Assembly: GCA_003284375.1 (NCBI GenBank)
Contig: QBVL01000017.1
Span: forward strand, 1-34,208
Direction of reading: 5' to 3'
DNA: 34,208 nucleotides
Origin: Prochlorococcus sp. AG-311-J23
GTDB taxonomy: Bacteria > Cyanobacteriota > Cyanobacteriia > PCC-6307 > Cyanobiaceae
Position 1 is the first letter of the stretch. Every line of letters starts with the position of its first letter. Both the position numbers and the translations under genes were made by a program. Of this stretch, positions 1 to 34,208 are shown one piece after another. The notes under the pieces were generated by a model, which was not told the DNA's origin, ran no database searches, and saw nothing but the letters and a program-made list of their open reading frames with translations.

Positions 1-117
1 GTAGAAGAAGGCAAAGTAATTGCTGAAAGACTCAATGGCTACGCAGCATTTGTTGGATGCTGGGCACTCATCGGTGCATATTTAACAACAGGCCAAATCA
101 TTCCAGGTGTTGTGTAA
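1..117 (+). CDS. High-light-inducible protein (HLIP), 3' part only
   Basis: The window opens inside this gene; 38 residues and the TAA stop are visible. The stretch ERLNGYAAFVGCWALIGAY is the single chlorophyll-binding helix of the HLIP/CAB family (ExxNGxxA core), followed by the usual TGQIIPG ending. Family members sit in the thylakoid, bind chlorophyll and carotenoid, and protect or help assemble photosystems under light stress. The stop codon overlaps the start of a second HLIP (TAATG), so the two are translationally coupled. The N-terminus lies outside the window. Confidence 0.9.
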   Translation, partial: VEEGKVIAERLNGYAAFVGCWALIGAYLTTGQIIPGVV

Positions 118-242
118 TGAACAAAGAAACTAACTACTGGAAAACAGCGGAGCAAATGAATGGCCGCCTTGCAATGATGGGATTCTTTGCCGCTGTGATT
201 AACTACGGATTAACAGGCTGGATCATTCCAGGAATTGTGTAG
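117..242 (+). CDS. High-light-inducible protein (HLIP), 41 aa
   Basis: A complete mini-HLIP. The motif EQMNGRLAMMGFFAAV (residues 13-28) is the ELIP/HLIP chlorophyll-binding helix with the conserved Glu, Asn-Gly-Arg and Met-Gly-Phe. It ends in GWIIPGIV, much like the upstream copy. ATG 117 is chosen because it overlaps the upstream stop as TAATG and gives the normal short N-terminus; the frame is open further upstream, but that part only re-reads the neighbouring gene. Expected role: a small thylakoid pigment-binding photoprotection protein. The strong terminator just downstream closes the operon. Confidence 0.93.
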   Translation: MNKETNYWKTAEQMNGRLAMMGFFAAVINYGLTGWIIPGIV

Positions 243-263
243 TCCTAGCTTCTAAATCTAATT

Positions 264-305
264 AAAAAAGGTCTCTTCTCTGTCATTACGGAAGAGACCT
301 TTTTT
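264..305 (+). terminator. Rho-independent terminator after the HLIP pair
   Basis: Perfect 15-bp inverted repeat: the arm at 264-278 (A-tract, then GGTCTCTTC) pairs with 291-305 (GAAGAGACC, then T-tract), with a 12-nt loop. The T-run forms the end of the 3' arm. The A/T-tract arms would also allow termination from the minus strand. Confidence 0.9.
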
Positions 306-387
306 AGTACTTTTTTTATTGTCTAGTGAACAATAGTCTTAAATTAAATTGGTAATATTGATGATTATCAACTTTATATAGTTATTT

Positions 388-564
388 CTATTTGATTCTT
401 GTATCTAGGATCAATATATCTTCAACTTTGCAATTACCATTAAGCCATTCCCTGAACTCTTGAGCAATTGCCAGCCTTTCCATCTTAGGTAATTTTTGTG
501 CTCTAACTAAGAGTAATGTCATTGAATCTGCAATTAACTCTTCAACATTGGGCTTTTCTTGCAT
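388..564 (-). CDS. Small hypothetical protein, 58 aa
   Basis: Open frame from ATG 564 to TAG 388. It begins MQEKPNVEELIADSMTLLLV and contains EFREWLNGNCKVEDIL near the end. It is soluble, likely alpha-helical, and has no signal or membrane segment. The even mix of charged and hydrophobic residues and the lack of low complexity argue for a real gene. It points toward the HLIP terminator and is isolated from its neighbours. Function not recognised. Confidence 0.65.
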   Translation of the reverse strand: MQEKPNVEELIADSMTLLLVRAQKLPKMERLAIAQEFREWLNGNCKVEDILILDTRIK

Positions 565-678
565 TTACGACCATTAACTGTTTCTCTTTTAAACTATCTC
601 TAAGTTTGAATGAATACATCAGACGTAAGAATATAAATAGAATTTACGAATACTTAACCATTTAGAAGGAAATATAAA

Positions 679-1071
679 TTAGTTGTTCCATAAAGCCATT
701 TCTGATTGGCCTGAAGATTTTTGCCTCCATGCTAGTTTCCATTTTTCTTCAATCTTTTTAAAAATCGAAGTGACTGTGGGGAGTTAATCGTTTTGGGTCC
801 CTTTATAAGTAAATTTCGAGCCTAGAGTGACAACGCATATTGCAGCATTTGAACCTAAGAGTTCAAATTTGTGTACCTTTGTAATTTCAGCGCTTTGTAA
901 TTCAAGATCTCCTGAGGACCACATGTCATGAAAACCTTTTTCATCTTTGGGATTCCCACTTGGTCTTACAAACAAAAAGTCGGGTGTTGCATTGTCTAAA
1001 AAGAATGATCACATTCTCTCTGTAGAAGCAAGCGCTTCGAGGATGGAGAGGATTTTTTCTTTAGAAGACAT
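679..1071 (-). pseudogene. SnoaL/NTF2-like small protein broken by two in-frame stops
   Basis: From ATG 1071 (MSSKEKILSILEALASTERM) one frame runs 130 codons to the TAA at 679-681. It is interrupted by TGA at codon 21 (1009-1011) and TAA at codon 96 (784-786). The sequence reads sensibly across both: after the TGA comes FFLDNATPDFLFVRPSGNP, and after the TAA comes LPTVTSIFKKIEEKWKLAW. The layout, with VTLGSKFTY strands and a late KxxExWKxxW strand, resembles the SnoaL/DUF4440-type fold and the picocyanobacterial DUF3804 group; the family assignment is from memory. No frameshift is needed. Recent inactivation or readthrough are alternatives. The middle piece alone could only start at a TTG. 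Confidence 0.7.
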
Positions 1072-1089
1072 TTATCAATTAAAAAAAAA

Positions 1090-1305
1090 TTAGGCAGCTT
1101 TTCTCGAAAAATCATTTGTGAATAGAGATATGATTTCACCTTTTGGTGTCTTATACACTCTCTCTACAATTTCGCCTTCATTAATGATTACTTTAGTATT
1201 CATAGATCCTGAGGGTATTGTCTTTATAGCTGGTACAAGAGCTTCTTTTAAATCTGGGAATTGATCCAGATCATTGAAGTCTTTAACTTTTTTCTTGGCA
1301 ACCAT
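1090..1305 (-). CDS. Small conserved protein with GEIVERV core, 71 aa
   Basis: The C-terminal half reads PSGSMNTKVIINEGEIVERV, then YKTPKGEIISLF. This is almost the same as the second copy in this window at 5115-5375, so the two are paralogs. The N-terminal half is lysine-rich and variable (MVAKKKVKDFNDLDQFPDLKE). The conserved part predicts a small beta-rich module of about 35 residues. No membrane segment. It lies 18 bases upstream (in its own direction) of the start of the broken SnoaL-like gene. Function unknown. Confidence 0.75.
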   Translation of the reverse strand: MVAKKKVKDFNDLDQFPDLKEALVPAIKTIPSGSMNTKVIINEGEIVERVYKTPKGEIISLFTNDFSRKAA

Positions 1306-1532
1306 TACTAATGAAGTCGAAGTTATTCTTTCCTTTTACCTAAATTTTCTCCACTCGTAAAGGTTTTGTTCAGTAATCATCTCTTTATGGGACTAAAGTA
1401 TAATTTTTAGATTTGGATTTGAAATTCTATTGCAAAGCATTGATGAATTAAATAATTAAAATTGGATTAATGATTTCTTTTTTAAGCGCGTTTTCTGTTT
1501 TTGTGTGAAAATCATATGAGTAGATCAATGTA

Positions 1533-1787
1533 ATGCCTGAATTTCATAATCCCTCTAATGACCACAAAGTAGTAGTTATCAATTGGAAAGTGTTTTTAGG
1601 TGCGTTCCTTTTTGGACCTATTTTCTTTCTATGTGTTGGTGAAATAGGACATGCCTTGGCGAATTTTACTGTGGGATTATTTTTATGGTCTTTCTTTTTA
1701 GGTTGGATTGTTTGGATTGTTTATGCTGTTGTAAGTCCAAAAATAGTGAGCGAAAAATGGTTGAAACGAGGTTACCAAAAGAAATAA
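1533..1787 (+). CDS. Small two-helix membrane protein, 84 aa
   Basis: Starts at ATG 1533 (MPEFHNPSNDHKVVVINWKV). Two hydrophobic segments follow, about residues 18-45 (FLGAFLFGPIFFLCVGEIGH) and 48-68 (VGLFLWSFFLGWIVWIVYAV), ending in a basic tail KWLKRGYQKK. The glycines in the helices and the basic cytosolic tail recall DUF2628/superinfection-immunity-like small membrane proteins, but this is only a resemblance. The gene is isolated. Function not recognised. Confidence 0.7.
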   Translation: MPEFHNPSNDHKVVVINWKVFLGAFLFGPIFFLCVGEIGHALANFTVGLFLWSFFLGWIVWIVYAVVSPKIVSEKWLKRGYQKK

Positions 1788-2108
1788 TTTTTTTAGGTTT
1801 GTACTAAAGCTCATTTTCTTTGTTGCAAAAAGGGTTGTACCTTATGTCTAAGATCAAACCCACTTCAGTACTAAAAAGTAGTAATTCAGAAATTACTTGA
1901 GGTGGTGGAAATGTCATTGTCTATGTTTTTTAGTAGAAAATAAACCTGCTATTGATTAATTGATTTTGTCCATTAATTGCAAATGCTCTGATCTGTGGAG
2001 ATTTCAGTTCTTTCCTTTGGTACCTCTGTTAATTGTTTATGTTGTATTTTTTCTTATTTTCAATTAATAATGCTTGTTAATTTCTACTTCTTCTTCTAAT
2101 AATTAGTT
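1788..2108. other. Intergenic stretch before purT
   Basis: About 320 bases of AT-rich sequence between the small membrane protein and the inverted repeat in front of purT. The only coding signal seen is the interrupted mini-ORF at 1844-1933. No clear terminator or regulatory site is recognised. Confidence 0.6.
1844..1933 (+). pseudogene. Possible mini-gene with in-frame TGA
   Basis: ATG 1844 opens MSKIKPTSVLKSSNSEIT, then TGA at 1898-1900, then GGGNVIVYVF and TAG at 1931-1933. The continuation after the stop looks peptide-like (three Gly codons, then a hydrophobic end). A single base change from GGA, CGA or TGC/TGG would restore a 29-residue product. Alone it is weak evidence; it is listed because other small genes in the window show the same pattern. 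Confidence 0.25.
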
Positions 2109-2150
2109 ATGTATAAGAGATATTATCTTTATATAATATCTCTTATACAT
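2109..2150. repeat. Perfect 18-bp inverted repeat upstream of purT
   Basis: The left arm 2109-2126 (ATGTATAAGAGATATTAT) is the exact reverse complement of 2133-2150, with a 6-base loop CTTTAT. There is no T-run after it, so it is not a standard terminator. It ends 6 bases before the purT start, so if transcribed it would place a long hairpin over the ribosome-binding region. It could control translation or be a protein-binding palindrome or small repeat remnant. Confidence 0.9.
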
Positions 2151-2156
2151 AAGAAT

Positions 2157-3320
2157 ATGACTGTATTCCCAAAGAAAATAATGCTTTTAGGTAGTGGAGA
2201 ATTAGGAAAAGAGGTTGTAATAGCAGCAAAAAGATTAGGTTGTTATGTTATTGCATGTGATAGATATAATAATGCACCAGCTATGCAGGTGGCTGATCAG
2301 TTTGAAGTATTAAATATGAATAATGAGAGTGAACTAAAAGAAGTAATATATAAATGTAATCCTGATCTTATTATTCCTGAAATCGAAGCACTTGCAGTAG
2401 ATGTACTTACAGAGATCGAACAAAAGATAACAGTTATACCAAACGCAAGAGCTACTGCAATAACAATGAATAGAGATAAAATCAGAGACTTAGCTGCTAA
2501 CGAATTAAATATAAGAACTGCAAAATTTAGTTATGCAATTAATCAATCAGAGCTTGATTTACAAGCAGAGAGGATTGGTTATCCTTTACTAATTAAGCCT
2601 GTTATGAGTTCTTCAGGTAAAGGGCAAAGCTTAGTTAATAATAAGAATGATTTAGCCCAGGCTTGGAATTTGGCTATTGAAAAATCAAGAGGCAAATCAA
2701 ATAAAATAATAATCGAAGAATTTATTGAGTTCGATTCAGAAATTACTCTGTTAACTATTAGACAATCGAATGGTAAGACATTATTTTGTGCTCCCATAGG
2801 ACACGAGCAAAAGAATGGAGATTATCAATGTAGTTGGCAACCAGCTGAATTAAATGAAAGTGTTCTAGGAAAAGCCAAACAGATTGCTAAACGCGTCACT
2901 GATAATCTTGGAGGTGTAGGTTTGTTTGGAGTTGAATTTTTTATTAAGGGTGAGGAGGTGATTTTTTCAGAGCTATCACCAAGACCACATGACACAGGCT
3001 TAGTGACTTTAATTAGCCAGAATTTAAATGAATTTGAATTGCACCTTAGAGCTGTTTTAGGAATCCCAATCCCAGAAATAGTTTGTCATGGAGCTTCTGC
3101 AAGTCGAGTGATTTTGGCTGAGCAAAAAACTACAAACGTAGGTTATACAGGTCTTGAACATGCCTTAAGTCAATCGAACACAAATGTATTTATATTTGGC
3201 AAGCCCAGTTCAACGGAAGGTCGTCGAATGGGAGTAGCCGTAGCAAAGGCTGAAACCATTGACGAAGCTATAATCAAAGCTGATAGAGCAGCTCAATCAG
3301 TCCAATTCATAAATGAATAA
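2157..3320 (+). CDS. purT: Formate-dependent phosphoribosylglycinamide formyltransferase PurT
   Basis: PurT makes formyl-GAR from GAR, formate and ATP in purine synthesis, replacing the folate-dependent PurN step. It is cytosolic and belongs to the ATP-grasp superfamily. Visible are the N-terminal nucleotide-fold motif LLGSGELGKE (residues 10-19), IPEIEALA (73-80), the ATP-grasp glycine loop SSSGKGQS (151-158) and the late ELSPRPHDTGLVTL metal/ATP segment. At 387 residues it matches the family length. ATG 2157 (MTVFPKKIMLLGSGEL) is preferred: the in-frame ATG at 2109 would add 16 residues encoded entirely by the inverted repeat. No good Shine-Dalgarno is seen. Its end overlaps the next gene by 8 bases. 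Confidence 0.97.
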   Translation: MTVFPKKIMLLGSGELGKEVVIAAKRLGCYVIACDRYNNAPAMQVADQFEVLNMNNESELKEVIYKCNPDLIIPEIEALAVDVLTEIEQKITVIPNARATAITMNRDKIRDLAANELNIRTAKFSYAINQSELDLQAERIGYPLLIKPVMSSSGKGQSLVNNKNDLAQAWNLAIEKSRGKSNKIIIEEFIEFDSEITLLTIRQSNGKTLFCAPIGHEQKNGDYQCSWQPAELNESVLGKAKQIAKRVTDNLGGVGLFGVEFFIKGEEVIFSELSPRPHDTGLVTLISQNLNEFELHLRAVLGIPIPEIVCHGASASRVILAEQKTTNVGYTGLEHALSQSNTNVFIFGKPSSTEGRRMGVAVAKAETIDEAIIKADRAAQSVQFINE

Positions 3321-3570
3321 TTCTCATTCAGATTGTTTGTCTGATTTCATTAAGTGCAAGTCGATTTGGTTTCTATTTTTAACTGAGTTGAATTGGAATC
3401 CCAATGCAATCAACCCCCTGGAGCTGGTTCCTGAATCTTTTTGGCCTGAAGTTACTGATCTGTTAATTGAAGCTAGATATATTGGTCAATGCAGGAATTA
3501 TTACCTCAGAGAATCTGATAAATATATGGATTTTTTAAGTAAGGGTGGTAGGCCTTTTAAAGGGAATTGA
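3313..3570 (+). CDS. Small hypothetical protein overlapping purT, 85 aa
   Basis: ATG 3313 lies inside the last codons of purT (ATGAATAA overlap), a typical sign of translational coupling. The product begins MNNSHSDCLSDFIKCKSIWF and carries WNPNAINPLELVPESFWPEV and a basic, aromatic C-terminal part (RYIGQCRNYYLRESDKY). It has three Cys and several Trp, with no membrane helix. Function not recognised; coexpression with PurT is inferred from the overlap. Confidence 0.6.
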   Translation: MNNSHSDCLSDFIKCKSIWFLFLTELNWNPNAINPLELVPESFWPEVTDLLIEARYIGQCRNYYLRESDKYMDFLSKGGRPFKGN

Positions 3571-3699
3571 AAATGATATATAAGATTGATAACTTCATAC
3601 ACATTCTTTTTATCTTCTTTTCTATTTCCTATAAATATAGTATCGTTAACTCTTTTTAATTTGGTGTTACTTAAAAATAGTAAATTATTATTGTTTTAT

Positions 3700-3728
3700 G
3701 GTGTTAGAGGATTTAACACCTCTTTTAT
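3700..3728 (+). terminator. Possible hairpin terminator
   Basis: GGTGTTA at 3700-3706 pairs perfectly with TAACACC at 3714-3720 over a 7-base loop, followed by TCTTTTATT. The stem is short and the T-run broken, so this is a weak candidate for the end of the purT transcript, 130 bases downstream of the last gene. Confidence 0.4.
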
Positions 3729-3836
3729 TAATTATTCTTTTGATCAACCTACTCCTTATATTGGTGTTTAGAAACTGGGTTCCAAGTAACGAGATTTTTG
3801 TGGGGTTACTAAACGGTCTAACTTCTTTAATATGTC

Positions 3837-3978
3837 ATGGAAGCATTAGATTTAGTTATTCAAAATAATGTTTCATCCGGAGTTAAGCCTTTGATTACTT
3901 TGGCGATTTTTTTCCATTTTAGGATCTTTCTTTATTGCTGCATTAATAACTTCTGTTAGAGGAGTAATTAAGGAGTAG
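3837..3978 (+). pseudogene. Small single-helix membrane protein with a one-base frameshift
   Basis: ATG 3837 reads MEALDLVIQNNVSSGVKPLI, then TLAIF. At the run of seven T (3909-3915) the frame must shift by one base to continue SILGSFFIAALITSVRGVIK and end at TAG 3976-3978. Removing one T gives a 46-residue protein with an N-terminal soluble part, one helix and a basic end, a layout common in small thylakoid or inner-membrane proteins. The total length of 142 bases is one more than a multiple of three, as expected for a one-base insertion. It could be a true frameshift mutation, polymerase slippage on the homopolymer, or a sequencing error. Confidence 0.55.
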
Positions 3979-4215
3979 GGTTGGTATAAGTTTAAATTAG
4001 AAAATGAATAGGATAAATTTTTTAATTGTTGCCCTTTGTTTTAGTAGAAAATGTAACCATTTCGGTTAACACTACAAAAAACCATTGTTTTATGTATCAC
4101 TTTGAACATCTTTAAGGGATTGATTCTGTTACTTTGAATACACGTTCAGCTGATTTTAAAGCTGCAGTAAGACTCGAGACATGGAACGGGGTCTTGGGCA
4201 CTACGGGAAAGAGCA

Positions 4216-4386
4216 ATGACTGTTCTTACTTACAGAGGTAAAGAGTATCTTCAACACAAAGAAGTTACTCCAAAAAATGTTGTAGAACTCAGTTACAGAA
4301 GTAGCGTCTACACATCTAGGCAAGCAAAAGCTAAAAAGCAAATGCAATCATCCTTAACTTACAGAGGTAATACATACCAAAAGTAA
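4216..4386 (+). CDS. DUF4278 family protein, 56 aa
   Basis: Starts MTVLTYRGKEYLQHKE and ends SSLTYRGNTYQK. The LTYRG-x-x-Y motif occurs once at each end, which is the hallmark of the cyanobacterial DUF4278 family. The middle is basic (SRQAKAKKQMQ). It is small and soluble with no known activity. A terminator lies 16 bases after the stop, so it is probably transcribed alone. Confidence 0.85.
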   Translation: MTVLTYRGKEYLQHKEVTPKNVVELSYRSSVYTSRQAKAKKQMQSSLTYRGNTYQK

Positions 4387-4401
4387 TCTAAAGATGATCT
4401 T

Positions 4402-4430
4402 AAAGGGGGGCAAAATCGCTCCCTTTTTTT
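4402..4430 (+). terminator. Rho-independent terminator after the DUF4278 gene
   Basis: AAAGGG at 4402-4407 pairs with CCCTTT at 4421-4426, with a G-rich loop, and the T-run extends to 4430. Confidence 0.8.
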
Positions 4431-4510
4431 ATGTGTTTTTTTATAAATATCTAATTTAATAAACTGCTTGGGTCTATGTATTTTTACTTGAGTTCTATTA
4501 CTCTTGAATT

Positions 4511-4681
4511 ATGGGCCGTATCCGATTTAGAAATAAGAATAACTTCGAAATAATCACAATGATTACTAAACAGTCATGGCCAAGTTGCAAGCTTCCTAAA
4601 ACTCAAAAGGCACTTGAAGCTATATATTCAATGCTATGGAAAAGACCAAAAGTATTTAGACGGTATTACAGGTTCAACTAA
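4511..4681 (+). CDS. Small basic hypothetical protein, 56 aa
   Basis: ATG 4511 to TAA 4681. Begins MGRIRFRNKNNFEIITMITK and ends KRPKVFRRYYRFN; it is strongly basic throughout with few acidic residues and might bind nucleic acid, but no family is recognised. It has no signal or membrane segment. It sits between the DUF4278 terminator and a small exported protein. Confidence 0.5.
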   Translation: MGRIRFRNKNNFEIITMITKQSWPSCKLPKTQKALEAIYSMLWKRPKVFRRYYRFN

Positions 4682-4758
4682 TAGCTTTTATTAAAGGTTA
4701 ACCGTACACGCAGCTCACTTTAAAGTTGTTGATAATAATATCCTAATGTAAAAAATTA

Positions 4759-4935
4759 ATGCAAAAATTGTTTAAACCTAAAAGCACGTTGTTGACTTTG
4801 TTTATGTTTCTACCAATTACTCCAAGTATCGCTGCTTTTACTGTTTTTACACAGTCGGTATTAATTGAAAGGAGTACTGAGGTTTCGTCAATTTCTCATC
4901 ATGCAAAGCGAGTAATTAATGCAACTAGAAACTAA
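4759..4935 (+). CDS. Small putative exported protein, 58 aa
   Basis: The N-terminus has a basic start and hydrophobic core (KSTLLTLFMFLPITPSIAAF), giving a plausible signal peptide with cleavage near SIAA-F, residues 24-27. The mature part would be only about 32 residues (SVLIERSTEVSSISHHAKRV, then INATRN). No partner or family is recognised. The ATG is the first in the frame and gives the compact signal sequence. Confidence 0.55.
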   Translation: MQKLFKPKSTLLTLFMFLPITPSIAAFTVFTQSVLIERSTEVSSISHHAKRVINATRN

Positions 4936-5114
4936 TTATTAGCTTTTGCCTTGAGCGACTTACGATATATATTTTATATGAACTTTCTTTTCCTATTAAA
5001 ACTATATAGAAAGTATTATTAACTTTTTTGTTGTATTTAGTTTAAATACTCTTTACGTAATGTGATTAGTAGGTTAAAAGTTGTACGTAATAGCTTATCT
5101 AAAGTTTGGTTTTA

Positions 5115-5375
5115 ATGAAAAAGTTTAAGGCCTTTGATGACTCAATGTTAGAGCTTCATCCTGATTTAAAAGATTTTCTTAAACCTAATGATCTGTATCC
5201 AGAGCTAGAGCATATTCTAAAAAATAGATCTGCTTTTTTACCTGCTGGATCCTTGAATACGAAAGTAATTATTAATAATGGAGAAATTGTTGAACGTGTT
5301 TTTAAAACACCAATGGGCCAAATTGTTTCTTTATTCTCGAAACAATCAAATGTTATTCTTGATCAAGTTGCTTAA
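5115..5375 (+). CDS. Small conserved protein with GEIVERV core, 86 aa
   Basis: Paralog of the protein at 1090-1305. The shared core is PAGSLNTKVIINNGEIVERV, then FKTPMGQIVSLF. The N-terminal part differs and is longer here (MKKFKAFDDSMLELHPDLKD). The ATG at 5115 is preferred over a TTG three codons upstream. Both copies keep the same spacing within the core, which points to a folded beta-rich unit under selection. Function unknown. Confidence 0.75.
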   Translation: MKKFKAFDDSMLELHPDLKDFLKPNDLYPELEHILKNRSAFLPAGSLNTKVIINNGEIVERVFKTPMGQIVSLFSKQSNVILDQVA

Positions 5376-5524
5376 TAAGTGATTCTCTACCTAATATTGT
5401 TTTTTTAGTAGATAGACTCAAGCAATGTAAGATGTAAATATCTTTTATTTATTCGAATCTTTAGACAGCTTGATGTGAAAGCTGCTAGATGACGAATATT
5501 ATTGTTGATTAAGTCAAAAAAATC

Positions 5525-6076
5525 ATGGAGATAAATCAAGCAATTAAAAATCGAAGGACAATTCATATCTTTTCTAAAAAAAGTGTTCCTAGTGAAGTAA
5601 TTGAAAAATCAATAGTTGCAGCTAATCAAGCGCCCTGCCATAGAAGAACTTTTCCATGGCGTTTTACCAACATTGGAATAAAAAAAAGGGAACTTTTATA
5701 TCAACTACAACTTACTTTGAAGTTTGGTGATATGACAGTAGATCAATCTATTTTAAAAAAAATAAGGGACAAAATGCTAAATCCTTCACATTTGCTTATT
5801 GCCACTCAATTATGTACTGATAACCAAGTTCAAAGACTCGAAGATTATGCTGCTTGTGCTTGCGCGATTCAAAATCTGTCACTTTCACTTGTTGCGGATG
5901 ATGTTGGATGCAAGTGGTCAACAGGAAAAATCATTAAGGACATTAATACCTATAAAATTGCGGAAATAGATGCAAATGATGAAGAAATTATTGGTTTTAT
6001 ATGGATTGGGTATGGAACCGAGCCACCTTTAATAAAAAGGCCTTTAATTAGCACTATCTATAGAGAAAGGAAATAA
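5525..6076 (+). CDS. Nitroreductase-family protein
   Basis: 183 residues with the layout of small FMN-dependent NAD(P)H nitroreductases: NRRTIHIF near the N-terminus (9-16; family RRSxRxF, FMN phosphate site), AANQAPCHRRTFPWRF (32-47; family APSxxNxQPWRF), and late AIQNLSLSLVADDVGCKWST (family A-QNL-LAA-GLG--W), then EEIIGFIWIGYG. Members usually reduce nitro groups or quinones or act in related flavin chemistry as dimers. The usual Asn of the APSxxNxQPW motif is replaced (Arg/Thr), so the substrate is uncertain. The gene stands alone, with no obvious operon. Confidence 0.88.
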   Translation: MEINQAIKNRRTIHIFSKKSVPSEVIEKSIVAANQAPCHRRTFPWRFTNIGIKKRELLYQLQLTLKFGDMTVDQSILKKIRDKMLNPSHLLIATQLCTDNQVQRLEDYAACACAIQNLSLSLVADDVGCKWSTGKIIKDINTYKIAEIDANDEEIIGFIWIGYGTEPPLIKRPLISTIYRERK

Positions 6077-6082
6077 TTTGGT

Positions 6083-6178
6083 TTAACTCATAGAAGATAG
6101 ATAATGAAACTGGTAAGGAAGTGTTACGGCCACACTAAAAACAATTAGCATCATTCCTGTTTTGTCTAATCTTTTCAT
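6083..6178 (-). CDS. Mini membrane protein, 31 aa
   Basis: ATG 6178 to TAA 6083. Basic start MKRLDKTG, then one hydrophobic segment MMLIVFSVAVTLPYQFHY. It converges on the nitroreductase with 6 bases between stops. Single-helix proteins of this size are common in picocyanobacteria, but this one matches no family known to me. Confidence 0.45.
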   Translation of the reverse strand: MKRLDKTGMMLIVFSVAVTLPYQFHYLSSMS

Positions 6179-6312
6179 CTTAAAATTTTTTGTAAACCTA
6201 ATCGATGAATCTTTTTCCTATGGGTATTTGAGGTAGGGAGAACTAGACATCATTGAGTAATAAATTTATATAAAACAATATCGCGGTGGGGACAAACTTT
6301 TTGTCATGATCA

Positions 6313-6666
6313 ATGTATGAACTAATAAAAAATATGCCTTCTCCTGAATCAGGTCTTAAGCCTTGTTTTAATCCACTCAATTGCGTTTTCTTTCAGAAGG
6401 AATTTGAAGATGTTGACAAGACCTTTGACCAACTTGTCATGATTGCCCTGAAAATTCCTAGAACCAAAGTTTTAGAGAGTAATCAATATTATTGGAAAGG
6501 AGTTTGTAGAAGCTTAATTTTTAGATTCCCTGATGACTTGGAAATTTTAAAAACCGGAAAGATGATTCAAATCAAATCGGCATCAAGATATGGTGGAGGC
6601 GATCTTGGCGTTAATGGAACTAGAGTGGGAAAATTATTAACTGCTTTAGAAAAGTTAAATGTTTAA
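6313..6666 (+). CDS. DUF1499-like protein, 117 aa
   Basis: The C-terminal motif IQIKSASRYGGGDLGVNGTR (85-104) matches the DUF1499 signature (I-x-I/V-R-S-A-S-R-x-G-x-x-D-x-G-x-N-x-x-R). Upstream is YYWKGVCRSLIFRFPDDLEI (59-78), equivalent to the family strand that leads into it. No signal peptide. The family is widespread in cyanobacteria and plants without a settled activity. The start ATG 6313 is the first good one after a gene-free leader. Confidence 0.8.
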   Translation: MYELIKNMPSPESGLKPCFNPLNCVFFQKEFEDVDKTFDQLVMIALKIPRTKVLESNQYYWKGVCRSLIFRFPDDLEILKTGKMIQIKSASRYGGGDLGVNGTRVGKLLTALEKLNV

Positions 6667-6746
6667 CTACCAAAACTTTCAGAAAACAATCTATTTGTTG
6701 TCGTTGGTAAATATCTTGGGTATTTTTAAGTAGCTTTACTTTTAAA

Positions 6747-6914
6747 ATGAACAGAGCACAAAAATATTTTCTTCATCTTCCAAATGGGACTCATTTTGAA
6801 AAAATCATTGAGACAGAATATGGGAAAGAGAATATATATGTAAGTCCTGACGGCAAAAAACATTCAATACCTAGTTATTCCAGATTCGATTTCTTGAATT
6901 CTTCATCACGTTAA
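6747..6914 (+). CDS. Small hypothetical protein, 55 aa
   Basis: ATG 6747 to TAA 6914. It reads MNRAQKYFLHLPNGTHFEKI, then ETEYGKENIYVSPDGKKHSI, a beta-strand-like pattern with PNGT and SPDGK turns, so a small beta fold is likely. No membrane segment. It converges with the decayed DUF3764-like gene with only 2 bases between stops. Function not recognised. Confidence 0.55.
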   Translation: MNRAQKYFLHLPNGTHFEKIIETEYGKENIYVSPDGKKHSIPSYSRFDFLNSSSR

Positions 6915-6916
6915 AA

Positions 6917-7213
6917 TTAGCAGCTAGGACAATTGTTTATCCATCTTGTGATTTTTGTTTCTTCATAAATATGACCAGATGCCTCAACAATAGGCTTTGT
7001 TTCAGGACTCGTGAAAATGTTATATAAAACATTCTCTGGTCCTTCAAACATAACAGTTGCTCTTTTAGAGTCTCCTATTCATTCGCCGATATAAAAAGTT
7101 TTAACACCCATCTCTTTAAACATTGCCTGCTGCTCTGGAGCATTCATATGTGTGCAATAGTCTGAAAAAGTATTTCTAAGCTTGAAGTCTAAAACAGTGA
7201 TTTCAGTTGACAT
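6917..7213 (-). pseudogene. DUF3764-like protein with one in-frame TGA
   Basis: ATG 7213 opens MSTEITVLDFKLRNTFSDYC, and the frame reaches TAA 6917-6919 after 98 codons, broken only by TGA at codon 45 (7079-7081). The sequence on both sides is regular: GVKTFYIGE, stop, IGDSKRATVMFEGPENVLYN. It aligns with the intact DUF3764 protein at 21778-22089 (TFKVKSTFDEW; LYRGCCDNDPQKIIVIHQHP). In that alignment the TGA sits opposite the second Cys of GCC, so TGC/TGT to TGA is the likely change. Probably a recent nonsense mutation; the ends and core are otherwise intact. Confidence 0.7.
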
Positions 7214-7593
7214 GGAAGAGGAATGTAAAAATTAGAAGAATTTATATAACTACCACTTTACTTGTCTTTTCTTTATATGGACTTTTGTTTTCGATTTCAT
7301 CGTAATCAAAGGTTATTTATTTATTGCTTTTCTATTCAATTTGGACTTACGATGATTTTAAAAGCTTTTTGTGGATTTTGAAAACCATTTCACACTAAGA
7401 ACCTTTGTGAGTCGTCAAAATTTTTGTTGAATTTATTCAATGTGTGGAGTCAAATCATTTGAATCGAAATTACTTTTTTATATCGGCGGCATAACTATGG
7501 GTATTTCAACCAAATCATATGAGGTTATCACCTAAATAAGAAGTCAATATTTTGAATAACTACTCGCACCATTAATAAAAAGCCTAGTAGTTC
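7214..7593. other. Gene-poor stretch
   Basis: About 380 AT-rich bases. A 34-codon frame starting near 7303 (MDFCFRFHRNQRLF) lacks convincing composition. No terminator or regulatory site is recognised. Confidence 0.5.
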
Positions 7594-7839
7594 TTGCGTA
7601 TTGCTTCTATAGATTCAAATGATATAACTAAAATAAGTTGCATTGTGACATTGTCTATCTTTAAGCGCCTAAGAAATAGGTTATTATTAAAAAAGATTGA
7701 CAATAGCAAATGTTATTCAAGATGTGAAATGGAACCTTTGCCTAATGATATTTATCAAGAAATTGTTGATTTTCAATCCGATGTGAATAGACCTATAGAT
7801 ATATCTATTTATAGGGAATTCAAAAAGGACGCTGCATGA
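7594..7839 (+). CDS. Hypothetical protein, up to 81 aa, start uncertain
   Basis: The frame is open from a TTG at 7594, with a GTG at 7645 and the first ATG only at about residue 46. The last part, MEPLPNDIYQEIVDFQSDVN, then RPIDISIYREFKKDAA, looks like a real soluble helix-rich protein; the first part is basic (FKRLRNRLLLKKIDN). A weak terminator overlaps the stop. The coordinates give the outer limit. Confidence 0.4.
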   Translation: MRIASIDSNDITKISCIVTLSIFKRLRNRLLLKKIDNSKCYSRCEMEPLPNDIYQEIVDFQSDVNRPIDISIYREFKKDAA

Positions 7840-7857
7840 GCTACAGCCTTATTTTTT
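7825..7857 (+). terminator. Weak terminator at the end of the 7594-7839 gene
   Basis: GCTG at 7831-7834 pairs with CAGC at 7844-7847, and the flanking AGG/CTT bases add pairs across a small bulge. TT-A-TTTTTT follows. Confidence 0.4.
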
Positions 7858-8000
7858 CTTAGTTATTTATTGTTACCATTGATCTATTGACAGGGTATTA
7901 TTTTTCCAACTGTGCAATTTTGTTCAATAAACCGTATTAAATTTTCACTTGAATTTTTGAATGACTGTAAAGTTAAAGAAAGAAGTATTATTTTTAATTG

Positions 8001-8204
8001 ATGGATAGCTTAAAAGCAAAGTCCTTAGCTAATGAATTAAATGAGTTAGCATGTAAAGGATGCACTGAGGGTTGGCTTGGAAAACACGATGGGCTATCAG
8101 ATCCGATTCAAGACATTAATGAGTGTGCCTCTCTTGGGTTTATTACGCCTGAACGGCAAGAGCGAATAATTAATGAAGTCAAAGAAATTAATGCTGAAAA
8201 TTAA
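8001..8204 (+). CDS. Small hypothetical protein, 67 aa
   Basis: ATG 8001 (a TTG lies directly upstream). It contains ELACKGCTEGWLGKHDGLSD (Cys-x-x-Cys, then a Trp-Gly stretch) followed by PIQDINECASLGFITPERQE. Soluble, with three Cys, so metal binding or redox use is possible but unproven. It is first of three close genes in one direction (5-base gap to the next). Confidence 0.6.
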   Translation: MDSLKAKSLANELNELACKGCTEGWLGKHDGLSDPIQDINECASLGFITPERQERIINEVKEINAEN

Positions 8205-8209
8205 GTAAT

Positions 8210-8473
8210 ATGGATAACAAAAAAGGAAATAGTCCAAGTAAGTTTTCCGTTCCTCCTTTTGCTTCAGATGATGATATTTGGATTAAAATTCTTGAAGTTT
8301 TAACAGCTTCAGAACAGTTGGAGGCTAGCCGTTCAAAATCAGAGTTCAATGATCCATATATGGGTGGTAAAGAGATTATTGTTAAACGATCTGATCAGTC
8401 TGATATAGCTGTTGCTTTGCTGTCTGAGGTCACTGCTAATTGTGATGAATGGGCAATATACAGAGAACTTTAG
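8210..8473 (+). CDS. Small hypothetical protein, 87 aa
   Basis: ATG 8210, 5 bases after the previous stop. Acidic to neutral and soluble, with SVPPFASDDDIWIKILEVLT, then SEFNDPYMGGKEIIVKRSDQ, ending CDEWAIYREL. No signal or membrane segment. It is second of three tightly spaced genes, likely one transcript. No family recognised. Confidence 0.6.
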   Translation: MDNKKGNSPSKFSVPPFASDDDIWIKILEVLTASEQLEASRSKSEFNDPYMGGKEIIVKRSDQSDIAVALLSEVTANCDEWAIYREL

Positions 8474-8474
8474 A

Positions 8475-8654
8475 ATGGATACTTTTTCATTAATAGCTTT
8501 TGTAACCCTTGTCTTATTAGTTTCGACTTTAATCTTTCTTTCCCTATTATTTAGAAATTTAATTAGAAAGCAAATTGATGATCAAATGAAAGAAATGATT
8601 CCTGTAAAAGCTATTAGAGAACGAATAGGAATAAAAATTAGACTTAGAAAGTAG
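8475..8654 (+). CDS. Small membrane protein, 59 aa
   Basis: ATG 8475 is one base after the previous stop; earlier starts in this frame lie inside the upstream gene. A hydrophobic N-terminal helix (FSLIAFVTLVLLVSTLIFLS, residues 4-23) is followed by a basic tail (RKQIDDQMKEMIPVKAIRER). It is the end of the three-gene cluster and probably anchors in the membrane with a cytosolic tail. Function unknown. Confidence 0.65.
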   Translation: MDTFSLIAFVTLVLLVSTLIFLSLLFRNLIRKQIDDQMKEMIPVKAIRERIGIKIRLRK

Positions 8655-8916
8655 CATAAAGTTTTTAAATTTAATTTTGACTGAGTTGTGTATAAACGTT
8701 TCTTTTTTTATGAAGTGTATTTTTTTTTATATGACTATTATTATGAGCTATGAAATCTTAGCTTTATCACCATTCCGCCGAAGCGTTTCATTTTGAATTA
8801 GATTCATTTATCAGTATTTCTTATACTTAAGCTTTAGTATTTAAGCTTTAGTAAGTAATACCGATAGAAAAAAATTAAAAGAAAGGATATATTGTGACCA
8901 ATTATACGAGACTTTT

Positions 8917-9075
8917 ATGAATACGATAGATACTAAAAAAATGTCCCAAGGACAAGTTGATCCAATTGATGATTATCTAGAGTGTGTTACATATTGCTCA
9001 ATATCTAGCAGAGCTGAAGAGAGTGACTGCCAAACTATATGCATGGAAAGGCATTTAAAAAGCTCATATTTTTGA
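8917..9075 (+). CDS. Mini-protein with twin CX3C motif, 52 aa
   Basis: ATG 8917 to TGA 9075. The product reads MSQGQVDPIDDYLECVTYCS, then ISSRAEESDCQTICMERHLK. Two CX3C motifs (C23/C27 and C38/C42) are separated by ten residues. In other systems such twin CX3C helices form a disulfide-linked hairpin or bind metal; that is analogy only. The gene is isolated, with AT-rich DNA on both sides. Confidence 0.6.
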   Translation: MNTIDTKKMSQGQVDPIDDYLECVTYCSISSRAEESDCQTICMERHLKSSYF

Positions 9076-9456
9076 ATTTCATAGAAATTAAACTTCTAAT
9101 AAACCTTATCTTTATTGTTCTTAAATCTGCATTTGAATCTCCATTTTATATAAGAGATCTAATTATATACTCCTTTAATGTGCGAACAGAATATAGTAAA
9201 AAAGCATAACAATTAAATAGGAATTTATATACTTGCGAATATTGTTGTTTCATTGATAAAAAATGTTTTAATTATTACTTAATGATTCTAGATTTTTTAA
9301 TACTGCAAAGTTATGGATGTAGTTAAAAGGGTAATATTCCTGAATAATCTTCTATTAAAATTTATTTTTTGATGTTGAGGTAATAATAAAAGGTTTAAAT
9401 ACTTATGAAAAAAGTTTTTAAAATTGCCATCATTAACTAGATAGTATTTTAAAATT
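9076..9456. other. AT-rich gene-poor stretch
   Basis: About 380 bases with no convincing reading frame over 30 codons on either strand and no clear terminator. Confidence 0.55.
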
Positions 9457-9630
9457 TTGGCACATCCCATATCTTGGTATTGGCTTGTTGGCTTTTTTCT
9501 GTGGATGGTTCACAACGTTTTAGTTCTTAATCGTAAAGTCAATATTGATAGAGAACGGCATATCTCGAGGAGATTCAATGCAATCTCAAGGCTCTATCCA
9601 GAAGGTACATTTATTTCATATCGGCAATAA
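9457..9630 (+). CDS. Small membrane protein with TTG start, 57 aa
   Basis: The frame reads (TTG)AHPISWYWLVGFFLWMVHN, then VLVLNRKVNIDRERHISRRF. One hydrophobic, Trp-rich helix (residues 5-24) is followed by a basic region and a short end, PEGTFISYRQ. Only TTG 9457 allows the full helix; the first ATG would cut it to 41 residues. Composition resembles other picocyanobacterial mini membrane proteins. No family recognised. Confidence 0.45.
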   Translation: MAHPISWYWLVGFFLWMVHNVLVLNRKVNIDRERHISRRFNAISRLYPEGTFISYRQ

Positions 9631-9675
9631 ATAATTAGTTGATATTAAATTATCTTCAGCCCTTCCTTAGTTTGT

Positions 9676-9813
9676 TTAATAATGGGGAGGCTTAGAAGTT
9701 TCTTGAGGGAAATATTCTTCAGTGTCATTCTCATATGTATCAACTTTCTTTTTGAAGTATTCCTCTGAAGGATCAACCCCATCGTTATCTGGATTGATTT
9801 TGTCTTTTATCAT
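9676..9813 (-). CDS. Small acidic hypothetical protein, 45 aa
   Basis: ATG 9813 to TAA 9676. Begins MIKDKINPDNDGVDPSEEYF and ends FPQETSKPPHY. Rich in Asp, Glu, Lys and Pro, probably mostly unstructured. It lies downstream of the 63-aa membrane gene at 9873 in the same direction, with a 59-base gap. Confidence 0.5.
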   Translation of the reverse strand: MIKDKINPDNDGVDPSEEYFKKKVDTYENDTEEYFPQETSKPPHY

Positions 9814-9872
9814 TTAAAAATTTTTCTTTGGAATGTATGCTTTCGCAAGATCATCAGATTTGTCAATGTGCT

Positions 9873-10064
9873 TTATCCAGCTATCCCATTGCAAATAATT
9901 CCTGCTTTGGCCATTGAAAGTAAAACAAGTTGATGAAAGCTTGGAACTGCTTTATCTAAGGCTATGAGAAATATAAGCAATGACATTGATGTCATTGAAA
10001 GATATTGCATCCAATGAATACCTGCCTTGTCAAGTCCATTTTTATCAAAACTTGTACTAGTCAT
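9873..10064 (-). CDS. Small membrane protein, 63 aa
   Basis: ATG 10064. Soluble start (MTSTSFDKNGLDKAGIHWMQ), then hydrophobic MTSMSLLIFLIALDKAVPSF and VLLSMAKAGIICNGIAG, giving one or two membrane helices. It lies downstream of the GH57 gene in the same direction (96-base gap), so cotranscription is possible. No family recognised. Confidence 0.55.
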   Translation of the reverse strand: MTSTSFDKNGLDKAGIHWMQYLSMTSMSLLIFLIALDKAVPSFHQLVLLSMAKAGIICNGIAG

Positions 10065-10160
10065 TTCATTAAAGCCTTGGTGCGTGACATTAACCCAAAA
10101 AATTATTTTATGCTAGTTATTTCTTTTTCTTGATTGATCACTTTACAAAACGGTCCGACT

Positions 10161-11630
10161 TTATTGAGATGAAATTTCTAAGCTTTTAAGTACCTCTTTA
10201 CCTTTTTCGAAGATCGTTTTAGCGTAATTAGTCCATTTACCCTGTCCCCAATAACGGAAACAGCTTGTTTCCAGTAGCAAAAGGTATAGGAGTGCTTTTT
10301 GATAACTTTGGTTTTTTGTTATTGATGGATTCTGAACTACTAGATTGTCAAATGTTTCATGGAAATATGAACTTAGTTTTGAAATTGGTTCTAAAACATT
10401 ATTGTATCCATCCTCCCAACTCAAGTCGTTAGTCCAGCTAGCTCCATTCAAAGAAAAAGATTTATCTTCCTCTTTTAATTCTTCAATTGCTTTCTTAAAT
10501 GTTATTGGTGTTATTGGTCCGGATATCTTTTCCCATATTTTGTGTTGATCGATTGCTTGTATCAACGGATAAGTATCTTCATCTATATTTGAAGTCTCTA
10601 GAAAGTCGAGGTATTCAGATCCGTTCAAAGCAATTGTGGGACTTAAATTTGTTTTTGGACCAATTCTTTTATACGCCTGAATAAAAGCTTGAGGAAATTC
10701 GTTCATCATCACTCCTCCATTCTCTCCATCAGCAATTTGGGAAACAAGTGTGGGAATATTTTGTTGCCCTATGTTTTGTTTACATAGACCAAGTGCCTCG
10801 TAATAAGGTTGCATTTGCCCAACAAGTTTTGTATCTGACCCTTGAGTTTTTATAAGTGAAAGTATTGAGATGGTTTCTCCATTACATCCTTGAGCTTTAA
10901 GCATATTGGGAATATATTTCTGCTCGTCTTTTAGGCTGGAGCCATCTAAATTTTGAACGCTATGTTCTTGAACCATTACCCATCGATATCCACATTCTTT
11001 AAGAGCTTTTATTAGTTGAAAAAGAACATCAGGATGGTTTGGAAGATGCATCTCAGGAAGAGAGAATCCATTTACTCGATGTAATGCATCTTCTCCGAAT
11101 AATGCTTTGAAGTGATGCTGCCAGGCTGTAATCTGTAATTTAAAGTCAGAAGGTGGTGTCGAAGATGCTACAGCATGACTCCAAAAGGTTCCTAGCCATT
11201 CCACATGTGGTTGAACAGTTTTATCACAAGTAAGGATCTGTAACGATGAGAGGATATCCTCTCGGCCCATCTGTTCAATTCCCCATAAAAGATTTCCGGA
11301 ATAATCAAGCATTATTTTCGGATCATATCCATCTTTTATCAGACTTGGAATGATTTCAGCTAGACGTTTATAGCATTGAGCAAATGGTTCTGCATTGTGA
11401 TTATCTCCTTCTGAAGTGTGTTCAAACATATATTGCAAATGTGAAATGAGCTCTCCATTCTTACCTGCTGGAATTGTTGGCTGATGCATATGGAGAGCGC
11501 ATGCAAATCCTGAATTCACATTCTCTAAATTAAACTTGTCTTTGAATTGACTAATATCTCTTTTCCTATTTACTAATTCGTTAATTTCAGATTCAAAGCC
11601 ACATATCGTTGGTAAATCTTTATTCTTCAT
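10161..11630 (-). CDS. Glycoside hydrolase family 57 protein
   Basis: 489 residues. The diagnostic GH57 start motif is present as ALHMHQP (45-51). The segment GFSLPEMHLPNH (188-199) contains the Pro-Glu pair expected around the catalytic nucleophile region. GH57 enzymes act on alpha-glucans (amylase, branching enzyme, 4-alpha-glucanotransferase), so a role in glycogen turnover is likely; the exact activity cannot be read. No signal peptide, so cytosolic. The end WGQGKWTNYAKTIF is typical of cyanobacterial members. ATG 11630 leaves about 40 residues before the fold. It stands alone in its promoter interval. Confidence 0.88.
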   Translation of the reverse strand: MKNKDLPTICGFESEINELVNRKRDISQFKDKFNLENVNSGFACALHMHQPTIPAGKNGELISHLQYMFEHTSEGDNHNAEPFAQCYKRLAEIIPSLIKDGYDPKIMLDYSGNLLWGIEQMGREDILSSLQILTCDKTVQPHVEWLGTFWSHAVASSTPPSDFKLQITAWQHHFKALFGEDALHRVNGFSLPEMHLPNHPDVLFQLIKALKECGYRWVMVQEHSVQNLDGSSLKDEQKYIPNMLKAQGCNGETISILSLIKTQGSDTKLVGQMQPYYEALGLCKQNIGQQNIPTLVSQIADGENGGVMMNEFPQAFIQAYKRIGPKTNLSPTIALNGSEYLDFLETSNIDEDTYPLIQAIDQHKIWEKISGPITPITFKKAIEELKEEDKSFSLNGASWTNDLSWEDGYNNVLEPISKLSSYFHETFDNLVVQNPSITKNQSYQKALLYLLLLETSCFRYWGQGKWTNYAKTIFEKGKEVLKSLEISSQ

Positions 11631-11837
11631 TTTTTTGGGGTAATATATCTAAAGTAATTCCCCCTTAAAGGGCACTTATAAAACTAATCAAGAGTATAGA
11701 CAATAAAAAAAAATTTTCAGAGTTTTAAATTGTTTTTTGTTCCATTCATTGAGAAGTAATTTATAACCTCAATTTTCTGGTAGTTATTACCTTAGAAATA
11801 AAAAATATCTAAATTAAGTTTATTATCCCTGATAATA

Positions 11838-12398
11838 TTAATAAACACTAATTGATTGCAATAGAAAATTTATCTTCCCAGGCTTAAAACCAGGATTAAG
11901 TTCTCCTGGTCTGCCGAATTTAGAATGTAGTAATTGAAATTGGCTTATAGCATCTGCTTTAAATTTAATAGGTAATGATATTTTTTTTGCAAGAACAGTT
12001 GGTTCAAGGCTTTCAAAAGGAACTTTTATGGTGGTTGTCCCAAATCTTTTTGTATCTATTTCTGCTACCCATCTAAGCCCACCAGGTGACTTGTTTAAAA
12101 AAAACTCTTTTAATCCTAAAATTCCATATTTACATGAAACTCCAAATTTTAAAGTTCTACCTTTACCTTCAATTTTTAATTCAAAACCTTGATAACTCGA
12201 TAAATCTAGAACTGGTGAAAATATTGGAGATTTGCAACTAACAAAACCCCCTTTTTCCTCAACTACAACACCTTCAAGGGAGAGGCCTTTTGAGGAAGCT
12301 CTACAAATTGCCTTGCTTGAACCTCCCATAATAGTGTCATTCAACGAAAACCAATCATCAAAATCACTGGATGACACGACTTTTGATAGCTCAGGCAT
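11838..12398 (-). CDS. CIA30-like protein, 186 aa
   Basis: The start SSDFDDWFSLNDTIMGGSSK (10-29) carries the W-x-x-x-N-D-x-x-M-G-G-x-S motif of the CIA30 (complex I intermediate-associated protein 30) family. The later parts GFELKIEGKGRTLKFGVSCK and FKADAISQFQLLHSKFGRPG fit the galactose-binding-like beta fold of that family. Length is normal. In mitochondria CIA30 helps complex I assembly; in cyanobacteria the role is not settled, and a link to NDH or thylakoid complexes is inference. No signal or membrane segment. Monocistronic by spacing. Confidence 0.85.
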   Translation of the reverse strand: MPELSKVVSSSDFDDWFSLNDTIMGGSSKAICRASSKGLSLEGVVVEEKGGFVSCKSPIFSPVLDLSSYQGFELKIEGKGRTLKFGVSCKYGILGLKEFFLNKSPGGLRWVAEIDTKRFGTTTIKVPFESLEPTVLAKKISLPIKFKADAISQFQLLHSKFGRPGELNPGFKPGKINFLLQSISVY

Positions 12399-12613
12399 TT
12401 CTCATCAACGATTTTTCTAACTCTATAAAATTTTTTTATGAATTATGAGTTCAAAAATGTAGATTTGACCAGATAAAGAAATATACCTCTTCAGGGCATT
12501 TAAAGATTTTTAAGGTCTTAAGCTGTCTTTTTACATATCTAATCAGGCTATCAGTGAAGTTTCTTATATGAAATTATTCGATTGAGTTGGCTTAGAGATT
12601 CATCCAGTAATGG

Positions 12614-12787
12614 TCAATTATTAAAGATAAGGCAACCCGGAGAGGATGGATTTATGGAGCATTCAGTATCCCAAAAGCTGGAAACTTTGCCGACTTCCCA
12701 ATGATTAATCATTGTCTGTAATTCCTTGATTCTTTCTTTAGCTACTTGAATTTTTTCAAGGACATTTGATGAAGCTTCTTTCTTCAT
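12614..12787 (-). CDS. CP12-like mini-protein, 57 aa
   Basis: ATG 12787 follows a GAGG ribosome site 6 bases upstream, which decides this start over the GTG at 12808. N-terminal helix EKIQVAKERIKELQTMINHW, then WDTECSINPSSPGCLIFNN at the end. The C-x8-C loop with N-P and the final aromatic/acidic residues matches the C-terminal loop of CP12 (C-x-x-N-P-x-x-P-x-C-x-x-[YF]-[DE]-D), which inserts into GAPDH. A clear AWD-VEEL core is missing. A second copy lies at 29697-29858. GAPDH/PRK binding is inferred, not shown. Confidence 0.75.
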   Translation of the reverse strand: MKKEASSNVLEKIQVAKERIKELQTMINHWEVGKVSSFWDTECSINPSSPGCLIFNN

Positions 12788-12922
12788 GATTTTCCTCGTT
12801 ACTATCACTATTTAACTACTAAATTGATATTAAATCTATCGATATAATTACGGATGTATTTGTTCCTATTAGAAATTGAATAAATCTATTGAGGTAAACT
12901 TCTGTTTTTTCTTATTTAAAAT

Positions 12923-13186
12923 CTATCTTTGGTTGAAATAGAACGAATTACAAAAATTACCAACGTTGTTTGTCTCAGCTTTAAGACCTGTTTTATCAGC
13001 GATCACTTTGATCTTCTCGTTCTTTTCCTCTAATGAATAGTCATTCTGATTAAGGTACATTGTGTAGTATTCTCTACATAAATTTGATAATTCTTTCTCT
13101 CTTGAAAAGGGTATTCGACCTACAGCCATAACAATCAGAGCAAGAGCGATTACTCCTGTAAAAGCTTTATTGAGTGAGTTAGTCAT
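12923..13186 (-). CDS. Hypothetical protein with N-terminal membrane anchor, 87 aa
   Basis: ATG 13186. MTNSLNKAFTGVIALALIVM gives a hydrophobic N-terminal segment (residues 9-23), either an anchor or an uncleaved signal. The rest is soluble and charged (EYYTMYLNQNDYSLEEKNEK) with two Cys (NLCREYY; NFCNSFYF) that could pair outside the cytoplasm. It is 42 bases downstream of the CrtISO-like gene in the same direction. Function unknown. Confidence 0.6.
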   Translation of the reverse strand: MTNSLNKAFTGVIALALIVMAVGRIPFSREKELSNLCREYYTMYLNQNDYSLEEKNEKIKVIADKTGLKAETNNVGNFCNSFYFNQR

Positions 13187-13228
13187 TTGATTTGTATTTT
13201 CATGTTATCTAGTAACCATAGGCGTTTT

Positions 13229-14758
13229 TTATATGCCAAGCTCTTCGATTAGATCTCTTTGAAATTTGGAACCAAGAATTGTATTGGCGGCCGAGGCGCC
13301 ACTGGCTGCTACAGGCGGTATCCCGATCCCTGGAAATGTACTTGAGCCACACAATAATAGATTTTTAATTGGAGTCTTATTCCCTGGGAAAAGCCCTTCT
13401 GCAGCTGATAAGGCTGGACCATAACTTCCATTTCTTGAATTTAAAAATTTTTGATGTGTAAGTGGTGTACCTAGCATTTTTATTTCAATTCTTTCTTCTA
13501 TATCAGGCACCAATTTTTTTAATGGTTTCCAGAAAACTGAGCAGCGCTCTTCTTTTGTCCTTTCATATTCTTTTGTACCAATTTTAAGGTTTTCCCATCT
13601 CTCCCACGGTTCATTAGCAGGTGTGTACCCGTGAAGAATATGTTTATTTGGTGGTGACATTGTCGGATCCAATGCCGATGGAATAGAGAGAACTACAACA
13701 TTTCTTTCAGCAGTAATACCTTTTGACCAATCATCAACCCATATTGAATGGAGTGGAATATCTTCCAGTCCTTCTGCATTAAATCCAAGATGAAGATGAA
13801 GAAATGACTTACATTTTGGAGTCCTTGACCTTTCTTTTCTCCAATTTTGAGATATCTCTTTTGGTATTAAATCAACAGTATTCCAAATATCTGCATTACT
13901 AACAATATGTTCTGCAAATATTTTCTCACCGTTTTTTAACTCAATACCTATTGCTTTATTCTTTTTTATGATTATCTGACTAACTTTTGAATTAAGTTGA
14001 AGATCCCCTCCAAATGAGTAAATTCCATCTAATAGTGCCTTAACGATTGATTCACTTCCCCCTTTTGGATATTCCAAGTAGGCATCTGTTTTAAACCAAT
14101 CATCAAAAAGTGTTGCCATGGCGGCTGCATTTGTTTCGTCTTCAGATAAACCACTTATTAGAAAACAAAGTAATTCAACCCAATTTCTTAAAAATGGATC
14201 TTTAAGATGCTCATCAACTAAATTTCCAAATCCACCTCCTAGATATTTAAATGATTTCAAGTGAGTGAGAAGTGTTTTACTACGTTTTAAGAGTTGAAAA
14301 ACGGTTTCCTTATTTTGATTTAGAGCTAATAATGGAATTGCATTAGCAGCTGCACCAATTGGTTTAATCACTTGAATAAAATTTTCCCATTCTTTAACGG
14401 CATCTTTTCCGCTAATTGAATTGATCTGATCTAAAAATCGTCTATCTCCAACTCCAATCGTGTAGTCACCCTCGGGAATTTGAACATTCCAGTCTTGATA
14501 TTTAATTAAATCAACTTTTTGGTTAAGAGCTTTAAGGACTTGACCTAAGGGATTCGTCGTAGGCCAAGTACCTATTCCACTCCAAAGAGATGGACCAGAT
14601 TCAAATTTATAACCATTTTTTTCAAAGCCATGAGCAGCACCACCTGGTTTTGAGTGGCCCTCAAGAATTAGGACCTTTTTACCTGCTTTTGCGAGTAATC
14701 CTCCGCAACATAATCCTCCTATCCCACTTCCAATTACTATTACTTCTGGATTTTTCAT
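13229..14758 (-). CDS. CrtISO/phytoene-desaturase-like FAD oxidoreductase
   Basis: 509 residues. N-terminal FAD-binding motif VIVIGSGIGGLCCGGLLAKA (6-25), the acidic end of the beta-alpha-beta unit (LILEG), PGGAAHGFEKNGYKFESGPS, and C-terminal FPGIGIPPVAASGASAANTI, all typical of the carotenoid isomerase/desaturase superfamily. The GGAAHGFE-GYKFESGPSLW form is closer, from memory, to the CRTISO-like paralog group than to true prolycopene isomerase CrtH, so no symbol is given. Likely a membrane-surface enzyme of carotenoid or related lipid chemistry. The PAP/fibrillin gene lies 92 bases upstream in the same direction, supporting a lipid/pigment context. Confidence 0.88.
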   Translation of the reverse strand: MKNPEVIVIGSGIGGLCCGGLLAKAGKKVLILEGHSKPGGAAHGFEKNGYKFESGPSLWSGIGTWPTTNPLGQVLKALNQKVDLIKYQDWNVQIPEGDYTIGVGDRRFLDQINSISGKDAVKEWENFIQVIKPIGAAANAIPLLALNQNKETVFQLLKRSKTLLTHLKSFKYLGGGFGNLVDEHLKDPFLRNWVELLCFLISGLSEDETNAAAMATLFDDWFKTDAYLEYPKGGSESIVKALLDGIYSFGGDLQLNSKVSQIIIKKNKAIGIELKNGEKIFAEHIVSNADIWNTVDLIPKEISQNWRKERSRTPKCKSFLHLHLGFNAEGLEDIPLHSIWVDDWSKGITAERNVVVLSIPSALDPTMSPPNKHILHGYTPANEPWERWENLKIGTKEYERTKEERCSVFWKPLKKLVPDIEERIEIKMLGTPLTHQKFLNSRNGSYGPALSAAEGLFPGNKTPIKNLLLCGSSTFPGIGIPPVAASGASAANTILGSKFQRDLIEELGI

Positions 14759-14850
14759 TTATTTGCTAATAAAGAGTTTTTCTTCTTTAGAGTTTCTACA
14801 ACAAATTCATCGTGATTGCTTCAGTTAACTGAATATTAAAAACATACTGA

Positions 14851-15612
14851 CTAAGTTTTTATTTGTTCAAGAAGAGGAATGGATGGACGTATATAAACAA
14901 ATAATGCTCCGTGCATATCCCTCACAATTCTTAAATCCTCGTCAACATAGATCACGCTAATTTCACAATTTGGATTTTCTTTATTCCATGGCAGAAGTTT
15001 CCATACTGTCTTAACGGGATACCACCTTTCCATGAGAATATTATCTACAAAAGGAATTCTCCCCAGACCATCAACCCCTGACACCTTAGTCTTCTCTAAC
15101 TCCATAGAAAGTATGTTGTCTTTTAATTGAAGTTCCTTAGCAAGCGTTATTACCCGACCCCCAAAAGTAGGCAAAAGTTTGAACCAACCAAGGATAGGGA
15201 TAGTTGTAAGACCAAAGATCGTAGTATCAAATGTAGAGATCATTTCTCCTTTAGTAAAATTGAGATATTGACCTACTCTGCCTACTGTTGATAAACCAAA
15301 TGATCCTACTTGTAAAAGATGAAGCTTGAAAAATAAATCGCTTTTTGATTTGTCGTTTAATGCCTTTTCAATAGCTAAAAAGAATGGAGAGCTTCTAAAT
15401 AACTCAACTGATGAGTAAATAAGCTCCCATTCACCTTCAATAGAACTCTGAGTTATTTCATCTGACAGTGGCAGTAGATCCTCAACCAGTTTTTTCATCT
15501 CTTCTAATTTATTTTGGTATGTGGGAGCAATCATCGCGTTCATTCTTTGACCTCTATCTGTTGCTGCTGCGACTTTGTAAATAAGAGCTTTTAGATCCTT
15601 CTTGTCTTTCAT
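14851..15612 (-). CDS. PAP/fibrillin family protein, 253 aa
   Basis: Plastid-lipid-associated protein (fibrillin) family. Typical features are the N-terminal LKALIYKVAAATDRGQR (8-23), GEWELIYSSVELFRSSPFF (60-78; family G-x-W-x-L-x-Y-T), the middle SFGLSTVGRVGQYLNF, and late MHGALFVYIRP. These lipocalin-like proteins bind lipids or carotenoids near thylakoids and help under light stress. The first residues of the family's conserved stretch (L-x-x-x-x-x-T-x-R-G) are in place, so ATG 15612 is a good start. It shares direction with the CrtISO-like gene downstream. Confidence 0.9.
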   Translation of the reverse strand: MKDKKDLKALIYKVAAATDRGQRMNAMIAPTYQNKLEEMKKLVEDLLPLSDEITQSSIEGEWELIYSSVELFRSSPFFLAIEKALNDKSKSDLFFKLHLLQVGSFGLSTVGRVGQYLNFTKGEMISTFDTTIFGLTTIPILGWFKLLPTFGGRVITLAKELQLKDNILSMELEKTKVSGVDGLGRIPFVDNILMERWYPVKTVWKLLPWNKENPNCEISVIYVDEDLRIVRDMHGALFVYIRPSIPLLEQIKT

Positions 15613-15743
15613 TTTATTTAATTGGTTAATTCGTTTTTAAACATCTTGACCTTAACTAAAATTTACGAAAGACTTTGACTTTATACATAGCTTTAACAAG
15701 TAATATTTGTGCGTTTCTAATTGATTTGGCTTATAACATTCAT

Positions 15744-15896
15744 ATGATTACAACCAAAACCTTACTACTGACAATATTTGTTCCCTTGGCGTGTTTTAAA
15801 CTTTTTGGATTCTATAAAAAAATTCTCATGGTCTCAGAACCGTCCTTAAAGCAAATTAAAGCAAAATTAGAAAGAACATTTTCAATAGATAGCTAA
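15744..15896 (+). CDS. Possible mini membrane protein, 50 aa
   Basis: From ATG 15744: MITTKTLLLTIFVPLACFKL, then FGFYKKILMVSEPSLKQIKA and a charged end. One helix plus a basic tail. A TTG at 15675 would add 23 residues and another hydrophobic stretch. No ribosome site is obvious and no family is recognised; coding status is uncertain. Confidence 0.4.
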   Translation: MITTKTLLLTIFVPLACFKLFGFYKKILMVSEPSLKQIKAKLERTFSIDS

Positions 15897-16103
15897 GTTG
15901 ATTATTTGATTTTTTTTTATAACGCGTATGTTTACTACTTTTTACTATTTTCATAAGGAATAAACCATTAATACCTTCTTGATAGTCATTTTTGATTTAA
16001 GTGAGACTTTCCGTCCTTTTATTAAAATAAGACTATGACTTGTTTTTTTTATCTTACGACTTTTTTGAACTTTATTTCTAAGAATTAGCAATATACAAAT
16101 CCT

Positions 16104-16123
16104 ATTTACATCTACGTGTAAAT
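16104..16123. repeat. Short inverted repeat upstream of the first histone-like gene
   Basis: ATTTACA at 16104-16110 pairs with TGTAAAT at 16117-16123 (6-base loop). It lies about 60 bases before the gene start and could be an operator; it is not seen at the second copy. Confidence 0.45.
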
Positions 16124-16139
16124 AGATTGTTCGGTTTGG

Positions 16140-16185
16140 ATACCCACAATGTGCTAGATGTTCTATATAGGTAATTTTTAATTTA
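16140..16185 (+). promoter_or_regulatory. Conserved 5' leader of histone-like gene 1
   Basis: The 46 bases before the ATG share a block with the leader of the second copy: ATACCC, then ATGTG-x-TAGATGT, then GTAATT, in the same order and at nearly the same distance from the ATG (46 versus 45 bases). Because intergenic DNA here diverges fast, this points to a kept promoter or leader RNA element. Confidence 0.6.
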
Positions 16186-16773
16186 ATGTCTCAATTAAGT
16201 ATCAAAGTTAGCGCTAAAGGCGAAGCCATGATCGCTACTCTTCAAAAGGAAATCTTTAACAGAAGAAGAAAAAAAGTATCAGCATCACAAGTTGTTGAAA
16301 CTCTTGTAGAGAGTGGTGCTAAATCTCAATCTGATAAGCGTTACGCGGCTTCTTGGAAAAACTTAATTAAGGATATTGAGAAAGCTGCAAAAGTTTCTGA
16401 GGTCCATGGTAATAAGCCTGCAAATGTTAGTGCTGATGAGTGGGCTTTGATTCTTTCTCACCGTACTCGTAAAACTACAAGTGCTAAGAAGGTTTCAGCA
16501 AAACCCTCTGCTAAAAAGACAGCTGTCAAAAAAACTGTAGCTAAAAAAGCAATTGCTAAGAAGGCAGTAAGTAAACCTGCTCCAGCTAAGAGTGCTGCTA
16601 ATGCAAAAGTTAAGACTTCTAAAGTTAAGACAGCAGTCAAGAAAGTAGCTTCTGCTCAGGCAAAAAAGGCAACTTCAAGCGCTAAGTCAGTTTCAAAGGC
16701 AACATCTAAGGCTGTAGCAGGAAGACCTGCAAGGCGTGCAAGAAAAGCAAGTTCTAAAGCCGTCAAAGCTTAG
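16186..16773 (+). CDS. Histone-H1-like DNA-binding protein, copy 1 (195 aa)
   Basis: Two parts. Residues 1-95 form a compact domain (MSQLSIKVSAKGEAMIATLQ; VETLVESGAKSQSDKRYAAS; ADEWALILSHRTRK), nearly identical to copy 2 at 27178-27696 (four conservative changes). From about 100 on is a low-complexity Lys/Ala tail with repeated AKK and VKK units, ending GRPARRARKASSK, like histone H1 or bacterial Hc1 tails with an AT-hook-like GRPARR. A nucleoid or DNA-compaction role is inferred. The tail is longer and differs from copy 2. The 3' structured element starts 6 bases after the stop. Confidence 0.8.
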   Translation: MSQLSIKVSAKGEAMIATLQKEIFNRRRKKVSASQVVETLVESGAKSQSDKRYAASWKNLIKDIEKAAKVSEVHGNKPANVSADEWALILSHRTRKTTSAKKVSAKPSAKKTAVKKTVAKKAIAKKAVSKPAPAKSAANAKVKTSKVKTAVKKVASAQAKKATSSAKSVSKATSKAVAGRPARRARKASSKAVKA

Positions 16774-16779
16774 TCCAAA

Positions 16780-16828
16780 AGCCAGATCCGTCCAAGCGGC
16801 GTGAAAAGTGCAATGCTTTTCTCTGGCT
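16780..16828 (+). ncRNA. Structured 3' element of histone-like gene 1
   Basis: Closing stem AGCCAGA (16780-16786) with TCTGGCT (16822-16828) encloses a small hairpin CCG/CGG (16788-16790 with 16797-16799) and a 6-bp hairpin GAAAAG/CTTTTC (16803-16808 with 16816-16821). The 45-base core 16782-16826 aligns without gaps to the element after copy 2 (34 of 45 identical). Two changes in the second hairpin are compensatory. A short T-run follows, so it may also terminate transcription. No known RNA family is recognised. Confidence 0.7.
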
Positions 16829-16847
16829 ATTTTAGTAATTATGTTTA

Positions 16848-17174
16848 TTAGTAACCCAAGCCTACATTACCTTTTGTGTAGCCTTGGCAGTAGTACTTGG
16901 CATGGTAGTAGTGATTAGTGATATTAGCTTTCTCTCCCTCTAGTCCATCGATTCTTTTCTTCCCTAATTTTAATCCTCTTGCAGCTTCTTCCCCTGTAAT
17001 CAAATCAGCGCTAAGACGTCCGCAAATATCATTAACTTTGAAGTCTTTCGCTGAAGGGCCTCTGACATAGCCAGCAAAAAACGCCAGAAATAATCCAAGG
17101 GTTACAAATCTTCGGTGGTTTCTCCACCATTCATAACTATTCAGATTTAGTTTCTTTTTTAGTTCCATGTTCAT
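16848..17174 (-). CDS. Hypothetical protein with one membrane helix, 108 aa
   Basis: ATG 17174 (another ATG two codons on). MNMELKKKLNLNSYEWWRNH, then helix FVTLGLFLAFFAGYVRG (24-40), then a soluble domain with VNDICGRLSADLITGEEAAR and NHYYHAKYYCQGYTKG. Basic residues before the helix put the C-terminal domain outside the cytoplasm; two Cys there could pair. It converges on histone-like gene 1. Function unknown. Confidence 0.65.
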   Translation of the reverse strand: MNMELKKKLNLNSYEWWRNHRRFVTLGLFLAFFAGYVRGPSAKDFKVNDICGRLSADLITGEEAARGLKLGKKRIDGLEGEKANITNHYYHAKYYCQGYTKGNVGLGY

Positions 17175-17343
17175 TTATATCTAAAGCTTAGTTATACCTT
17201 AGGCTTAAGGACCTTATTTATTGATGAAGCTCTTGAAAGGTAAATATTTTAACTTAATCTCACAGTTAAAGAATTAACCTTTTTACTTTTGTATTGATCA
17301 TAATCACAAAATACGGTCGAATTATCGGTGAATCTTTTTAAGG

Positions 17344-17931
17344 ATGATTGAGAAAATTTCAAAAGATGATTGGCAATATTTTGTGCCCTTTTTGGCTTGC
17401 ACTATTTGTTTCGTTGCAACCGATTTCTTAGGAATAATTGATAAGACATACATTGCCTATTGGTCTGGCCGTTTCTTTTATGAGCCATACAGGATTATTA
17501 CGTCCCATTTCTTTCATGGTGACTTGAATCATTTATTGGCAAATATCTCTGGAATCATCGTAGCTAGATACTTTCTTAAATCTCTAAGCCTTAAAAGTAA
17601 CTATTTCTTTTTAGCTTTTGTTGCATTGATAATGCCTCTCCAAGCATTTATTTGTTGGTGCTTTGATATTTTAGTTTTAGGAGATCCGATGTCTTTAGCC
17701 ATTGGCTTCAGTGGTGTTTTATTTGGTATCGACGCATTTATTTTGATGACTACTTTATATGGAAAGAAAAAATTTCTTTTTATTAGATGCGAATTAAAGA
17801 AAGATCCAAGTTTACTAAAATCTATTTCTTTACTCACAGGCGTTGGAATTATTTGCTCATTCCTCCCTGGAATTAGTCTGTTAGGTCATATGTCTGGACT
17901 TTTGGCAGGACTCCTATTGTTTTGGCTCTAA
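17344..17931 (+). CDS. Rhomboid-family intramembrane serine protease
   Basis: 195 residues, about six membrane helices. Key motifs: HFFHGDLNHLLAN (55-67; family HxxxxxxxN), GFSGVLFG (121-128) with catalytic Ser123 in GxSG, and GHMSGLLAG (181-189) with catalytic His182. The first helix is preceded by a cytosolic start, MIEKISKDDW. The core size is like compact bacterial rhomboids or rhombosortases. Expected to cut membrane-anchored proteins within the bilayer; substrate unknown. No other gene in the same operon is visible. Confidence 0.85.
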   Translation: MIEKISKDDWQYFVPFLACTICFVATDFLGIIDKTYIAYWSGRFFYEPYRIITSHFFHGDLNHLLANISGIIVARYFLKSLSLKSNYFFLAFVALIMPLQAFICWCFDILVLGDPMSLAIGFSGVLFGIDAFILMTTLYGKKKFLFIRCELKKDPSLLKSISLLTGVGIICSFLPGISLLGHMSGLLAGLLLFWL

Positions 17932-18019
17932 ATAATTAATTTGATGTTATTGCTTCTTCAGAAAAAAGTGAACATCTGAATGGTGAAAACTTCTCAACTC
18001 AACTTTAATTGAGTTGCTC

Positions 18020-18280
18020 TCACTTCACTTGATAAACTTTTGACCTTCCATTACATTTGCGTACGGCCCATTCTATTGGGGATTTTAGACTTTCTTGTTC
18101 AACGCAAATAGTTTGATAATTAGCCCATTTAGCTATTGGCCCTAATCTTATTGCAATTAATGCAAGGCTAAATGCACATAAAAATGCGCACAACAGCAGA
18201 GCAATTCCAGTAAATAGATCATTAAACTTGAATTTCATTTCAGTTAAATTGAAATTTTTATTTTTCTTGGTTTCACTCAT
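18020..18280 (-). CDS. Small membrane protein, 86 aa
   Basis: ATG 18280. Charged start MSETKKNKNFNLTEMKFKFN, then helix LFTGIALLLCAFLCAFSLAL (22-41), then a short outer part with two Cys (YQTICVEQESLKSPIEWAVR, KCNGRSKVYQ). It is the most downstream gene of a long minus-strand run of small genes (20310 to 18020). No family recognised. Confidence 0.65.
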   Translation of the reverse strand: MSETKKNKNFNLTEMKFKFNDLFTGIALLLCAFLCAFSLALIAIRLGPIAKWANYQTICVEQESLKSPIEWAVRKCNGRSKVYQVK

Positions 18281-18418
18281 AGAAATAATTGGTTGAAATA
18301 AAATGTCTCAATATTGAAAGGCTTTTATTCTGTTTTCTTTTTAATGGTGGCATAGGGCGTAAAAACTGAATGAATTTTATAGATGTATTTATTGATAGTT
18401 AACAGTTGGTCATTTCTC

Positions 18419-18622
18419 TTAGGTCTCTTCATTTGTCTTTTCACCATTAAACATCCTTTTCTCCCCGATAATGATTGTTAACCATCCAAGTGCTAGAAGC
18501 CATCCAGTTTGATATTCTCCTTTTAGAAAATCAAATAGCGCTAGGGTACTTGCAGATATAGCAAGAGTACGAACTGCAAACCTTCCAAAGGTAATTTTAT
18601 TTTTTTTTATAGGTTTATCCAT
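18419..18622 (-). CDS. Small membrane protein, 67 aa
   Basis: ATG 18622. MDKPIKKNKITFGRFAVRTL, then hydrophobic AISASTLALFDFLKG and GWLLALGWLTIIIGE, so two short helices, and an acidic/basic end KRMFNGEKTNEET. Positive charges are concentrated at the N-terminus. Function unknown. Confidence 0.65.
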   Translation of the reverse strand: MDKPIKKNKITFGRFAVRTLAISASTLALFDFLKGEYQTGWLLALGWLTIIIGEKRMFNGEKTNEET

Positions 18623-18673
18623 ATATCCATTTTGCAGTAACTAACTTCGTAATACAAATTTTGCTTGGATGAG

Positions 18674-18886
18674 TTATTGAAATTTATTCTTTTGAAAACA
18701 TCTTGTTAATAGAATTAAATCTATCACTTCTTCCTTGTCATAAGAAGATTCATCCTCTTCTCTCACACCACTTCCCTCTGTTAAACCTTGTAATTCTAAT
18801 TTCTTCCTAATCAATATTTTTCTTTCTTCACTTGAAAGACTCTTAAGACGTTTTTTTCTCTCTTCAAGACTTTCACCATTTTTCAT
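18674..18886 (-). CDS. Small charged hypothetical protein, 70 aa
   Basis: ATG 18886. Highly charged: MKNGESLEERKKRLKSLSSE, then ERKILIRKKLELQGLTEGSG, then acidic EEDESSYDKEEVIDLILLTR. Likely helical and soluble. It lies 51 bases upstream of the 18622 gene in the same direction. No family recognised. Confidence 0.55.
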   Translation of the reverse strand: MKNGESLEERKKRLKSLSSEERKILIRKKLELQGLTEGSGVREEDESSYDKEEVIDLILLTRCFQKNKFQ

Positions 18887-18945
18887 TGGATTTGGGTGTT
18901 AATAATTTGAGTATTAAGAATGAATTGAAAATTTCTGCTCCTAGT

Positions 18946-19248
18946 TTAATTCATTAAATAATTGTTATCTACAAGTGCATCAATGACTTTTGCTCCTCTT
19001 GATTTCTTACCTAGAGAAAGTTGATTAGCCTTATCCAGTATTGAGGCAAGGCATGTGATCCAACTACTACCTTCACATACTTGAACAGCTTCGCAAATGT
19101 GTTTAGGAGCTTTTTCCGTACAACCTTGATTGCGAGAAAATTTGATAGATTCCAGTTGAGAATCAAGTTCTAATTCGAGCAATGATAACTCGTCTTTACT
19201 AATAGTTTCACCAGACGCATAGCTTTCAATCAAAATTTGATAGTTCAT
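18946..19248 (-). CDS. EGSSWIT-motif small protein, copy 1 (100 aa)
   Basis: One of three paralogs in this window (also 27808-28104 and 31163-31444). Shared pattern: an N-terminal S/D-Y-x-S/D-G/R...L-x-x-x-E/D-L block (MNYQILIESYASGETISKDE), then APKHICEAVQVCEGSSWITC and LASILDKANQLSLGKK, and a C-terminal VIDALV. Copy 3 shares APKHIC and EGSSWIT exactly. Soluble and helical; conserved His, Cys and Trp suggest a folded domain, but the activity is unknown. Confidence 0.75.
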   Translation of the reverse strand: MNYQILIESYASGETISKDELSLLELELDSQLESIKFSRNQGCTEKAPKHICEAVQVCEGSSWITCLASILDKANQLSLGKKSRGAKVIDALVDNNYLMN

Positions 19249-19277
19249 TAATTCAAAAGTTTTATTGATCTTGAAAA

Positions 19278-19469
19278 TTAAGATCGAAAAAGTTTTTCTA
19301 AATTTTGCTTGGCTTTCTCTAGTTCATTTAGTTTTTTGGAGGTTGTTTTTTGCCCCCATTTATCTACTTCTCCAGTTCGACCATTTTGAATGGTCATTCT
19401 TATCCACCAAAATTGAATACTCAAGAAAATTAGTGCAAAAAGAATTAGTTCAATAGTTCCTTGTTTCAT
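19278..19469 (-). CDS. Small membrane protein, 63 aa
   Basis: ATG 19469; a TTG two codons upstream is a weaker start. MKQGTIELILFALIFLSIQF gives one helix (residues 5-25), then WWIRMTIQNGRTGEVDKWGQ and a Lys/Glu-rich coil NELEKAKQNLEKLF. Anchored by one N-terminal helix with a cytosolic coil, by charge pattern. It is 29 bases upstream of copy 1 of the EGSSWIT family. Function unknown. Confidence 0.65.
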   Translation of the reverse strand: MKQGTIELILFALIFLSIQFWWIRMTIQNGRTGEVDKWGQKTTSKKLNELEKAKQNLEKLFRS

Positions 19470-19533
19470 CTCCAACTACATTTTTTATAAATTTAACGTT
19501 TTCCCATAGTCAGGTTGATTTCTCATGTTTTTA

Positions 19534-19653
19534 TTACTCATTAGGATCAATTTCAGTGATTTTAATATTTTAACCAACGTAAAGAAGAATACCTCCAATA
19601 AGTGGAGTCCAAAAACGCCATTGGTTTAAGTCATGTGATTGTAGAAATTCCAT
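19534..19653 (-). pseudogene. Mini membrane protein with an in-frame TAA
   Basis: ATG 19653 lies directly after the stop of the 63-aa gene upstream (TAAATG). It reads MEFLQSHDLNQWRFWTPLIG, then GILLYVG, then TAA at 19570-19572 (codon 28), then NIKITEIDPNE and TAA at 19534-19536. The 27-residue product could be functional by itself (one short helix), but the sensible acidic tail after the stop suggests a former 39-residue protein cut by one base change. Confidence 0.5.
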
Positions 19654-19845
19654 TTATTCTTCGTCTCTTCTAATAGTGATTTGATTTGTTTTATATTCTG
19701 AGATAACTTTATTGGCTATTTCAACAATAAATGAATTTGGACAGTGCAAAGCCTCTTGTAACTCAGCAAACTCGTCGGAAATAAATTCTATACTCCTTGA
19801 GATAATAGCTTGGTGTTCTTTTTTTGGTTCCCAATCTTTAGTCAT
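19654..19845 (-). CDS. Small hypothetical protein, 63 aa
   Basis: ATG 19845. MTKDWEPKKEHQAIISRSIE, then FISDEFAELQEALHCPNSFI, then VEIANKVISEYKTNQITIRR. Soluble and alpha-helical, mixed charge, one Cys. The stop abuts the ATG of the next mini membrane gene, so both are likely translated from one message. Confidence 0.6.
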   Translation of the reverse strand: MTKDWEPKKEHQAIISRSIEFISDEFAELQEALHCPNSFIVEIANKVISEYKTNQITIRRDEE

Positions 19846-20007
19846 TAATTTCCTCAGTAATGATGAGCTATTTCGTTAAGCGTCTTTGAAATATATTTTT
19901 CTGATGCAGTTGTTTTTGCCTTATTTTTTTCATGCGACTTTGACTTGCATCCATGCACTGTCCATAACTTCTAGTTCGTCATTTGTGGAATGCCTTCATC
20001 ACGCACT

Positions 20008-20103
20008 TTAAATATGTGTTAAACCAAACATGATCCCCTTAGAGATTGCCCATCCAATACCGAGACATATAACAACTGTAAAAAGTGTTTTTAAAAGGTC
20101 CAT
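20008..20103 (-). CDS. Mini membrane protein, 31 aa
   Basis: ATG 20103 to TAA 20008. MDLLKTLFTVVICLGIGWAI, then SKGIMFGLTHI: a single helix with a GxGW centre and short ends. It begins 6 bases after the stop of the 66-aa protein upstream, so cotranslation is likely. Size and type resemble small photosystem or cytochrome subunits, but no known subunit matches. Confidence 0.55.
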   Translation of the reverse strand: MDLLKTLFTVVICLGIGWAISKGIMFGLTHI

Positions 20104-20109
20104 GTTCTT

Positions 20110-20310
20110 TTAGTCCCTTCCAAATGCAGTTCTTAAGGCACTAGCAAAATCGAATTGAACCCCATCATTAGATGAACCTAAGTTTTGTATTAACTTTGAA
20201 CTGGCAAATCTTGATTGCGTTGATGAATAAATTGATTGAGACTTTACTTCTGATGATTTTACTGCCGCTGTTCTCTTTGTTGTCGCTTTTGTTGCTGTAG
20301 CTGAGGTCAT
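20110..20310 (-). CDS. Small Ser/Thr/Ala-rich protein, 66 aa
   Basis: ATG 20310. The N-terminus is low complexity (MTSATATKATTKRTAAVKSS), the rest more regular: SIYSSTQSRFASSKLIQNLG, ending FDFASALRTAFGRD. Basic, probably partly disordered, with no membrane helix. It is first in the minus-strand run of small genes. Function unknown. Confidence 0.6.
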   Translation of the reverse strand: MTSATATKATTKRTAAVKSSEVKSQSIYSSTQSRFASSKLIQNLGSSNDGVQFDFASALRTAFGRD

Positions 20311-20373
20311 TAAAAAAAATGTATTTCTTACAACTTAGACATGCTGAGTTAAAAGGCGATAGTTGTTAACTTT

Positions 20374-21291
20374 TTACAATCTTAAAATGAACAACCAAGC
20401 TGGGATTGATATGAGAGCGATGATCGTACTAAAAACAACAAGAGAGGTGGCTTCCTTTTCATCTCTTGAGGCTGCTTGAGATATTAATAGGATAGATATC
20501 GCAGTGGGTGCAGCTGCTTGCAGTACTAAGGCCTCTCGCATGACGCTGGGTAATCTAATGGCAGAGGAAATGATCAACATAATGACTGGCAATCCAACCA
20601 GCTTCATGATTAATGCATTTTTTATGGATATTATTTGAATTTTTATTCTTGAAAGATTGGCTTTCCTTAGCCAACTTAGGCGCATCCCGACGATTACTAG
20701 TGCTAAAACAATTACTACCCTTGAAGGAATCCATAGTAAGTCTGTTATTTGTTTACCCCATGGAGATGAATGAATTATTAATGCGCCAATTAATCCTTTA
20801 ACAGCAGGACTACTAAATAATCCATTTATAACATTCTCCCAATATCTATTAGAACTTAAAACTTTTGAAGGAACAGTTAAAAGTATTGGACCAAGACTCC
20901 AAATCACTAATGTCGCACCAATGTCAAAACCTATGCTGTAAATCAAAGCATGATCGGGAAGCAGTGCCAGTGAAACTGGTATCCCGAAATATCCTGTATT
21001 CCCAAATGCACTACCTAGTTGAAGGGTTCTGTTTGGTACAAGTTTTTTCACACTAGGAAGGCGATTTAATATAGTCATTAAAATACTAATAGCTACCAAT
21101 GCTAATGCAGCTGATTCAATTAAAGGCAATTCTAGTCCAGACTTAAGTAATATCCCAGTCAAACTGATAGGAATACCATAGCTAATAAGTGGACGAGAAA
21201 TTGTTAGAGATAAATTTTCTTTAAATCGTCCGAGTAAATAGCCTATTAAAAGACATGGTATTAATTCAGCTAAAAGAAGGATTATTTCCAA
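20374..21291 (-). CDS. AEC-family (auxin efflux carrier-like) transporter
   Basis: 305 residues, about ten hydrophobic helices. AEC family features: LLGRFKENLSLTISRPLISY near the start, the motif GNTGYFGIPVSLAL (97-110), and late AAPTAISILLISQ. Members export small organic anions or similar solutes across the inner membrane; the substrate is unknown. The start is a TTG at 21291; no ATG gives the first helix, so this is chosen despite the rare codon. It is separated from the small genes downstream by 63 bases. Confidence 0.88.
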   Translation of the reverse strand: MEIILLLAELIPCLLIGYLLGRFKENLSLTISRPLISYGIPISLTGILLKSGLELPLIESAALALVAISILMTILNRLPSVKKLVPNRTLQLGSAFGNTGYFGIPVSLALLPDHALIYSIGFDIGATLVIWSLGPILLTVPSKVLSSNRYWENVINGLFSSPAVKGLIGALIIHSSPWGKQITDLLWIPSRVVIVLALVIVGMRLSWLRKANLSRIKIQIISIKNALIMKLVGLPVIMLIISSAIRLPSVMREALVLQAAAPTAISILLISQAASRDEKEATSLVVFSTIIALISIPAWLFILRL

Positions 21292-21451
21292 CTGAGTAAA
21301 TCAAATAACATTTGTGGTGCTAGTAAGTTAAGAGTTGTTTTATTGATTTCTAAATTATTTTAACTTAGGTTTTTCTTTCTAAGTACAATCAGAGAATTTG
21401 ATATAAAAGTCCTTTACTCTGATTGAGAAATGTTTAATTTGTTTGGTTAGC

Positions 21452-21673
21452 TCATTTCTCCTTATAAATACTTTTTTCTGAACAGCCGAATGTTTCTCCA
21501 AAAAGAATATCTGTGCACATTGCGTTGCATAAAAGATAAACGACCCAACTGGCAACAGGGACTCCAACTATATAGCTAAATGGGTGTTTTACTTTGATGA
21601 ACCCAACAGTGGCAACAGTTAGAACAACAATTAAGTTGATGATTCGTTTAAGGGCTTTTCTTGGTATCTGCAT
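21452..21673 (-). CDS. Small membrane protein, 73 aa
   Basis: ATG 21673. MQIPRKALKRIINLIVVLTV, then ATVGFIKVKHPFSYIVGVPV, then ASWVVYLLCNAMCTDILFGE: a basic start, two helices and a Cys-containing end (CNAMC; GCSEKS). The overlapping frame on the same strand (21379-21567) is less convincing. No family recognised. Confidence 0.6.
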   Translation of the reverse strand: MQIPRKALKRIINLIVVLTVATVGFIKVKHPFSYIVGVPVASWVVYLLCNAMCTDILFGETFGCSEKSIYKEK

Positions 21674-21777
21674 CAGCCATTTCTAGCAGAACTTTTGCTT
21701 TTATATCCAGTTTTTACCACAACTGTTAGTCAGTTGTGTTTGGTTTAGGTATTGTTTACGCATATTAAAAATCTTCG

Positions 21778-22089
21778 ATGTCTTTTACTGTCACCTCAGT
21801 TTTTACTTTTAAGGTTAAAAGCACCTTTGACGAGTGGGCTGCAATTTTCGACAGCAAAGAAGCTACTAGGAGGCATAGAGAGTTTAATATTCAGCCTTTA
21901 TACAGAGGGTGCTGTGATAATGACCCTCAAAAAATCATTGTTATCCATCAGCACCCAGAGGGTAATATTGAGAAATTCTTTGAAGCCAACGGAGATTGGA
22001 TGGCGAGCCACAGAGTTGATTTATCTACAATGGAGAAGTCTGCTTGGACTTGGACTGACAACAGTAGTGTTCAGCTTAAAGCCGCTTGA
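21778..22089 (+). CDS. DUF3764 family protein, 103 aa
   Basis: ATG 21778. SVFTFKVKSTFDEWAAIFDS (7-26), LYRGCCDNDPQKIIVIHQHP, EGNIEKFFEANGDWMASHRV and the end MEKSAWTW fit DUF3764, a small picocyanobacterial family with a dimeric alpha/beta barrel-like (ABM/EthD-like) look. Soluble. No activity is known to me. The broken relative at 6917-7213 shares the layout. A different frame over the same bases (21752-22111) is a shadow. Confidence 0.88.
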   Translation: MSFTVTSVFTFKVKSTFDEWAAIFDSKEATRRHREFNIQPLYRGCCDNDPQKIIVIHQHPEGNIEKFFEANGDWMASHRVDLSTMEKSAWTWTDNSSVQLKAA

Positions 22090-22390
22090 TGATAACAGGC
22101 CTCCTACTTAAGACTTAAATTGATAATATTTTTTTGTTCTCATTTTCAAATTAATTCAAAATTATTAATAGGTGTGCGTACTTAAATCTTCAAGACTACC
22201 TAACTTATTAAAGTTTTCTAAAACTAAAAGTAACTATTTGTTTTGGTTAATAATCTTACTTATTAATAAATTGAAGTTGAATTAAAAATCTCTATGGGAA
22301 ATGATATTATTCCGATAAACAAAAATATGATCGGAAGATTCCATAATATAAGTAGCTGAATAATCTTAAACTTTGTAAATTTATACATAT

Positions 22391-22471
22391 TCAGTAATCA
22401 GTACGATTGAGACCCCATAACTTTCCTTCTTTTGATGCTTTAACAATCGCTTTATAAATATCTAGAGTCAT
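22391..22471 (-). CDS. Possible micro-ORF, 26 aa
   Basis: ATG 22471 to TGA 22391: MTLDIYKAIVKASKEGKLWG, then LNRTDY. Amphipathic helix-like with good composition, but very short and without a clear ribosome site. It could be a fragment of a former gene. Confidence 0.25.
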   Translation of the reverse strand: MTLDIYKAIVKASKEGKLWGLNRTDY

Positions 22472-22599
22472 AACTTTTATAAAACTAAAACAATTTTTCT
22501 AAAGGTAACTATTTACTCACTGACTTTATGTATGGATAAATACAAAACCCATAAAGTAAAAATTATAAAAGTAATTAGTTTTTCTAATAATTAATATGT

Positions 22600-22629
22600 A
22601 AGGACTTCGGTCTTTTTAGGTTTTTTTTG
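22600..22629 (+). terminator. Orphan terminator with UUCG loop
   Basis: AAGGAC (22600-22605), TTCG loop, GTCTTT (22610-22615; one G-U pair), then TTTT and a second T-run at 22621-22628. The C(UUCG)G loop is especially stable. No gene ends nearby on this strand; the closest upstream is DUF3764, 510 bases away. Confidence 0.65.
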
Positions 22630-22796
22630 AAATTATTAGATTTAAAAAGTAGTTTAGGTTAAATTTTTTACCTCTATGTATCAAGATTTTAGTTCGGATA
22701 TGTGTTGAGATTTTATGAGTATTATCATTAACTGATTTTAGATTCGGTTACCTATGCAAAAATTGTTCGGTAGATTTCTTTCGGCAATTTTTGTAC

Positions 22797-23027
22797 ATGT
22801 CTAAAGTTAGTCTACTAAGTTTTAGAAAGATGCCTTCAAGACCTATTACATCCTGCAAAAGATATGCAGTCAGCTATAGAGATTTAGCTAATAAAAGACA
22901 TGAGTTAGGTTTTTATGCAATTGATGCTTTTGAAGCTAAACAGCTAGCAATTGAGTTCAATAAATTTGTTCGTGAGCATCCAAATTCTATTGACAGGATT
23001 TCACTCAGAAATAAAGTCACCGCTTAA
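22797..23027 (+). CDS. Small hypothetical protein, 76 aa
   Basis: ATG 22797 (a TTG lies two codons earlier). Basic start MSKVSLLSFRKMPSRPITSC, then KRYAVSYRDLANKRHELGFY, then AIDAFEAKQLAIEFNKFVRE and HPNSIDRI. The Y-A-V-S-Y ... G-F-Y-A-x-D-A-x-E-A pattern looks like a small beta-beta-alpha unit conserved among marine picocyanobacteria (from memory). Soluble. Function unknown. Confidence 0.7.
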   Translation: MSKVSLLSFRKMPSRPITSCKRYAVSYRDLANKRHELGFYAIDAFEAKQLAIEFNKFVREHPNSIDRISLRNKVTA

Positions 23028-23143
23028 TGTCTTAAGTTTGAGTGACATTTTGCAAATTATTTATAGCTGAAGCGTTTTCCTTGCTGTTCAAATATATATT
23101 TTGAGAAGAAATTACCAAAAGAACGTTGGTAAATTACAAGTAG

Positions 23144-23647
23144 TTATTTACCTTGGGTCCACAGAGCAAGGCCTCCTCCCTTTCCTCTAGCAGATAACCA
23201 TTTGCCATTCGAATCGATAGCTATTAATGCGAAAAAGGGTCTTTTCTTTTGATCCGGCGTCGGTAAAGATCTCTTTAAAATAGTCAATGAAGCTAGTTTT
23301 ATTTGGATGCAATCAAAAGTAAATGGTAATAACGGCTGCTTCCTTTCTAAATTTGCGTATCCACTAAATCTCAGAGTTAGCAATCCAAATTGAATTGCGT
23401 TGGCGATAGAAAATTTCTTTTCTTCTGAATTTTGTGTGTCCTTCCTCAACTCTAGGCTCGCTGAAAGAACCTGTAGCAATGTGCTTGAAATTGAGTCTTC
23501 TTTATCTGATCCCTGCTTCCAAACTGAATTAAATTTCCAAAGTCCTATTAGAGAGTCAAACTCAATTCCACTCCCGTCTACTCTTGCGCTTTTTTCTAAT
23601 TCTTTAAGTTTGTCTAGAGAAGGAAGATTAATTCTATTTTCGTCCAT
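23144..23647 (-). CDS. Conserved hypothetical protein, 167 aa
   Basis: ATG 23647. MDENRINLPSLDKLKELEKS, then LIGLWKFNSVWKQGSDKEDS, ISSTLLQVLSASLELRKDTQ, LLTLRFSGYANLERKQPLLP, and the end SNGKWLSARGKGGGLALWTQ. The G-x-W-x-x-x-S-V-W-K start of the first strand and the late arginine-rich strand recall lipocalin/fibrillin-like proteins of cyanobacteria, but the similarity is weak. No signal peptide. The gene is isolated. Activity unknown. Confidence 0.75.
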   Translation of the reverse strand: MDENRINLPSLDKLKELEKSARVDGSGIEFDSLIGLWKFNSVWKQGSDKEDSISSTLLQVLSASLELRKDTQNSEEKKFSIANAIQFGLLTLRFSGYANLERKQPLLPFTFDCIQIKLASLTILKRSLPTPDQKKRPFFALIAIDSNGKWLSARGKGGGLALWTQGK

Positions 23648-24030
23648 TTTATTTAAATTTATGTTATGTAATTTTAATCAGATATCTTATGTCGAGTGGT
23701 TTTAGCCTTTATTAATATTTCATCCATGAGGAGGTTTGTGTTGATACCAGCGTTAATTGTACATTTATTTATGCATGTGTTTTCCTTCAATATTTAATTT
23801 TCATTTTGTATCTTATGAGACTTTTAAATATTTCAGTCATAATTAGAAATCAATAAGAGCTTGAGTCCATAGTTTTGGTTAAAGAAATTAAAACAAGTAC
23901 ATCACTCTTAACAGTAGGACTAAATTTAATTATGCTTATTCTTTTGCTCTTAGCTATTTAATTCAGATTACTCATGCTATGGACGGTGATTATTCTTTTT
24001 GTTTGAATGGAGTGTTAATAAACTTCCCAA
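23648..24030. other. Gene-poor stretch
   Basis: About 380 bases. A 28-codon frame from TTG 23875 to TAA 23961 (VKEIKTSTSLLTVGLNLIML) encodes a single hydrophobic helix and could be a micro membrane protein, but no ATG or ribosome site supports it. Nothing else is recognised. Confidence 0.45.
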
Positions 24031-24204
24031 ATGACTACCTTTAGAGAAAGAATTAATTCACATCTCCCGATAGTGCTTCAATTGTTAAGCACTGCATCCC
24101 TGGTTGTGATCGCGCTGTCTGCTATCTGTGGATCTCAATCATTGAAGAAATTGTCTTCTGCCCATGAAATGCCTAGTTCTGCAGAAGTTCATCACGATCA
24201 ATGA
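24031..24204 (+). CDS. Small protein with N-terminal helix, 57 aa
   Basis: ATG 24031. MTTFRERINSHLPIVLQLLS, then TASLVVIALSAICGSQSLKK, then a His-rich soluble end with HEMPSSAEVHHDQ. One helix (about 12-32) anchors the protein; Cys33 right after the helix followed by Gly-Ser is reminiscent of a lipobox but not a clean one. The terminator at 24231 closes it. Function unknown. Confidence 0.6.
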   Translation: MTTFRERINSHLPIVLQLLSTASLVVIALSAICGSQSLKKLSSAHEMPSSAEVHHDQ

Positions 24205-24230
24205 TTTATTGACTTTTTAATTCTGTATCT

Positions 24231-24256
24231 AGGGCTCATATAAGCCCTTTCTTTTT
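24231..24256 (+). terminator. Rho-independent terminator after the 24031 gene
   Basis: AGGGCT (24231-24236) pairs with AGCCCT (24243-24248), followed by TTCTTTTT. It lies between two convergent genes. Confidence 0.75.
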
Positions 24257-24265
24257 GTCATGATT

Positions 24266-24904
24266 TCATAGGAAGGATAATTGGTTAACTTTAGGTTTGA
24301 TTGTTGGCTCGGCTGTCCATTCTTCTGGGTCCCATTTCGTCATTAGTGGTTTTAAAGCTTTCAAGTCTTGAACATTTTTTACTGAAGATATCCATTCTTC
24401 TTCAAGTCCTTTTGGAATAATTACTGGCATACGGTTATGAAATTGTTTTACTAAATCATTTGGTTCGGTTGTTAGAACACAACAACTCTCTAGTTCACTG
24501 CCTTCGTTAGACATCCATCTATTCCAGAGTCCACCCAACCAAAAAGTTTGAGAATCTTTTCTACTTATTAGGTGACCTTTTTCTAAAAATCCGCTTGCTG
24601 GTATCAAACATCTCTTATGCCTCCAACTTGCACGAAAAAGTTTCTTTTCTTCGACACTTTCGGATCTAGCATTAAATGGTTTTGGTCTTGTGTTGTTAAA
24701 AGGGTCTTTACTCCACTCAGAAATAAAACCCCAAAGCATTATTGATGTTTGTGTCTTACCTTCATTCTTCAGAACAAGAATTGGAGACCCTGGTCTGATT
24801 AAGTCTTGTGGTTCATATTTTTGTCTCAACCCTCTTGGCATATCTTTTTTTAAAATATCAGGAAGATTTATAAAATCGTTTATTAGTTGGTATCTTCCGC
24901 ACAT
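24266..24904 (-). CDS. SRAP-domain protein (YedK/HMCES family)
   Basis: SRAP proteins crosslink covalently to abasic sites in single-stranded DNA through Cys2 and shield them from cleavage. Visible: MCGRYQLI with Cys2 available after Met removal, PFNARSES (76-83; Asn78), a Glu in PASGFLEKG (Glu108), and FHNRMPVIIP (155-164; His156). Length 212 matches bacterial YedK. It is the downstream partner of the PD-(D/E)XK nuclease gene, 57 bases apart in the same direction, which fits a DNA repair unit. Confidence 0.93.
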   Translation of the reverse strand: MCGRYQLINDFINLPDILKKDMPRGLRQKYEPQDLIRPGSPILVLKNEGKTQTSIMLWGFISEWSKDPFNNTRPKPFNARSESVEEKKLFRASWRHKRCLIPASGFLEKGHLISRKDSQTFWLGGLWNRWMSNEGSELESCCVLTTEPNDLVKQFHNRMPVIIPKGLEEEWISSVKNVQDLKALKPLMTKWDPEEWTAEPTIKPKVNQLSFL

Positions 24905-24961
24905 ACCATTAATCCTTTAGAGGTTTTAAGGTCAGAATCATTTTTTAAATTATTAGCGTTC

Positions 24962-25822
24962 TTAAAATAATGGCAAAGTTCCTTGAGTAATTTCTTTTTG
25001 ACTTGTATTTCCTGAAAATAGAATTTTCGAATATTGATCTGCGTAGGCGCAGTTCTTGCAGGAATGATTTGATTCTGGAATTTCTAACTGATTCATTAGT
25101 TCTACCATTTCATCTAGTCGACTCTCTATCCACTCATTGCTCCATTTGTAGGGAACAAGATATTCATCAAAACGCATGGTCCTATTAAATTCATCTTCAT
25201 CCCTTTTTGCATTACAAACTAGAAAATAAGATGTTGGATGAACACTAAAACCCATCCCCGAGAGTAAGTAAGCATAAAAATCCATTTGAATTTTATAAGC
25301 CTCGTGAAATGGATCCTCTAAATAATCTTTCTTATCAACTCGTCCGTTTTTAGCTTGAGATTTGTAATCCACAATTATTAGTTGCTTTGTAATAGTGTTT
25401 TGCCAAATATCGTCTACGCCTCCAGTTAATATTATTCCTGTATCCTTGTAACGATGCATTAGTCCTCGATTAAGCGAGTTTCTCCAGTTATCTATTTCAG
25501 GGTGATCAAAAGGAACAACATGAGATAGTCCATTAGATGCAAATATTCTGTGTGGAATCTGTTTCTGTCTGCAATAGTCAAATTCTTTTTTGAGTAATAG
25601 GTCAGTTGTTTCATTCAGAGTCCAACCTGGTGTCCCTGGAGGATCGAGACCTCTTACCCTATCAAGATAAAAACACCTCTGACACGTAAGGAAATTTGAG
25701 AATCGACCTCTACTAATTTTGAAATCTTCTTTTTGATTTGGCTCATAGAGAGAGGACTTGCGGCTTCGAAGGCCTGTTGCTTCAATTGGTATTTTTTTGC
25801 TATTCCTTTTGAGATCAATCAT
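24962..25822 (-). CDS. PD-(D/E)XK family nuclease (Cas4/RecB-like)
   Basis: 286 residues. Nuclease core: TGGVDDIW (133-140) with the metal-binding Asp, IIVDYKSQ (149-156) as the D-x-K motif, and IQMDFYAYLL (178-187) as the Q-x-x-x-Y helix of PDDEXK_1 proteins. Four Cys, in CQRCFYL (47-53) and CKNCAY (255-260), flank the core as in iron-sulfur Cas4/AddB-type nucleases, so a 4Fe-4S cluster is plausible. No helicase or CRISPR gene is near, so a stand-alone repair exonuclease is most likely. It precedes the SRAP gene in the same direction. Confidence 0.85.
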   Translation of the reverse strand: MIDLKRNSKKIPIEATGLRSRKSSLYEPNQKEDFKISRGRFSNFLTCQRCFYLDRVRGLDPPGTPGWTLNETTDLLLKKEFDYCRQKQIPHRIFASNGLSHVVPFDHPEIDNWRNSLNRGLMHRYKDTGIILTGGVDDIWQNTITKQLIIVDYKSQAKNGRVDKKDYLEDPFHEAYKIQMDFYAYLLSGMGFSVHPTSYFLVCNAKRDEDEFNRTMRFDEYLVPYKWSNEWIESRLDEMVELMNQLEIPESNHSCKNCAYADQYSKILFSGNTSQKEITQGTLPLF

Positions 25823-26100
25823 TTGGTGCGGGTTTCAAATGTATTTATTCAATAGATTCCTGTTTCCTTCGCTCACTTGTTTTTCTACTACCCGTTAGAA
25901 GATTTAGAACCTTTTTACTCAATTGAGATTGATTTTTCAATTAATCGTTTTTAAATCTTTATAAGCTACCTTTTCTGAATATCTAAGTATGGGCTTCTTT
26001 TGTTTATAACAGATTCGTTCAACCAACAAAAGTTTTCCACAGCATCAAAGTCTCTAAATAACTCCAAGTTCTAAATAAAAAGCATTTCCAATAAAAAAGA
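25823..26100. other. Intergenic region upstream of the nuclease and the RNA candidate
   Basis: AT-rich, no frames of note. It must hold the promoter of the minus-strand nuclease gene and possibly that of the plus-strand RNA candidate; neither can be placed with confidence. Confidence 0.45.
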
Positions 26101-26124
26101 CCCTAGGTATGGTGTCCTACGGGC

Positions 26125-26139
26125 CTGGGTGATGGGGAT
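26125..26139 (+). repeat. 15-base repeat, copy 1
   Basis: CTGGGTGATGGGGAT, repeated exactly at 26270-26284 (145 bases apart). Part of the candidate RNA. Confidence 0.8.
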
Positions 26140-26269
26140 ACTATTTCTAACCCTATTTCTTTAATAAATCAACCCCCCCCCTACAGATGGTGTTCGTTTA
26201 AGCCTGAGGTGAAAGATATGGTGCTTTAATGTTACCTGATCTGATTGATTTGATTATTATTTTTGGAAG

Positions 26270-26284
26270 CTGGGTGATGGGGAT
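26270..26284 (+). repeat. 15-base repeat, copy 2
   Basis: Exact copy of the repeat at 26125-26139; it sits 20 bases before the terminator stem. Confidence 0.8.
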
Positions 26285-26303
26285 CTTTCGGCCACTAATA
26301 TTT

Positions 26304-26328
26304 GCCCTCACGAGATGAGGGCTTTTTT
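26304..26328 (+). terminator. Strong terminator
   Basis: GCCCTC (26304-26309) pairs perfectly with GAGGGC (26317-26322), loop ACGAGAT, then six T. Confidence 0.88.
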
Positions 26329-26472
26329 ATTTATTTTTCTAACGCGCGACTTATCCGTTTAAATTTTTTAATTACCTTTTAACTCTTTGGTATATATATC
26401 GAGTTCGAACCTTTATCTGCATAACTTCCTGTATTGGAGAATACATTTTTAAGAGGTTATAAATTAAATAAC

Positions 26473-26511
26473 TTGACAACACCTAATCATCTTTGCTAGT
26501 ACATGTGTACT
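26473..26511 (+). promoter_or_regulatory. Promoter with LexA (SOS) box
   Basis: TTGACA at 26473-26478 is a consensus -35. The palindrome AGTACATGTGTACT at 26498-26511 matches the cyanobacterial LexA box (AGTAC-N4-GTACT) exactly. It overlaps the -10 region expected 17-18 bases after the -35 (CTAGTA/TAGTAC), so bound LexA would block polymerase. Induction by DNA damage of the gene downstream is inferred. Confidence 0.85.
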
Positions 26512-26605
26512 GCTAAAGGTAAATGACTCCATCTGCTTCCCCGTATGCTGTTTTTAAGGCTGAGGAATGGGTATCTGGCGTAGCGCAACCTATTGGTATT
26601 GGACA

Positions 26606-26890
26606 ATGTCTACGACTCGCTCCGAAGAAACTCGCACCGATCAGATCTTCGATCAAGAAGAACAAGAGTGGAAAATCCATGGGAAAGGCTTACGCAAAAA
26701 AACATGTTCAGCTCGCGTTTGCATGACATGTCATTATTTCAATTATTCCAGCGACAGACATTGCAGAACAATTCTTTCCTGTCATGTTCATCGTCGTTTA
26801 ATTCCTCGTGGAGATCATTTGATTTCACGTTGTCATCTTTGGGTGCGGCAACACGAGAGAGGGATTGGTTGGTGTCCAGAGGTTGCCTGA
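26606..26890 (+). CDS. Cys/His-rich protein under LexA control, 94 aa
   Basis: The frame reads MSTTRSEETRTDQIFDQEEQ, then EWKIHGKGLRKKTCSARVCM, TCHYFNYSSDRHCRTILSCH, VHRRLIPRGDHLISRCHLWV, ending GIGWCPEVA. Five or more Cys and several His suggest a zinc-binding fold. I chose this frame over two overlapping ones because of the regular C-x2-C/H pattern and its tail; a similar protein exists, from memory, in other marine picocyanobacteria. ATG 26567 (13 codons earlier) is an alternative start. The LexA box 95 bases upstream makes it a likely SOS gene. Function unknown. Confidence 0.65.
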   Translation: MSTTRSEETRTDQIFDQEEQEWKIHGKGLRKKTCSARVCMTCHYFNYSSDRHCRTILSCHVHRRLIPRGDHLISRCHLWVRQHERGIGWCPEVA

Positions 26891-27132
26891 AACTCTGACT
26901 TAATTAATTGTCTTTTATGAGTTCCCATGCTTTTTTTATTCCTTTATTATTTTATTGACTAGTAGTTTTTTTGTATTGGTTTTGGGATCTCTCCCGCCTA
27001 CTTAATATAAAATTCTTTTCAATGTCGAAATATTTTCGATTTATTATAATTATTTTCAGCGTGTCACTTTAAGTTGATATTGTTAGATATATGAAACATT
27101 AGTAGTCGAATAACCATTGACTATTGAATTTA

Positions 27133-27177
27133 ATACCCTATATGTGATAGATGTATTAAGAAAGTAATTATTGAGTT
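27133..27177 (+). promoter_or_regulatory. Conserved 5' leader of histone-like gene 2
   Basis: Shares ATACCC, ATGTG-x-TAGATGT and GTAATT with the leader of copy 1 (16140-16185), at nearly the same distance from the ATG. Confidence 0.6.
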
Positions 27178-27696
27178 ATGTCTCAGTTATCCATCAAAGT
27201 TAGTGCTAAAGGTGATGCCTTGATTGCTACCTTGCAAAAGGAGATCTTTAACAGACGTCGTAAAAAAGTCACTGCTTCTCAAGTCGTTGAAACCCTTGTT
27301 GAAAGCGGAGCAAAATCTCAGTCTGATAAGCGTTACGCAGCTTCTTGGAAAAACCTAATTAAAGATATCGAAAAAGCAGCTAAAGTTTCTGAGGTTCATG
27401 GAAATAAGCCAGCAAATATTAGTGCTGATGAATGGGCTTTAATTCTTTCTCATCGCACACGTAAAGGCGCTGCTCCAAAAGCTACTGCAGCTAAAACATC
27501 AACAGTAAAAAAAGCTTCTGCCAAAAAAACAGTTGCTAAAAAGGCTACAGCAAAGAAAGCAGTAGCTAAAAAGCCGGTCGCTAAAAAGGCTGCAGTCAAA
27601 GCTAAAGTTGAGGTTTCTTCGGTTGTGAAACCAAGTGCTGGTAGGCCTGCTAGGCGTGCACGCAAAGCAAGAAAAGCACCTGAAGCTGCTAAATAA
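27178..27696 (+). CDS. Histone-H1-like DNA-binding protein, copy 2 (172 aa)
   Basis: Residues 1-95 (MSQLSIKVSAKGDALIATLQ ... ADEWALILSHRTRK) differ from copy 1 at only four conservative positions, although many codons differ silently, so the domain is under strong purifying selection. The tail is shorter, built of KKTVAKKATAKKAVAKK-type units, and ends GRPARRARKARKAPEAAK. The same inferred role applies: DNA binding through a folded domain plus a basic H1-like tail. The leader and 3' element are also shared, so the whole transcription unit was duplicated or moved as one. Confidence 0.8.
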   Translation: MSQLSIKVSAKGDALIATLQKEIFNRRRKKVTASQVVETLVESGAKSQSDKRYAASWKNLIKDIEKAAKVSEVHGNKPANISADEWALILSHRTRKGAAPKATAAKTSTVKKASAKKTVAKKATAKKAVAKKPVAKKAAVKAKVEVSSVVKPSAGRPARRARKARKAPEAAK

Positions 27697-27703
27697 AGCT
27701 TTT

Positions 27704-27753
27704 CCAGACTCGTCTAGGCGGCATGAGAGGTTCAATGCCTCTCGCTGGTTTTT
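27704..27753 (+). ncRNA. Structured 3' element of histone-like gene 2
   Basis: Closing stem CCAG/CTGG (27704-27707 with 27745-27748), a small TCG/CGG hairpin (27710-27712 with 27719-27721), and a 6-bp hairpin GAGAGG/CCTCTC (27725-27730 with 27738-27743) with loop TTCAATG, then TTTTT. Relative to the copy-1 element, A-T pairs at two stem positions became G-C on both arms. This conserved structure may stabilise or end both messages. Confidence 0.7.
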
Positions 27754-27807
27754 CTTAGTTGTTGTATAAATATCTTTCCTGATTTGTTTTTTAGGTAGGC
27801 TTTTTAT

Positions 27808-28104
27808 TTAATCAGTAACTATTAACCCTGCATTGCATAAAGCATTGAATACTTTTGTTTTACGCTCCATGGTTTTTTTTGTTGGCTGAATCATATCGAG
27901 TATGGATGCAATACAACTTATTTCATATGAACCATGGGAAATGAGAGCTGCATCACATATTTCATTATTAGCAATAGCAGGTTCTATTCCTATAAATTTC
28001 AATTTCTGAACTGATGCTTTTAAAACTTGTTCGAGGTATTCTAGTTGTTCGTTATTCAATGTCTTTCTGTCTACATAATCCATTAAAACCAAAGAGGGGT
28101 TCAC
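27808..28104 (-). CDS. EGSSWIT-family small protein, copy 2 (98 aa, diverged)
   Basis: GTG 28104 is chosen because the N-terminus then aligns residue by residue with copy 1 (MNPSLVLMDYVDRKTLNNEQ versus MNYQILIESYASGETISKDE); the ATG at 28083 would cut this block. The motif is degenerate: NEICDAALISHGSYEISCIA, then SILDMIQ, against copy 1 KHICEAVQVCEGSSWITCLA, SILDKAN. The Trp and the APKH are lost, but ISCIASILD is kept. It converges on histone-like gene 2. Function unknown. Confidence 0.7.
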   Translation of the reverse strand: MNPSLVLMDYVDRKTLNNEQLEYLEQVLKASVQKLKFIGIEPAIANNEICDAALISHGSYEISCIASILDMIQPTKKTMERKTKVFNALCNAGLIVTD

Positions 28105-28175
28105 TAGGAAACTAATAAAATTTTACTTTAACTTTTTTATTCTACTAGTCATGATCTCTTTTGATTTTCTATCTT

Positions 28176-28391
28176 TTAGGTGTCTTCTTTATTCATATCG
28201 GCTTTATATGCATTGAGAGCATCTTTAATCCTTCCTGGGGCAAAAGGATTTTTACCTTTTGCCTCCTTCTTAGCTTCTTGCCATGCATTATCAATTTCTT
28301 TCTTTGCTATTGGATCATTATTGAAATTTTTGTATAGCTTCATTAGATACCAAGTGCTTAAAACTAATAGTCCTAGACCTAATAAATACAT
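28176..28391 (-). CDS. Small membrane protein, 71 aa
   Basis: ATG 28391. MYLLGLGLLVLSTWYLMKLY is the single helix, then a soluble Lys/Ala-rich part KKEIDNAWQEAKKEAKGKNP, then FAPGRIKDALNAYKADMNKE. N-terminal anchor with a cytosolic helical tail. It is 71 bases upstream of EGSSWIT copy 2 in the same direction. No family recognised. Confidence 0.65.
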   Translation of the reverse strand: MYLLGLGLLVLSTWYLMKLYKNFNNDPIAKKEIDNAWQEAKKEAKGKNPFAPGRIKDALNAYKADMNKEDT

Positions 28392-28470
28392 GAGACTGTC
28401 TCTATAATTACGACAATCTAACCAATCGAATGGAATTTGCGCCTATAAATAAAAAGAATATGTATGCTTT

Positions 28471-28626
28471 ATGCCACTCATCGTAGATCCCTCTAAAGAT
28501 AAAAGTAATGGAGTTGGTAAGATTTTTAGGACAATCAATATCACACTTGCCATTGCACTCCCTTTGTCAGCGATTTTGGTAACTATTTTTTGGGGGTTAA
28601 AACATGGTTTCAGTAGTTTCATTTAA
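28471..28626 (+). CDS. Small membrane protein, 51 aa
   Basis: ATG 28471 to TAA 28626. MPLIVDPSKDKSNGVGKIFR, then helix TINITLAIALPLSAILVTIF, then WGLKHGFSSFI. One helix (22-42), basic residue before it. It converges with the mini membrane gene 28647-28805. Function unknown. Confidence 0.5.
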   Translation: MPLIVDPSKDKSNGVGKIFRTINITLAIALPLSAILVTIFWGLKHGFSSFI

Positions 28627-28646
28627 TTTCAATAGAGACATTATTT

Positions 28647-28805
28647 TTATCCAAATAAAGCTTTGATCAGCTGAACAAATAATTTGATACTCCAAAATAA
28701 GACGCCTCCGTAAATAAAACCTGCCAGACCAGACGCCCAGTCATTGAAGAATTTCCATGAAATAATTATGATAAGGATTCCAAGTAAGAGCGAATATATA
28801 GCCAT
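28647..28805 (-). CDS. Mini membrane protein, 52 aa
   Basis: ATG 28805 to TAA 28647. MAIYSLLLGILIIIISWKFF, NDWASGLAGFIYGGVLFWSI, KLFVQLIKALFG: two hydrophobic helices with a short N-D-W turn and a Gly-rich second helix. Good membrane-protein composition. The plus-strand frame over part of it (28744-28935) is a shadow. Function unknown. Confidence 0.6.
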   Translation of the reverse strand: MAIYSLLLGILIIIISWKFFNDWASGLAGFIYGGVLFWSIKLFVQLIKALFG

Positions 28806-28982
28806 TATTTTGGTGTCTCTTTTAAAAGGCGACTTCGAATTAAGTTTAGAGGTCGGTATACCTAACTTTTTAGTAGTAGCAGCCGAAGTGAGTGATAGTT
28901 ACCGAATAATTTTCTTCGGTATGCCTCATCCCTAACAAAATCAATTTAGGACAGAGTAGTTATGTACTCCGAAAGAAAAGTT

Positions 28983-29249
28983 ATGTACACTTCACTCTTC
29001 GACACTTTTTTCTCTGACTCTTTAATAGCTCCTACCAGAACTGTTTATGTGGTTTCTGATAGCCAGCTTGAAGAGCTTAAGCGTAATCAACGTCAAGAGG
29101 AACTCGATAACATCGAGGACTCAAGAAAGAGATTAGAAGAGAGTTATCAAGCCCGTATTAAAGTTCTTGATGAACGTCAAAATGAGCTAAAAGAGGAACT
29201 AAAGGCATTAACTCCCACAAAGGTTAAGTCTGCTCTTAATAAGAAGTAG
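28983..29249 (+). CDS. Coiled-coil hypothetical protein, 88 aa
   Basis: ATG 28983 (MYTSLFDTFFSDSLIAPTRT) is preferred; an in-frame ATG seven codons earlier (28962) is possible. The SLFDTFF-x(n)-VYVVSDSQL start looks conserved in picocyanobacteria. It continues with a long coil, EELKRNQRQEELDNIEDSRK, RLEESYQARIKVLDERQNEL, with clear heptads. Soluble. Terminator 30 bases downstream. Possibly a structural or scaffold protein; function unknown. Confidence 0.75.
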   Translation: MYTSLFDTFFSDSLIAPTRTVYVVSDSQLEELKRNQRQEELDNIEDSRKRLEESYQARIKVLDERQNELKEELKALTPTKVKSALNKK

Positions 29250-29278
29250 CTGATAGTTTGTCTGAAGAATGCTTCGAT

Positions 29279-29311
29279 ATTTCCTCTGCTGAAAAGTGGA
29301 GGAATTTTTTT
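29279..29311 (+). terminator. Terminator after the coiled-coil gene
   Basis: TTCCTC (29281-29286) pairs with GAGGAA (29299-29304), 12-base loop, then seven T. Confidence 0.75.
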
Positions 29312-29373
29312 GGACTTATTTTTAAATCAATTTTCTCAAAGATTTTCTTAAAATCTAAATCTATGACAGATTT

Positions 29374-29508
29374 TTAATTATCATATTTTTCATTTTGGCT
29401 TTCTTCAAGTGCCTTATTTCCTTCTTGAAGGGTTGTGCTGACCCACCAAATAGAAATTCCTGTTATGGCGATGCCTAATGTCATTATTGATATTGTTGTC
29501 GATGTCAT
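29374..29508 (-). CDS. Mini membrane protein, 44 aa
   Basis: ATG 29508 to TAA 29374. MTSTTISIMTLGIAITGISI, then WWVSTTLQEGNKALEESQNE: one helix with Trp-Trp at its end and an acidic tail. Isolated on the minus strand. No family recognised. Confidence 0.55.
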   Translation of the reverse strand: MTSTTISIMTLGIAITGISIWWVSTTLQEGNKALEESQNEKYDN

Positions 29509-29696
29509 TGATTTCACTTTTTAATTGCTTTGCTTGATTTTCTTTTTGCAGCAGATCATCAGATTTCAATAATCGAAATTTTTACTTAGTAACATAATAA
29601 GTGATGCCTTTAAATAATTTACAAGAAAGATAAGGATAAATTCACTTGCCATAGACCTTCTTTATGGTTTATACCACAGTTAATTGAAGAGAAACT

Positions 29697-29858
29697 ATGA
29701 AACTTCAAACTTCATTTAGTGTTCCCAACGATGCTATGGGTGACATCGGTACGAAACACGAGGCAGTTAAAAGAGGGATGACAGCGATTGCTTCCTACTG
29801 GGATAAAGAGTGTGCTTTAAATCCTTCTTCACCTGGATGCCTTCTTTTTGAAGACTAG
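29697..29858 (+). CDS. CP12-like mini-protein, 53 aa
   Basis: ATG 29697. MKLQTSFSVPNDAMGDIGTK, HEAVKRGMTAIASYWDKECA, LNPSSPGCLLFED. The end C-x8-C with N-P and final L-F-E-D matches the CP12 C-terminal loop that blocks the GAPDH active site, and is closely similar to the protein at 12614-12787 (WD-EC-NPSSPGCL). The CP12 N-terminal Cys pair is absent. A role in binding GAPDH or another dehydrogenase is inferred. The gene stands alone. Confidence 0.78.
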   Translation: MKLQTSFSVPNDAMGDIGTKHEAVKRGMTAIASYWDKECALNPSSPGCLLFED

Positions 29859-29921
29859 GAGTTTATGAGCCGTGAGGAAATAAACTTTCCTTCATAAAAT
29901 AGTTAATCTTTTTGTTTCTAT

Positions 29922-30182
29922 ATGAAAAGTGTTATAAAAACTTGTTTTGGATTATTTCTGTCCCTATTTGTAGTGATGTGTTTTTGCTTCCAGTCAGTTG
30001 AAGCACAACCGGTTTTAATGGCAATGGATGCTGATATTGAAAATGATCAAAGTTCAATGGATACAAAAAGTATTGATGATCTTTTAGGGCCAGATACAAA
30101 TTTCCCATTTGATCCAGCAAATCATAGGGATGGATCTAATCCGATTAAAAGGATTGGAAAAATAAGCGACGATAATTTGTAA
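29922..30182 (+). CDS. Secreted acidic small protein, 86 aa
   Basis: ATG 29922. Clear signal peptide MKSVIKTCFGLFLSLFVVMC, then FCFQSVEA with cleavage likely at VEA-QP (residue 28). The mature part is acidic (DADIENDQSSMDTK), then SIDDLLGPDTNFPFDPANHR. The block D-D-L-L-G-x-D-x-x-F-P-F-x-P is matched by the secreted protein at 33311-33556 (MEDIFGDEQVFPFPPGLGN), so they form a family. Probably periplasmic or outer-envelope. Function unknown. Confidence 0.75.
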   Translation: MKSVIKTCFGLFLSLFVVMCFCFQSVEAQPVLMAMDADIENDQSSMDTKSIDDLLGPDTNFPFDPANHRDGSNPIKRIGKISDDNL

Positions 30183-30194
30183 ATTCGTACCTTT

Positions 30195-30401
30195 TTATTT
30201 TTTAAGCAAAAGTTCTAAACGTTGTTTTTGTTCTTCAAGAGTCTCTGTCTTTTCGTTTCTTTTAGCTTCTATTCTATTTTTTATGGACGCTTCAGCTTGT
30301 CTTGCGATACTTGCCTTCCTAAGGAATACAAGGATTGAAATCACAGCAAATAAAATTGCAAGTGAACCCAATGGAACTATTGTTGCGCTCATCTCTTCCA
30401 T
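30195..30401 (-). CDS. Small membrane protein, 68 aa
   Basis: ATG 30401 overlaps the stop of the upstream gene by one base (TAATG), which fixes the start. MEEMSATIVPLGSLAILFAV, then ISILVFLRKASIARQAEASI: one helix (8-27), then a basic coil KNRIEAKRNEKTETLEEQKQ, ending LELLLKK. Anchor with a cytosolic coiled coil. It is translated with the 54-aa partner upstream. Function unknown. Confidence 0.7.
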   Translation of the reverse strand: MEEMSATIVPLGSLAILFAVISILVFLRKASIARQAEASIKNRIEAKRNEKTETLEEQKQRLELLLKK

Positions 30402-30565
30402 TAGTAATTACAGGCGTTATATAAACGATTAGCTTTCTGTTGATCCTCACATTTTTTTAACTTCGTCTCTAAATCTTCCATCTCCTTTTGAGCCTGATTT
30501 ATCAATTCCAATGACCATTGCCAGTTTCTCTCAGTGCAATGTTGTTTTGCAGAATCCCAGTCCAT
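30401..30565 (-). CDS. Small coiled-coil protein, 54 aa
   Basis: ATG 30565. MDWDSAKQHCTERNWQWSLE, then LINQAQKEMEDLETKLKKCE, then DQQKANRLYNACNY. Soluble helix with heptads and three Cys. The stop overlaps the start of the membrane-anchored coiled-coil gene, so the two products may pair, a reasonable guess from coupled translation only. Confidence 0.6.
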   Translation of the reverse strand: MDWDSAKQHCTERNWQWSLELINQAQKEMEDLETKLKKCEDQQKANRLYNACNY

Positions 30566-30680
30566 GGTTGGATTGTTTTGATAAAGGATGTTTTAGTCGA
30601 GCTGAACTCTTTATGACTTCTAGAGAATAACAAGTTTATGAACTAAAAATTGTGTTTTTATCATCTTTTTGAATACTTGG

Positions 30681-30699
30681 TTTGAACAACCTGTTCAAA
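30681..30699. repeat. Perfect 8-bp inverted repeat
   Basis: TTTGAACA (30681-30688) and TGTTCAAA (30692-30699) with a 3-base spacer ACC. It lies 77 bases before the MAPEG gene and lacks a T-run, so an operator is likelier than a terminator. Confidence 0.6.
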
Positions 30700-30775
30700 A
30701 AGCAATCTTTAACAGACCTTTTAATCCGCAATTTGAATCTGCCTCACTTAGGCTCAAAATATAATTGTGAATTTC

Positions 30776-31186
30776 ATGGAAACAGCTTTTGCTTGGAGCC
30801 TATGCCTGTCTGCCGTTGTTGTCTTGATTTCAATTGGACCACTAACGTATGGCCGAGTCAAGGCTGGTTATTCGGCTGAGAATATGAGTGCGCCAAGAGC
30901 TTTGTTTGATGAACTTCCTGATTTTGGTAAAAGAGCTGTCTGGTGTCATCAAAATTGCTGGGAGAGTATCACTCTTCATGCTCCTGCATGTTTGCTATGT
31001 CTGATTGCCGGTGTCGTGTCTCCTGTTGCCGTAATAGCTGCGTGGGTTCACCCAATTGTGAGGTTTATCTATATTGGTGCTTATGTTGGCGATATTCCTC
31101 CTGCTAGAGGACTTTGTTGGGCTTCGGGTCTTTTATGTTCATCTCTTTTGTATAAAGAGGGTTTAACTGCTTTGCTTTCTTCTTAA
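30776..31186 (+). CDS. MAPEG-family membrane protein, 136 aa
   Basis: Four hydrophobic helices with the MAPEG layout: METAFAWSLCLSAVVVLISI, a loop with AENMSAPRALFDELPDFGKR, then AVWCHQNCWESITLHAPACL (family R-A-x-x-A-x-x-N-x-x-E-x-x-x-x-F), then helices VVSPVAVIAAWVHPIVRFIY and GLCWASGLLCSSLLY. MAPEG proteins are glutathione- or lipid-linked membrane enzymes; the exact activity is unknown. ATG 30776 preferred over GTG three codons before. The 3' end overlaps the convergent EGSSWIT copy 3 by 24 bases. Confidence 0.85.
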   Translation: METAFAWSLCLSAVVVLISIGPLTYGRVKAGYSAENMSAPRALFDELPDFGKRAVWCHQNCWESITLHAPACLLCLIAGVVSPVAVIAAWVHPIVRFIYIGAYVGDIPPARGLCWASGLLCSSLLYKEGLTALLSS

Positions 31187-31444
31187 TTGATCGACTAGTA
31201 AACTTCTTGGTTTACCTGTTTTTACTGGATTTAATCGATCAAGTATTACTGCAACTGCTGTGATCCAAGAACTTCCCTCTGGAATATTTGTTTGGTTACA
31301 AATATGTTTTGGAGCTATTTCTGGGGAGAGATTCGAATCGATTTCATTGATTATTTCTTGATAGTGTTTCTCTAAAAGGTCGACATCTTCTTTATCAAGA
31401 ATGTTACCTGAGCAATACCAATCTAGTGATGTCTTCCAATCCAT
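31163..31444 (-). CDS. EGSSWIT-family small protein, copy 3 (93 aa)
   Basis: ATG 31444. MDWKTSLDWYCSGNILDKED, VDLLEKHYQEIINEIDSNLS, then PEIAPKHICNQTNIPEGSSW, ITAVAVILDRLNPVKTGKPR. It shares APKHIC and EGSSWIT-x-x-A-x-ILD exactly with copy 1 at 18946. The three copies lie apart in different settings, so they are dispersed paralogs. Its 3' end overlaps the MAPEG gene on the other strand. Function unknown. Confidence 0.75.
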   Translation of the reverse strand: MDWKTSLDWYCSGNILDKEDVDLLEKHYQEIINEIDSNLSPEIAPKHICNQTNIPEGSSWITAVAVILDRLNPVKTGKPRSLLVDQLRRKQSS

Positions 31445-31459
31445 TTTCTGATGATAGGG

Positions 31460-32308
31460 CTATTGTTTGATTATGTCCCATGCTTCTGAAGCACTATCGG
31501 CGTATTGAAAAAGGTTCATGTGCTCATCTGAGATAAGTCCGTGGTCTGAAAGGAATTGAAAGTTGATTACTTTCGACCAATAATCTCGACCAAATAGAAT
31601 AATTGGAATTTCTGTTTTCATTCCTGTTTGACGAAGAGTGAGTAATTCGAAGAGTTCATCAAATGTTCCAAATCCCCCAGGGAAAAAGACAGCTGCAACT
31701 GATCGCATCACAAAATGAAATTTTCGTAACGCGAAATAATTAAATTTAAAGCAAAGCCCAGGAGAGATATATGCATTTGGATGTTGCTCGTTTGGGAGAC
31801 TTATGTTTAGTCCTATGGATTTACAGTCCGCATCAAAAGCACCTCGATTAGCAGCCTCCATAATCCCCGGGCCACCACCAGTAACAATTACATGTGAATT
31901 ACAATGCTCTTTTTGGTTTTGTCTGGAGACAATCTTCGCGAATTCTCTAGCAGAATCATAGTAATGAGATATTGACTGTAAATTTTTTAGTCGTGCTAAT
32001 TCTCTCTCTAAACTTGATGAGCGTGGATTTTTTGTGAGAGAGTTCTTAGCTATTTCAATTCTGTTCTCAATAGAGCTTTTATCAGATAAATTTGCCCCTC
32101 CAAAGACGATGATTGTTGATAAAATGTTCTGCTCTTCCAAGATTTTCTCTGGTTTATTTATTTCTAGAAGCATTCGCACACCTCTCATTTCATCACTATT
32201 GAGTAACTCTCTATCTTCATGAGCCAATTTGTAGTTACTTGAACTAATAATTAATTCAAGGTTTTTTCTGACCAGCTCTTGATCGTCGCTTCTATTTTGT
32301 GAACTCAT
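31460..32308 (-). CDS. LOG-family protein (Rossmann fold)
   Basis: 282 residues. Both LOG signatures are present: GGGPGIMEAANRGA (144-157) and PGGFGTFDELFE (210-221). LOG proteins release cytokinin bases from the nucleotide form or hydrolyse related nucleotides; the label lysine decarboxylase found in older records is misleading. The N-terminal ~110 residues with long charged helices (LEEQNILSTIIVFG) are typical of the larger cyanobacterial subgroup. Cytosolic. It is 15 bases from EGSSWIT copy 3, same direction, so both are likely cotranscribed. Confidence 0.9.
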   Translation of the reverse strand: MSSQNRSDDQELVRKNLELIISSSNYKLAHEDRELLNSDEMRGVRMLLEINKPEKILEEQNILSTIIVFGGANLSDKSSIENRIEIAKNSLTKNPRSSSLERELARLKNLQSISHYYDSAREFAKIVSRQNQKEHCNSHVIVTGGGPGIMEAANRGAFDADCKSIGLNISLPNEQHPNAYISPGLCFKFNYFALRKFHFVMRSVAAVFFPGGFGTFDELFELLTLRQTGMKTEIPIILFGRDYWSKVINFQFLSDHGLISDEHMNLFQYADSASEAWDIIKQ

Positions 32309-32401
32309 CTAAATATGCCTCCTAAAATTTTAATGCTATTAATTATTAGATCAATACATACATCCTTTTAATATAAACGGTGAATAGCGAGATGCGATTG
32401 T

Positions 32402-32743
32402 CTACATTCCCATTGCTCTTCTAAGTTTTGTTGCCTCGTCCATTCCTTCCATAATTGTGAAAGTTGCATTCACGGTGGCTGCTTTACGTAGCTTAGATAG
32501 TTCTTGATATTCACTCGACTCATAAGCATCTACAGCTATTCGCATAGATGGAAATTCACAAATGACTGCAAGGTTTGAATCTTCAGTTTTTTCTTTTCCT
32601 CTTGGGTCTGTATCTTTTGCAAATACCTCCCCTCCATTCTCTTTGAGCCATGGCCCAACTTTTTCGACATATTCATCAAATAATTCTTGATTAATAATTT
32701 TTGCTGTTGAGATCCAGTACCCTTTGGCTCCTTTTTTATCCAT
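32402..32743 (-). CDS. DUF1330 family protein, 113 aa
   Basis: MDKKGAKGYWISTAKIINQE starts with the family strand KGYWI-x-x-x-x-I, then FDEYVEKVGPWLKENGGEVF (22-41) and the later VICEFPSMRIAVDAYESSEY (60-79), all typical of the DUF1330 dimeric alpha/beta barrel. Soluble. The activity is not established. The gene is 93 bases upstream of the LOG gene and 87 bases downstream of the next membrane protein, same direction. Confidence 0.85.
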   Translation of the reverse strand: MDKKGAKGYWISTAKIINQELFDEYVEKVGPWLKENGGEVFAKDTDPRGKEKTEDSNLAVICEFPSMRIAVDAYESSEYQELSKLRKAATVNATFTIMEGMDEATKLRRAMGM

Positions 32744-32830
32744 TACTTTTTAATCAAATATGAAATTAGAATAGTTGAGACTCACCTCAGTAAATAATTT
32801 TCACATCAATGGTCTATAAGTTTAAATAAT

Positions 32831-33241
32831 TTATTTCCATAGACTTCTTTTTTTTAAAAGATCTTCGATATTTGGCCATGCTGCAATTAGTTCCTTGAGG
32901 GCTTGTCTATTTGGAGTGTATAAAACACATGAGAAGGCACTGATGATATAAAAGACAAACCACAACTTGTTAATTGAGTACACAGAGACAAAGGAGAATA
33001 TAAAACTACCAATGAATACAAAAAAGAGTGATCGATTTATCACTTCAAGTGGAGATCTTCTTAATCGTCTAAGCAATCCTTTTCTAGATTTTGTCTTTGA
33101 GAATCTTTGTGCCTCTATTTCTTCTTCTTTGATTAGTTTTTCATTTTCTTGATCTAAGATTTCATTTGATCTGACAATATCCTCTATCTCTTTACTGGAT
33201 AAGTTATCTAGAGGCTCTGAGTTTTTTTTTATTGCTGCCAT
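32831..33241 (-). CDS. Membrane protein with charged N-terminus, 136 aa
   Basis: ATG 33241. A long charged coil MAAIKKNSEPLDNLSSKEIE ... EKLIKEEEIEAQRFSKTKSR, basic GLLRRLRRSPLEVINR, then two helices LFFVFIGSFIFSFVSVYSIN and LWFVFYIISAFSCVLY, ending TPNRQALKELIAAWPNIEDL. Both ends cytosolic by charge. No family recognised. Confidence 0.7.
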   Translation of the reverse strand: MAAIKKNSEPLDNLSSKEIEDIVRSNEILDQENEKLIKEEEIEAQRFSKTKSRKGLLRRLRRSPLEVINRSLFFVFIGSFIFSFVSVYSINKLWFVFYIISAFSCVLYTPNRQALKELIAAWPNIEDLLKKRSLWK

Positions 33242-33310
33242 TAGTTCAACAAACTTAAAAGTTAGATGGTTATCTGCATCTACATTACTAAAAAGAATGT
33301 TTGCGTTTGA

Positions 33311-33556
33311 TTAATTGCCTAGACCTGGTGGAAATGGAAAAACTTGTTCATCCCCAAAAATATCTTCCATACTCAACTCTTCACTTTGTGAGTCCATCAC
33401 CTCAGCGTCATCCTCAGTCTCCATTCCCATCTCATATGAGTCACCCTCTCCATAATCTTCTGGTGGTACCCAACCTTGTAATACAGCATCAGCACTATTA
33501 AATCCAGAGAAAACAATGAATACTAATAAAGCTAATTTGATTAGAAAATTTTTCAT
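33311..33556 (-). CDS. Secreted acidic small protein, 81 aa
   Basis: ATG 33556. Signal peptide MKNFLIKLALLVFIVFSGFN, cleavage likely after SADA (residues 21-24). The mature part is very acidic (EDYGEGDSYEMGMETEDDAE), ending SMEDIFGDEQVFPFPPGLGN. The FPF-containing C-terminal block matches the secreted protein at 29922-30182. Probably exported to the periplasm or envelope. The gene closes the minus-strand run of small proteins. Confidence 0.75.
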   Translation of the reverse strand: MKNFLIKLALLVFIVFSGFNSADAVLQGWVPPEDYGEGDSYEMGMETEDDAEVMDSQSEELSMEDIFGDEQVFPFPPGLGN

Positions 33557-33575
33557 ATAACCATGCTCTCATTAC

Positions 33576-33728
33576 TTAGGCTAATGCTTGATCAGAAGAT
33601 TGATTAGCTTTAGGACTTGTAAAAATACCTTTTGGATTGTCTTCATTCAATTTAGGCTTTTCTCTTTCTAATTTGCTATCGATATTTAATCGGCACTTTG
33701 TCTGACAGGTCTCATCATTCCGCCTCCA
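33576..33728 (-). pseudogene. Open frame without start codon (NDETCQTKC protein)
   Basis: From the codon after a TGA (33728) the frame reads RNDETCQTKCRLNIDSKLER, EKPKLNEDNPKGIFTSPKAN, QSSDQALA and stops at 33576. It looks like a real peptide with a C-x3-C pair, but there is no ATG, GTG or TTG before residue 27. It overlaps the end of the mini membrane gene above it. A one-base deletion in the ATGATGAG stretch (33707-33714) would explain the missing start; frameshift readthrough is another option. Confidence 0.4.
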
Positions 33729-33820
33729 TCATCATCGTCATCCCCAAAACCAAAAAATAGCCAGGTAATAGCAAATACAGCTAATGCCCCTGATAGCGTC
33801 AATGCTTGTAACTCGTTCAA
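33686..33820 (-). CDS. Mini membrane protein with poly-Asp, 44 aa
   Basis: TTG 33820 opens NELQALTLSGALAVFAITWL, then FFGFGDDDDDGGGMMRPVRQ, SAD. One helix (6-24), then GFGDDDDDGGGMM. The composition is too regular to be chance and resembles a small picocyanobacterial thylakoid-type protein (from memory). No ATG is available. It lies 33 bases downstream of the 58-aa membrane gene in the same direction. Confidence 0.65.
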   Translation of the reverse strand: MNELQALTLSGALAVFAITWLFFGFGDDDDDGGGMMRPVRQSAD

Positions 33821-33853
33821 AGCTTTTCGGCTAATTTTTTACGACCTTAGCCT

Positions 33854-34030
33854 CTATTTCGTTTTTTTGTTGAGGAATAGAGCTTTCTTTCTGGTTATAT
33901 TGTCGAAACTTAATTTGATTACTAATGGAAGAATTAGCCAAAAGAGTGGAAGAACTTGAGCGTCGAGTCCAGCATTTAGAAGCAGTGCTGCAATACCAAG
34001 CAAGAAAAAACAAATGATCTCTGTTGCCAT
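33854..34030 (-). CDS. Small membrane protein, 58 aa
   Basis: ATG 34030 directly follows the stop of the upstream gene (TAGATG). MATEIICFFLLGIAALLLNA, then GLDAQVLPLFWLILPLVIKL, then SFDNITRKKALFLNKKTK: two helices joined by a short turn, with a basic tail. The adjacency and membrane character support it. A coiled-coil frame lies on the opposite strand over the same bases (33925-34017); only one may be real. Confidence 0.55.
   Translation of the reverse strand: MATEIICFFLLGIAALLLNAGLDAQVLPLFWLILPLVIKLSFDNITRKKALFLNKKTK
33925..34017 (+). CDS. Possible coiled-coil micro-protein antisense to 33854-34030, 30 aa
   Basis: ATG 33925 to TGA 34017: MEELAKRVEELERRVQHLEA, then VLQYQARKNK. Perfect heptads of a short coil. 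It could be a genuine mini-protein, or a mirror effect: membrane helices on one strand give charged coil-like codons on the other. No ribosome site is visible. Confidence 0.35.
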   Translation: MEELAKRVEELERRVQHLEAVLQYQARKNK

Positions 34031-34195
34031 CTAACCAATACCTGGAATGTCAAAAGGGAGTTTGTCCTCAAGTACTACTAAGTATTTTTGGACTGCTGGA
34101 ATACGAAGAAGAGCTAATGGAACAACAATATTCAGAACAATCCATGCTCCTCCAACTAATGGAGCCCATTTGCCAGCTTTTTTAATAAAGCTCAT
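34031..34195 (-). CDS. Small membrane protein, 54 aa
   Basis: ATG 34195, with GAAGGGG 1-7 bases upstream as a close purine-rich site. MSFIKKAGKWAPLVGGAWIV, then LNIVVPLALLRIPAVQKYLV, then VLEDKLPFDIPGIG. One long helix (12-31), basic start, acidic end with a D-I-P-G motif. It heads the minus-strand run of mini membrane genes. No family recognised. Confidence 0.65.
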   Translation of the reverse strand: MSFIKKAGKWAPLVGGAWIVLNIVVPLALLRIPAVQKYLVVLEDKLPFDIPGIG

Positions 34196-34208
34196 CCCCT
34201 TCTCTTTC

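Follow-up and report, generated by a model that had tools for sequence, protein, structure and literature searches.

A predicted tRNA-like three-way junction at translation stops in cyanophages and picocyanobacteria

Introduction

The tRNA-like mascRNA lies just 3' of the MALAT1 message and is cut by tRNA enzymes, and T7-like phages carry structured elements between genes, among them RNase III sites, which in T7 release downstream messages. According to the accessible part of PMC5723415, RNA viruses of plants carry 3' tRNA-like structures, and an excerpt from PMC1242208 describes, in the two-piece tmRNA of marine cyanobacteria, a tRNA-like domain that is reduced and for which two pairings are predicted.

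The element described here shares with tRNA (RF00005) the acceptor/T-arm half with its elbow, an acceptor-plus-T stack of about 12 bp, the T-loop G53-U54-K55-C56-R57-A58-N-N-C61, the G18·U55 and G19-C56 contacts and, in most phage copies among the matches listed, A73; it differs in having no anticodon arm, variable region or CCA and in lying within an mRNA, at a stop codon. Like the plant virus structures it mimics tRNA as part of viral mRNA, but it occurs in DNA phages and bacteria, inside operons and with no CCA terminus, and its stems probably vary too freely for synthetase identity. Whereas mascRNA derives from a eukaryotic nuclear long non-coding RNA, the present element follows coding genes and its cleavage is predicted. 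With the tmRNA domain it has in common a reduced tRNA-like form, but it contains a 3-4 bp D-arm-like hairpin and no tag frame; with T7 RNase III sites it shares a structured, intergenic character, but it forms a tRNA-like junction rather than a long hairpin. In the window and the loci tested, ARAGORN and RF00005 identify none of the elements as a tRNA (the tRNAs of loci L185 and L114 lie elsewhere), Rfam tmRNA families do not match the elements in the window and the host and viral loci tested, and Rfam 15 gives no match at the elements of the window, nine host loci and seven viral loci except one chance match (L114; 20.7 bits, E 2.8, cut-off 50). The open-access literature searched yielded no description of the element, which represents a family of structured RNAs that make tertiary contacts of their own, sits at translation stops and is carried by very abundant photosynthetic organisms and the phages that infect them.

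Results

Two copies follow paralogous genes

The window, a 34,208-nt stretch of Prochlorococcus sp. AG-311-J23, contains two copies of the element, each behind a histone-like gene:

16186-16773, + strand: gene A, encoding a 195-aa 'histone-like' protein with a conserved N-terminal domain of ~96 aa and a Lys/Ala-rich tail
16780-16828, + strand: tRNA-like element copy 1, from first to last base of P1 (sequence, alignment, model search)
16780-16785, + strand: copy 1 P1 (acceptor-like stem), 5' strand AGCCAG, pairing with CTGGCT at 16823-16828; P1 covaries
16788-16799, + strand: copy 1 P2, D-arm-like hairpin CCGT-CCAA-GCGG
16803-16821, + strand: copy 1 P3 (T-arm), GAAAAG/CTTTTC, with T-loop UGCAAUG at 16809-16815
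27178-27696, + strand: gene B, encoding a 172-aa paralogue of the gene A protein, the first 96 aa 96% identical
27704-27748, + strand: tRNA-like element copy 2 (sequence, model search)
27710-27721, + strand: copy 2 P2, hairpin TCG...CGG, with G27717 and G27718 as positions 18 and 19
27725-27743, + strand: copy 2 P3 (T-arm), GAGAGG/CCTCTC, with T-loop UUCAAUG at 27731-27737

Read directly from the sequence, the 45-nt blocks at 16782-16826 and 27704-27748 give a gapless alignment with 34/45 identities. Between stop codon and block there are 8 bases after the TAG at 16771-16773 and 7 after the TAA at 27694-27696, and two A-T pairs of the P3 hairpin in copy 1 are G-C pairs in copy 2, both arms having changed. 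The original prediction had recognized the blocks and the hairpin with its compensated pairs, but had missed both P1, the outer stem, and the P2 hairpin, as well as the T-loop and the phage relatives.

In tRNA numbering, A16795 and G16796 of copy 1 are positions 18 and 19, C16811 is position 56, and G16815 is position 60 and can pair with C16800. Copy 2 belongs to the G18·U55 class (U27732 as position 55), with C27733 as position 56 and G27737 as position 60, able to pair with C27722; its P1 is 4 bp long (CCAG 27704-27707/CTGG 27745-27748). Folded alone, copy 1 adopts the three-way junction (z -3.11 and -2.75 in two stretches), and for copy 2 neither of two stretches returns the full junction (z -0.64 and -1.87). 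The model finds only these two copies at E <= 1 in the source genome, which is 77% complete.

Gene A has no Pfam family at E <= 0.001, gene B gives an H1-like NCBIfam match of 21.9 bits, far under the cut-off of 80, and no solved relative of the domain was found by sequence at E <= 1. A phage origin of the protein was considered and discarded, as the 96-aa domain has no match in 50,697 phage records (E <= 0.01).

Covariation defines a tRNA-like fold

Comparison of the copies reveals a predicted 45-55 nt three-way junction consisting of an acceptor-like stem (P1), a T-arm (P3) and a small D-arm-like hairpin (P2), with an elbow of the tRNA type. P1 and P3 together comprise about 12 bp, the T-loop has seven nt and the D-arm-like hairpin is short. 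That the element is a tRNA-like fold and constitutes one RNA family in hosts and cyanophages is close to certain. When 25 host copies, including the window, are aligned, they contain 25 doubly changed cells compared with 8.4 +/- 2.4 after shuffling, and a host-plus-phage alignment designated A4 (69 sequences thinned from 171, membership requiring five of six P3 pairs) contains 295 compared with 93 +/- 9.3. The covariation score of A4 is 0.601, against 0.167 when shuffled and at most 0.141 when the partners are slid, and both-sided changes occur at 5/5 P1 pairs and 6/7 P3 pairs. Covariation above that of shuffled alignments strongly supports the earlier claim that the 3' regions of the two genes contain an RNA structure under selection.

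Copy 1 of the window was placed in A4 by hand, as the collecting expression misses the A52 class, other members of which are likewise absent; L242, a chance pattern match, was left out, as were the window duplicates L001, L002, L112 and L113. An earlier set also omitted L001 and L002, and L093 as a chance match. A recently duplicated terminator was rejected as the source of the likeness, since copies in 201 family genomes and in phages keep the fold and not the sequence. A second helix, GGCAU/AUGCC, was also considered; by count only its J23-60 pair covaries, the remainder having been judged by eye. This pair is standard in 56/69 A4 sequences and has many mismatches in the phage rows found by pattern (C·C in 14/74).

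The T-loop shows the U54-A58 consensus closed by G53-C61: in 120 aligned matches among the matches listed, G53, U54 and C61 are present in all 120, A58 in 119 and C56 in 118, counts that are partly built in by the search pattern.

Elbow contacts covary

Covariation extends from P1 and P3 to three loop contacts, one of which is the 19-56 pair of the tRNA elbow. Across 114 distinct rows, 19-56 is G-C in 110, A-U in 2 and gapped in 2, and 18·55 is A·G in 100, G·U in 10, C·G in 2 and gapped in 2; 74 of these rows are viral and fit a scan pattern that fixes A18, G19, G55 and C56. The other 40 rows have G-C in 36, A-U in 2 and a gap in 2 at 19-56, and A·G in 26, G·U in 10, C·G in 2 and a gap in 2 at 18·55. 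In separate scans with altered 19..56 patterns, A..U retrieved real elements in 6/11 stretches, whereas the mismatched patterns A..C and G..U retrieved none in 25 and 6 stretches, respectively (0/31 together); the G..C pattern did so at 78 of 80 loci examined, out of at least 120. The 19-56 contact is thereby observed to be Watson-Crick and to covary.

Cyanophage copies are fused to stop codons

A form fused to the stop codon occurs in cyanophages in at least 145-147 distinct copies; S-SBP1, S-EIV1 and S-CBP2 carry it, and P-SSP7 gives a weaker match. This abundance is a lower bound: there are at least 120 viral loci, of which 80 were searched with the model and the remaining 40 entered scripted counts, and one step used 83 hand-picked sources. 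A second viral pattern retrieved two stretches, and the model matched neither of them. The pattern defining the viral loci fixes much of P2 and positions 18, 19, 55, 56 and 58, and A4 and the sets used for stop-codon and tRNA-metric counts required most P3 pairs (the latter two also a P1 of at least 4 bp), so that conservation in the pattern-fixed parts of P2, the elbow and P3 is partly built in. P1 in A4, J23-60, positions 73-76 and the stop codon lie outside the search pattern.

Among the matches listed, the upstream gene (ORF of 30+ aa) has its stop codon within the element's 5' portion in 133/147 distinct viral copies, compared with 246/2940 random anchors on both strands; likewise, of 110 listed matches with a TGA in the usual position, 90 have it as the end of such an ORF, compared with 582/4346 for random TGAs on the element's strand. 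Sequence comparison shows the element, in cyanophages and picocyanobacteria alike, where the upstream gene stops or shortly beyond that point.

The dimensions of the phage copies follow those of tRNA. Among the matches listed, P3 plus P1 spans 12 bp in 86 and 11-13 bp in 142 of 145 distinct copies, and the distance from C61 to the end of P1 is 12 nt in 91/145. The bases after the stem are A73 in 127, U74 in 143 and U75 in 144 of those 145 listed copies, C74 being found in none. An excerpt from PMC3161902 describes RNase Z as cleaving after N73, with C74 inhibitory; A73-U74-U75 after the stem, never with C74 among the matches listed, resembles a precursor cut by RNase Z. A general U74/U75 rule was sought in the genome's own tRNA trailers and dropped, 30 trailers giving no clear UU rule; this comparison is unused, as the ARAGORN end position looked inconsistent.

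Phage contigs carry arrays of several differing copies. These arrays and the gene-end position would also suit a cis-acting stabilizer or insulator that is not cut, its compact fold blocking 3' exonucleases or separating the translation of neighboring genes; the likeness to tRNA would then reflect only a T-loop/D-loop elbow used for compactness, with which the elbow covariation agrees. We regard this as somewhat unlikely, for it leaves unexplained the stem length, A73, U74-U75 in tRNA numbering and missing C74 of the phage copies.

That the element is a decayed tRNA gene or a phage attachment site has, in our view, next to no probability. The T-arm sequence points that way, and the available portion of PMC8776855 names tRNA-Leu as attB for T7-like cyanophages; against it, P1 and P3 vary between copies yet stay paired, single contigs hold several different copies, and neither ARAGORN nor Rfam detects a tRNA at the elements of the loci tested. 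The same portion of PMC8776855 places attP downstream of the integrase gene, whereas the P-SSP7 matches (1000-1050 and 20630-20684) lie away from int (4896-5768).

Host copies and the terminator question

Of 92 distinct Prochlorococcus 3' regions of the histone-like gene family, 65 contain the element by a simple rule. Among strong matches (E <= 1e-7, 201 family genomes), 41/45 closely follow, in the same orientation, a histone-like gene or a fragment of such a gene; searches over more than 40 genomes applied stricter filters, by which weak matches are lost. The tRNA ruler suits host copies less closely than phage copies: P3 plus P1 (n = 60) is 11 bp in 26, 12 bp in 4 and 13 bp in 27 (11-13 bp in 57/60), so that the 12-bp acceptor-plus-T stem seen in phages is only approximated in hosts. 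Position 74 (n = 60) is U in 32 and A in 28; C74 after N73 is therefore seen in 0/60 host copies, as in 0/145 phage copies among the matches listed.

The contention, based on the conserved loops, that the block is not a plain terminator is supported for the family, although copy 2 of the window itself scores as terminator-like, its P3 and T-rich tail being flagged by a consensus scan. A loose terminator rule is passed by 24 of the 65 element-bearing host 3' regions, as an ordinary intrinsic terminator would have it, but 41 fail; phage copies are mostly followed by UUGCC, often with another hairpin, rather than by a U-run. At two loci of genome G090, GCCGG..CCGGC-TTTTTT after the element reads as a separate U-run terminator. 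Terminators, moreover, have no need of the elbow pair, and we consider that identity very improbable.

Discussion

There is, in our estimate, an even chance that the element is a cis-acting tRNA mimic embedded in mRNA that folds after translation stops and is processed by tRNA-maturation enzymes. The element would fold once the last ribosome leaves; in phages, termination and folding would be mutually exclusive because the stop codon lies inside the element. The folded element would be recognized by tRNA-maturation enzymes, most likely RNase Z, a step whose probability we place slightly below even, and a cut after the A73-like base would leave a compact 3' end adjoining the stop codon, which would resist 3' exonucleases and could receive CCA. 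Segments of polycistronic phage messages might in this way be separated and stabilized, and in Prochlorococcus the 3' end of histone-like mRNAs formed or protected. That host tRNA 3'-maturation enzymes (RNase Z, possibly with CCA addition) make the mRNA 3' ends of both phage and picocyanobacterial histone-like messages we propose more tentatively still; the ends of these mRNAs may be shaped by enzymes that trim tRNA.

Cleavage by RNase P at the 5' side of P1, freeing downstream messages, is improbable. The acceptor/T-arm stack is tRNA-like, the accessible part of PMC5723415 has a Synechocystis RNase P ribozyme recognizing a viral tRNA-like motif at high salt, and the major capsid gene is closely preceded by a copy in S-SBP1, S-CBP42 (a shortened copy), P-SSP7 (a weak match) and Syn5 (likewise weak); in phages, however, such a cut would precede the stop codon and presumably leave stopless messages.

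If processing by tRNA-maturation enzymes is the mechanism, it would provide cyanophages with a defined gene-boundary element and permit a direct test of whether tRNA-processing enzymes make bacterial mRNA ends. The minimal elbow moreover provides a compact, naturally occurring model for the architecture of tRNA.

The more specific role first suggested, a regulatory element of a nucleoid-protein pair, is unsupported: the cyanophage elements sit at the ends of other genes, and in 27/92 homologous host 3' regions the rule finds no element after the stop, 15 of these looking terminator-only, so the element is dispensable for the histone-like gene. It seems to be a general element of gene ends, used also by the host histone-like gene family. 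At least one of the 27, the single lineage L029, has an arrangement that would not be expected of an element forming 3' ends downstream of the stop codon: its reading frame crosses the element and stops at the element's 3' end.

Fold and covariation of the element

Direct reading of the sequence bears out the original prediction of two related blocks behind the histone-like genes of the window: both lie at the positions claimed, 34 of 45 bases are identical, and the hairpin contains two compensated pairs.

16186..16773, + strand: histone-like gene A
16780..16828, + strand: element copy 1
27178..27696, + strand: histone-like gene B
27704..27748, + strand: element copy 2

In the genome containing the window (1.43 Mb, 77% complete), the covariance model recovers both copies and no third at E ≤ 1 in this 77%-complete assembly. 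Single-sequence folding returns the three-way junction, composed of an acceptor-like stem (P1), a D-arm-like hairpin (P2) and a T-arm (P3), for copy 1 folded alone and for 5/5 other members tried; the junction is not returned for copy 2 in the two stretches tried. The window also carries a Glutamine-II riboswitch aptamer at 4140-4198 on the + strand (49.6 bits).

The fold was scored over P1, P2, P3 and one loop pair in an alignment of 69 host and phage sequences. Pairs are formed in 92.6% of cells compared with 69.5% in shuffled alignments, doubly changed cells number 295 compared with 93 ± 9.3, and the covariation of 0.601 compares with 0.167 after shuffling and at most 0.141 with slid partners. 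Double changes occur at 5/5 P1 pairs, in columns where about a fifth of the 69 rows are out of register and were left unrealigned. P2 is nearly invariant in this alignment; phage P-SSP7 carries a flipped form, CGG/CCG.

Three contacts outside the helices covary (tRNA numbering): 18.55 (A.G or G.U), 19-56 (G-C or A-U), and a third joining the base that follows P2 to position 60 of the T-loop. Because the pattern used for the viral scan fixes A18, G19, G55 and C56, the elbow evidence rests on 40 distinct rows outside that pattern, in which 18.55 is A.G in 26, G.U in 10, C.G in 2 and a gap in 2, and 19-56 is G-C in 36, A-U in 2 and a gap in 2. The 19-56 contact, which is the elbow pair of tRNA, was tested by scanning the viral collection for the three other letter combinations. 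Of the 11 stretches with A..U, 6 (four distinct) are real elements in which P1 and P3 are paired; none of the 25 A..C or 6 G..U stretches in this collection is real. Host A..U copies occur in two genomes of one genus, G090 and G062.

Association with histone-like genes in hosts

Among 92 distinct 3' regions examined from 112 collected histone-like genes, a simple rule assigns the element to 65 (24 of which also pass a loose terminator rule), a terminator-like hairpin only to 15 and neither to 12; the rule is crude, and degenerate copies can escape it. One of the 12 is locus L029 (1501-2058, + strand), where the histone-like reading frame traverses the element (2001-2056) and stops at a TGA (2056-2058) at its 3' end. 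The host stop codon otherwise starts 15-38 nt 5' of P2, outside the element, in 20/23 rows checked, the exceptions being L029 and two rows at contig edges.

Covariance model R1 matches in 59 of 201 family genomes at E ≤ 0.05, with 45 places at E ≤ 1e-7. By comparison of coordinates with the gene search and fetched stretches, 41 of these 45 have a same-strand histone-like gene just upstream; this figure includes a frame-shifted gene in G012 and a gene truncated by the contig end in G196. The remaining four comprise two at contig edges, where the upstream gene is not visible (G109, G116), one preceded by an apparent degraded remnant (G135) and one without a histone-like gene nearby (G188).

Locus L144 (1062-1117, - strand) holds a degraded element behind an apparent histone-like gene-end remnant, without an intact gene there. 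The gene is multi-copy in many lineages, with up to five matches per genome, at times 3-20 kb apart; in the window's genus, 10/10 genomes listed have two matches, and in the nine with both on one contig the spacing is about 11 kb. The protein has no Pfam match, no solved relative was found by sequence, and its domain has no match among 50,697 phage records.

Phage copies and stop codon placement

Scanning IMG/VR with a degenerate core pattern yielded at least 120 stretches, and 78 of the 80 loci modelled, among the matches listed, match the covariance model; a second viral pattern gave two loci, neither matched by the model. These 82 loci hold at least 128 places at E ≤ 0.05. Several viral contigs carry two to four copies with differing stems, some only 170-600 bp apart. 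Cyanophage-like proteins (against six named cyanophages, E ≤ 1e-8, among the matches listed) are present in 109/122 viral loci taken from the two scans, the other 13 being mostly short.

Table. Matches of model R2 in phages, and annotated genes ending within copies
S-SBP1: two strong copies; gp02 ends at 1330, within copy 1323-1377
S-EIV1: two strong copies (50 of 79 kb searched); gene ends at 43496, within copy 43449-43503
S-CBP2: one copy; gene 2 ends at 1279, within copy 1275-1329
S-CBP42: shortened form
P-SSP7: weaker matches, E 1e-8 and 6e-4
Syn5: weaker matches, E 9e-5 and 3e-4

A stop codon of an ORF of at least 30 aa falls within the element's 5' portion in 133/147 distinct viral copies compared with 246/2940 random anchors. 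The usual stop is a UGA with its first two bases within P1, and a TGA at this place terminates such an ORF in 90/110 viral cases compared with 582/4346 random TGAs. In a second viral class the ORF ends at a UAA in the P2 loop, where the TAA terminates such an ORF in 22/64 viral cases. This placement is borne out by the annotated genes of S-SBP1, S-EIV1 and S-CBP2.

The major capsid gene lies shortly downstream of one copy or match in S-SBP1, S-CBP42, P-SSP7 and Syn5. In T7-like cyanophages, the capsid gene is preceded by a small ORF that ends in ..YRGVxY.. and extends into the element (regions 19296 of L381, 20630 of L384 and 342 of L214; P-SSP7 and L214 read by eye). At L227 (9366-10137) and other viral loci, UUGCC often stands directly behind the copy, followed by a second hairpin such as GCCACACACUGAGUGUGGC.

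Spacing from the T-loop to the 3' end

Distances were counted from C61, which closes the T-loop, in 145 distinct phage copies (among the matches listed) and 60 host copies. The phage 3' strand measures 12 nt in 91/145 copies, and P3 plus P1 total exactly 12 bp in 86/145 and 11-13 bp in 142/145. The bases after the stem are A73 (127/145), U74 (143/145), U75 (144/145) and G76 (107/145). Host copies are looser, with 11-13 bp in 57/60 and exactly 12 in only 4/60; position 75 is U in 58/60, position 74 is divided between U (32) and A (28), and position 73 has U 35 times and A 17 times. Inhibition of RNase Z by C74 is described in PMC3161902; C74 is absent from all 145 phage and all 60 host copies counted.

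Novelty and range across the phylum

The elements tested have no match to any Rfam family, and no description was found in one open-access library, so the element may already be known elsewhere. The main text of a 2010 survey of candidate RNAs, which includes cyanophage motifs, contains neither 'tRNA-like' nor 'T-loop' by word search. tRNA-like structures are already known; to our knowledge, a form fused to phage stop codons and common to host genes is new.

Of 386 genomes searched in the phylum, 15 have matches reaching E ≤ 0.001. Ten belong to the picocyanobacterial family; a further one, outside it, has a strong match, and four have weak ones. The strong outlier (L325 1501-1553, + strand, E 1e-12) belongs to G241, a non-picocyanobacterial genome with 7% contamination. 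Two of the ten, G090 and G062, have stop-fused copies behind ORFs of 100-340 aa, and at both G090 loci a U-run terminator follows the element. The genes after it, read by eye, are presumably DUF932-like, and this likeness suggests a link to mobile elements. Two picocyanobacterial genomes carry GC-rich copies whose T-arm has the canonical GGUUCGA (L146 1503-1557 and L147 1529-1587).
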